Assembly: GCA_030018935.1 (NCBI GenBank)
Contig: JASEGZ010000008.1
Span: forward strand, 1 to 36,365
DNA: 36,365 nucleotides
Direction: 5' to 3'
From: Syntrophales bacterium
Lineage (GTDB): Bacteria; Desulfobacterota; Syntrophia; Syntrophales; CG2-30-49-12
Below the pieces are notes generated by a model. The model saw nothing but the letters and a program-made list of their open reading frames with translations. It was not told where the DNA came from and did not search any database. Positions within the stretch are counted from its first letter, which is position 1, and each line of letters begins with the position of its first letter. This document shows positions 1 through 36,365 of this stretch, piece after piece. The translations under genes and the position numbers were made by a program.

Positions 1-312
1 CAGGATGGTCGCTAACGGCGACTGGGGGTGACCCTAAGGAAAGTGCCACAGAAAATATACCGCCTGCCATCCGGCGGGTAAGGGTGAAAAGGCGAGGTAA
101 GAGCTCACCAGTTTCCCGGGTGACCGGGAAAGCTTGGCAAACCCCATCCGGAGCAAGACCAAATAGGAGAACATTTGAGGGTGGCCCGCCCGACGTTCTC
201 GGGTCGTGTCGCTTGAGGCAGCAGGCAACTGTTGTCCCAGATGAATGATCATCGCCGCCTTTCGGGTAACTGTGGGGCGGTACAGAACTCGGCTTACGAT
301 CTGGTCCGGCAT
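1..312 (+). ncRNA. rnpB: RNase P RNA, bacterial class A, 5' end missing
   Basis: This is the catalytic RNA of RNase P, which removes tRNA 5' leaders. The window begins inside it, so the conserved 5' GGAAAGTCCGGGC block and the 5' strand of helix P1 are absent. What is seen matches the class A core in order: AGTGCCACAGAAAATATACC near 50, GGTAAGGGTGAAA near 76, GGTAAGAGCTCACCA near 95, CCGGAGCAAGACCAAATAGG near 148, GCTTGAGGC near 211, CAGATGAATGATCATC near 238 and ACAGAACTCGGCTTAC near 282. The 3' end is placed near 312 by comparison with the E. coli RNA and is approximate. No U-tract terminator is evident before the next gene at 344. Confidence 0.93.
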
Positions 313-343
313 CTTAACTCTTCTCCCCCCTGGATATACGATC

Positions 344-1546
344 ATGAGAAGAAAATCCATCATCTATCTCTTGCTATTACCTTTAATTTTATCCGCCTGT
401 GGAGGTTTTTCCCACGGTGCCAGGCGGGCCACGCGAGAAGCGGACACATACCCGAAAGAAGGATTGTATCCAGAAAAAGAACCTGCCTTCAAGACCCATT
501 CCCATGAAAATATCAGGGTTCTGATTTTGTCCGGGGTCACGGAGATCCGTGTCAGCTCAACTTCCCTGTGTGAAGTCAGGGACTTTGATGAAAAAGTTAC
601 CCTTATTCGGACACAAACTGTGCTCCCCCGTATCTCGGAAGACGGCATAAGGCTGGAGGGCGCCAATTCATCCCTCGACAGGATCATTATCCTTCCCACA
701 GATGATGGAACGTTGAGTTTGAATGGCAAACCTTACCGGGGGAAAGTGATCATTCAAAGGAGTGCCGGGGGGAAAATGGATATGATTAATGTTGTGGGGC
801 TGGAGGCATACCTCTACGGTGTCGTCCCGAAAGAAATGTCCCGGGAATGGCCTCTGGAAGCCCTGAAGGCCCAGGCGGTGGTATCGAGAACGTATACCAT
901 CTATCGGAAGGAGAGAAGCGGGAACAGAAGCTATGACCTCTGCGCTACCATTACCTCCCAGGTTTACGGGGGAAAAGAAGTGGAGTCTGAAAAGTCCAAC
1001 CGGGCAGTGGACGAAACGAGGGGAATTGTGCTCCTCTATAACGGTCAATTGGTTCTGCCGTATTTTCACGCGAACAGCGGGGGGATAACAGAAGATGCAG
1101 AATATGTATGGACAGAGAAGCTCCCTTACCTGAAGGGGTTTCGTGATGATTACAGCATGAACGCCCCGAATTCTTTATGGAAGTTGTCCCTATCCCTCGA
1201 TGAGATCAGGAAAGTCCTTAATGAAAAAGGGATTGGTGTAGGTCAGATAGCTAAGTTGATGCCTGTCGAGATCAGCCCGTCGGGCAGGGTTGGAAAGATC
1301 AAGGTGTCCCACAGCGGCGGGGAAACAATCATAAACGGTAACGAGTTCAGGCTCAAGATAGGCCCTACATTGATCAGAAGCACCCTTTTTTCAGTGACAT
1401 GTGATAACCGGGAGGTTCATTTTGAGGGCAAAGGATACGGCCACGGTGTCGGTATGAGCCAGTGGGGCGCTTACGCCATGGCCCGTGAAGGTTACTCTTA
1501 CAGGGATATCCTGAGGTACTATTATCAGGGAGTGGAGATCAGGTAG
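344..1546 (+). CDS. SpoIID/LytB domain lipoprotein
   Basis: The 400-residue product starts with MRRKSIIYLLLLPLILSAC, a lipoprotein signal with lipobox LSAC, so it is probably anchored on the periplasmic face of a membrane. The SpoIID/LytB domain covers roughly residues 120-400. Visible motifs are GLEAYLYGVVPKEM, EALKAQAVVSRTY, YFHANSGG and the C-terminal GHGVGMSQWGAYAMA. SpoIID-family proteins are lytic transglycosylases acting on glycan strands lacking stem peptides; outside spore formers they are thought to modify cell-wall glycans. The reading frame is open back to 245, inside rnpB, but the ATG at 344 is chosen because it gives the signal peptide directly. No good ribosome-binding site precedes it. 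The gene lies about 30 bases after rnpB and may share its transcript. Confidence 0.85.
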   Translation: MRRKSIIYLLLLPLILSACGGFSHGARRATREADTYPKEGLYPEKEPAFKTHSHENIRVLILSGVTEIRVSSTSLCEVRDFDEKVTLIRTQTVLPRISEDGIRLEGANSSLDRIIILPTDDGTLSLNGKPYRGKVIIQRSAGGKMDMINVVGLEAYLYGVVPKEMSREWPLEALKAQAVVSRTYTIYRKERSGNRSYDLCATITSQVYGGKEVESEKSNRAVDETRGIVLLYNGQLVLPYFHANSGGITEDAEYVWTEKLPYLKGFRDDYSMNAPNSLWKLSLSLDEIRKVLNEKGIGVGQIAKLMPVEISPSGRVGKIKVSHSGGETIINGNEFRLKIGPTLIRSTLFSVTCDNREVHFEGKGYGHGVGMSQWGAYAMAREGYSYRDILRYYYQGVEIR

Positions 1547-1552
1547 GTACAA

Positions 1553-1590
1553 TGAGGATTTTAAGGATTGAGGGATTTAAGGATTTAATG
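1553..1590 (+). repeat. short tandem AGGATTTAAGG-type intergenic repeat
   Basis: The 151-base gap between the SpoIID-domain gene and hdrA holds iterated units of the form (G)AGGATTTAAGG, seen three times with small changes. A related AGGATTC-rich run occurs at 10101-10136 in another gap. No gene is seen in the rest of this gap. Confidence 0.5.
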
Positions 1591-1697
1591 GCAATCTGAT
1601 CCCTAATTTTTAAGATGGAACTTGACAGGAATAACCAAATCACGATAGCGGCTAATGGCATTAGCATCTGCTACGCTACGGAGAAAAGCGCTTATAT

Positions 1698-4600
1698 TTG
1701 AGGTGTGAGGAAGTGTTAAAAGATAACGAAAAAATCGGCGCGGTGATGATTGTGGGGTCGGGTATAGCAGGGATACAGGCTTCCCTCGACCTGGCGAACT
1801 CCGGAATGAAGGTATATCTTGTCGAAAATGGGATCAGCATTGGCGGTGTCATGGCCCAGCTTGACAAGACCTTTCCTACCAATGACTGTTCTGCCTGCAT
1901 CCTCTCTCCCAAATTAGTGGAAGTGGGACGACATCCTAACGTGGATATCCTCACCAGAAGAACGGTTAATGGCGTTCTCGGCCAGCCGGGACGGTTTAAA
2001 GTAAAGTTGACGAAGGCGCCGAGGTTTATTGACATTGACAAATGTACCGGCTGTGGTGAATGTGCCAATGTATGTCCCGTATCTGTTCCGGCAGAGTTTA
2101 ATGAAAATTTGAACACGAGAAAGGCCATCTACAGGCATTTCCCCCAGGCGATACCGGCTGCCTTTGCCATTGATAAAATAGGGACAGCGCCATGCAAGGC
2201 GGCGTGTCCTGCCCATATCAGCGTTTGTGGTTTTGTTGCCCTCATTGGAGAGGGAAGGCACCAAGAGGCGTTAAAGCTCATCAAGAGGGACAATCCATTT
2301 CCCGCCGTTTGCGGTAGAATCTGTAACCACCCCTGCGAGAGGGCCTGCAGGAGGAGAGACGCCGATGAAGCCATTGACATCATGCATCTGCACCGCTTCG
2401 TGGCCGACCTCGATTTAAACGAAGAGACAAGGCACATCCCCGAAGTCAAGGAGAAGAAGGACAAAAAGGTGGCCGTGATTGGAGCCGGTCCCGCTGGTCT
2501 CTCTGCTGCCTACTATCTGGCCATCGAGGGTTACCAGGTTACCGTATTCGAGACCCTCGCCGCCGGCTGGTCAACCCTCAGTTTCCCTGAATCCCGTCTT
2601 CCCAAGAAGATCATTAACAGCGAAATAAAGATCATCGAGGAGATGGGTGTCACGATCAGGACAAATACACGTGTAGGTAGAGACATCTCCATGGATGTTC
2701 TGCGCAAAGAGTATGATGCCATCTTTATCGGGGTCGGTTCTCACATCAGCAAGAAATTTGACGTCCCGGGAAAAGACCTGAAAGGTGTCGTCGAGGGGCT
2801 TGATTTTCTCAAGCGGGCGACGGCGGGAGAGAATATCTCCCTGGGAGATCGGGTTGCCGTCATCGGTTCCGGAAATGTAGCGATGGATATATCCCGTACC
2901 GCGCTGGCGACCGGTTCCAAGGAGGTCTTTATTCTCTATAAAAGTTCCGGCGCCGATCGTACCGCCATTATGGCCGCCCCCGATGGTTCTTTTATCCTCT
3001 ACAAGAGTTCCGGCGCCGAGACACCCGTCTCTATCGAGGAGATTCCGGAGGGAGAGAAGATCAGGATGGACCTCCTCGCAGCGCCGGTCAAGATATTGGG
3101 GAGTGACGGAAAGGTAACCGGCATCGAATGTATCCGTATGGAACCGGGTAAACCCGATGCGAGCGGTCGGATACGTCCCACACCGGTCAAAGGCTCCGAA
3201 TTTACTCTCCAGGTAGATACGGTGATCTCTGCCGTGGGCCAGACCAGGGAACTTGTCCATTCCTCAGAGGGAAGCGGAACTGCCTGCAACAAATGGAGTA
3301 ACCTGGAGATTGATCCGGTCACCTTCGCCACCGATATGGAAGGTGTCTTCGCCCAGGAGGTGGAAACCAGTCCTGCTACAGTGGTAAAGACCATCGCCGT
3401 CGGAAAGGAAGCGGCCACCTCCATCGTCCGTTACTTGCGTGGTGAAGACATCACATCAGACCGTAAGAGAGATTGGACAAAAGGGTTGGCCGAAAGAGGC
3501 GATATAAGTGACGTAGAAAAGGCGGCACGTGTCGAGATGCCCATGCTTGAGGCCGGGGCAAAGAAATCTTCGCAGGATGAGACAGCCCTCGGTTTGAGTG
3601 AGGAAGGCGCCGTATATGAGGCAAAGCGATGCCTCAACTGCGGGATATGTTCCGAATGTTACCGTTGCGTGGATGTTTGTGTAGCCGGCGCCATTGATCA
3701 CGATATGTGTTTTGAAGAAGAAACCATAGAGGTGGGCGCCGTCATTGCCGCACCGGGGTTTGAGGTCTTTAATGCCCCTCTCCGGGGAGAGTACGGATTC
3801 GGCATTTATAAAAACGTGGTGACGAGCCTCCAGTTTGAGAGAATCCTCTCCGCTTCCGGTCCCTTTTTTGGTCATATACAGAGACCCTCTGATGGGAAGG
3901 AACCGGAAAAGATCGCCTTTATCCAGTGCGTGGGTTCCAGAGACGTCTCCTGCGGCAACAGTTGGTGTTCATCCGTATGCTGCATGTATGCGACAAAAGA
4001 GGCGATTGTCGGGAAAGAACATGCGAAAAACCTGGAACCTACCATATTCTTCATGGATATACGCGCCTATGGTAAGGACTTTGATCGCTTCGTTAACCGG
4101 GCCAAGGAGGAATACGGCGTCCGTTATATCCGTTCGATGCCTTCCAGCATAAAGGAACTACAGCAGACGAAAAATCTCCTCATCAACCACGTCCAGGAAG
4201 ACGGGACGCTGGTGGAGGAAGAATTTGACATGGTGGTCCTCTCCGTTGGTCTCACACCCCCTCCCGAGGCGGCAAAACTGGCAGATAGCCTGGGTATAGA
4301 ATTAGAAGAGCACGGCTTCTGCAAGACCGTTCTGGATAACCCTGTCCAGACGTCCCGGGAAGGCGTCTTTGTCTGCGGTGTCTTTGGAGGTCCCAAGGAC
4401 ATCCCGGAAACAGTCATGGAAGCCAGTGGCGCCGCCGCCTGTGCAGAGGGGCTGCTGGCTGCACAGCGGGGGACGATGGTCGTCCCGAAAGAGCCCCCCG
4501 TAGAAAAGGATATAAGGGGGATCGGACCGAGGATCGGTGTCTTTGTCTGCCACTGCGGGATCAATATCGGTGGGGTGGTAAATGTCCCTGCCGTCGTGGA

Positions 4601-6185
4601 ATATGCAAAGACATTGCCGGGTGTTGTCTATGCCACCGAGGGTCTTTTTGTCTGTTCGCAGGATTCGGCCGTTAAAATGGCAGAAATAATCAAAGAATAT
4701 AACCTGACCAGAGTAGTGGTGGCATCCTGCTCACCCCGCACACATGAGGGGCTCTTTGAGGAGAACTGTGAAAAGGCCGGTCTCAACAGGTACCTCTTTG
4801 AAATGGCCAACATCAGGGATCAGAATTCGTGGGTTCACATGAATGAGCCGGAGGCGGCAACGCAAAAGGCCATGGATTTAGTCAGGATGGCGGCAGCAAA
4901 GTCCCAGTACTTGAAACCCTTAAAACCCGGGCAACTTGGTGTCAATCATGCGGCGCTGATTATCGGGGGAGGACTTGCCGGCATTATAGCGGCGCTCTCG
5001 TTGGCGCAACAGGGCTTTGTGTCATATCTGGTGGAAAAGGAGAACGAACTTGGTGGAAATTACAGACATCTCTACTATACCCTCGAAGGCCTGGATACCA
5101 GGAAACATCTGGACGATCTTTTAAAACAGGTGGAGAAGAATCCCCTGATCCATGTATTCACCGGGGCCAGGATCGGGAAGATCGAAGGATTTATCGGAAA
5201 TTACAGGACCACGATCGAGACGGGAGGCAGTGAGCACGTATTTGAGCACGGTGTGGTCATCGTGGCCACAGGGGCCTATGAACTCAAGACAGACGAATAT
5301 CTCTACGGGAAGAACGAGCGGGTTATCACCCAGCGAGAGCTGGAAAAGCTTATTCATGAGAAAGATTCCCGAATTGCGGGGGCAGGCAGTGTTGTTATGA
5401 TCCAGTGCGTCGGATCGAGGAATGCCGAAAGGCCTTACTGCAGCAGGTACTGTTGCAGCTCGGCAATAAAGAATGCACTCAAACTGAAAGCTGCCGATCC
5501 CAAAAAGGATGTAACCATCATCTATCGAGACATCAGGACGTTCGGATTCAAAGAAGACTATTACCGGAAGGCGCGTGAGGCAAATGTGAAATTCATCCGC
5601 TACGATGAGGACAGGAAACCGGAGGTTGCAGGCGATGGCACGCAGATTTCCGTAAGCGTTTTTGATCCGGTACTAAACGAAAATGTAGAGATCAAAACAG
5701 ACATCCTGGCGTTGAGTGTAGGCACCGTTGCCAACCCTGAAAATGATGCCATCGGCAAGATGCTGAAGGTGCCGACCAATCAGGATGGCTTTTTCCTCGA
5801 GGCCCACGTAAAGTTAAGACCCGTTGATTTTGCCACCGATGGCATCTTCATGTGCGGGCTTGCCCACTGTCCGAAATTCAGCAGTGAAGCGATAACTCAG
5901 GCCAACGCCGCCGTCTCGAGGGCATGCACCATCCTCACCAAAGACTACATAGAGGCGGAAGGTAAGACGGCCTATGTGAATAAGGAAAGATGCGCGGCCT
6001 GCGGACTCTGCGAGGCCAATTGTCCCTTTGGCGCCATCGCGGTTGATCCTAAGGAGGACTGTGCGGTGGTTAATACCGTCCTCTGCAAGGGCTGCGGGAT
6101 CTGTACGGCATCCTGCAGGATGAATGCCGTTGATTTGAACGGCTTTAACAACGAGGAAATTCTGGCACAGATAGGCGCCTTTTAA
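1698..6185 (+). CDS. hdrA: HdrA-like flavin iron-sulfur protein with internal GltD-like module
   Basis: A 1495-residue subunit, probably the FAD-bearing bifurcating core of a soluble heterodisulfide-reductase-type complex. Order: Rossmann motif GSGIAG (20-25); HdrA cysteine segment CSAC (64-67); [4Fe-4S] motif CTGCGECANVC (116-126); a GltD-type cysteine region (166-217); a second dinucleotide fold GAGPAG (262-267) and third GSGNVA (390-395), together an NfnB/GltD-like insert to about 580; CLNCGICSECYRC (645-657); a second HdrA half with CVGSRD, CHCG (951-954) and GGGLAG (1090-1095); and two C-terminal [4Fe-4S] motifs. Typical HdrA is about 650 residues, so this is a fused, doubled form. The insert differs from the NfnB in this window: its final GGD motif is replaced by QEVETS (553-558), and FILYKSSGA is duplicated (411-419, 432-440). 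The start is uncertain: TTG at 1698, GTG at 1713 or ATG at 1746. Confidence 0.88.
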   Translation: MRCEEVLKDNEKIGAVMIVGSGIAGIQASLDLANSGMKVYLVENGISIGGVMAQLDKTFPTNDCSACILSPKLVEVGRHPNVDILTRRTVNGVLGQPGRFKVKLTKAPRFIDIDKCTGCGECANVCPVSVPAEFNENLNTRKAIYRHFPQAIPAAFAIDKIGTAPCKAACPAHISVCGFVALIGEGRHQEALKLIKRDNPFPAVCGRICNHPCERACRRRDADEAIDIMHLHRFVADLDLNEETRHIPEVKEKKDKKVAVIGAGPAGLSAAYYLAIEGYQVTVFETLAAGWSTLSFPESRLPKKIINSEIKIIEEMGVTIRTNTRVGRDISMDVLRKEYDAIFIGVGSHISKKFDVPGKDLKGVVEGLDFLKRATAGENISLGDRVAVIGSGNVAMDISRTALATGSKEVFILYKSSGADRTAIMAAPDGSFILYKSSGAETPVSIEEIPEGEKIRMDLLAAPVKILGSDGKVTGIECIRMEPGKPDASGRIRPTPVKGSEFTLQVDTVISAVGQTRELVHSSEGSGTACNKWSNLEIDPVTFATDMEGVFAQEVETSPATVVKTIAVGKEAATSIVRYLRGEDITSDRKRDWTKGLAERGDISDVEKAARVEMPMLEAGAKKSSQDETALGLSEEGAVYEAKRCLNCGICSECYRCVDVCVAGAIDHDMCFEEETIEVGAVIAAPGFEVFNAPLRGEYGFGIYKNVVTSLQFERILSASGPFFGHIQRPSDGKEPEKIAFIQCVGSRDVSCGNSWCSSVCCMYATKEAIVGKEHAKNLEPTIFFMDIRAYGKDFDRFVNRAKEEYGVRYIRSMPSSIKELQQTKNLLINHVQEDGTLVEEEFDMVVLSVGLTPPPEAAKLADSLGIELEEHGFCKTVLDNPVQTSREGVFVCGVFGGPKDIPETVMEASGAAACAEGLLAAQRGTMVVPKEPPVEKDIRGIGPRIGVFVCHCGINIGGVVNVPAVVEYAKTLPGVVYATEGLFVCSQDSAVKMAEIIKEYNLTRVVVASCSPRTHEGLFEENCEKAGLNRYLFEMANIRDQNSWVHMNEPEAATQKAMDLVRMAAAKSQYLKPLKPGQLGVNHAALIIGGGLAGIIAALSLAQQGFVSYLVEKENELGGNYRHLYYTLEGLDTRKHLDDLLKQVEKNPLIHVFTGARIGKIEGFIGNYRTTIETGGSEHVFEHGVVIVATGAYELKTDEYLYGKNERVITQRELEKLIHEKDSRIAGAGSVVMIQCVGSRNAERPYCSRYCCSSAIKNALKLKAADPKKDVTIIYRDIRTFGFKEDYYRKAREANVKFIRYDEDRKPEVAGDGTQISVSVFDPVLNENVEIKTDILALSVGTVANPENDAIGKMLKVPTNQDGFFLEAHVKLRPVDFATDGIFMCGLAHCPKFSSEAITQANAAVSRACTILTKDYIEAEGKTAYVNKERCAACGLCEANCPFGAIAVDPKEDCAVVNTVLCKGCGICTASCRMNAVDLNGFNNEEILAQIGAF
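2928..3017 (+). repeat. Imperfect 27-base direct repeat inside hdrA
   Basis: The two copies lie at 2928-2954 and 2991-3017 with 36 bases between them. They differ at three positions, all synonymous, and both encode FILYKSSGA. This corresponds to a 21-residue duplication in the GltD-like insert. Confidence 0.85.
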
Positions 6186-6312
6186 GTATTCAGCGCTAGG
6201 GGGATATAGATAAAGGTAAAGGTAAAATTAAAAGTCCGCGGGATACCCTTAGGTATAAATCCTAAGGAAAGAAGGTGATGGTGGAAGGTAGTTCAGCCAG
6301 AGGCGGTATATC

Positions 6313-6369
6313 CGCACCTCGGTGCAACTACACCACCAAATTTGGGAGCAAAGTTGCACCTCGGTGCAA
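6313..6369 (+). repeat. Twin GCACCTCGGTGCAA palindromic repeats
   Basis: Two identical 14-base copies lie at 6313-6326 and 6356-6369 in the 290-base gap after hdrA. Each contains a self-complementary GCACC/GGTGC core. The second copy is preceded by TT, giving 7-base arms. No protein-coding gene is seen in this gap. Confidence 0.7.
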
Positions 6370-6380
6370 TTAGGAACGAG

Positions 6381-6421
6381 ATGTACGGAAATCGCTCGCT
6401 TCGCTCGCTATTTCCGTACAT
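6381..6421 (+). repeat. Perfect 12-bp inverted repeat (hairpin) upstream of the TA pair
   Basis: ATGTACGGAAAT (6381-6392) is exactly complementary to ATTTCCGTACAT (6410-6421), with a 17-base loop made of CGCTCGCT units. There is no T-run after it, so it is not a typical terminator. It may be a REP-like element or an element boundary. Confidence 0.75.
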
Positions 6422-6475
6422 CGGCAATTCTTTGATAGAAAAGAAAAAAGCTTCTGTCAAAGGAATAATACGTAA

Positions 6476-6727
6476 ATGGTAAATTGGAACCGCTTCCTCC
6501 CGAAGGACTTTGAATATGATTTTGACCAGGATAAGCTCAGTGCTCATCGTGTTTCCTTTGAGGAAGCTGTTGAGTGTTTTTTCTCGGATTTTGAGGTTCG
6601 CAGGAATAAGGCATATAAAGACCGGTACCAACTTATTGGGAAAACGATTGGAGGACGTAAACTCAAAATTATTTTTCAACTCAAACCGGACAACGTTGTC
6701 CGAATTATAACAGGATGGGATATATGA
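6476..6727 (+). CDS. BrnT-like ribonuclease toxin
   Basis: An 83-residue protein whose layout matches the BrnT family of RelE-fold ribonuclease toxins: an N-terminal FEYDFDQDKLSAHRVSFEEAVECFFSDF stretch (in BrnT usually D-x-x-K-x-x-x-N-x-x-K-H-G-V-S-F-E-E-A), then RYQLIGKT and a C-terminal beta region ending IITGWDI. The family member cleaves RNA and is neutralised by the partner encoded next. The ATG at 6476 follows AAGGA at about 12 bases. The stop overlaps the next start as ATGA, the usual toxin-first order of brnTA. The HGVS motif reads HRVS here, so activity cannot be assumed. The pair interrupts an electron-transfer operon with which it has no known functional link. Confidence 0.7.
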   Translation: MVNWNRFLPKDFEYDFDQDKLSAHRVSFEEAVECFFSDFEVRRNKAYKDRYQLIGKTIGGRKLKIIFQLKPDNVVRIITGWDI

Positions 6728-7011
6728 AATCTAAACTTAAATTCAAAACCGAAGAAGAAATTGACCGTATTGTTATTGCCCAAGCAGATGATGAGTCTGC
6801 ATGGGGAGCGCCTGTGAAGGTGAGCAAGTCAAAGTCAACCTCACTTGCTCTTCCTTCTGATTTAGCCGCGCGGGCGGCATTTTTTGCCCGTCTACATCGA
6901 GAAGCAAGTTTAGAAAACTGGCTTAAACGGGTTATACAAGAAAGATTAGATATTGAAGAAGCAGCCTTTGCTGGATTTAAAAAAGAATTGGTCGCAAAGA
7001 ACAGCCGATAA
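6724..7011 (+). CDS. BrnA/CopG-like antitoxin
   Basis: A 95-residue partner of the preceding toxin. Family BrnA antitoxins have a flexible N-terminal toxin-binding part and a C-terminal ribbon-helix-helix domain that dimerises, binds DNA and represses its own operon. Here the C-terminal half (SLALPSDLAARAAFFARLHREA, then LENWLKRVIQERLD) fits such a domain: a basic/serine beta strand followed by two helices. An upstream in-frame ATG exists at 6715, but the ATG at 6724 is preferred because it makes the ATGA overlap with the toxin stop. The stop is followed at once by an inverted repeat (7016-7059). Confidence 0.65.
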   Translation: MKSKLKFKTEEEIDRIVIAQADDESAWGAPVKVSKSKSTSLALPSDLAARAAFFARLHREASLENWLKRVIQERLDIEEAAFAGFKKELVAKNSR

Positions 7012-7015
7012 CACC

Positions 7016-7059
7016 GGCCAAAAGATTGACATCCAAATGCTGACGCACTTCTTTTGGCC
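7016..7059 (+). repeat. Perfect 10-bp inverted repeat downstream of the TA pair
   Basis: GGCCAAAAGA (7016-7025) is exactly complementary to TCTTTTGGCC (7050-7059), with a 24-base loop. It has no T-run. With the hairpin at 6381-6421 it brackets the toxin-antitoxin genes, though the two sequences differ. Confidence 0.7.
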
Positions 7060-7102
7060 TGAAACGTTAAAGGAGAGGCTCTATTGATGATATGGAGAAT
7101 AT

Positions 7103-7546
7103 ATGACTGAGAATCAACCGGTTGAAGGCTGGACACCAAAAATAGTAGCCATTGTCTGTAACTGGTGTACATATGCCGGGGCGGATCTGGCGGGGATAAG
7201 CAGGATACAGTACCCGCCAAATGTGAGGATTATAAGGGTCCCCTGTACGGGGAGGATCAATCCTTTCTTTATTGTCAAGGCCCTCCAGGAGGGGGCGGAT
7301 GGTGTTCTCGTTTCCGGTTGCCATCCGGGAGAATGTCACTATCTGACGGGGAATCTGTCCGCCAAAAGGAAGTTCGCCATGTTAAAGCGTTTTCTTTCGT
7401 ATATCGGCGTAGAAGGTGACAGGACGATGTTTACCTGGGTATCGGCATCTGAGGGAGAACGCTTTGCCCAGGTCATAAAAGCCGTCACGGCAGCCGTTAC
7501 CGCCCTCGGTCCGGCAGATAAGCTGGTAAAAAAATGGGAGATATAA
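7103..7546 (+). CDS. mvhD: MvhD-like hydrogenase/Hdr iron-sulfur subunit
   Basis: A 147-residue MvhD/FlxD-type protein, the small [2Fe-2S] subunit that links an electron donor module to HdrA in Hdr complexes. Visible family marks are the N-terminal IVAIVCNWCTYAGAD, then RVPCTGRI, ADGVLVSGCHPGECHY and the C-terminal ISASEGERF-like stretch (VSASEGERFAQ). The four cysteine sites expected for the cluster are present. ATG at 7103 is preceded by GGAGA at 5 bases. It resumes the redox operon after the inserted toxin-antitoxin pair and leads into the FrhB-like gene 44 bases downstream. Confidence 0.88.
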   Translation: MTENQPVEGWTPKIVAIVCNWCTYAGADLAGISRIQYPPNVRIIRVPCTGRINPFFIVKALQEGADGVLVSGCHPGECHYLTGNLSAKRKFAMLKRFLSYIGVEGDRTMFTWVSASEGERFAQVIKAVTAAVTALGPADKLVKKWEI

Positions 7547-7549
7547 CCT

Positions 7550-7575
7550 GTCATTTCGAGCGAAGCGAGAAATCT
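7550..7575 (+). repeat. REP-like CATTTCGAGCGAAGCGAGAAATC element
   Basis: A palindrome-like element with ATTTC/GAAAT arms around a GAGCGAAGCGA centre sits in the 44-base gap between the MvhD-like and FrhB-like genes. Its centre resembles the loop of the hairpin at 6393-6409. Elements of this form recur in many bacterial genomes. Confidence 0.55.
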
Positions 7576-7590
7576 TGAGGAATTGAAACT

Positions 7591-8601
7591 GTGGAAAATG
7601 TAGAAACGAAACTACGTGAAGAAGCAAAAAAATTGCTGGCGGAAAAAAAGGTGGATCTTATCGTAGGGTATGAAAAAGGCACCCTTCCTCTTCTTGCCCC
7701 GCCATGCTTTATTACCGAGCTTGAAGACGCTGAAAAACTTGTCTGGAACGCCTTCTGCATGCAAAACCTTGCCAAGTTCGTACACGACATCCTCTCACAG
7801 CACAGGGAATCCCAGAAGCGCCTTAAGCCGGCGGACAGAACAAAAAAGACGGTAGGTATTGTCGCGAGGGGCTGCACAACCCGCTCGCTGGTGATCCATC
7901 TTCAGGAAAAGCAGTACAACAGGGACGATGTCGTGATCCTCGGTGTCCCCTGCACCGGCTATGTGGACAGGAAGAAGATGGACGCCCTCGTTGCGGGTGA
8001 GGAAATCCGAGAGGCATCCGTTGCAGGAGATTCCGTCCTGGTAAAGACAGTTGGTGGCGAGAGGAAGGTTCCTCTTAAGGAGGTGCTGGCCGATAACTGC
8101 CCCACTTGCCGTTTCAACAATCCCCTTATTTCTGATGTGATGATAGGGGAGCAGGCCCCGGCAATGGATGCCGCTCAGGAATATGCTAAGGTGGATGAAT
8201 TTGAAAAGCTTTCCCCGGATGAAAGGTGGAACTACTTTACCAGGGAGATGGATAAGTGCGTGCGCTGTTATGCCTGTCGCAATGCCTGTCCGTCCTGTTA
8301 CTGTAAGGTATGCTTTGTCGAACAGAGCCAGCCGCGGTGGGTCGGTATCGGTGAGGACCGGTCTGACACACAGGTATTTCAAATAATGCGGCTGTATCAT
8401 ATGGCGGGGCGATGCGTAGATTGCGGCTCCTGCATTGCAGTATGTCCCATGGGTGTGGATCTGCGGAGGTTTTTGAAGAAACTGGATAAGGACGCTCTTG
8501 AACTGTTTAAGTACAGGGCCGGTATCTCGCCGGACGAACTGTCCATGCTTGGTACCTTCAGGGAAAACGACAGAGAAGATTTTATCTTTGAACCGAAATA
8601 G
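7591..8601 (+). CDS. FrhB/FdhB-like iron-sulfur oxidoreductase subunit
   Basis: A 336-residue protein. The N-terminal part resembles the coenzyme F420-hydrogenase/formate dehydrogenase beta (FrhB) family (VDLIVGYEKGTLPLLAPPCF; IVARGCTTRSLVIHLQEK; VPCTGYVDRKK; CPTCRFNNP). The C-terminal third holds ferredoxin-like motifs: CVRCYACRNACPSCYCKVC near residues 227-245 and CVDCGSCIAVCP near 272-283. It probably relays electrons between donor module and HdrABC. The start is GTG at 7591 with GAGG about 10 bases upstream; no ATG fits better. Whether it binds a flavin is not evident. It sits between mvhD and hdrC on the same strand. Confidence 0.75.
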   Translation: MENVETKLREEAKKLLAEKKVDLIVGYEKGTLPLLAPPCFITELEDAEKLVWNAFCMQNLAKFVHDILSQHRESQKRLKPADRTKKTVGIVARGCTTRSLVIHLQEKQYNRDDVVILGVPCTGYVDRKKMDALVAGEEIREASVAGDSVLVKTVGGERKVPLKEVLADNCPTCRFNNPLISDVMIGEQAPAMDAAQEYAKVDEFEKLSPDERWNYFTREMDKCVRCYACRNACPSCYCKVCFVEQSQPRWVGIGEDRSDTQVFQIMRLYHMAGRCVDCGSCIAVCPMGVDLRRFLKKLDKDALELFKYRAGISPDELSMLGTFRENDREDFIFEPK

Positions 8602-8609
8602 GAATAATT

Positions 8610-9137
8610 ATGAAAACCTTTCTCGAAGAAGTAAATGAAAAGATCAAGGGTGTTCCCATCCAGAGATGCTATCACTGCCGAAAATGCACGGCAGGGTGTC
8701 CCCTATCCTTTGCTATGGAATACAATCCCAATAGGATTATCAAGATGATTCAGATAGGTAAGCGGGACGAGGTCCTCAAGAGTTCAACGATCTGGCTCTG
8801 TGTTTCCTGCGAGACCTGTATCACCCGTTGTCCCAATGAGGTGGATATCGCCCGTCTGATGGATATATTGAGACAGATGACCATTGAATCAGGCATCGGT
8901 GCTAAGGAAAAGAATGTCCTTAAATTCCATGAGGCGTTTCTTTCCAACATCAAGTTGTGGGGACGGATCAATGAGCCCCTCATGATGGCCCAGTACAAGT
9001 TAAAATCGGGGGACCTATTCTCTGACATGGCTATGGGTATAGATATGTTCAAGAAAGGTAAACTCCCCCTACTGCCCCCGAGAACAAAGGATATGAGGAC
9101 TGTAAAAAGGATATTTGAGAAGACGAAGCATTCATAA
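8610..9137 (+). CDS. hdrC: Heterodisulfide reductase subunit C-like
   Basis: A 175-residue ferredoxin-like subunit. It has two [4Fe-4S] motifs, CYHCRKCTAGCP (residues 21-32) and CVSCETCITRCP (61-72), in the usual HdrC arrangement followed by a helical tail. In Hdr complexes HdrC carries electrons from HdrA to the catalytic HdrB. It starts 8 bases after the FrhB-like gene, so the two are likely translated from one mRNA. Order hdrC then hdrB is usual. Confidence 0.9.
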   Translation: MKTFLEEVNEKIKGVPIQRCYHCRKCTAGCPLSFAMEYNPNRIIKMIQIGKRDEVLKSSTIWLCVSCETCITRCPNEVDIARLMDILRQMTIESGIGAKEKNVLKFHEAFLSNIKLWGRINEPLMMAQYKLKSGDLFSDMAMGIDMFKKGKLPLLPPRTKDMRTVKRIFEKTKHS

Positions 9138-9141
9138 AGAA

Positions 9142-9207
9142 TAGGTCGTAAGTCATAGGTCGTAGGTCAAAAGACGTATGACTGATGACGTATGACTGAT
9201 GACTGAT
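9142..9207 (+). repeat. Dispersed GTCGTAAGTC/GTATGACTGATGA intergenic repeat, copy 1
   Basis: The hdrC-hdrB gap is filled by AGGTCGTAAGTCATAGG-like units followed by AAAAGACGTATGACTGATGA, the latter part repeated. A closely matching inverted copy lies at 19540-19590 and a short related piece at 12086-12097. Confidence 0.75.
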
Positions 9208-9221
9208 ATTATAGGAGGCGC

Positions 9222-10082
9222 ATGTTGAAAGTTTCATACTATCCGGGATGCTCACTCCACGGCACGGCGAAGGAATATGACCAATCGGTAAAGGCTGTAT
9301 GCAGCGCCCTGGGGATTGAACTGAAGGAGGTTGATGATTGGTGCTGTTGTGGCGCCACCTCCGCCCATAGTACCAATTTTAAACTCTCCATTGCCCTTCC
9401 CGCTCTAACCCTTATCGCTGCCGAAAAGGATGCCGCTGATGTGCCGGAAGTGATGGTCCCCTGTGCCGCCTGTTTCAATCGCTTAAAGACCGCTCACTAC
9501 CATCTCAAGAAAGACAGCATCTTAAAATCCGAGGTGGAAAGTATCGCCGGCAGGGAATACAGGGGCTCGATAATCGTGAAAAATCCCATTGACATTATTT
9601 ATAACGATATAGGCCTCCCGACCCTGAGCGGAAAAGTGACCAGGAAATTGACGGGTCTCAAACCGGTTTCCTACTATGGATGCCTCCTGTTGAGACCACC
9701 GGAGGTCTGTGAGTTCGATGACTATGAAAATCCCGTCATGCTGGATAGCATCATGAACTGTCTCGGGGCCAATGCACGTCCCTGGTCTTACAAGACTGAT
9801 TGCTGTGGCGGTAGTCTCACCATCAGTAAAACCAATATCGTGCAGCGGATGGTGAATAAATTGATAACCATGGCCAGAGAAACCGAGGCAAACTGTCTCG
9901 TTGCGGCCTGCCCCATCTGCATGGCCAATCTGGACATGAGGGCCAGTGAAAACGTGAGACTTCCCGTCTTTTATTTTACCGAATTGATAGCCCTGGCCAT
10001 GGGACTCCCGGGACCGGAAAGCTGGTTTAAACTTCACCACGCCGATCCGGCGCCCCTCCTCGATGTTTTAGGACTGCTCTGA
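9222..10082 (+). CDS. hdrB: Heterodisulfide reductase subunit B-like
   Basis: A 286-residue protein with two CCG-domain cysteine motifs: YYPGC...WCCCGAT...VPCAAC in the N-terminal half and YYGC...DCCGG...CPIC in the C-terminal half. In methanogen HdrB such motifs hold two noncubane iron-sulfur clusters that reduce a disulfide. All cysteines of both motifs are present, so catalytic capacity is expected. The physiological disulfide in bacteria is not certain; a DsrC-like protein is one proposed partner, but none is encoded here. ATG at 9222 follows a strong AGGAGG at 4 bases. It belongs to the redox operon. Confidence 0.9.
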   Translation: MLKVSYYPGCSLHGTAKEYDQSVKAVCSALGIELKEVDDWCCCGATSAHSTNFKLSIALPALTLIAAEKDAADVPEVMVPCAACFNRLKTAHYHLKKDSILKSEVESIAGREYRGSIIVKNPIDIIYNDIGLPTLSGKVTRKLTGLKPVSYYGCLLLRPPEVCEFDDYENPVMLDSIMNCLGANARPWSYKTDCCGGSLTISKTNIVQRMVNKLITMARETEANCLVAACPICMANLDMRASENVRLPVFYFTELIALAMGLPGPESWFKLHHADPAPLLDVLGLL

Positions 10083-10100
10083 TGGTAAATAAACGATGAA

Positions 10101-10136
10101 GAGGATTCAAGGGGTCAAGGATTCGAGGATTCGAGT
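10101..10136 (+). repeat. GAGGATTCAAGG-type intergenic repeat
   Basis: The 105-base gap between hdrB and the AsrA-like gene contains iterated GAGGATTC/AAGGATTCG units, similar in style to the run at 1553-1590. No gene is seen in the gap. Confidence 0.5.
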
Positions 10137-10187
10137 GAAATGCTAAGGATGCTTAAAGCATTGATAAAATCATTCTAAAGGAACGAT

Positions 10188-11213
10188 ATGGAAAAGAGGG
10201 TACTGAAGAAAGATAAACTGGCCGCAATTATTAAGAACGTCTCCCGGGATATGCTGGTCTATGCGCCGGTTAAAGAAGAGGATAATGTTCTCTTTATGGC
10301 CTTGAAAGAGGGAAGGGAACCCCTGCTTAATTTTTCAAATTCAAGGAACGCCCCCAAGACCTTCTTTTTCCCCCGTACAGAGATAATGATGAAATATACC
10401 CGAACCGGCAAAGGTATGGAACTCTCTAAGGGTGAAGGGGAAGTAAGGGAGACAGCGCTCTTTGGGGTACGCCCCTGCGATGCCCGCAGCTTTGCGCTTC
10501 TCGATAAGCTTTTCGACCAGGATAAATACAAAGACCCTTACTATATCGCCAGGAGAGAAAAAACAACGGTAATCTCCATGGCCTGTGCGCACCCTCCCTA
10601 TTCCACCTGTTTCTGTACATCCGTTGATGGAAGCCCGACCTCGGGAGAAGGCGCCGACATACTATTAACAGACATGGGTGATAACTACCTTGTGGAATTC
10701 ATCACCCCTCGCGGGGAAAAGCTTCTCAAGTATTTTGGAGACCTCCCGAAAGCCGGAGAAGCTGAGGAGACCCTGAAAAAAGAAATCGCGGAAAGGGCGG
10801 AAAAAGAGATCAGATCGCACATACCGGCAAAAGATATCAAACCGATACTGGACAACAATTTCGAACATCCCTTCTGGGAGACAATCCATCGGAAGTGTCT
10901 CGCCTGTGGCACCTGCACCTATCTCTGTCCCACCTGTCACTGCTTTGATATCAGTGACGAGGCAAAGGGAAATGACGGCATCAGGATAAGGAACTGGGAT
11001 TCATGTATGTACCCTCTTTTCACGCTGGAGACCTCGGGTCACAATCCGAGACCGACACAGAAGGAGAGGTGGCGGCAGCGGGTGATGCACAAATTCAAGT
11101 ATTACGTGGACAACTTCGGAGCGATCTCCTGTGTCGGATGTGGGAGGTGCGTCATGTATTGTCCCGTTAATTTAGACATCAGAAAGATAGTTGAAGATAT
11201 TGCGAAATTATAA
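10188..11213 (+). CDS. AsrA-like 4Fe-4S subunit (Flx complex)
   Basis: A 341-residue iron-sulfur protein of the anaerobic sulfite reductase subunit A family. Motifs are GVRPCDARSFALLDKLF, an internal CAHPPYSTCFC, and two C-terminal ferredoxin motifs, CLACGTCTYLCP near 238 and CVGCGRCVMYCP near 314. No sulfite reductase catalytic subunit (AsrC) is nearby. The neighbouring hdr genes instead point to the FlxABCD-type NAD(P)H:ferredoxin/Hdr system of sulfate reducers, in which AsrA- and AsrB-like proteins accept electrons from NADH. ATG at 10188 is preceded by AAAGGAA. The next gene starts within 16 bases of the stop. Confidence 0.82.
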   Translation: MEKRVLKKDKLAAIIKNVSRDMLVYAPVKEEDNVLFMALKEGREPLLNFSNSRNAPKTFFFPRTEIMMKYTRTGKGMELSKGEGEVRETALFGVRPCDARSFALLDKLFDQDKYKDPYYIARREKTTVISMACAHPPYSTCFCTSVDGSPTSGEGADILLTDMGDNYLVEFITPRGEKLLKYFGDLPKAGEAEETLKKEIAERAEKEIRSHIPAKDIKPILDNNFEHPFWETIHRKCLACGTCTYLCPTCHCFDISDEAKGNDGIRIRNWDSCMYPLFTLETSGHNPRPTQKERWRQRVMHKFKYYVDNFGAISCVGCGRCVMYCPVNLDIRKIVEDIAKL

Positions 11214-11228
11214 AGGCAGGAGATGGTA

Positions 11229-12068
11229 ATGCTAAATCCATATATACCCATGCCCGTCGAAGTTATAAAGATCGTCACGGAGGTTGATACAAAAGACATC
11301 AAAACCTTTCGTCTTGCCTTCGTCAACAGGGAAGACGAGGCGAACTTTCAATATCTGCCTGGCCAGTTTGCCGAACTCTCCATCTTCGGCAAGGGTGAAG
11401 TGCCCATCGGCATCGCCTCATCACCGACGCAGCCGGGCTATCTCGAATTCACCGTGCAGAAGGCGGGGGTTGTTACCAGCACCCTCCACGACCTGGAGGT
11501 TGGAACACACATAGGGGTCAGAGGTTCCATGGGGAATTCATGGCCTATTGACTATCTTGAGGGGAAGAATATCGTAGTTGTCGGCGGTGGCTTCGCCTTT
11601 ACCACCTTGAGGTCCCTCATCGTCTATATGATCCATGAGGACAACCGTTCCCGCTTCGGGAATATTACCGTCGTATACGGGGCCAGGACACCGGGACTCT
11701 TGATATATAAGGATGAGCTTGCCGCCTGGGAGGCGAGAGACGATATCAACTTGCATGTGACTGTTGATAAGGGCGATGAAAGCTGGAAGGGTAGAGAAGG
11801 TTTTGTCCCCACGGTTTGCAAAGAGGTGGCGCCAAGTTCGGAAAACGCCGTAACGGTGATATGCGGGCCGCCGATCATGATTCGTTTCACCCTGCCGGTA
11901 TTCTTCGACCTCGGCTTCTCGAAGGAAAACATCATCACCTCTCTTGAGATGAGGATGAAATGTGGTATTGGAAAGTGCGGGCGCTGTAACGTAGGCAACA
12001 AATATGTCTGTAAGGATGGCCCTGTATTTTCACTGGCAGAACTGGATAAACTGACAAAAGAGTACTGA
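11229..12068 (+). CDS. AsrB/FlxA-like FAD/NAD(P)-binding oxidoreductase
   Basis: A 279-residue member of the ferredoxin-NADP reductase superfamily. The FAD-binding barrel covers the first about 100 residues (YLPGQFAELSIFG; IGIASSP), then a nucleotide-binding Rossmann region (IVVVGGGFAFTTLRSL; VYGARTPGLLIYKDEL) and a C-terminal [2Fe-2S]-type cysteine cluster CGIGKCGRCNVGNKYVC. It is likely the NAD(P)H entry point for the Hdr complex. An ATG at 11223 directly abuts AGGAG. The ATG at 11229, in the same frame and 6 bases from AGGAG, is chosen. It could be called an AsrB homologue by sequence alone; the hdr context favours the Flx role. Confidence 0.85.
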   Translation: MLNPYIPMPVEVIKIVTEVDTKDIKTFRLAFVNREDEANFQYLPGQFAELSIFGKGEVPIGIASSPTQPGYLEFTVQKAGVVTSTLHDLEVGTHIGVRGSMGNSWPIDYLEGKNIVVVGGGFAFTTLRSLIVYMIHEDNRSRFGNITVVYGARTPGLLIYKDELAAWEARDDINLHVTVDKGDESWKGREGFVPTVCKEVAPSSENAVTVICGPPIMIRFTLPVFFDLGFSKENIITSLEMRMKCGIGKCGRCNVGNKYVCKDGPVFSLAELDKLTKEY

Positions 12069-12114
12069 AGCCATGACTGACTCATGACTTACGACTTTTT
12101 TAGGAGATTGAATA

Positions 12115-12948
12115 GTGAACAGAATTGTAGAGAAAATTGATCTATCAGAGAACGTGGTAGAGATGGTCATTGAAGCCGCCGCCATTGCAAAGAAGAGAAG
12201 GGCCGGCCAGTTTATCGTCCTGAGAATTGACGAGAAAGGGGAAAGGATCCCCCTGACCATCGTGGATTCTGATACAGAAAGGGGGACAATCACCATTATT
12301 TTTCAGGTCGTGGGTAAAACAACGGCCGCCCTTGCTGCACTGAAGGCAGGTAATTTTGTAACCGACGTCCAGGGCCCCCTTGGCAACCCTACAGAGATCG
12401 AAAACTTCGGTCATGTGGTCTGCGTGGGCGGGGGTGTCGGTGTGGGTGTCATCTATCCCCTTGCCGTGGCCTTGAAGAAAGCGGGCAATAAAGTAACATC
12501 CATCATCGGGGCAAGGACAAAAGATCTCCTGATCCTTGAAGAAGAGATGAAAAATGCAAGTGATAAACTCTTAGTGGCCACAGACGATGGCAGCTACGGT
12601 TTCCACGGTTTCGTCAGCGCCGTTTTGCAGAACCTGATAGATGCAAAAGAGAAGATTGATCGGGTGTTTGCCATCGGCCCGGTGCCGATGATGCGGGTAA
12701 TATGCAACGTGACCAGACCGTATGGCATAAAGACCATCGTCTCTCTGAATCCGATCATGGTTGATGCCACCGGGATGTGTGGCGCCTGCCGGGTATCGGT
12801 GGGGGGTCAAACGCGATTTACCTGTGTGGACGGTCCCGAATTTGATGGTCATGACGTTGATTTTGATCTCTTGACGAGCCGTCTCAGGATGTACCTGAGC
12901 CAGGAAAAAGAGGCGATGGAAAGATACAGGTGTGCACATGGAGGCTGA
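12115..12948 (+). CDS. nfnA: NfnA-like ferredoxin:NADP+ oxidoreductase small subunit
   Basis: A 277-residue FAD/NAD-binding subunit of the NfnAB (SudB-like, sulfide dehydrogenase beta) type. It shows the FAD barrel (RAGQFIVLRIDEKGERIPLTI), the dinucleotide-binding motif CVGGGVGVGVIYPLA, and a C-terminal [2Fe-2S] site in CGACRVSVGGQTRFTCVDGPEFDG. NfnAB couples NADH and reduced ferredoxin to NADP+ reduction by flavin-based bifurcation, here run with the NfnB encoded next. The start is GTG at 12115, supported by AGGAG 8 bases upstream. The stop overlaps nfnB by 11 bases. Confidence 0.88.
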   Translation: MNRIVEKIDLSENVVEMVIEAAAIAKKRRAGQFIVLRIDEKGERIPLTIVDSDTERGTITIIFQVVGKTTAALAALKAGNFVTDVQGPLGNPTEIENFGHVVCVGGGVGVGVIYPLAVALKKAGNKVTSIIGARTKDLLILEEEMKNASDKLLVATDDGSYGFHGFVSAVLQNLIDAKEKIDRVFAIGPVPMMRVICNVTRPYGIKTIVSLNPIMVDATGMCGACRVSVGGQTRFTCVDGPEFDGHDVDFDLLTSRLRMYLSQEKEAMERYRCAHGG

Positions 12949-14359
12949 AGAAAAGAAAGCTAAGGAAAAGAGAGTTAAAGTTCCCCGACAGAAGATGCCG
13001 GAGCAGGACCCGAAGGTACGGATCCACAATTTTGATGAGGTCCCGTTCGGCTATACGGAAGAGATAGCGATAACCGAGGCAAAACGGTGCATCCAGTGCA
13101 AGGAACCCGGCTGTATCGAAGGATGTCCCGTGGAAGTCAATATACCTGCCTTTGTCCGGCTTATTACGGAGGGGAATTTTATCGAGGCTGGCCGTACTAT
13201 AAAGGAAACAAACTCCCTCCCCGCTGTCTGTGGTCGTGTCTGTCCCCAGGAGGATCAATGTGAAAAGGTTTGTGTCCTGGGAAAGAAGTGGGAACCGGTG
13301 GCCATAGGGAGACTTGAGCGTTTTGCCGCAGACTACGAACGGGAGAAAGGACAGGTATCCATCCCAGAATGGGCAACACCCATAGGGAAAAAGGTTGCCG
13401 TGGTCGGCGCCGGTCCCTCAGGCCTGACCATCGCCGGTGATCTCGTGAAATTGGGATATGAAGTGACGATCTTTGAGGCCCTTCACAAGGCGGGAGGTGT
13501 CCTCGTGTACGGGATCCCCGAGTTTCGTCTGCCGAAGAGGATCGTGGAGGCCGAAGTTGATTATGTGAGAAAAATGGGGGTAAAGATCGAAACCAATGCC
13601 GTGATCGGAAGGGTCAAGACGGTGGATGAACTCTTCGCAGAGGGTTTTGCTGCCGTTTACCTCGGCGTGGGCGCCGGCGCCCCGGTCTTTATGAATATAC
13701 AGGGAGAAAATCTCAGCGGTATCTATTCGGCCAATGAGTACCTGACCAGGTCCAATCTAATGAAGGCATATCTCTTCCCGGAATACGACACTCCCATTGT
13801 CCGTGGCAAAAATTGCGCCGTTATCGGCGGCGGCAACGTGGCCATGGACTCGGTCAGGACAGCCCTCCGGCTGGGTGCAGAGAACGCCTATATCATCTAC
13901 CGCCGCACAGAGGTGGAGATGCCGGCCAGGATAGAGGAAGTCCACCATGCGAAGGAAGAGGGTGTCCAGTTCAAGCTTCTCACGAATCCCGTGGAATACC
14001 TTGGTGATGAGAACGGCTGGGTGAGGGGGATGAGATGCCAGAGGATGGAGCTGGGCGAGCCTGACGAATCAGGGAGACGACGACCGGTTCCCATCGAGGG
14101 TTCAGAGTACGTGGTTGATGTGGATACCGTAGTGGTAGCTGTGGGGACGATGGCAAATCCCATTGTCCCGGCGACAACTCCGGGGCTGGAAACAAATCGC
14201 CGGGGTTACATTATCACAAAGGATGAAACGGGGAAAACGAGCCGGGAGGGGATCTATGCGGGAGGCGACATTGTAACCGGGTCAGCGACGGTAATTCTTG
14301 CCATGGGCGCCGGAAAAAAGGCGGCCCGGGCCATCCATGAATACCTCTCTTCCGGATAG
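12938..14359 (+). CDS. nfnB: NfnB-like, GltD-family NADPH-binding flavoprotein
   Basis: A 473-residue large subunit of NfnAB, homologous to the glutamate synthase small chain. It has N-terminal [4Fe-4S] cysteines (CIQCKEPGCIEGCP; CGRVCP...CEKVC), an FAD fold GAGPSG, the GGVLVYGIPEFRLPK segment, an NADPH fold GGGNVAMD, YRRTEVEMPAR and the C-terminal FAD motif GGDIVTGSATV. All key motifs are intact, in contrast to the GltD-like insert in HdrA. No glutamate synthase large subunit is present, so glutamate synthesis is unlikely. GTG at 12932 or ATG at 12938 could start it; ATG is preferred. It ends the operon and faces the convergent atpF. Confidence 0.9.
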   Translation: MEAEEKKAKEKRVKVPRQKMPEQDPKVRIHNFDEVPFGYTEEIAITEAKRCIQCKEPGCIEGCPVEVNIPAFVRLITEGNFIEAGRTIKETNSLPAVCGRVCPQEDQCEKVCVLGKKWEPVAIGRLERFAADYEREKGQVSIPEWATPIGKKVAVVGAGPSGLTIAGDLVKLGYEVTIFEALHKAGGVLVYGIPEFRLPKRIVEAEVDYVRKMGVKIETNAVIGRVKTVDELFAEGFAAVYLGVGAGAPVFMNIQGENLSGIYSANEYLTRSNLMKAYLFPEYDTPIVRGKNCAVIGGGNVAMDSVRTALRLGAENAYIIYRRTEVEMPARIEEVHHAKEEGVQFKLLTNPVEYLGDENGWVRGMRCQRMELGEPDESGRRRPVPIEGSEYVVDVDTVVVAVGTMANPIVPATTPGLETNRRGYIITKDETGKTSREGIYAGGDIVTGSATVILAMGAGKKAARAIHEYLSSG

Positions 14360-14385
14360 GAAACTACCTTTGGCAATTTTTTTGC

Positions 14386-14955
14386 TCAACATGGTGGAGA
14401 TGTTATCTCTTTAGTGTAATCAACAATAAGGCACTCTTGATCGCTTTCCTTTATCGTATCTTTAATTATTTTCTCTGCCTTCTCCAGGGATAATCTTGCC
14501 ACTTCTCTTCTCAGTTCCTCTTTGGCTCTTCTTATTTCCTGTTCTGCAATACCTTTTGCCTGCTTTTTTAACGATTCCGCTTCTTTTTCCGCTTCTGCAA
14601 TTATCCTTTCTTTCTCTGCCTGTCCTTCCTTTTCTGCCAAATTCCGAATGTCTTCCACTTCTCTATCTAAGGCGATCAACTTTTCTTCATATTCCCTCAA
14701 CTTTTTTTCGGCCAAACTTTTAGCTTCTTCAGCTTCTTTTAAAGAGAGATGAATCTTTTGGCTCCGCTCAGCGAAAAAACCCTTTGCTCTGGGAAGAGCT
14801 AATTTGTACAGCACAAAAAGAAGGAGAAGAAAGTTAATTACTTGAAAAACAAACGGCCATAGGGATGAGCCTCCATATTCTTCCTGAGAGGCGCCCGCGA
14901 CCGCTTCCGTCACCGCTATTAGAGCTATTGCTACTGTGTAAAAAAGAATTTTCAT
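14386..14955 (-). CDS. atpF: F-type ATP synthase subunit b
   Basis: A 189-residue peripheral stalk subunit. A signal-like hydrophobic N-terminus (about 1-20) is followed by the membrane helix FVFQVINFLLLLFVLYKLALP (about 34-54). A long charged coiled coil rich in Glu, Lys and Ala then runs to the end. The start ATG overlaps the stop of the preceding b' gene as ATGA. It is the last gene of the F0 cluster; delta, alpha, gamma, beta and epsilon genes are not found downstream, where the convergent nfnB lies only 26 bases away. Confidence 0.88.
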   Translation of the reverse strand: MKILFYTVAIALIAVTEAVAGASQEEYGGSSLWPFVFQVINFLLLLFVLYKLALPRAKGFFAERSQKIHLSLKEAEEAKSLAEKKLREYEEKLIALDREVEDIRNLAEKEGQAEKERIIAEAEKEAESLKKQAKGIAEQEIRRAKEELRREVARLSLEKAEKIIKDTIKESDQECLIVDYTKEITSPPC

Positions 14956-15389
14956 ATCTGGACGCTTCTTCCCAAGACCTTCTCGGCTATTGCCCCCCCC
15001 AGAGTTTCTATCTGCTGATAGAGAGCTTTCCGGGACGATTCCGTTTCTTCTGATATTTTGCCCCTTATCTCCTCAAGAAAAACGTTGATTTCCTGTCTAA
15101 CTCTACCAAAGATTTCCTCTCTTCTTTCTGCGCCTTCCAGGATGTGCTTTTTCTTTATTGCCAAAGTTTCCCTTCTGGCCTGGCGCAGCTTTTCCGTATA
15201 TTCCGCAAAAGTTTCTTTTGCCTTCTCTTCCATCTCCTCGGATTTTTGTAAAAATCCTTCCGTCCTCTCATCCCTCTCGTGTAGTATCTTCAATATAGGT
15301 TTAAAAAGGTTCCTGTTTAAAAACCACAGGACAAGAAGAAAGATAACCCCTTGAATAACAAGCAGAGAGATGTTTATGGAAGGAAGCAT
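14952..15389 (-). CDS. F-type ATP synthase subunit b'
   Basis: A 145-residue second b-type stalk subunit. It has one N-terminal membrane helix (ISLLVIQGVIFLLVLWFLNRNLF, about 7-29) followed by a coiled coil with the FKPILKILHERDERTEGFL start typical of b' chains. Bacteria with paired b and b' form a heterodimeric stalk. The ATG start lies 3 bases after the atpE stop, and its stop overlaps the atpF start by 4 bases, so the two stalk chains are probably translationally coupled. Confidence 0.85.
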   Translation of the reverse strand: MLPSINISLLVIQGVIFLLVLWFLNRNLFKPILKILHERDERTEGFLQKSEEMEEKAKETFAEYTEKLRQARRETLAIKKKHILEGAERREEIFGRVRQEINVFLEEIRGKISEETESSRKALYQQIETLGGAIAEKVLGRSVQI

Positions 15390-15392
15390 CTT

Positions 15393-15713
15393 TTAAACTT
15401 TTCCCTGGAGGAAGAAAGAGATAACAAAGGCGTATAAAACTAAGGATTCTATCAGAGCCAATCCTAAGATCAGGGGAACAAACATCTTATCAGCCGCCCC
15501 GGGATTCCTCGCTATTCCTTCCAAGGCGGAACCCGCAGCTCTACCTTGACCAAGTCCCCCGCCAAATGCAGCCAAACCAATGGCCAAACCAGCGCCAAGT
15601 CCTACTAATCCCATACCCATTGTGGTGGTTTTCGCTTCTTCTGCAGCAAAACAACTTGTTGAAATCGCCATTAAAACCCCGATAACCATCACCACCATTT
15701 TCCATTTCCCCAT
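15393..15713 (-). CDS. atpE: F-type ATP synthase subunit c, Na+-type signature
   Basis: A 106-residue proteolipid forming the rotor ring. About 25 N-terminal residues ([23 protein letters not shown]) look like a cleavable signal, then two membrane helices joined by the EGIARNP loop. Helix 1 carries GLGQG with Gln56 and helix 2 carries IES with Glu89 and Ser90. The Gln-to-Glu spacing of 33 residues equals that of Gln32, Glu65 and Ser66 in the Na+-binding c ring of Ilyobacter tartaricus. This suggests Na+ coupling. ATG at 15713 is chosen over an upstream TTG at 15722; AGGAGG lies 11 bases before the ATG. Confidence 0.9.
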
Positions 15714-15744
15714 GATTTCCAAAACCTCCTTTCATTCTTTTAAT

Positions 15745-16443
15745 TTAATGTTCATGAGAAACAGCTAAACCTATGTACACTGTTGACAGAGCAGCAAAAA
15801 TAAAGGCCTGGATCAGAGCAACGGCTAAGCCTAAAATCAAGAATATGACCGGCACGACCAGGGGGACTAAACCAGAAAAAATAGCCAAAACAGTATGATC
15901 ACCAAATATATTTCCAAAAAGCCTCACTGATAACGAAAAAGGTCGGAAAAGGTGACTTAATATTTCAATGACAAACATCAATGGCGCTATCCAGATCAGC
16001 GGACCAGCAAATTGTTTTAAATACCCAATGCCGTGCACCTTAAATCCCTGATAATTATAATATAAAAAGACAATTATGGCGCAGGCAGCGTTCGTATAGA
16101 TATTGCTGGTAGGAGGAAGGAAACCAGGAATAACCCCCAGAAGGTTACAGAAGAGAATAAAGACAAATAAACTCCCGATTAAAGGAAAGTATTTTTCTGC
16201 TGAAGGTCCAATTATCTCTCTCATTATGTTCAGGGCAGCCTGAACCACTAACTCAAAGAAATTCTGAAATGTTATCGCCTCCTTAGGAATGAAAGGATGA
16301 GGAGAATTTTTGATAGAACTTAAGACCTTCCTGCAGATTATAAAGAGAATAATTCCCACAAAGATAGTGGTGACAATTAGTAGTCTTTCTTCAGAATGAG
16401 AAACAAAAGGAATCAATGAAAACCAGGTAAACCCATGCTCCAT
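15745..16443 (-). CDS. atpB: F-type ATP synthase subunit a
   Basis: A 232-residue membrane subunit with five or six predicted helices. It contains the essential arginine (Arg174) in SVRLFGNIFGDH, which lies opposite the c-ring carboxylate, and the C-terminal LIQAFIFAALSTVYIGLAV helix pair. It forms the ion half-channels of F0. Its start codon ATG at 16443 opens after a 117-base gap from the atpQ-like gene; its stop is 31 bases before the atpE start. Length and motifs are typical. Confidence 0.9.
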   Translation of the reverse strand: MEHGFTWFSLIPFVSHSEERLLIVTTIFVGIILFIICRKVLSSIKNSPHPFIPKEAITFQNFFELVVQAALNIMREIIGPSAEKYFPLIGSLFVFILFCNLLGVIPGFLPPTSNIYTNAACAIIVFLYYNYQGFKVHGIGYLKQFAGPLIWIAPLMFVIEILSHLFRPFSLSVRLFGNIFGDHTVLAIFSGLVPLVVPVIFLILGLAVALIQAFIFAALSTVYIGLAVSHEH

Positions 16444-16560
16444 AAAAATTACTTTCCCCGAATCAGATTGGTAGCCTTTACATGACTACTCATCCCTGAT
16501 GAATAGCAGGGCGGTCTGTACCATACACGATATTGGTTGTCAAGGGTATTTTGCTGGCTA

Positions 16561-16899
16561 CTAAAAAAGTTTTTTGTATTTTTTTACAATAAAAATGGCT
16601 GTTTTTACCCCCACAACCAGACCGCTCAAAAAAAATATCCAGAATAACCAGGGAGAAGTATTCAGTGCTCTGTCTAAATAGTATCCCACCACAATACCGC
16701 CCACCATGGAAGTGCCCATCTCCACAGTTAGAGCAAACAAGACCCCTAATTGTTTTACTTTTTGGTAAGCGATTTGATTTCTCCTGAAATCAGTTTTAAG
16801 GAGCCCGAAGATGTTATTGCCCCGTTGGCTCTCTCGAAGGAAAAAGGCCCTCCCAGAGTAAGGCAAACAAAAAAGCCGAAAATCCGACAATAAAAGCAA
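16561..16899 (-). CDS. AtpQ/AtpZ-like F0 accessory membrane protein, start uncertain
   Basis: The C-terminal 65 residues fit the small AtpQ/AtpZ (F0F1-ATPase subunit) family: two hydrophobic helices with GGIVVGYYLDRALNTSPWLFWIFFLSGLVVGV between KQLGVLF and a basic tail. The reading frame opens at a TTG at 16899, but this would overlap atpI by 86 bases and has no ribosome-binding site. A good AGGAG (16785-16781 on the minus strand) sits 7 bases before an in-frame ATC at 16773. That gives a 70-residue protein, but ATC is not a usual start. The true start, or a small sequence error, cannot be settled here. Confidence 0.6.
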   Translation of the reverse strand: MLLLSDFRLFCLPYSGRAFFLRESQRGNNIFGLLKTDFRRNQIAYQKVKQLGVLFALTVEMGTSMVGGIVVGYYLDRALNTSPWLFWIFFLSGLVVGVKTAIFIVKKYKKLF

Positions 16900-17191
16900 T
16901 AATATTTACTAAGTGGTAGGTTACTAATAGATAAATTGTGCCAAATAACACTATAAGTTTTATCACATATTGCCACACTATCAGTGCTTTGGATGGGTTT
17001 TCTTGAGAGAAAATGCTTTCTATTATCCTGCCCAATACCCCTACGTTTATAAGTGACAGGCACCCCCCCATGGCTACTCCTAAAGATATTTTTGTTGACC
17101 TATAAATTAAACTTAATAGAAGCAGAAAAAACAGAACAACGACCGTTTTTTTTTGTATCGCACCCAATCTTTTTTTTGATTCATTCAGCAC
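16814..17191 (-). CDS. atpI: ATP synthase subunit I (AtpI)-like
   Basis: A 125-residue protein with four hydrophobic segments, beginning after a short basic N-terminus (about residues 16-28, 33-52, 66-86, 91-112). This is the layout of the AtpI/AtpR group that assists c-ring assembly and may move Mg2+ or Na+. The start is GTG at 17191. It lies 27 bases after the hemL stop and opens the F0 gene run atpI-atpQ-atpB-atpE-atpF'-atpF. Family assignment rests mostly on position and topology. Confidence 0.72.
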   Translation of the reverse strand: MLNESKKRLGAIQKKTVVVLFFLLLLSLIYRSTKISLGVAMGGCLSLINVGVLGRIIESIFSQENPSKALIVWQYVIKLIVLFGTIYLLVTYHLVNIIAFIVGFSAFLFALLWEGLFPSREPTGQ

Positions 17192-17218
17192 AAGTATACT
17201 ACAGCTTATTACTCATCA

Positions 17219-18502
17219 TCAAATCTGGTGCAGCGCCCTTTCACAGGCGGCAAGGGTTTTCTCTATGTCTTCATCCGTATGGGCAAACGAGAGAAAAGAG
17301 GCCTCGAACTGGGAAGGCGCCATGTAGATTTGATTGGCTAACATCTCCCTGAAGAAACTGCCAAAGCGTCTCGTATCACTTCTCGTTGCTGAACTGAAGT
17401 TGAAAACTGGATGGGGGGTAAAAAAAACGGTAAACATAGAACCGATCCGATTGATACAAACGGGAATTGCGTTTTTGGTAAATAGCTCTTTCATCCCCTC
17501 ACAGAGAAGGGAGGTCCTCCGGTTGGTTTCGCCATAACCGGTGGCGCCCTCCCGAAGTATCTCCAGGGTGGCAATACCGGCTGATACGGCTACGGGATTC
17601 CCGGAGAGGGTACCTGCCTGATAGACAGGGCCTGATGGCGCCAGCTTTTCCATAATATCCTTTCTCCCGCCGAGGGCGCCCACGGGAAGCCCCCCTCCAA
17701 TAATCTTTCCCAGGCAAGTCAGATCAGGTTTGATGCCGGCAAGGTTCTGGAAACCACCATAGGTCAGTCTGAAACCGGTGATGACTTCATCAAAGATAAG
17801 GAGGATATTATGCTGACTGGTGATTTCTCTCAGCGTTTCAAGAAACCCGGGCATGGAAGAAACGACACCCATGTTTCCCGCTACCGGTTCTACGATAATA
17901 CAGGCCAGATCGTCACCATATTGTTTGACGGCGGAGCGGACGGCCCCCGTGTCGTTGAAGGGAAGGGTGATGGTTAATTCGGCAAGTCCTCGGGGTACAC
18001 CTGGACTCCCCGGGATACCGAGAGTTGCCACACCGGAACCGGCCTTGACCAGTAGGGAGTCGGCATGGCCGTGATAACACCCCTCGAATTTGATAATCTT
18101 TTCTCTGCCTGTATAACCACGGGCCAGCCTGATGGCGGTCATCGCCGCCTCCGTCCCGGAACTCACCATTCTGACCATTTCCACAGAGGGGAAGGCATCT
18201 ACGAGTAATCTTGCCATCTCAATCTCGAGTTCCGTCGGCGCCCCGTAGCTTGTCCCCCGTCTTGCAGCCTGATTGATGGCCTCGATGACCGCCGGATGGC
18301 TGTGACCGAGGATCATCGGTCCCCAGGACAAAAGGTAATCAATATACTCCCTCCCCTCCACGTCATAGATCTTTGCACCGCGGGCTTCACTGATAAAGAG
18401 GGGTGTTGCATCTACGGCCCCAAAGGCCCTCACAGGGCTATTGACGCCTCCCGGCATGTATTTCTTCGCCTCTTCAAAAAGCCCCCGGGAGGAACTCTTC
18501 AT
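17219..18502 (-). CDS. hemL: Glutamate-1-semialdehyde 2,1-aminomutase
   Basis: A 427-residue PLP enzyme that converts glutamate-1-semialdehyde to 5-aminolevulinate, the C5 route into tetrapyrroles. Full-length with family motifs PGGVNSPVRAF (17-27), VSSGTEAAM, GCYHGHADSLLVKAG, IFDEVITGFR and the PLP lysine Lys266 in LGKIIGGGLPVGALGG. ATG at 18502 begins 1 base after the stop of the siroheme-decarboxylase gene, so the two tetrapyrrole genes are probably co-translated. Downstream it runs into the ATP synthase F0 genes. Confidence 0.95.
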   Translation of the reverse strand: MKSSSRGLFEEAKKYMPGGVNSPVRAFGAVDATPLFISEARGAKIYDVEGREYIDYLLSWGPMILGHSHPAVIEAINQAARRGTSYGAPTELEIEMARLLVDAFPSVEMVRMVSSGTEAAMTAIRLARGYTGREKIIKFEGCYHGHADSLLVKAGSGVATLGIPGSPGVPRGLAELTITLPFNDTGAVRSAVKQYGDDLACIIVEPVAGNMGVVSSMPGFLETLREITSQHNILLIFDEVITGFRLTYGGFQNLAGIKPDLTCLGKIIGGGLPVGALGGRKDIMEKLAPSGPVYQAGTLSGNPVAVSAGIATLEILREGATGYGETNRRTSLLCEGMKELFTKNAIPVCINRIGSMFTVFFTPHPVFNFSSATRSDTRRFGSFFREMLANQIYMAPSQFEASFLSFAHTDEDIEKTLAACERALHQI

Positions 18503-18503
18503 C

Positions 18504-18986
18504 TTAAAAATACTCCATACTGTTTTTCTTAAACTCTTCTTCGCTGACGAGGAGGAGATAGTCTTCTATACCCGTAGCTGATGATAATCTCTGGATCAGC
18601 AATTCGTATTCATTATCCCAAAGGTCGTGCCCGTTATCCCGGAGGTGGATCATGGTGAAGATGTTGTATTTCCCTGCAAAGGCCGGGGTTCTCTGGTAGC
18701 AATGGGTAATTTCCGGAGAAGAGGCCAGTATATTTCCCACGGCCTCGCTCCTCGAGGGAGGGACTGCCCAGAGGAGCATGGCATTTCGCTTAAAGCCCGC
18801 CTTCTGGTGACGCAAAATAGCGCCGAACTTCCGGATCACCCCCCCTTCCATCATATCTTCGATGATCCCGAGGACCTCTTGCTCCCCGCTACCCGTTAGC
18901 TCTCCGATATGTTTAAAGGGGCGCTTGATGAGAGGTATATCTCCCTGGATCAGGGAGGCGATTTGCATTTCTTTTTCCATCAGCAT
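18504..18986 (-). CDS. Siroheme decarboxylase-like AhbA/AhbB, Lrp/AsnC fold
   Basis: About 160 residues from ATG 18986 (or 155-158 from ATGs at 18980 or 18968). The frame is open to 19037, but that extension runs through repeat DNA. The N-terminal helix-turn-helix part (DIPLIKRPFKHIGELTGSGEQEVLGIIEDMMEGGVIRKFGAIL) and the C-terminal ferredoxin-like part match the NirDLGH/AhbAB family. AhbAB removes two carboxyl groups from siroheme to make didecarboxysiroheme in the alternative haem pathway (AhbABCD), or heme d1 in denitrifiers. The adjacent hemL supports a tetrapyrrole role rather than a transcription factor. Only one of the usual pair is in the window; whether it is AhbA or AhbB is not decided. 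Confidence 0.8.
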   Translation of the reverse strand: MLMEKEMQIASLIQGDIPLIKRPFKHIGELTGSGEQEVLGIIEDMMEGGVIRKFGAILRHQKAGFKRNAMLLWAVPPSRSEAVGNILASSPEITHCYQRTPAFAGKYNIFTMIHLRDNGHDLWDNEYELLIQRLSSATGIEDYLLLVSEEEFKKNSMEYF

Positions 18987-19034
18987 AGTCAGCAGAAAAA
19001 GTTGGAAGTGTCTAAAGTGGGAAGTTAAAAAATT

Positions 19035-19077
19035 CACTTTAGCTCACTTTAGGCATTTTAGGCACTTTAGCTCACTT
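19035..19077 (+). repeat. Direct repeats CACTTTAGCTCACTT
   Basis: Two identical 15-base copies lie at 19035-19049 and 19063-19077, separated by 13 bases that contain related TTTAGGCA units. They lie upstream of the siroheme-decarboxylase gene, in the gap to the ACT-domain gene. Confidence 0.75.
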
Positions 19078-19087
19078 CAGGTTCATC

Positions 19088-19516
19088 TTAAATGGCGTAT
19101 ATTTCCTCACCAATAAGATGGATCCAGTTTTGCTGCAAAACCTCCTTAGCCTCTTCGATTCTGTCAACTCCCAGGATCACAATGGTCTCTTTCCCGATTC
19201 TGTTGATCGTTGTATAGAGATAGTGGATGTTAATCTCCGCCTCGGCAAGATGTTTCAAAATGGCATCCATACCACCGGGGTGGAGGGGAACCTCCGCGGC
19301 TAAGACGGGCGTCATCTCGTAATTGAAATTAAAACTTTCAAGAACGGTGGCGGCCCTTTCCGGATCATTGACCACGAGCCGTACCATGCTGTTTTCAGTT
19401 GTACTGGCAGAAAGAACAGCCTTTGTGGTGATATCTTCTCTATCCAATATAGAGGCAAGCCTGGATAAGGTTCCGGGAACATTATCCAGTAGTACCGAGA
19501 TTTGCTTGACAGCCAT
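19088..19516 (-). CDS. Tandem ACT-domain protein
   Basis: A 142-residue protein made of two ACT domains (about 4-70 and 72-138): VKQISVLLDNVPGTLSRLASIL opens the first and the second includes GGMDAILKHLAEAEINIHYLYTT. There is no catalytic domain. ACT pairs bind small ligands, usually amino acids, and proteins of this type often lie next to 2-oxoacid:ferredoxin oxidoreductase or acyl-CoA ligase genes. The ligand is unknown; sensing an amino acid linked to the kor substrate is a reasonable inference. ATG at 19516; 87 bases downstream of korC, with a dispersed repeat filling part of the gap. Confidence 0.82.
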   Translation of the reverse strand: MAVKQISVLLDNVPGTLSRLASILDREDITTKAVLSASTTENSMVRLVVNDPERAATVLESFNFNYEMTPVLAAEVPLHPGGMDAILKHLAEAEINIHYLYTTINRIGKETIVILGVDRIEEAKEVLQQNWIHLIGEEIYAI

Positions 19517-19539
19517 TTTCCGTATACTCCTTATAAAAC

Positions 19540-19590
19540 ATCAGTCATCAGTCATACGTCTTTTGACTTACGACTTAAGACTTACGACTT
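19540..19590 (-). repeat. Dispersed intergenic repeat, inverted copy 2
   Basis: Read on the minus strand, this segment gives AAGTCGTAAGTC units followed by AAAAGACGTATGACTGATGA. It matches 9142-9207 over about 45 bases with few differences. It lies between korC and the ACT-domain gene. Confidence 0.75.
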
Positions 19591-19603
19591 GCCTTATAAC
19601 CTT

Positions 19604-20188
19604 CTATCCTGCGGAAGGCTTTTTTCTGACCGCTTTACGTCCGGCCTGCGGAGTGGCCAGTAATTCATAACCGGCAGCAAACGCCGCCCGGTTGGCATCG
19701 GCGATCGTTTTCTTCTTGCTTCCCATGATCGTCTCCAGGCTTTTCAGGTAGACATCAGGTGATACGAGAGCGGTCTTTCTAAGAAATGCACCCATCATGA
19801 CGATATTTGCCGCCCTTTGATTGCCCATCTTCTCCGCAATTTCTATGCAGGGAATCTCATAGACCTCAATGTCCTTTCGGCTGGGACGGATCTCGATGAT
19901 GGAAGAATTTAAAAAGAGACTCCCCCCGGAGGCAACCCTGTTCTGAAACGTATATAACGAAGGGGTGTTCATGACAACGATATAATTTGGCTCCGAGGCG
20001 ATGGGGGAGGCAATCTCCTCATCCGCCACCGCGACGGTGCAGTTGGCTGTTCCGCCCCTGACCTCTGCCCCGTAGGACGGCAGGTAGGTAACCTGGTAGC
20101 CTTCCATCATTGCCCCGTGGGCAAGACTATGCCCCATCATCAATACCCCCTGCCCCCCGAATCCGGAGAATATCGTCTTAACTAACAT
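19604..20188 (-). CDS. korC: 2-oxoacid:ferredoxin oxidoreductase gamma subunit
   Basis: A 194-residue gamma subunit of the KorDABC/VorDABC type. Motifs include [21 protein letters not shown] at the N-terminus, [19 protein letters not shown], and NMVMMGAF-like (NIVMMGAFL) in the middle. It pairs with alpha and beta to oxidatively decarboxylate a 2-oxoacid with CoA, reducing ferredoxin. ATG at 20188 overlaps the korB stop by 11 bases. Substrate (2-oxoglutarate versus branched-chain 2-oxoacids) cannot be told from the sequence. Confidence 0.9.
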
Positions 20189-20951
20189 GACTCTTCTCCC
20201 CCTTATCCGATGATTTGATGTCCTTAATGATACCGAGGGGAAATTCCTTGCTCATCACATCATCTATCCACTTGCAGGCGGCGATGGGTGTCATCTTCCA
20301 GTTTGTGGGGCAGGGCGACAGGACCTCGATCATGGAGAAACCGAGACCGTCAATCTGATACTGAAAGGCCTTTTTAATCGCCTTTTTGGCCTTGATGATG
20401 TTGGGAGGTGAGTTGACGGTACACCTTTCGATAAAGGTTGTGCCGGGAAGACATGAGAGAACTTCGCTGACCCGGATGGGATAACCATCCTTCGTCTTAT
20501 CTCTTCCCGAGGGGGAGGTTGTTGTCCTCTGCCCTAACAGGGTGGTGGGCGCCATCTGCCCGCCGGTCATACCGTAGACAGCGTTATTAATAAAGATGAC
20601 GGTGATGTTCTCACCCCGGTTTGCTGCATGGAAACTTTCCGCTATTCCGATGGCGGCCATGTCTCCGTCCCCCTGATAAGAAAAGACCACTCGATCGGGC
20701 AGCGTTCTCTTGATACCCGTGGCCATGGCAGGGGCCCTCCCGTGTTGTGCCTCTATCATGTCAATATCAAAATAGTTGTAGGCCAGAACGGCACATCCCG
20801 CCGGGGGGACACCTATCGTGATCCCCCTGATATCGAGTTCGTCAATTACTTCTGCGATCAGGCGGTGTACAATGCTGTGACCGCATCCGGCACAGTAGTG
20901 AAAGACGTTTTCCTTTAAACACTTCGGTTTACCGAATACTTTTTTTGTCAT
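20178..20951 (-). CDS. korB: 2-oxoacid:ferredoxin oxidoreductase beta subunit (TPP-binding)
   Basis: A 257-residue thiamine-diphosphate subunit. It has the N-terminal cluster cysteines in [14 protein letters not shown], the TPP/Mg2+ motif [13 protein letters not shown], then [17 protein letters not shown], and a C-terminal LSPCPTNW. The frame is open to 21026, but ATG at 20951 ([10 protein letters not shown]) is chosen because it avoids overlap with korA and gives the usual family N-terminus. It follows korA by 34 bases. Confidence 0.9.
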
Positions 20952-20985
20952 GAGAAGGTGACCCCCTGTCTGAGAGACGTCAAAA

Positions 20986-22056
20986 TCATTCGTGATGCCT
21001 GTCTTTCTTGGGGTACTGACGGGCAATCACATGGGCAAGTTCCACAGGTGTCGGCACTACCCCACCCGGCCGGCCGTAAAAGTTAACATGCCCCTGACCA
21101 CAGAGGGCGAGGTAGATATCCTCAATCATCTGACCGGTACTCAGCTCAAAAACAAAAAATTCTTCTGTCCTTCTGGAGAGTTCCTGAAGTTCCCGCGCGG
21201 GAAATGGCCACAGGGTAATGGGACGAAATAAACCAATCTTTAAGCCGGTATCACGCAACCGCTTGATCGCCCCTTTGGCAATCCTGGCCGCCGTACCATA
21301 GGCCGTCACAATCAGTTCCGCATCTTTCGTGTTGAACGCCTCGTGCCTCGTCTCCCTTTGTGTAATCACCTCATATTTTCTGGCCAGCTTCCAGTTGTGC
21401 TCCTCCATGGCCCGCGGGTCCAGGATAAGACCCCTGATGAACCTGCTCTTACCGGCGCCAGCTCCCTTAAGGACATATCTTTCCCTGTATTGTCTCAGTT
21501 TCGGTTCCTTGAAGACAACGGGTTCCATCATCTGCCCCATCATCCCATCGGCCAGGATCATAACGGGCATCCGGTATTCATCGGCCAGGTCAAAGGCGTC
21601 CATGGTCAGATCGGCCAGTTCCTGACCGGTAGCCGGGGCAAGGACGATCGTCCGATAATCACCGTGTCCGCCTCCCCTTGTTGCCTGAAAATAATCTCCC
21701 TGGGCCGGGCTGATATTACCGAGACCTGGCCCGCCCCTCATCATATTAACGATGACGCCGGGGAGTTCACAGGCGGCCATGGAGGATATTCCTTCCTGTT
21801 TTAAAGAGATACCAGGACTGGAAGACGATGTCATAGTTCTGGCTCCGGCAGCGCTGGCGCCGGCAACCATATGGATCGCTGCGATTTCGCTCTCAGACTG
21901 GATGAATACGCCGTCTTTTACCCGGCACATGTTTTCTGCCATGTACTCCGGCAATTCATTCTGTGGCGTGATGGGATAGCCGGCATAAAACCGGCATCCG
22001 GCCCTGATGGCAGCCTCACCAATCACCTTATTACCCTGCATAAGTACCTTATTCAC
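20986..22056 (-). CDS. korA: 2-oxoacid:ferredoxin oxidoreductase alpha subunit
   Basis: A 356-residue alpha subunit (KorA/VorB type) with the pyrimidine-binding N-terminal half: [32 protein letters not shown], then [36 protein letters not shown] and the transketolase-like C-terminal part with [14 protein letters not shown]. The start is GTG at 22056, with GAGG 6 bases before it, overlapping the korD stop by 8 bases. Automatic annotation often calls this size class VorB (3-methyl-2-oxobutanoate dehydrogenase), and that remains possible. Confidence 0.9.
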
Positions 22057-22264
22057 GATAAACCTCGATAGCGATTTCCGGACAGGTTATGGCACACAGG
22101 GCACACCCTGTGCATTTCTGATCTCCATCGTTTGCGAAACGGACGGGACGATACCCCTTCGCATTATATTCCTTCGCGGGAACAATATGACCTTTTTTGC
22201 ATGCATGAATGCAAAGGTGACATTCCTTGCAAAGCTCCCTGTTTATTTTGATGTATCCCTTCAA
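22049..22264 (-). CDS. korD: 2-oxoacid:ferredoxin oxidoreductase delta subunit (2x[4Fe-4S])
   Basis: A 71-residue ferredoxin-like subunit with two four-cysteine motifs, CKECHLCIHAC (residues 12-22) and CTGCALCAITCP (51-62). It passes electrons from the TPP site to free ferredoxin. The start is a TTG at 22264 with AGGAG about 12 bases upstream. First gene of the minus-strand run that continues through kor, tetrapyrrole and ATP synthase genes. Confidence 0.85.
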   Translation of the reverse strand: MKGYIKINRELCKECHLCIHACKKGHIVPAKEYNAKGYRPVRFANDGDQKCTGCALCAITCPEIAIEVYRE

Positions 22265-22541
22265 TATTTAAAGCTCTCCTCTCCAGTGTGAGTTTTTTTA
22301 TAATCAGGAACAGACAAGATTCTACAGTCTCTTCACGTTAGGGTTCATATTTTTTACGCATATCAAAAAGAAAGTCAAGTTGAATTTTGCAAAAAAGCTG
22401 TGATATTATGTAACTACTTAGATCGTCAGGTTCATGGTTGGTTGGCTTGCGCTCTTCATATTTCATCAGTCTAACCTTGAACCGTAAACCCCGGGACTTT
22501 GAACCTGAATGGTTACAGTAAATTGAGATAGAAGATACAAC
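22265..22541. other. Divergent intergenic region between korD and the RNase Z-like gene
   Basis: A 277-base region that must hold promoters for both directions. No convincing -35/-10 pair with good spacing was found by eye on either strand, and no repeat or RNA fold stands out. Confidence 0.4.
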
Positions 22542-23540
22542 ATGTTTAACGCCTCCCTGATTAATGACCCCTTCGGTGACCCCGGGGTATATATTGAATT
22601 TAAGTACCGGAACGAGGCCCTGCTCTTTGACCTGGGTGACCTTCACCTCCTTCCCCCGCGAAAACTTCTCAAGATCAGCCATATCTTTGTTTCCCATACC
22701 CACATGGACCATTTCATCGGCTTCGACCATTTATTAAGGGTTTGCCTGGGGCGGGACCGGCATATCTCCCTGTTCGGTCCCCCCGGTTTCCACAAGCAAG
22801 TGGAAAACAAGATCGGGGCCTATACCTGGAATCTTGTGGAAAACTACACGAATGATTTTGCCCTCTTAATAACAGAGGTACATCCAGAGGGCAAATTAAC
22901 CAGATGCTATCACTGCCGGACGGCCTTCAAGCCGGAGATGGTGGCGGAAGAGGAGGGTTTTGATGGCACCCTTGTGGAGGGGAGCCTCTTCTCTGTCCGG
23001 GGGACATTCCTCGATCACAAGATACCCTGTCTCGCCTTCCGATTTGAAGAGAAGAGCCGTGTTAACATCAAAAAAAATGTATTGCAGGAGATGGGACTTC
23101 CCGTAGGGGCATGGTTGATGAAATTGAAGAATCATGTTCTTTCCGGTGACGATGATGATACGCCGGTCAAGGTTAGCTGGAGAGAAGGGGGACAGGAAAC
23201 AAGGGAAAAGATTATTCCCCTGGGCGAATTGAAGGCGACGATAGTCAAGATAACACCCGGTCAGAAGATAACGTATATCACCGATGCTATCTATAATGAT
23301 GAAAATCGTCGCAAGATTGTCGCTCTGGCCGAGGGGTCCGATCTGTTATTTATCGAGGCGACTTTTCTCCACGATGATGCCGATAGTGCGGCGAAGAAGT
23401 ACCATCTTACGGCCTTACAGGCAGGGACTCTGGCACGTATGGCGGGAGTCAAGAGGATTTCACTGTTCCATTTCTCGCCAAAGTATAAAGGATGCGGGGA
23501 ACTCCTTGTAGAAGAGGCGATGCAGGCATTCCAGGGTTAG
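22542..23540 (+). CDS. RNase Z-type metallo-beta-lactamase-fold protein
   Basis: A 332-residue MBL-fold protein. The metal motif SHTHMDHFIGFDHL (HxHxDH, near residues 50-57) is present, followed by FGPPGF. C-terminal ATFLHDDADSAAKKYHLTALQAG and LFHFSPKY are the RNase Z-type (H)xTAxxAG and HFSPKY elements. RNase Z trims tRNA 3' ends. The middle region (about 115-250) is longer and more divergent than in standard RNase Z, so another phosphodiester substrate is possible. ATG at 22542. It stands alone, divergent from korD, with no operon partner visible. Confidence 0.8.
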   Translation: MFNASLINDPFGDPGVYIEFKYRNEALLFDLGDLHLLPPRKLLKISHIFVSHTHMDHFIGFDHLLRVCLGRDRHISLFGPPGFHKQVENKIGAYTWNLVENYTNDFALLITEVHPEGKLTRCYHCRTAFKPEMVAEEEGFDGTLVEGSLFSVRGTFLDHKIPCLAFRFEEKSRVNIKKNVLQEMGLPVGAWLMKLKNHVLSGDDDDTPVKVSWREGGQETREKIIPLGELKATIVKITPGQKITYITDAIYNDENRRKIVALAEGSDLLFIEATFLHDDADSAAKKYHLTALQAGTLARMAGVKRISLFHFSPKYKGCGELLVEEAMQAFQG

Positions 23541-23561
23541 GTTTGAAGGAGGGGTGTCAAT

Positions 23562-23612
23562 GGTAAAGTAAAAACTGTGCCAGTTTTGGTAATTGAAAAG
23601 TGTGCCACCCCC
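23562..23612 (+). other. Possible mobile-element end fragment
   Basis: The 199-base gap between the RNase Z-like and TPR genes includes two GTGTGCCA/CTGTGCCA boxes (ACTGTGCCAGTTTTGG and AAGTGTGCCACCCCC), reminiscent of the ends of some insertion sequences. No transposase frame is present, so this is at most debris. The rest of the gap shows no gene. Confidence 0.25.
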
Positions 23613-23739
23613 ATCCTTGTTCCAGGTTTACAGGTTTATTGTAGGGCAGTGTTTGTCGGTTCACCTCCTTTGTTGGTGAAGAGCGCTTAGGGAGGAGAAA
23701 GCCCATGCGCTTGCGATCATTATCGATCAGAAACAGCCT

Positions 23740-24708
23740 ATGAAAATGGAACAGATCCCGCTTTTCGAGGACAAATACATGTTGATCAACGATGCCGCGG
23801 CGACCTTAAAGGCGCTGCGTCTCGACGATGCCCTGGAGTCGCTGAAACGTTACAGGGATCTCTATCGTGGCGGCGAAGATGTGGAAAGGAAGTTCAAAAT
23901 TGCCTCTTTCCTTAGAGAGGGGTTATCCACCGCGCCGCCGTCCGGTCCCGACCGTCCTTTGTATCTCTTTCAATTATGGCGCTCTTTCGAGGCATTTTGC
24001 CGTTCACTTGGCCCCGGCAGCCCGACCGACGATGAACTCCGGCGCCCCTTCTTCCACAAGATCGTCGCCGCGATCGAAGAGAGTCGTCTGGCGGACAGCG
24101 CCTTCCTTGCCGACGGGATTCCCGTCGGCTATGCGCATCTCCAGACCGGAGACCACGATCGGGCGATCCGCTCCCTTCAGGCGTGCCTGATTGCGACGCC
24201 GGACAATGCGACAATCTATGGCTATCTGGGCGATGCCTACCTGATGCGGGGCGACCGGGAGGTTGCCCGTCAGGTCTATTTCGAAGCCTGCCTGATCGAC
24301 CCGGTCGTCCTCGACTGGAACCATCTCCGGGATGACCAACTGAAAAATCTCCTGGAGCGGCTGCCGGAGGAATATGACTGTGATCCATCGCTCGCCTGCG
24401 AATGGCTTCCCGCTTATGCCTATGTCCAGGGGCTTTTCAGGCCGAAGCAGATCCGGCTCTGGGAAGAGTTCAAGACCTTTACTGACGGGTATTTCAAGCT
24501 GAAGAAAACCTTCGTCCGGACGCCTTCGCCCTCCCTCGCTGCCAAACTGTTTCTCAAAGGCATCGTCCTGTGCAACAATGAACCTTTTCTAAGGATGATC
24601 AAAGGAATTGATTTTGCGGAAGTCCGCCGGGAGATGAAGGAGGCAAATGCCACGCTCTTCACCGAATACTTGAAACAGATCGACCGGCGAAGGCGCAACG
24701 GCCTCTGA
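23740..24708 (+). CDS. TPR-containing protein of unknown function
   Basis: A 322-residue soluble protein with no recognised enzyme motif. Residues about 125-190 contain tetratricopeptide-like helices (GYAHLQTGDHDRAIRSLQACLIATPDN, then IYGYLGDAYLMRGDREVARQVYFEACLIDP), with weaker repeats before them. It has no signal peptide and no membrane segment. TPRs mediate protein-protein contacts. ATG at 23740 or 23746; no strong ribosome-binding site. The gene is GC-rich compared with the genes just downstream, and no partner gene is evident. A function is not proposed. Confidence 0.7.
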   Translation: MKMEQIPLFEDKYMLINDAAATLKALRLDDALESLKRYRDLYRGGEDVERKFKIASFLREGLSTAPPSGPDRPLYLFQLWRSFEAFCRSLGPGSPTDDELRRPFFHKIVAAIEESRLADSAFLADGIPVGYAHLQTGDHDRAIRSLQACLIATPDNATIYGYLGDAYLMRGDREVARQVYFEACLIDPVVLDWNHLRDDQLKNLLERLPEEYDCDPSLACEWLPAYAYVQGLFRPKQIRLWEEFKTFTDGYFKLKKTFVRTPSPSLAAKLFLKGIVLCNNEPFLRMIKGIDFAEVRREMKEANATLFTEYLKQIDRRRRNGL

Positions 24709-24904
24709 AGGCGCTTGTCCGAAAACAGCTTACGCATTCCCCTGAACGTCATTCATGCACCTGGTTATGCCGTGGAAGGTCCCATGTTGAAACGGCGCAG
24801 TTTCCTGCAGTTTTTCAGATTGTCGGCTTGATGCCTGTAGACCGCGACTGGGCCTTCAGCATGCCTTACAACGCAAGACTACAGATAAGGGTATCAAGAT
24901 ATTC
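24709..24904. other. Gene-free gap before the defence island
   Basis: About 200 bases with no supported gene, repeat or RNA. It ends in the promoter at 24905-24932. Confidence 0.4.
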
Positions 24905-24932
24905 TTGACAATGAACCTGAAAGAGGTACAAT
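24905..24932 (+). promoter_or_regulatory. Strong sigma70-type promoter, near-leaderless
   Basis: TTGACA (24905-24910) and TACAAT (24927-24932) are separated by 16 bases. Transcription would begin near 24938-24941, only a few bases before the ATG at 24943. No ribosome-binding site precedes that ATG, which agrees with a leaderless mRNA. Confidence 0.75.
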
Positions 24933-24942
24933 TGCACCCATT

Positions 24943-25554
24943 ATGAGTTCATATTCTATAAATGATAATTTGTCTCTTACCCTCTTTAGTAAGACGCGGC
25001 GAACCGTTTTGTCCCTTGTTTATGGACACGCCGATGAGACATTCTACCTGCGACAACTTGCCCGTATAGCCGGGGGCGGCATGGGCGCTATCCAGCGGGA
25101 ACTGAAAACCCTTGCAGAGGCGGGTATTATCAGACGTATCGAAAAGGGAAAGCAGATATATTATCAAGCCAACCCTCAATGTCCGGTATTTGCAGAGCTG
25201 AAAAGTCTGATCATGAAGACTGCCGGCATGGGCGATATATTGAAGATGGTCCTTGTCCCACTCGCGGAACGTATCCGCATAGCATTTATTTATGGGTCTT
25301 TAGCCCGCAGCGATGAATCCAAAAGCAGTGATGTGGATATCATGATCATCGGGGATGTGAGCTTTGCCGACGTGGTTGCTGCACTCAGCCCGGCACAGCA
25401 GAACTTGAATCGCGAGATTAATCCTTCAGTTTATCCTGTCAAAGAATTCAAAGACAAACTGGTAAAGGGGCATCATTTCTTACAGTCCGTTCTTGAGGGG
25501 GACAAATGGTTCCTCATTGGAGACGAACATGACCTTGCAAGACTGGCTAAATAA
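24943..25554 (+). CDS. HTH-nucleotidyltransferase fusion protein (MNT-type)
   Basis: A 203-residue two-domain protein. Residues about 10-80 form an ArsR/MarR-like winged helix (FYLRQLARIAGGGMGAIQRELKTLAEAGIIRRIEKGKQIYY). Residues about 112-160 form a minimal nucleotidyltransferase with the exact GSx10DxD signature (Gly118, Ser119, Asp130, Asp132). In MntA-type antitoxins such a domain adds AMP to a HEPN toxin. The HTH suggests it also represses its own promoter, which lies directly upstream. The HEPN gene overlaps its 3' end. No ribosome-binding site; likely translated from a leaderless mRNA. Confidence 0.82.
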   Translation: MSSYSINDNLSLTLFSKTRRTVLSLVYGHADETFYLRQLARIAGGGMGAIQRELKTLAEAGIIRRIEKGKQIYYQANPQCPVFAELKSLIMKTAGMGDILKMVLVPLAERIRIAFIYGSLARSDESKSSDVDIMIIGDVSFADVVAALSPAQQNLNREINPSVYPVKEFKDKLVKGHHFLQSVLEGDKWFLIGDEHDLARLAK

Positions 25555-25975
25555 TGGATGGCTAAAGCCTCACAAGACAACTCCACAGGAAATTAAGGAT
25601 CTCCTGGCTGTGGCTGATCGAGACCTGACAGACTGTCAGGTAAGCGGCTTGAGTCCGGAATGGAGATTGAATATCGCCTACAACGCAGCCCTGCAATCAG
25701 CAACGGCTGCGTTAGCCGCATCAGGGTACCGGGCAGCAAGAGAAGCCCACCACTATCGTGTCATCCAATCCCTTACGAATACTATTGGCGCATCGTCTAT
25801 CCTCGTTATTCAGTTTGATCATTTTCGTAAAAAAAGGAATCTCGGCGGTTATGAACGGGCCGGCGTAATCTCGGATCAGGAAGCGAAAGAAATGTTTCTC
25901 CTGGCCAGGAAAATCCGTAGCGATGTGGAAAAGTGGCTTAAATTAAACCACTCCGAACTGCTTCAGGATGATTAA
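25529..25975 (+). CDS. HEPN-domain protein, partner of the HTH-nucleotidyltransferase
   Basis: A 148-residue all-helical protein with HEPN features: helices around NIAYNAALQSATAALAASGYR and a C-terminal RKKRN (100-104) followed by LGGYE, the RxxxRN-type variant of the HEPN ribonuclease motif. It overlaps the nucleotidyltransferase gene by 26 bases. An upstream in-frame ATG at 25493 exists, but ATG 25529 has GGAG 7 bases before it. Likely the toxin or substrate half of a nucleotidyltransferase/HEPN pair. The stop is 3 bases before the truncated cas3 at 25979. Confidence 0.75.
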   Translation: MTLQDWLNNGWLKPHKTTPQEIKDLLAVADRDLTDCQVSGLSPEWRLNIAYNAALQSATAALAASGYRAAREAHHYRVIQSLTNTIGASSILVIQFDHFRKKRNLGGYERAGVISDQEAKEMFLLARKIRSDVEKWLKLNHSELLQDD

Positions 25976-25978
25976 GTT

Positions 25979-26140
25979 ATGGATACAAAGAGTGAAATGA
26001 AATACGCTCATTCACTACCGGGAAGGCCGCCAGATCGGTGGCAACCTCTTGATGATCATCTAAAACAAGTTGCTGAGCTGTCCCGTTCCTTTGTTGACGA
26101 ATTCAGAGCAGGAAATTGGGGAACTTCCTTGATGTGTTAA
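25979..26140 (+). pseudogene. Truncated canonical cas3 (HD-domain N-terminus)
   Basis: A 53-codon frame whose residues 7-48 (MKYAHSLPGRPP, then DRWQPLDDHLKQVAELS and FRAGNWG) match the start of canonical type I-C Cas3, where YAHS-x-PG and W-x-x-L-x-x-H begin the HD nuclease. In intact Cas3 the GxWG is followed by the HDxGK metal site. Here the frame changes to TSLMC and stops, with no helicase remains after it. It lies just upstream of cas5, where cas3 normally sits in type I-C loci. A complete, different Cas3 is encoded at 29884. Confidence 0.8.
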
Positions 26141-26227
26141 TTATTATTGTAAAGTATTCAGAAAGTTGCGTTGAAAAACGAAAACGAGTAGCCAGAGACT
26201 AACTTATTAAGGAAAGGAGGTATGCAA

Positions 26228-26899
26228 ATGCAACAATACGAAATAGCATTGGAGATAGCCGGGGCCACCGCTATGTGGACACGGCCTGACACAGGCGACT
26301 GCCCAGTAAGTTATCCAGCGCCAACATACTCGGCCGTCAAGGGCATCTTCGAATCGATGCTTTGGGGGCCAGCGGTGCAGATCATTCCAACAAAAGTCGA
26401 AATATGCGCTCCTGTCCAATACCACAACTATCAGACGAACTATGGCGGTCCGCTTCGAAAATCTCGTGTCATCGCCGAAGGGGGTGGATTCCAGCTTCTG
26501 GCAACGGTACTGATTGATGTTTGCTATAGGCTATACGCAGAAGTGTTACCTCCTCCCAATATTGCTAGGAACTGTGTTCCTGATAAGGCGCGGCAATGGG
26601 ATGGGAAAACAACGTCACCGGGCCATGCCTATCGGGAAATTTTTAATCGTCGCCTCAGGCGGGGGCAATGCTTCACCATCCCGTTTCTTGGCTGGAAGGA
26701 GTTTGGACCGAGCTACTTCGGGGCATTTCGAGAGACAACGAGGGTTCAGAGCGATATACATATGGTGATCCCCTCCATGTTGCGAGAGGTTTTTTCCGAA
26801 GGCTACGCGTCAAAATGCGCATTCACCTATGAACAGGACGTCAAGATCACTGCGGGGATGATGGTGTTTTCTGGGGAAGGAGGCCACCATGCTAAATGA
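26228..26899 (+). CDS. cas5c: Cas5 (type I-C, Cas5c/Cas5d)
   Basis: A 223-residue RAMP protein. In type I-C, which lacks Cas6, Cas5 cuts the pre-crRNA and caps the crRNA 5' handle in Cascade. Motifs are YEIALEIAGATAMWTRPDTG at the N-terminus, YPAPTYSAVKGIFESMLW, and the C-terminal FLGWKEFGPSYFGAF typical of Cas5d. An ATG at 26222 exists, but the ATG at 26228 lies 7 bases after AAAGGAGG. It is the first gene of the intact cas block, 87 bases after the cas3 remnant; the stop overlaps cas8c by 11 bases. Confidence 0.92.
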   Translation: MQQYEIALEIAGATAMWTRPDTGDCPVSYPAPTYSAVKGIFESMLWGPAVQIIPTKVEICAPVQYHNYQTNYGGPLRKSRVIAEGGGFQLLATVLIDVCYRLYAEVLPPPNIARNCVPDKARQWDGKTTSPGHAYREIFNRRLRRGQCFTIPFLGWKEFGPSYFGAFRETTRVQSDIHMVIPSMLREVFSEGYASKCAFTYEQDVKITAGMMVFSGEGGHHAK

Positions 26900-28985
26900 A
26901 CTTTATCATCTTTCCGTTGTTCTGAAGGGTGTAGTTCCAACACCCGATGAGCATGACAAGTTGAGGAATTTGCCGAGCGTGTCAGCAATAAAGCCATGCT
27001 ATCGGATTTCAATCAGCCCAGACGGGTCCATTTCAGACATTGAATCTATGAGAAAAGAAAACGCGGCACGCCTCCGTAAGTGGGAGCCCAGCAATGGTAA
27101 TTCCTTCCCCGGCTTCAATATTCAGCCGCTTTACCGTCTTGCGGATGAAGACAAAAAGAAACGTTTGAAGAAGTGGCGTGAAGGTAAGGAACCGGTTGAT
27201 TTCACTCTTCTTAAAGAATGGTGTGTCGAAGAAAAAGCAAAAAACTGGAACGCGAAATCCGACAAGAAAATGGACAAATGTCTCGGGACGATTCCTCGAG
27301 AACTTCACGAGAAGTGCGCCGATATTCCAAAGGATTTTAACGCTCTAAAGAACCTTTTTGAAAGAATCATAGATTGGGGGAATGGGCGTTCTATTAAATT
27401 CTTTCAGGCTCTAGAATCGTATATCTGGAGATCTCTTGAAAAAGACGGTCGTGATCTGTCCCTGCTTTCTGTCCTGATCCACGAAGGTTCTTCAGACAAG
27501 AAACCCGAGAATGACCGCGGCACCGTCTCGGTGTTTCTGGATGTGCCGGACTGGAAGGAATATCCGGTAACCCATGAAAAGACCATAAAATACATTAATG
27601 ACTGCCTTCTGAAATCAGAAAGTGCCCATAGCATAAAAACTGGATATGAAAAAGAAGATGCTTTTGGTTTAGACAGTAGCGGTGACAAAGACAAACTTCC
27701 TGAAGTAAGGCTTCCTTATATCGGGAGAGTAATTCTCCGCGCCATGAACAGAGAGTCGCCCTGCCAATACCGATATGGAACTGTCGATGCAGGATCTTTT
27801 CGCATCGGGGCAAAAAGTCGTAAACGTTCAAAAGGCGCACTGAAGTGGCTTGGTTCTGATGACCGAAAAGGAAAGACCTGGGGATGGGCAGGTGGTAAAG
27901 AGTTAATTTTTGCCTATCCTGAAATTTTGCCAGAAGTACCGCCCAAGCTTGCTGCGTTATTTGGTGCAAGCAAATCTGACGATTCAGAAGCGCGTTTCGA
28001 AAATTACGCCAAAGACGTCGTAGACTGCCTGAAAGGGCTGTCAACCTCGCTCAAAGATGTTCAGCTTCGGGTGTTTTCCTTGCGCAAGATGGACACAGCG
28101 CGCACCAAAGTCGTTTTTTATCGCAACTATTCGGCACAACGGTTGGCAGAAGCTGCAAAGGAATGGCAGCAAGGTTGCGCCAACATTCCATCCATTCGGA
28201 TAAAGTCATGGGGGGAAGAGAAAGGAAAAACTGTTGTAGCTGATCCGGTGACACCGTTCCCGCTGCAAATTGCGGAATGCCTTAATCTCGTTTGGAAAAT
28301 GGAAGGTTCGGTTAAAAGCGATAAGAAAACAGTAAAGAAGGGTAATTCAACGCCATACCCGTTCCAGGCTATTCCTAAAACGGCAGGTATTGAGTTGATG
28401 CTCGATGAAGTTGCAGCGCAGCGACAGGTACCGCATTTGCTCACCGTAACATTACAGAATGGCAAAGGACTGTTCCTTTCATTGGGAAACAGCCTGCATC
28501 GCGATGAGGTTATTAAGCTTGATGGATTCAATAAACACAAACAGCTGATGCCGGTGATCCTGGGGCTTTTGCTCTGGAAGCTCGGCATCGGAAAGGAGAT
28601 ATATATGAACAATTCACCCTATCTGGTAGGGAGAATGCTGAAACTCGCCGATGACCTTCATGCGCTGTACTGTAAGGAAGTTCGCAAGAATAATCTGCCG
28701 CCTCAATTACTTGGAAATGCCTTGATGGTTGCAGCTCTTGACAGCCCGACTCAGGCACTTGCGCAACTTGCTTTGCGAATCACCCCATACTTGGGATGGG
28801 CGCGGACCAATACCACAGAATCAGTCGGTCTTTCACGGTATTTTCTCAAGGAATTCGGACTTATCGAAATCAAGTTGCGCGACGCGGTTTTACCTGATCG
28901 CCTCAATGATTCCGATAGAGCGCAGCTTCTTCTCGGCTACATATCCGGCAATACTCAAACTGACGAACCCACCAACAACTCATGA
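26889..28985 (+). CDS. cas8c: Cas8c (Csd1) large subunit, divergent and long
   Basis: A 698-residue Cascade large subunit, recognised by position between cas5 and cas7 and by local Csd1-like features (RVILRAMNRESPCQYRYGTVDAGSF; the C-terminal NSPYLVGRMLKLADDLH and NALMVAALDSP). Cas8c usually has about 550-650 residues, and the first 100 residues here do not resemble the normal start. It recognises the PAM and includes a small-subunit-like C-terminus in type I-C. ATG at 26889 follows AAGGAGG. Its stop is followed at once by the cas7 ribosome-binding site. Confidence 0.82.
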   Translation: MLNELYHLSVVLKGVVPTPDEHDKLRNLPSVSAIKPCYRISISPDGSISDIESMRKENAARLRKWEPSNGNSFPGFNIQPLYRLADEDKKKRLKKWREGKEPVDFTLLKEWCVEEKAKNWNAKSDKKMDKCLGTIPRELHEKCADIPKDFNALKNLFERIIDWGNGRSIKFFQALESYIWRSLEKDGRDLSLLSVLIHEGSSDKKPENDRGTVSVFLDVPDWKEYPVTHEKTIKYINDCLLKSESAHSIKTGYEKEDAFGLDSSGDKDKLPEVRLPYIGRVILRAMNRESPCQYRYGTVDAGSFRIGAKSRKRSKGALKWLGSDDRKGKTWGWAGGKELIFAYPEILPEVPPKLAALFGASKSDDSEARFENYAKDVVDCLKGLSTSLKDVQLRVFSLRKMDTARTKVVFYRNYSAQRLAEAAKEWQQGCANIPSIRIKSWGEEKGKTVVADPVTPFPLQIAECLNLVWKMEGSVKSDKKTVKKGNSTPYPFQAIPKTAGIELMLDEVAAQRQVPHLLTVTLQNGKGLFLSLGNSLHRDEVIKLDGFNKHKQLMPVILGLLLWKLGIGKEIYMNNSPYLVGRMLKLADDLHALYCKEVRKNNLPPQLLGNALMVAALDSPTQALAQLALRITPYLGWARTNTTESVGLSRYFLKEFGLIEIKLRDAVLPDRLNDSDRAQLLLGYISGNTQTDEPTNNS

Positions 28986-28996
28986 AAGGAGAAATT

Positions 28997-29884
28997 ATGA
29001 ACGACAATATCAAACGTTCTACTGGCCTCTTGATCATCGAAGTAGTGAATTCCAACCCGAACGGCGATCCCGACCGCGAGAGTGATCCGCGCCAGCGTCC
29101 CAACGGTCTCGGCGAAATCTCGCCGGTATCCTTCAAGCGAAAACTCCGCGACCTGGTTGAAAATACCGAAGGACCTGTCTTTACGGCCGTGTGCGAAAAA
29201 CTTGGTTTGAACAAGGACGAGTTTAAGATTCTCGAATCGAGGGAACGCGTCAGAAAAGATATCTCCGCTGAAATGGCTAAAGACATAAAGGATTTTGATC
29301 AGAAAGAATTCTTGAATAGTCCATTTGTCAAGAAGTATTGGGATGGTCGTCTTTTTGGAAATACCTTTCTCGAAGAAGGCGGCAACAAGGGATATATCAA
29401 GACAGGTGTGGCTCAATTTACGATGGGTCTTTCGGTAGCCCCCATCCTGATTCAACGCCACACCAATACGAACAAAGCTGGGGTGGAGGAAGGCAAGACA
29501 CAGGGGATGGCGCCGTTGGCATACCGGGTGGTCGAGCATGGTGTGTATTGCATGCCATTCTACGTAAATCCGAGCCATGCTCACAAATCCGGATGCACAC
29601 AGAAGGATGTCGATTTGATGAAGGCGCTTATTCCCTTTGCCTACGATCACACCCGTTCGGCTATCCGCCCAGATGTTCGCATCCGGCATGCCTGGTATAT
29701 GGAACACCAGGACTCGCTTGGAAGTTGCGCCGATTGGAAGTTGATTGACGCCCTGACCCCAAAGCGCAAGGGAAATGATCCGATGCAGCCTTCGACTTCG
29801 TGGAACGACTACAGCGTACCGGTTGATCTTCCGGATGATCTTAAAGGAAAAGTCTCATTTTCCGACTTGATGGGGGCTGTTTGA
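28997..29884 (+). CDS. cas7c: Cas7 (Csd2) backbone subunit, type I-C
   Basis: A 295-residue RAMP protein that coats the crRNA spacer in Cascade. The start TGLLIIEVVNSNPNGDPDRES, then GEISPVSFKRKLRDLVE, is the Csd2/Cas7c signature. Other family stretches include YWDGRLFGN and VVEHGVYCMPFYVNPSHAHKSG. ATG at 28997 follows AAAGGAG by 6 bases; an in-frame ATG at 28982 that overlaps the cas8c stop is less likely. The stop shares one base with the cas3 start (TGATG). Confidence 0.92.
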   Translation: MNDNIKRSTGLLIIEVVNSNPNGDPDRESDPRQRPNGLGEISPVSFKRKLRDLVENTEGPVFTAVCEKLGLNKDEFKILESRERVRKDISAEMAKDIKDFDQKEFLNSPFVKKYWDGRLFGNTFLEEGGNKGYIKTGVAQFTMGLSVAPILIQRHTNTNKAGVEEGKTQGMAPLAYRVVEHGVYCMPFYVNPSHAHKSGCTQKDVDLMKALIPFAYDHTRSAIRPDVRIRHAWYMEHQDSLGSCADWKLIDALTPKRKGNDPMQPSTSWNDYSVPVDLPDDLKGKVSFSDLMGAV

Positions 29885-32067
29885 TGTTATTTGCTCACAG
29901 CAGCGACTCGAAGCGGGGCATTCCGGCGCAAGACTACGCCGCCCATATCGGCGGCGTAGTCAAACTTGCCAGTCAGGCGGCTGATGCGACCGGTCATTAC
30001 GCATTGCACGATGGGGAGCTTTTGAGAAAAATCGTTCCTCTGGCTGCCGAGTTTCACGATCTGGGGAAGTTGGACGTAGAAAATCAGGATGTGCTGTCCG
30101 GAAAACGGAAGGCACGACATCTACCGGTTCAACACACCGATGCCGGAACTGCTTATCTGTTGGATAAGATTCAAGTTGCACCTGGTGCGGCTCTCGTCCG
30201 TTCACATCACATCGGCTTGCCCGATTTCATTGAAGAGCAGAACCGTAAAGAGAAGAATGTTCTCAGGGATGATCGTGTCTTAGAAAGGGTAAATCGAACA
30301 CTCCCCGAACTGGTTCGGATGCATGAAGAGACAAGGTTGTCGGCGGCGGATATAAGCCCGAATCTTCGTGAAGTGATGGGGGATGCTTCTCTTTTCTTCC
30401 GTATCGCCCTCTCCTGTCTTGCTGACGGGGATCATGCTGACACGGCGATCCACTATCAGGATCAGAGTGCCGATGAACCGTTTATTGCATTGCGACCGGT
30501 AGACCGTTTGGCGGCGCTGGATCGGTATGTCGAATCCCTAAAACAGGACAATGATCGGTCACGCCTCCGTTCAGAAGTCTATGCTGCCTGCCGGGATACT
30601 GACATACCGGGGAATATCGTCTCCTGCGACAGCCCGGTCGGCACTGGTAAAACCACGGCTGTAATGGCGCATCTGCTGGCGCAAGCGCAGAAACGAAAAC
30701 TTAGAAGAATTATTGTCGTTTTGCCCTTTACCAACATCATTACGCAGTCCGTGAAAGTATATCGCGATGCGCTCGTCCTGCCCGGCGAAGATCCGAAGCT
30801 TGTTGTCGCGGAATTGCATCATCGCGCGGAGTTTGAGGATATACATAGTCGTAAGTTTACAGCCCTCTGGAAAGCCCCGATCATCGTGACCACGGCCGTC
30901 ACTTTTTTCGAAACGCTGGCATCCAACACGCCTGCCACATTGCGGAGGTTGCACAACCTGCCAGGCAGCGCGGTTTTTATTGACGAATCCCATGCGGCGC
31001 TACCTGCCAAGCTATTGCCATTGGCATGGCGTTGGATCAAGGGATTTGCACGAGAATGGGCATGTTATTGGGTTCTTGCATCCGGATCACTCAACCGTTT
31101 TTGGAAAATTGAGGAATTCGATAAGGAAAAATCGGATATTCCAGAAATAATGCCTGTGAAATTACGCGACCGTTTGGCGAAATACGAACAAGGACGGATC
31201 ATATACCGCTTCAATGACATACCCCTGGGGGAAAGAGACCTTGTGGAATGGGTGGCCTCTCTTCCGGGACCGCGAATCGTTATTTTGAACACGGTGCAAA
31301 GCGCGGCAGTCTTGGCGCGTGAGCATGAAAGGTGTTTTCAACGCTCATCTGTGGAGCATTTGTCCACAGCGCTTACACCTTCTGATCGGGATAGAACTCT
31401 TGCCAGAATTAAATCGCGTCTGGCGGATATGCACGACACCGAGTGGACACTTGTAGCCACATCCTGTATCGAGGCCGGAGTTGATATTTCTTTCAGGACA
31501 GGGGTGCGTGAAGCAGCCTCTCTGGTTTCCCTGCTTCAAACCGCAGGGCGGGTCAATCGCCACAACCATATCAGTGCGGAGAATGTTTGGACTATCCTAC
31601 TCAAAGAATCAGACTTCCTGAAAAAGAATCCCGGCATGAGCGATTCCTCGAAGGTTCTGATTGGACTAATATCAGAAGGATGCTCGATTTCCCCCGATCT
31701 TTGCACAAATGCACTCAAACGTGAAATCCGGCTTGCCGGGACTTTTTCAAGTTCGCTGCTGAAGTCTGAAGAAGGTTTGCGGTTCCCTCAGGTTGAAAAG
31801 AACTTCCATGTTATCGCAACTGATACACGAACTGTGGTCGTTGACCAGAGTGTGGTTGAAAAGATGGAGACCCATCGCCCGGTTGATTGGCGGGATATAC
31901 AAAAAACATCCGTGCAAATATGGGGGTATCGCCTCGACAATCTTCGCATTCCCGAAGTTTCAGGACATCCAGGAATATACAAGTGGAATTATGCCTACGA
32001 TGATTTCATTGGCTATATGGCAGGTATTTTAAAAATGACAAATGATCCTAACAATTTCGTTGTTTAG
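29884..32067 (+). CDS. cas3: Cas3 HD nuclease-helicase, non-canonical position
   Basis: A 727-residue Cas3. The HD domain has His21, His58-Asp59, His84 and His108/109. The SF2 helicase has Walker A SPVGTGKTTAV (250-260), motif II DESH (367-370), motif ATTAVTFFETL, and motif VI QTAGRVNRH (552-560). All key residues are intact, so it should degrade target DNA. It lies after cas7 rather than before cas5 as in standard type I-C. Its N-terminus (MLFAHSSDSKRGIPAQDYAAHIGGVV) is unlike the canonical I-C remnant at 25979. It is translationally coupled to cas7 by a one-base overlap. Confidence 0.93.
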   Translation: MLFAHSSDSKRGIPAQDYAAHIGGVVKLASQAADATGHYALHDGELLRKIVPLAAEFHDLGKLDVENQDVLSGKRKARHLPVQHTDAGTAYLLDKIQVAPGAALVRSHHIGLPDFIEEQNRKEKNVLRDDRVLERVNRTLPELVRMHEETRLSAADISPNLREVMGDASLFFRIALSCLADGDHADTAIHYQDQSADEPFIALRPVDRLAALDRYVESLKQDNDRSRLRSEVYAACRDTDIPGNIVSCDSPVGTGKTTAVMAHLLAQAQKRKLRRIIVVLPFTNIITQSVKVYRDALVLPGEDPKLVVAELHHRAEFEDIHSRKFTALWKAPIIVTTAVTFFETLASNTPATLRRLHNLPGSAVFIDESHAALPAKLLPLAWRWIKGFAREWACYWVLASGSLNRFWKIEEFDKEKSDIPEIMPVKLRDRLAKYEQGRIIYRFNDIPLGERDLVEWVASLPGPRIVILNTVQSAAVLAREHERCFQRSSVEHLSTALTPSDRDRTLARIKSRLADMHDTEWTLVATSCIEAGVDISFRTGVREAASLVSLLQTAGRVNRHNHISAENVWTILLKESDFLKKNPGMSDSSKVLIGLISEGCSISPDLCTNALKREIRLAGTFSSSLLKSEEGLRFPQVEKNFHVIATDTRTVVVDQSVVEKMETHRPVDWRDIQKTSVQIWGYRLDNLRIPEVSGHPGIYKWNYAYDDFIGYMAGILKMTNDPNNFVV

Positions 32068-32086
32068 ACTATAGGTGCTTAAGTGA

Positions 32087-32713
32087 ATGGACGATGAATT
32101 GATTGCCATATCGGCTCTGAGTCACTATTCATACTGTCCGCGGCGCTGCGCCCTTATCCACATCGAACAGGTCTGGACTGAGAACCGTTTTACCGCCGAA
32201 GGCAGGATCATGCACGAGCATGTGCATGACGAAAGCCGGGAATCCCGGGGTGATGTTAGGATCGACTACGGCGTGTCGCTGCGCTCACTGCGCCTGGGAC
32301 TGATCGGAAAGGCCGACGTCGTGGAATTTCATCGTCAGCCGGATGGTTCCTATCTTCCCTTTCCTGTGGAGTACAAGCGGGGCAAGCCCAAGGCGGACGA
32401 CTGTGACAATGTCCAACTCTGCGCTCAGGCGATGTGTCTGGAGGAAATGTTGTCTGTGCCGATCCCAGAGGGGGCGCTCTTCTACGGCCAGACCCGCCAT
32501 CGCCTTGATGTCGTCTTCGATGATGCACTGAGACAGGAAACGGAGGAGACGGCCCGCAGGGCACACGAATTGATTGACTCCGGCATAACCCCCAAACCGG
32601 TTTACGCGAAGCGGTGCGAAAGTTGCTCCCTGGTGGCCGAATGTTTGCCGAAAACGATCCAGAAGCGGCGTTCGGTGAAGAGCTATTTGACGCGAATGCT
32701 GGGTGAGCCATGA
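32087..32713 (+). CDS. cas4: Cas4 nuclease
   Basis: A 208-residue RecB-type exonuclease with a [4Fe-4S] cluster, which trims prespacers and checks their PAM before Cas1-Cas2 insertion. Cluster cysteines are Cys17 or Cys21 in YCPRRC, and Cys177, Cys180 and Cys186 in CESCSLVAECLP. Nuclease residues lie in GKADVVE (Asp77) and PVEYKRGK (Glu95, Lys97). ATG at 32087, 19 bases after cas3. Its last 26 codons are repeated with changes at 33931-34023. The stop overlaps the ATG of a micro-ORF. Confidence 0.93.
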   Translation: MDDELIAISALSHYSYCPRRCALIHIEQVWTENRFTAEGRIMHEHVHDESRESRGDVRIDYGVSLRSLRLGLIGKADVVEFHRQPDGSYLPFPVEYKRGKPKADDCDNVQLCAQAMCLEEMLSVPIPEGALFYGQTRHRLDVVFDDALRQETEETARRAHELIDSGITPKPVYAKRCESCSLVAECLPKTIQKRRSVKSYLTRMLGEP

Positions 32714-32802
32714 AGGTCGAGCGCAAGCAGCTATTCTACAAGAATATCTTCGTGGGAACTGTGTCGTTGAATGCCCCAAAACTTAGAGGGTTGGCAGCAT
32801 GA
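32710..32802 (+). CDS. 30-codon micro-ORF bridging cas4 and fic
   Basis: ATG at 32710 overlaps the cas4 stop as ATGA, and its TGA (32800-32802) overlaps the fic ATG as ATGA. It encodes MKVERKQLFYKNIFVG followed by 14 more residues, ending GLAA. It resembles no protein I know. It may only keep ribosomes on the mRNA between cas4 and fic, or be the start of a gene cut by the insertion of fic. Confidence 0.4.
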   Translation: MKVERKQLFYKNIFVGTVSLNAPKLRGLAA

Positions 32803-33851
32803 AATCATTGGATCGCAGTTTTCTTGAGCGTCAAGCCGTTCCTTTGGAATTTGCCGGGACACTTCGTTTATTGGGTGAGTACCGGGGGAAGCAGGAACTC
32901 TATACACGGCAGCCCCCCCAGGTATTGAACACCCTGAAGCAAGTCGCCATTATCCAGAGCGCCGAATCGTCAAACCGTATCGAAGGCGTCATTGTAGAAG
33001 AAAAGCGATTGAAGCCCCTCCTGGAGAAGGAGGCGACTCCCAGGAATCGTTCGGAGGCTGAGGTTGTCGGGTATAAGAATGTCCTGTCACGGATTCACAC
33101 TGCCCATGAAAGTTTCAAAATTTCACCGAACACAATCCTGAAGATTCATCGCGACATGTTGAGCCACACCGATCTTCCCGCCGGGAGATGGAAGAATCGA
33201 GATAATACCGTTGAAGAAAGACTTCCCGATGGTCGCTGGATCACGCGGTTTGTCCCTGTCACGGCCCGCGAAACCCCCTATTACATGAATGAGCTATGCG
33301 GCCGATTTAACGGCTTGTGGGAAGAAGGCCGGATAGACCGTCTTTTGTTGATACATGCCTTTGTGCTCGATTTTCTCTGCATTCATCCTTTTACGGACGG
33401 CAATGGGCGCGTCTCCCGGCTGCTTACCGTGTTGCTGCTCCATCAGAGCGGTTACGAAGTGAGTCGCTACATTAGCCTTGAGCGACTGATCGAGGATAGC
33501 AAGGAGAGCTATTACAACGTCCTGAATCGTGCCTCAGAAAGATGGCATGAGGGAGGGCATGCAATTCTTCCCTGGTGGCAGTTCAGCCTCGGCATTTTGA
33601 TTGGCGCTTACAAAGAATTTGAAAACCGCGTGGGCATTATCCGCTCAAGTCGGGGAGCGAAAACAGCTTGGGTGAGAGATGCCATCGAGCAACTTCCCGA
33701 AGAGTTCGGCGTGGGAGAACTTGTCCGTGCCTGTTCGGGGGTGAGCCGCCCTATGATTCGTCTTATACTTGAGGCACTGCGGAAGGAAGGAAAGCTGGAA
33801 GTTCTGGGAACAGGTCGCGGGGCGAAATGGAAGAAACGCGATAATATCTAA
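32799..33851 (+). CDS. Fic-family protein, class II, with C-terminal winged helix
   Basis: A 350-residue Fic protein. The catalytic motif HPFTDGNGRVSR (His196-Arg207) is complete, so it can transfer AMP (or another nucleotide group) to protein hydroxyls. An inhibitory motif of the [S/T]xxxE[G/N] type, SNRIEG (Ser58-Gly63), lies before the core; this is the self-inhibited class II arrangement, so no separate antitoxin is needed. The C-terminal about 70 residues resemble a winged helix. Inserted between cas4 and a second cas4 tail; ATG overlaps the micro-ORF stop. Target unknown. Confidence 0.88.
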   Translation: MKSLDRSFLERQAVPLEFAGTLRLLGEYRGKQELYTRQPPQVLNTLKQVAIIQSAESSNRIEGVIVEEKRLKPLLEKEATPRNRSEAEVVGYKNVLSRIHTAHESFKISPNTILKIHRDMLSHTDLPAGRWKNRDNTVEERLPDGRWITRFVPVTARETPYYMNELCGRFNGLWEEGRIDRLLLIHAFVLDFLCIHPFTDGNGRVSRLLTVLLLHQSGYEVSRYISLERLIEDSKESYYNVLNRASERWHEGGHAILPWWQFSLGILIGAYKEFENRVGIIRSSRGAKTAWVRDAIEQLPEEFGVGELVRACSGVSRPMIRLILEALRKEGKLEVLGTGRGAKWKKRDNI

Positions 33852-33930
33852 TAAACGTGATAATAAACATGATAACAACCAAGAATCAGGTAACAACAGT
33901 AAATATAGGCAATAAATTAGGTAACAAACG
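33852..33930. other. AT-rich junction with GATAATAAAC/GGTAACAA units
   Basis: A short stretch after fic with repeats of (A)TGATAATAAAC and GGTAACAA. It borders the cas4 remnant and may mark an insertion junction. Confidence 0.4.
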
Positions 33931-34023
33931 CTGGTGACCGAATGCCTGCCGAAGACGATTCAGAAGCGGCGGTCAGTGAGGAGTTATCTGACGCGAATCT
34001 TGGGGGAGACGGGACTGGTATAA
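33931..34023 (+). pseudogene. cas4 3'-end remnant
   Basis: The frame CTG at 33931 to TAA at 34021-34023 reads LVTECLPKTIQKRRSV, then RSYLTRILGETGLV and stop. It aligns with the last residues of the intact Cas4 (LVAECLPKTIQKRRSV, then KSYLTRMLGEP). DNA identity is roughly 80 per cent over 78 bases, so it is not a fresh tandem copy. No upstream cas4 sequence is present. It lies between fic and the mntA-like gene and points to an older cas4 that once preceded cas1. Confidence 0.85.
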
Positions 34024-34024
34024 T
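34016..34024 (+). promoter_or_regulatory. Extended -10 promoter candidate TGGTATAAT
   Basis: A perfect TATAAT at 34019-34024 preceded by TGN, inside the stop region of the cas4 remnant. No good -35 lies 17 bases upstream. It could drive the mntA-hepT-cas1-cas2 segment independently of the upstream cas genes. Confidence 0.45.
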
Positions 34025-34080
34025 GGCGCACTCTTTTTACTACGTGGTATTAATGAGATTACACGAGGAGGACTCACATA

Positions 34081-34395
34081 ATGAAATCGCGAAAGAAGCT
34101 TGAACTGACGGCAGAAAAAGTTTTCAGCATATTAAGGGAACATTCCGATACATTAGAAAGGCTTTCCGTCAAAAAGATCGGGGTGTTTGGCTCCTATGTG
34201 CGTGGCGAGCAAAAATCTCGGAGTGATATAGATTTTCTTGTAGATTTTGAAAAGCCTACTTTCGACAACTTTATGGATCTCGTATTTTCTCTTGAGAAAT
34301 ATCTTGGCAGACGAGTGGATGTTATTACGGAAGGCAGCCTTAGCCCTTATATCCGCCCTTATGTGGAAAAGGAGGTCAGGTGGTATGAAGTCTGA
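34081..34395 (+). CDS. mntA: MntA-like nucleotidyltransferase antitoxin
   Basis: A 104-residue minimal nucleotidyltransferase with the exact GSx10DxD motif (Gly37, Ser38, Asp49, Asp51 in GSYVRGEQKSRSDIDF). MntA antitoxins inactivate HepT by adding AMP units to a tyrosine beside its catalytic histidine. ATG at 34081 is preceded by AGGAGG at 9 bases. The stop overlaps hepT by 11 bases, the normal MntA/HepT layout. Located between the cas4 remnant and cas1. Confidence 0.9.
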   Translation: MKSRKKLELTAEKVFSILREHSDTLERLSVKKIGVFGSYVRGEQKSRSDIDFLVDFEKPTFDNFMDLVFSLEKYLGRRVDVITEGSLSPYIRPYVEKEVRWYEV

Positions 34396-34744
34396 CGCTC
34401 AGTTCCTGAGGCATATCTTTGATGAAATTAATTTCACCATGCGTGAAACAAGGGGGTTGGCCTTTGAGGATTTTATAAAGAACGAGACATTAACAAGAGC
34501 ATGCACAAGAAGTTTGGAGATCATCGGGGAGGCAGTAAAGAACCTCTCGCCTGAGTTCAGAAAAAGGCATCGGGCGATTGACTGGAAAAAACTTGCCGGT
34601 ATGAGAGATAAGGTCATACATTTTTATTTTGGCGTGAACTGGGATATTGTGTGGGACGTAATGGAAAATCGCCTGCCTGTTCTTAAGATTCAGATTGAAA
34701 ACATGCTGAATGAGATGAAAACAAAGGATGAAGAAACTTCTTAA
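34385..34744 (+). CDS. hepT: HepT-like HEPN ribonuclease toxin
   Basis: A 119-residue HEPN toxin with the complete RX4HXY motif (Arg74, His79, Tyr81 in RDKVIHFYF). Family HepT cuts RNA, and Tyr81 is the expected site of AMP addition by MntA. ATG at 34385 follows GGAGG; the frame extends to 34247, but that part lies inside mntA. Its end overlaps cas1 by 17 bases, so the toxin and cas1 are likely co-translated. Confidence 0.92.
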   Translation: MKSDAQFLRHIFDEINFTMRETRGLAFEDFIKNETLTRACTRSLEIIGEAVKNLSPEFRKRHRAIDWKKLAGMRDKVIHFYFGVNWDIVWDVMENRLPVLKIQIENMLNEMKTKDEETS

Positions 34745-35759
34745 CACCCTTTTTGTCACGACGCAGGGTGCCTACCTCGCCAAGGAGGGGGAGACGATCG
34801 TCGTCAAGGTGGAAAAGGAGATCCGCCTCCGTCTCCCCGTGCATACGATTGGCGGGATCGTCTGCTTCGGGAATGTCGCGTGCAGTCCCTTCCTGATGGG
34901 CTTCTGCGCCGAAAAGGGCGTGGGGATCAGCTTTCTTACGGAACACGGTCGCTTTATGGCACGGGTACAGGGGCCGGTTTCCGGCAACGTTCTCTTACGC
35001 CGGGAACAGTACCGCCGCGCTGATGACCCACAGGTCTCCGCCGATGTAGCCCGGTCAGTGCTGACAGGGAAGATCGCCAACAGCCGGAAGGTTCTCCAGC
35101 GGGCGCTGCGTGATCATGCTGATAAACTGGCTGCGGATCAGGTGGGATTTGCCATAAAGCGCCTGAACAACTATCTCGAATTGCTGAATCAGGATCAGTC
35201 TCTCAACGCACTTCGCGGTTGCGAGGGGGATGCAGCCCATATCTATTTCAACGTCTTCGACCACCTGATCGTGGCCCAGAAGGAGGCATTCTCCTTTCAG
35301 GAGCGGAACCGGCGGCCACCCTTGGACAACGTCAATGCCCTGCTCTCCTTTATTTATGCTCTGCTTGTTCATGATGTCCGCTCGGCATTGGAGACGGTTG
35401 GGCTTGATCCGGCAGTGGGGTTCCTTCACCGGGACCGACCAGGCCGACCCAGTCTTGCTCTTGATCTCATGGAGGAATTTCGGCCGTTTTTGGCGGACCG
35501 ATTGGTCCTATCCCTGATCAATCTCCGCCAAGTTCAAGGAAAGGGGTTTAACAAGACGGACTCCGGGGCGGTTATGATGACGGACGATACGCGCAAAACA
35601 GTGCTGATCGCCTACCAGGAGCGGAAACAAGAGGAAATTCAGCACCCCTTCCTCGATGAAAAGGTGAGTATAGGTCTGCTGTTTCATATGCAGGCCCTGC
35701 TGATGGCGCGTTATCTTCGGGGCGATCTCGACGGGTATCCGCCGTTTATCTGGAAGTGA
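34728..35759 (+). CDS. cas1: Cas1 integrase, type I-C
   Basis: A 343-residue Cas1 that with Cas2 inserts new spacers. The start MKKLLNTLFVTTQGAYLAKEGE is typical of I-C Cas1. Metal ligands are Glu166 (LRGCEGD), His234 (GFLHRDRPGR) and the acidic residues of LDLMEEFRP. ATG at 34728 lies inside the end of hepT. In standard I-C loci Cas1 directly follows cas4; here MntA/HepT intervenes. Confidence 0.96.
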   Translation: MKKLLNTLFVTTQGAYLAKEGETIVVKVEKEIRLRLPVHTIGGIVCFGNVACSPFLMGFCAEKGVGISFLTEHGRFMARVQGPVSGNVLLRREQYRRADDPQVSADVARSVLTGKIANSRKVLQRALRDHADKLAADQVGFAIKRLNNYLELLNQDQSLNALRGCEGDAAHIYFNVFDHLIVAQKEAFSFQERNRRPPLDNVNALLSFIYALLVHDVRSALETVGLDPAVGFLHRDRPGRPSLALDLMEEFRPFLADRLVLSLINLRQVQGKGFNKTDSGAVMMTDDTRKTVLIAYQERKQEEIQHPFLDEKVSIGLLFHMQALLMARYLRGDLDGYPPFIWK

Positions 35760-35768
35760 GGGAACGTA

Positions 35769-36059
35769 ATGCTTGTTCTTGTCAGCTACGATGTATCAAC
35801 GGTGAGTGGAGCGGGACAGCGACGGTTACACCGGGTAGCGAAGACCTGTCAGAATTACGGACAAAGAGTGCAATACTCCGTTTTCGAATGCATTGTCGAT
35901 CCGGCGCAATGGGCGACCCTGCGGCAGAAGTTGATTGATGAAATCGATCCCCAGCAAGACAGTCTGCGATTTTATTTTCTGGGGTCGAACTGGAAACGCC
36001 GTGTCGAGCATATCGGCGCCAAGAAATCGCTGGATCAGGAAGGGCCGCTGATCGTTTAA
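35769..36059 (+). CDS. cas2: Cas2, type I-C
   Basis: A 96-residue ferredoxin-fold protein, the structural partner of Cas1. MLVLVSYDVST contains the conserved aspartate (Asp8); QNYGQRVQYSVFECIVDPAQW is the Cas2 core. ATG at 35769, 9 bases after the cas1 stop. Length is normal. Confidence 0.96.
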   Translation: MLVLVSYDVSTVSGAGQRRLHRVAKTCQNYGQRVQYSVFECIVDPAQWATLRQKLIDEIDPQQDSLRFYFLGSNWKRRVEHIGAKKSLDQEGPLIV

Positions 36060-36244
36060 ATGACTGATGCGAACCTCATGCGGACATGATTTTCCCGTAT
36101 GCTTCGCACTGAGGATAACAGGCGAATATAATAAGATTTTAGCAAAATGTTCTTTGACAAGTGAAGACTGGATGGACCTTTATAGGGCATATACGCGGAA
36201 TAAAGGGTAAATTATTTGAAATTGTAACAAGTTATGAGTTGTAA
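36060..36244 (+). promoter_or_regulatory. CRISPR leader
   Basis: A 185-base AT-rich region between cas2 and the first repeat, the position of the leader that drives pre-crRNA transcription and directs spacer insertion. It contains a perfect TATAAT at 36127-36132 and a TTGACA at 36154-36159 followed by TTTATA after 19 bases; neither pairing is optimal. Confidence 0.75.
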
Positions 36245-36365
36245 GTCGCCCCCCGCGTGGGGGCGTGGATTGAAACATCAATGGCCGTCAGGATTGTGGC
36301 AACGTTCCTGGGTCGCCCCCCGCGTGGGGGCGTGGATTGAAACGCTAAAAGAATTGAAATCATTT
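36245..36365 (+). CRISPR. Type I-C CRISPR array, leader end, cut by window
   Basis: Two identical 32-base repeats lie at 36245-36276 and 36312-36343. They start GTCGCCCCCCGCG, contain the CCCCC/GGGGG stem around GCGT and end GTGGATTGAAAC, the standard type I-C repeat. Spacer 1 is 35 bases (36277-36311). Spacer 2 begins at 36344 and is cut at the window end. The gene order cas1-cas2-leader-array matches transcription away from cas2. Confidence 0.97.

Follow-up and report, generated by a model that had tools for sequence, protein, structure and literature searches.

We analysed a 36,365-nt stretch of Syntrophales DNA (hereafter the window), which carries a type I-C CRISPR-Cas locus near its right end (Table 1). 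The type I-C marks found at this locus were Cas8c, Cas1c and the I-C repeat, while Cas5c and Cas7 profiles matched its proteins below the NCBIfam I-C cut-offs and none of its genes was classed as Cas6. Profile searches recovered the complete divergent cas5-cas8c-cas7-cas3-cas4 set that the first-pass annotation had described between two truncated genes. The Cas5 of this set matched the PDB structure of Cas5d 3vzi (E = 4e-15), and its Cas3 matched the PDB structure of I-C Cas3 8g9u (E = 2e-34). The NCBIfam model TIGR01863 gave the Cas8c 19.6 bits, far below the cut-off of 218.65, and by its profile scores this protein is a divergent branch of Cas8c (Csd1). On the contig, the array consisted of nine exact copies of the repeat GTCGCCCCCCGCGTGGGGGCGTGGATTGAAAC and a partial last one, and this repeat is of the same type as in canonical I-C loci. 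A run of N just beyond the right end of the window (L007 1367-1466) breaks the array after repeat 2, leaving its length uncertain. An MNT/HEPN-like gene pair (34081..34744) sits between the cas4 tail and cas1 as an insertion. A second MNT and HEPN-like pair was seen at 24943-25975, directly 5' of the cas3 stub, and the two pairs thus flank the cassette.

Table 1. Features of the type I-C locus in the window, with the evidence for each call.
Feature	Position	Strand	Evidence
Left scar, canonical-type I-C cas3 5' stub, 53 codons	25979..26140	+	ORF with start and stop
cas5 (Cas5c/Cas5d family), divergent lineage	26222..26899	+	TIGR01876 63.9 bits (cut-off 85); PADLOC Cas5c 85 bits
cas8c, divergent lineage	26889..28985	+	PADLOC PDLC01562 575 bits, full length
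cas7 (Csd2-like)	28982..29884	+	PF05107 181 bits; TIGR02589 123.5 bits, below cut-off
cas3, divergent lineage (HD + helicase), complete	29881..32067	+	PADLOC Cas3c 326 bits
cas4 no. 1, complete	32087..32713	+	PADLOC Cas4c 294 bits
Probable right join	32697..32784	+	87.5% identity over 88 bp to L087 12082-12169; CATGAAG common to both
fic, resident-locus accessory	32799..33851	+	PF02661
Canonical pre-cas4 spacer, resident	33883..33927	+	97.8% over 45 nt to L087 12213-12257
Right scar, last 30 codons of resident cas4	33931..34023	+	Codons 33931-34020 plus stop; Cas4 C-terminus alignments
MNT nucleotidyltransferase	34081-34395	+	PF01909 57 bits
Probable HEPN-type partner of MNT	frame ending 34744	+	Named from gene pairing alone
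cas1, resident adaptation module	34728..35759	+	TIGR03640 542 bits (cut-off 385)
cas2, resident adaptation module	35769..36059	+	TIGR01573; 84.5% nt identity to canonical L087
Start of resident I-C array	36245..36365	+	Repeat type follows Cas1

The canonical type I-C order is cas3-cas5-cas8c-cas7-cas4-cas1-cas2. The window locus shares with canonical type I-C its Cas1c, Cas2, repeat type and Cas5/Cas7/Cas8c/Cas3 families, and no cas6 was seen; it differs in its divergent Cas8c, in the order cas5-cas8c-cas7-cas3-cas4 and in the remnants of another I-C operon that flank it. We assembled 20 distinct loci of the divergent lineage with their flanks, from genomes and one contig collection. The order cas5-cas8c-cas7-cas3 was present in all 17 lineage loci where cas3 was seen, and cas4-cas1-cas2 came next in 15 of those 17. 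This order had been offered as a sign of a swap, and we rejected it as evidence, since this is the native order of a deep I-C lineage. By gene content and order, the window locus belongs to this divergent I-C lineage, not to canonical I-C, with cas3 placed between cas7 and cas4. No relatives of the cassette Cas8c were found in viral contigs and none matched in plasmids; Cas7 matches in plasmids were all below 60% identity, and those listed were below 30%. Neither Cas8c profile matched in G001, one genome of the same genus. In the closest relative, L002, cas3 is split by a frameshift (4253-6191), a gene that looks BRO/KilA-like by eye (6840-7811) lies between cas4 and cas1, and an apparent decayed duplicate of the cas1 start follows cas4. 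In the window Cas5 (26222-26899), as in the divergent lineage generally, H-A stands where the Cas5d processing site has a K-H pair, and crRNA processing may differ; we drew no conclusion from this change, since the same columns vary among canonical Cas5s.

The 53-codon canonical cas3 stub reported at the left edge of the cassette stood up to examination by ORF, HMM and alignment to intact Cas3s. It opens with an ATG at 25979 and closes with a stop at 26138-26140. Its match to Cas3c profiles was weak (E = 3e-4), its identity to intact canonical Cas3s reached 64% over 39 aa, and it scored 37 bits with the canonical Cas3 N-terminal HMM versus 4 bits with that of the cassette's own Cas3 lineage. 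The homology ended at profile position 46 of 728, after '..FRAGNWG', just 5' of the HD motif region. These scores identify the stub as a remnant of a canonical-type I-C cas3, unlike the Cas3 encoded downstream.

On the right side, the 30-codon tail of a second cas4 was likewise borne out. It encodes LVTECLPKTIQKRRSVRSYLTRILGETGLV; across 27 aa this peptide is 85% identical to the C-terminal end of the intact Cas4 upstream, and it is 81% identical to a canonical Cas4. The segment 33883-33927 matched the L087 DNA just 5' of cas4, and in the window it runs directly into the last 30 cas4 codons; similar sequence was also present between fic and cas4 in L096, L097, L081, L082 and L089. Because this canonical pre-cas4 spacer stands 5' of the tail, we rejected the tail as a direct join and take it to be the resident cas4 minus about 180 codons. 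The first-pass annotation had held both junctions to be visible; both scars do align to Cas3 and Cas4, but the cas4 tail is not itself the join. The complete cas4 no. 1 ends with GAGCCATGAAG, resembling the usual cas4/cas1 ATGA overlap, and 32697-32784 resembles an element upstream of cas4 in L087 that begins CATGAAGGTC. The right join probably lies at CATGAAG, at the end of cas4 no. 1. In the Cas4 tree, cas4 no. 1 was sister to the Cas4 of L002 (support 100/98), and we infer that it came in with the cassette. Fic relatives with 40-43% identity adjoin cas4 in the canonical loci L081, L082, L089, L096, L097, L114 and L118, so that fic, previously counted as part of the interior, was rejected as cassette cargo in favour of a common accessory next to cas4. 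Further cas4 fragments were found between effector and cas4 in L082, L036 and L165.

We compared the divergent-lineage loci with 37 canonical-order loci from the class of the window in phylogenetic trees. The Cas7 tree placed the divergent lineage in one deep clade (100/100) and the Cas3 tree likewise in one clade (support 100), whereas the Cas1s of the lineage were scattered among canonical Cas1s (8-9 changes in bootstraps). Forcing the lineage into one clade on the Cas1 tree cost 221 log-likelihood units and was rejected (p-AU = 1.2e-56). The window Cas1 was nested in a 99/95 clade with nine canonical loci and L002. These trees agree with the proposal of a foreign effector interior beside a retained cas1, cas2 and array. 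The contrast in history between effector and adaptation genes held for Cas7 and Cas3 against Cas1 but did not extend to Cas4, which was likewise scattered and, as a family, does not go with the effector. On the Cas1 tree, 6 changes sufficed for base six of the repeat, fewer than in any of 300 shuffles (minimum 11), whereas the Cas7 tree needed 13, a value that 46 of 300 shuffles equalled or undercut; repeat type goes with Cas1 and not with Cas7. The disagreement of the Cas7 and Cas3 trees with the Cas1 tree and the repeat changes indicates that effector modules moved repeatedly relative to cas1 and the array. Nucleotide identity between the window and L002 was 83-95% from cas5 to cas4 and 79-82% over cas1-cas2 (Cas1 81.7%); between the window and L087 it was 76% in cas4 and 81-85% over cas1-cas2. 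L002 has the same cassette and cas4 as the window, and its Cas1 is not far from that of the window either, so the event at the window locus may be of earlier date, in which case the tail would stem from a subsequent rearrangement.

Stubs of this kind were not confined to the window. Within the divergent lineage, clear stubs stood upstream of cas5 in the window, L030, L035 and L103, and decayed ones in L003 and L037. Canonical-order loci with other effector lineages also carried stubs (L095, L096, L097, L106, L109 and L116, and weakly L092), and the idea of a small gene peculiar to the divergent lineage was dropped, since stubs also precede the cas3 of other lineages. With an HMM of canonical Cas3 N-termini, made of canonical Cas3s only, 10 of 54 segments directly upstream of the first effector gene gave matches (E ≤ 0.021), compared with 0 of 645 control segments (best control E = 1.2). 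A stub profile run on 395 genomes of the phylum returned about 80 matches, about 22 of them in frames of up to 124 aa; this profile was built partly from stubs, and the result is a survey and not an independent test. We fetched 20 stub loci, and in most of them a complete cas3 and I-C effector set came straight after the stub. All 20 stubs tested were closer to the intact Cas3 of another locus than to their own downstream Cas3, one of them marginally. In total, about 32 loci carried a cas3 5' stub, mostly just 5' of a different effector set; many of their source genomes are probably draft or metagenome assemblies. Homology in 32 stubs ended at positions 16-87 of 728, and in 27 of these at 34-58, before or at the HD motif, with very short stubs under-counted by a search profile that spans about 46 positions. 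We also checked six longer cas3 frames. Three of them run out where the locus or contig ends, one is nearly complete, and two are true truncations; the latter end at profile positions 198 and 269, and the short stub limit is therefore not absolute. Because about 30 further loci, of several effector lineages, show the same left scar, exchange into the promoter-proximal cas3 appears to be a repeated process, not the lone case that had been described.

In L167, L168 and L170, Cas3 N-terminal stubs were present and no I-C effector set was found downstream; a Pycsar-like cyclase lies near the stub in L168, and MADS-like and methyltransferase genes in L167. L163 carries two Cas3 N-terminal stubs (1814 and 4963) separated by about 3.1 kb; a complete cas3 overlaps the second of them, and this double stub possibly records two successive exchanges.

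The stubs were then compared with each other. L096, L097 and L109 share one common junction, and decay differs among them. The window and L030 stubs differ at 9, 6 and 23 first, second and third codon positions, respectively, and keep 28 of 40 residues; this bias to third positions fits independent capture from different intact cas3 genes, and fits a functional stub equally well. Phylogeny of the stubs gave no resolution at about 45 residues. L153 and L154 have exactly the same junction. Their identity was 38-53% upstream, about 85% over the first 129 nt of the stub, 100% over its last 45 nt and 93-98.5% in cas3. The simplest reading of this one case is that a crossover took place within the stub, which served as homology arm. 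Farther along the same pair, identity was about 97% in cas3 but about 48% in the cas5-cas8 stretch and then rose again, which suggests a further breakpoint inside the effector module.

Considering all of this together, we read the stubs as probable scars left by repeated in-place exchange of effectors in the promoter-proximal cas3, and in some cases as its homology arms, and we estimate at about 0.82 the probability that the type I-C locus of the window had its effector module exchanged in place. By tree position, the cassette is foreign to the retained cas1-cas2-array, whose clade mostly pairs with other effector lineages. An alternative that we consider unlikely is that the stub is a functional Cas3 N-terminal mini-protein, regulating Cas3 or the operon and kept by selection. 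A number of stubs keep an open frame and a plausible ribosome-binding site immediately 5' of the operon, stub ends cluster at codons 34-58, and the third-position bias between the window and L030 would follow from selection as well. However, stubs were absent or undetected in about 13 of the 20 lineage loci and frameshifted or eroded in L003, L037, L096, L097 and L170, their ends and tails vary, several Cas3 types served as their source, and the L153/L154 stub is a mosaic. The common break at the same residue in the window, L030 and L003, all in one cassette clade, would also suit a single ancient replacement at the root of the lineage, with the stub inherited vertically and adaptation modules swapped later. 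This we judge improbable: a neutral relic of such age should not keep 28 of 40 residues with a third-position bias, the stubs of L035 and L103 derive from other Cas3 types, and the same scar occurs in other effector lineages.

Two further explanations would dispense with exchange at the locus, and both seem to us very remote. Local duplication alone could yield duplicated gene ends, so that divergence or rearrangement within one canonical operon might have moved cas3 and duplicated the ends of cas3 and cas4; against this, the cassette belongs to a deep clade that keeps an order of its own across 17 loci, Cas1 and the repeats have another history, and the stub resembles the Cas3 of other loci and not its own. 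The window might also be a chimeric assembly, given that the genome is in 90 contigs and has a run of N in the array; against this, the same architecture occurs in about 30 genomes from separate assemblies.

Under in-place exchange, we propose that foreign cas5-cas8c-cas7-cas3-cas4 DNA entered a resident canonical operon by recombination. No relative that keeps the resident operon unbroken at this chromosomal position was found, and the evidence for donor and recipient is thus indirect. The left join would lie after about 45 codons of the resident cas3, 3' of a putative promoter, and the right join would be the CATGAAG match between the donor cas4 end and the element that precedes the resident fic-cas4. 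Afterwards the resident cas4, now redundant, would have lost its first ~180 codons. The new effector would be transcribed from the putative resident promoter and would draw its crRNAs from the resident array, which is plausible because all effector lineages examined live with the same repeat family. The retained stub may act as left homology arm in a later exchange, as in the one pair L153/L154. A wider model, to which we give even odds, describes the I-C loci of the phylum as a fixed chassis, made of the resident promoter with the initial 35-58 cas3 codons on the left and cas4-cas1-cas2-array on the right, into which entire effector modules from several deep lineages would be swapped time and again, with the stub as homology arm for later rounds and the site as a hotspot with countable scars.

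Exchange between effector and adaptation modules is already known, mainly from conflicting trees. Published in-place effector exchange, in the portions of that work available, likewise pairs closely related cas1 genes with distant effectors at one locus; it is drawn there from trees and co-occurrence, and those portions do not describe junction scars, whereas the window has candidate physical joins and truncated resident genes. In E. coli type I-E, the two modules evolve independently according to a review (PMC4390879). Independent module evolution is common to both, and the window differs in its type, I-C, and in what marks the joins, namely cas3 5' stubs and a remnant of cas4. In the open-licence literature, we found no description of cas3 5' stubs as a footprint of exchange, or of truncated cas3 with type I-C, and the stub footprint is thus without a report that we could find.

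A short cas3 5' stub beside a foreign effector set would be a simple sequence marker of exchange, by which exchange events may be counted, ordered and assigned to the former resident. The end points of the stubs, which in 27 of 32 cases fall at codons 34-58 of a gene of about 730 codons, pose a testable question about the exchange mechanism, for which promoter capture, intolerance of a Cas3 nuclease fragment and homologous recombination via the stub are candidates. These findings also imply that very different I-C effectors may accept crRNAs of one repeat family.

Follow-up and report, generated by a model that had tools for sequence, protein, structure and literature searches.

We consider it probable, if by no means certain, that the fic gene following cas4 in the CRISPR locus described here occupies, as a guest, a place where insertions recur, namely, the boundary between the effector and the adaptation genes of type I loci, and that it serves as a restrained back-up defence gene. 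The adaptation side of this boundary consists of cas4-cas1-cas2 or, alternatively, of cas1e-cas2e. Interchangeable genes of the defence or toxin-antitoxin type, all in the cas orientation, would arrive at this position, get replaced and leave fragments behind. In the best reading of the data, the boundary is a revolving-door site for autonomous, probably abortive-infection, genes.

The cas locus of the window and its Fic protein

The window (the whole stretch of 36,365 nt that was analysed) carries a cas operon at the right end of its contig, in a source genome of 2.07 Mb in 90 contigs. The gene order at this end is cas5-cas8-cas7-cas3-cas4-micro-ORF-fic-mntA-hepT-cas1-cas2, followed by the start of the array (Table 1). 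The locus is named I-C-like because its Cas1 belongs to type I-C by the curated Cas1c model, which passes with 542.2 bits versus a cut-off of 385, and the effector proteins all remain under the I-C cut-offs (19.6 versus 218.65 bits for Csd1, 63.9 versus 85 for Cas5c, and 123.5 versus 182.25 for Csd2). The original prediction described cas4 as joined to fic through a 30-codon open reading frame with ATGA overlaps at both ends, and this anatomy holds, with the overlaps at 32710-32713 and 32799-32802; what had been overlooked is the 3' end of a second cas4 at 33931-34008 and the mntA-hepT pair between that copy and cas1. This pair has the layout of type VII toxin-antitoxin systems, i.e. an MNT gene and a HEPN gene in tandem, with matches to PF01909 and PF01934 above the gathering scores, and is called MntA-HepT-like because both genes remain under the NCBIfam equivalog cut-offs of 60 bits. 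The last 17 nt of hepT are shared with the beginning of cas1.

Table 1. Features at the right end of the window
Feature	Position	Strand	Evidence and remarks
cas5	26222..26899	+	Pfam PF09704 2.7e-10; NCBIfam Cas5d 63.9 bits, under cut-off 85
cas8, divergent, Csd1-like	26889..28985	+	weak matches only, PF09709 and TIGR01863; clear relatives in L113 and L138
cas7	28982..29884	+	Pfam PF05107 3.1e-53; Csd2 model 123.5 bits, under cut-off 182.25
cas3, positioned after cas7	29881..32067	+	HD and helicase models, under cut-offs
cas4, complete	32087..32713	+	TIGR00372 148.5 bits (cut-off 65); 91% identical relative in G090
ATGA junction of cas4 and micro-ORF	32710..32713	+	usual cas4/cas1 overlap, inherited; following AG also matches cas1 start ATGAAG
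micro-ORF, 30 codons, interpreted as a scar of insertion and not as a gene	32710..32802	+	shuffles, single relative, codon changes
AGAGGG, likely ribosome binding site of fic	32785..32790	+	8 nt before fic ATG; sequence and inference
second ATGA overlap, micro-ORF and fic	32799-32802		sequence
fic, class II, 350 aa	32799..33851	+	PF02661 4.9e-16; PDB 8uqu_A 6.4e-99; PADLOC SoFic model 3.1e-36
inhibitory motif SNRIEG, residues 58-63	32970..32987	+	sequence
Fic motif HPFTDGNGRVSR	33384..33419	+	sequence
fic 3' end with short tandem repeats	33830..33880	+	same stretch is a fossil in L129, L154, L122 and L098
probable fossil 3' tail of a ficC-type fic	33883..33927	+	98% to the stretch preceding cas4 in L114
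3' remnant of second cas4	33931..34008	+	83% to resident 32630-32707; tblastn 85% over 27 aa
mntA-type nucleotidyltransferase antitoxin	34081..34395	+	PF01909 2.1e-15; NCBIfam MntA 43.2 bits, under cut-off 60
hepT-type HEPN RNase	34385..34744	+	PF01934 9.6e-25; NCBIfam HepT 38.6 bits, under cut-off 60
cas1, type I-C	34728..35759	+	TIGR03640 542.2 bits, cut-off 385
cas2	35769..36059	+	TIGR01573 74.4 bits
CRISPR array start, two identical 32-nt repeats	36245..36343	+	contig end falls inside the array

The effector module (26222-32067) is a divergent I-C-like one, with cas3 after cas7 and a Cas8 that barely matches Csd1; the cas3-after-cas7 order is also seen in L113, L138, L157, L181 and L198. 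Elsewhere in the window, an imperfect long inverted repeat (9145-9230 and 19517-19588; 50 nt at 90%) is built of GTCATACGTC-like units, with its arms about 10 kb apart. Promoter and terminator scans gave no excess over shuffled sequences (11 versus 10.4 and 9 versus 12.5, respectively).

Class II Fic adenylyltransferases combine an HxFx(D/E)GNGRxxR motif with an inhibitory motif, (S/T)xxxE(G/N), which is located in the same chain, N-terminal to the core. Both are found in the window Fic, as HPFTDGNGRVSR and the N-terminal SNRIEG, so that the expectation of a complete active site with an inhibitory motif of its own proved correct, and each motif is intact in all 13 cas4-linked fic copies checked. 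As judged from these motifs, the window gene is an intact class II fic and its product a predicted adenylyltransferase, with 8uqu_A as the nearest solved chain (6.4e-99); by the SoFic equivalog model NF046030 it is not a SoFic, scoring 41.4 bits versus a curated cut-off of 550. The dN/dS ratio of fic is 0.05-0.09 in five of six pairs, the sixth pair having no value, and the gene appears to be under purifying selection, the dS of 1.2 to 2.7 between copies being near saturation. The gene is preceded by its own Shine-Dalgarno-like AGAGGG.

Large gaps at the boundary of effector and adaptation genes

In the 155 genomes of the order, fic was found at 33 places in 32 genomes, and cas4 in 49 rows from 43 genomes. 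The predicted non-random adjacency of the two genes is supported by this comparative search: 11 of the 33 fic places adjoin a type I-C cas4, and in two more, L168 and L170, both type I-E loci, fic is flanked by cas6e and cas1e, the chance expectation of adjacency being far below one by simple arithmetic (33 genes, genomes of roughly 2-4 Mb). Judged by regular presence in the subtype, fic is not a core or subtype-specific cas gene: of the roughly 46 cas4 loci in the order, 11 have it as a neighbour, and other guests take its place elsewhere. Furthermore, none of 80 fic loci from genome contigs matches the probed cas genes, so the function of the Fic family cannot depend on CRISPR. Other fic genes of the order adjoin a DrmD-like helicase (L254), a PglX-like methylase (L251) or a DGQHR protein (L259); of these three neighbours, the DGQHR domain model alone passes its cut-off.

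The position of the insertions was surveyed by measuring every junction in the type I-C loci of the order and in 77 loci from the rest of the phylum that were found by cas1. A junction was counted only where both neighbours were detected by tblastn, so that n varies; gap sizes were extrapolated from the tblastn ends, and a gap of 300 nt or more was considered large. Such gaps were found at 67 of the 235 junctions flanking cas4 (cas7-cas4 44/103, cas3-cas4 5/11, cas4-cas1 18/121), as compared to 3 of the 423 other junctions (cas1-cas2 1/117, cas8-cas7 0/107, cas5-cas8 0/100, cas3-cas5 2/88, cas7-cas3 0/11). The bias is significant by Fisher's test with a p of 2e-29, or 6e-29 when the window is omitted. 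All surveyed loci come from one phylum and, because most of the sources are fragmented draft assemblies, single junctions could be mis-assembled. Loci L168-L172 and L249, which lack cas4, and L141 stand outside the I-C counts, and no use was made of two anomalous junction types, cas3-cas7 and cas3-cas1, each of which occurs in a single locus with a negative gap. L141 contains a fused cas4-cas1, an ORF of 569 aa with matches to Cas4 as well as Cas1, accompanied by a different effector set.

The surveyed type I-E loci (40 of the 49 places in the phylum, plus L168 and L170, found through fic) have no cas4, and the same slot is seen just before cas1e. Specifically, large gaps were found at 11 of 31 cas6e-cas1e and 2 of 11 cas5e-cas1e junctions, as compared to 0 of 42 for cas7e-cas5e and 2 of 31 for cas5e-cas6e; the p value is 2.5e-4 once L168 and L170 are removed, and 5.8e-4 on further removal of L304, the gap of which may contain an undetected cas6e. 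The large gaps at cse1-cas7e (9/9) and cse1-cas6e (1/1) were not counted, being taken to contain a cse2 too divergent for the probe, and several small classes with no large gaps were left out (cse1-cse2, cse2-cas7e and cas6e-cas7e, 10 junctions each, and cse2-cas6e, 3). The guests found in the I-E loci include Fic (L268), Bro-N (L270, L276 as a fragment, L280 and L288), an IVP-like protein (L272), DUF1016 (L273) and RhuM-Fic (L281). Hence a hotspot specific to cas4 is ruled out, and the site is to be described as the effector/adaptation boundary.

The type I-C gaps contain guests of the Fic, Bro-N, RhuM, DUF1016, AAA_14, 23S-IVP-like and MntA-HepT families. By number of guest ORFs, Bro-N (20) is followed by 23S-IVP-like (14), Fic (13), RhuM-Fic (7), RhuM (6), DUF1016 (2), AAA_14 (1) and HepT (1). 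All 64 of these named-family ORFs are on the cas strand, as are the Bro-N of L119 and the fic of L122, which were missed by the ORF picker and are left out of the 64. A further 29 gap ORFs have no family name (16 on the plus and 13 on the minus strand), and some gaps contain only such ORFs; the seeds for naming guests were drawn from the same loci, and Pfam was run on representatives. When nine guest proteins were scanned with PADLOC, seven matched, Fic best to the SoFic model and six best to phage-defence-candidate (PDC) models, and there was no match for the HepT and IVP-like proteins. Guests are missing from most loci. The 14 23S_rRNA_IVP-like ORFs, in L158, L176, L183, L185, L187, L193, L198, L204 and L205, are four-helix guests, some of them just below or without a Pfam match; the 23S_rRNA_IVP family is otherwise known from rRNA intervening sequences. 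HEAT-repeat guests of about 290-299 aa are found between cas7 and cas4 in L219 and L226.

A shared Fic clade, fossils and cas4 duplicates

In a tree of 27 rows, the window Fic falls into one clade with L132, from a type I-C locus, and L168 and L268, from type I-E loci (support 100/99). All four members found, two per subtype, are located at the effector/adaptation boundary; the fic of L168 has a stop near its end. The other cas-linked fic type, ficC, falls outside this clade, which implies at least two captures of fic, and further Fic types are contained in L122 and L129.

Former guests have left recognisable remains. The 3' end of the window-type fic is found without the gene in L129 (94% over 51 nt), L154 (86% over 49), L122 (84% over 49) and L098 (88% over 42), in all four cases at a guest position, whereas none of 200 random 46-mers from the window gave a match at E 1e-6; Fic genes of other types are present elsewhere in the L154 and L122 loci. 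Similarly, 27 codons of a ficC end are left between Bro-N and cas4 in L130. Extra pieces of cas4 are located beside guests in L118, L153, L185, L188, L192 and the window. Such duplicates suggest recombination between related loci, for which we infer a route through cas4.

The end of the insert in the window looks like the remains of an older guest together with a second cas4. The 45 nt at 33883-33927, between fic and the cas4 remnant, resemble the tails found behind ficC genes, and in L129 and L203 a run of this kind comes after Bro-N. A regulatory site was considered for this stretch and rejected in view of these matches; we prefer to see in it a fossil or a tail repeat, and it may also be a separate repeat element. 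Immediately behind the stop codons of two fic types lie short tandem repeats of about 12 nt, of the GATAATAAACGT or GGTAATAAATTA type (the window at 33846-33880, L268 and L132; ficC tails in L118, L126 and L154-L156), and a third Fic, in L122, has a comparable run behind it; these repeats might be regulatory or might aid recombination. The history of the window could then be envisaged as a resident cas4 that was joined by an imported piece, comprising the micro-ORF DNA, fic, an older fic tail and a second cas4 cut to its last 78 nt, with a separate mntA-hepT guest placed ahead of cas1.

Several Bro-N guests between cas4 and cas1 (L113, L116, L120, L160 and L167) end in an ATGA or GTGA that overlaps the cas1 start. 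In the first three of these the overlap is ATGA; therefore, guests can re-create a coupled junction.

Possible roles of the guest and of the boundary

The fic gene would be co-transcribed with the cas genes, its product being kept inactive by the SNRIEG helix. Infection could release the enzyme, with AMPylation of a host protein and a halt of growth as the result. In this role, which follows the proposal made for Sofic, Fic would back up CRISPR interference without taking part in interference itself or in spacer acquisition. Since the family is widespread outside CRISPR, we read the window gene as a general abortive-infection gene lodged in CRISPR operons. The earlier suggestion of a host or phage protein as the target that Fic might modify in the course of defence agrees, by analogy, with the precedent of Sofic, for which the part of PMC12249575 considered here describes abortive infection by AMPylation.

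It seems very improbable that cas4, the micro-ORF and fic make up a translationally coupled unit with a functional micro-ORF peptide, perhaps an AS1-like antitoxin. Such coupling had been read from the ATGA overlaps at both ends of the micro-ORF; the E. coli Sofic has a 47-aa antitoxin gene beside it (PMC12249575, in the part considered), and a relative of the micro-ORF (L114) is 79% identical to it over 28 residues. However, the first ATGA is, by comparison with relatives, the normal cas4/cas1 junction that was inherited: among guest-free loci with a cas4-cas1 gap below 60 nt, this overlap joins the two genes in 25 of the 28 from the order and in 46 of the 61 from elsewhere in the phylum, and the cas4 end in the window retains ATGAAG, i.e. 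the start of cas1. Dinucleotide shuffling that leaves the two ATGA ends in place yields an open frame in 1088 of 5000 cases (22%). The micro-ORF DNA is present in 2 of the 155 genomes, the window included, and the other copy lies between an AAA_14 ATPase gene and cas4, with no stop-codon overlap and no adjacent fic. In blastn against 167 CRISPR-neighbourhood loci, the L114 locus was the sole match, and tblastn against the 80 fic loci gave a best E of 0.75 outside the window's own locus; with one relative across these loci and the 155 genomes, a conserved peptide was rejected. Six of the eight codon differences between the two copies are nonsynonymous and two synonymous (dN 0.117, dS 0.314), and the dN/dS of 0.37, which comes from 28 codons only, is compatible with weak constraint. 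Nor is this a conserved small gene beside Fic of the Sofic-AS1 type, as the micro-ORF has this narrow distribution, with no fic beside the other copy, and lies upstream of fic, whereas AS1 is located downstream of Sofic (PMC12249575, same part). Because ATGA is normal in guest-free relatives, the frame is open in 22% of shuffles and the relative has no fic, the chain looks like a junction or insertion scar rather than a working linker or gene. Of the original interpretation, the non-random adjacency of fic and cas4 is supported; designed translational coupling through the micro-ORF chain is not supported. Even less credible is a true accessory Cas protein that would AMPylate Cas4, Cas1 or another component and so control spacer acquisition: the strict position beside the adaptation genes in two subtypes speaks for it, but Fic is also found in I-E loci, which have no cas4, unrelated guests replace it, and most loci do without it.

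The main rival, which we regard as unlikely although it deserves serious consideration, is neutral tolerance, whereby the boundary simply accepts insertions, since these leave effector assembly undisturbed, and Fic, whether selfish or of general use, has no working link to CRISPR. This would agree with guests that are unrelated, exchangeable and missing from many loci, with fossils that show loss, and with the presence of the same Fic family beside other defence-like genes in the order (L254, L251 and L259). It is harder to reconcile with the common cas orientation of all 64 named guests, with the predominance of defence or defence-candidate families among the guests (seven of the nine scanned match PADLOC models) and with the purifying selection maintained on fic. 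Beyond the preferred reading of a recurrent insertion site with a restrained back-up gene, we tentatively put forward, as possible but rather doubtful, that the boundary is a dedicated docking site, at which it would be of selective advantage to carry a single exchangeable gene for killing or dormancy, self-restrained and placed just before the spacer-acquisition genes, with the same guest clades circulating between subtypes by recombination through the adaptation genes.

Some of the components of this picture have been known since 2013. In the portions considered here, PMC3936711 (Zhang, Doak and Ye) reports that cas loci contain 10 Fic/Doc genes, of which some have a RhuM domain and those from sequenced genomes are in type I, as well as 23S_rRNA_IVP genes, frequently accompanied by cas4 or cas6, and toxin-antitoxin pairs, and suggests a coupling of immunity and dormancy; the same portions hold no rule confining insertions to the effector/adaptation boundary, no occurrence of Bro-N, and no fossils, cas4 duplicates or Fic clade shared by I-C and I-E. 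The hypothesis that immunity is coupled to suicide, with toxin-like genes linked to CRISPR operons as back-up, drew on Cas2, on Cas4 and on toxins located close to type III operons (PMC3506569, the text of which, as far as considered, has no occurrence of Fic). RhuM-like and Doc/Fic genes lodged in restriction-modification operons were interpreted as multilevel defence in the part of PMC3710099 considered; the host operons are restriction-modification ones there, whereas the hosts here are CRISPR type I loci, in which the position of insertion is fixed. With Sofic, as described in the same part of PMC12249575, the window Fic shares class II, the N-terminal inhibitory motif, a C-terminal domain and a match to the PADLOC SoFic model (3.1e-36); unlike Sofic, it is far under the NCBIfam SoFic equivalog cut-off, lies inside a cas operon and has no recognised AS1-like gene. 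In the open-licence literature searched, no account was found of the fixed position in two subtypes, of a turnover of guests that leaves fossils, or of a Fic clade common to both subtypes.

So far, the debate on whether CRISPR immunity is coupled to suicide or dormancy has relied mainly on scattered gene neighbours. With one fixed slot for unrelated toxin-like genes in two subtypes, and with fossils of past occupants, this becomes a countable and testable pattern, which lets one ask whether a guest is protective only when CRISPR fails and whether deletion of a guest alters spacer uptake. It also yields a simple rule for finding new defence candidates, namely, to read the gap before cas4 or cas1. 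Should the boundary indeed be a docking site, CRISPR operons would be immune cassettes built in layers, with an exchangeable slot for a fail-safe gene, and in this they would resemble what restriction-modification operons appear to be.
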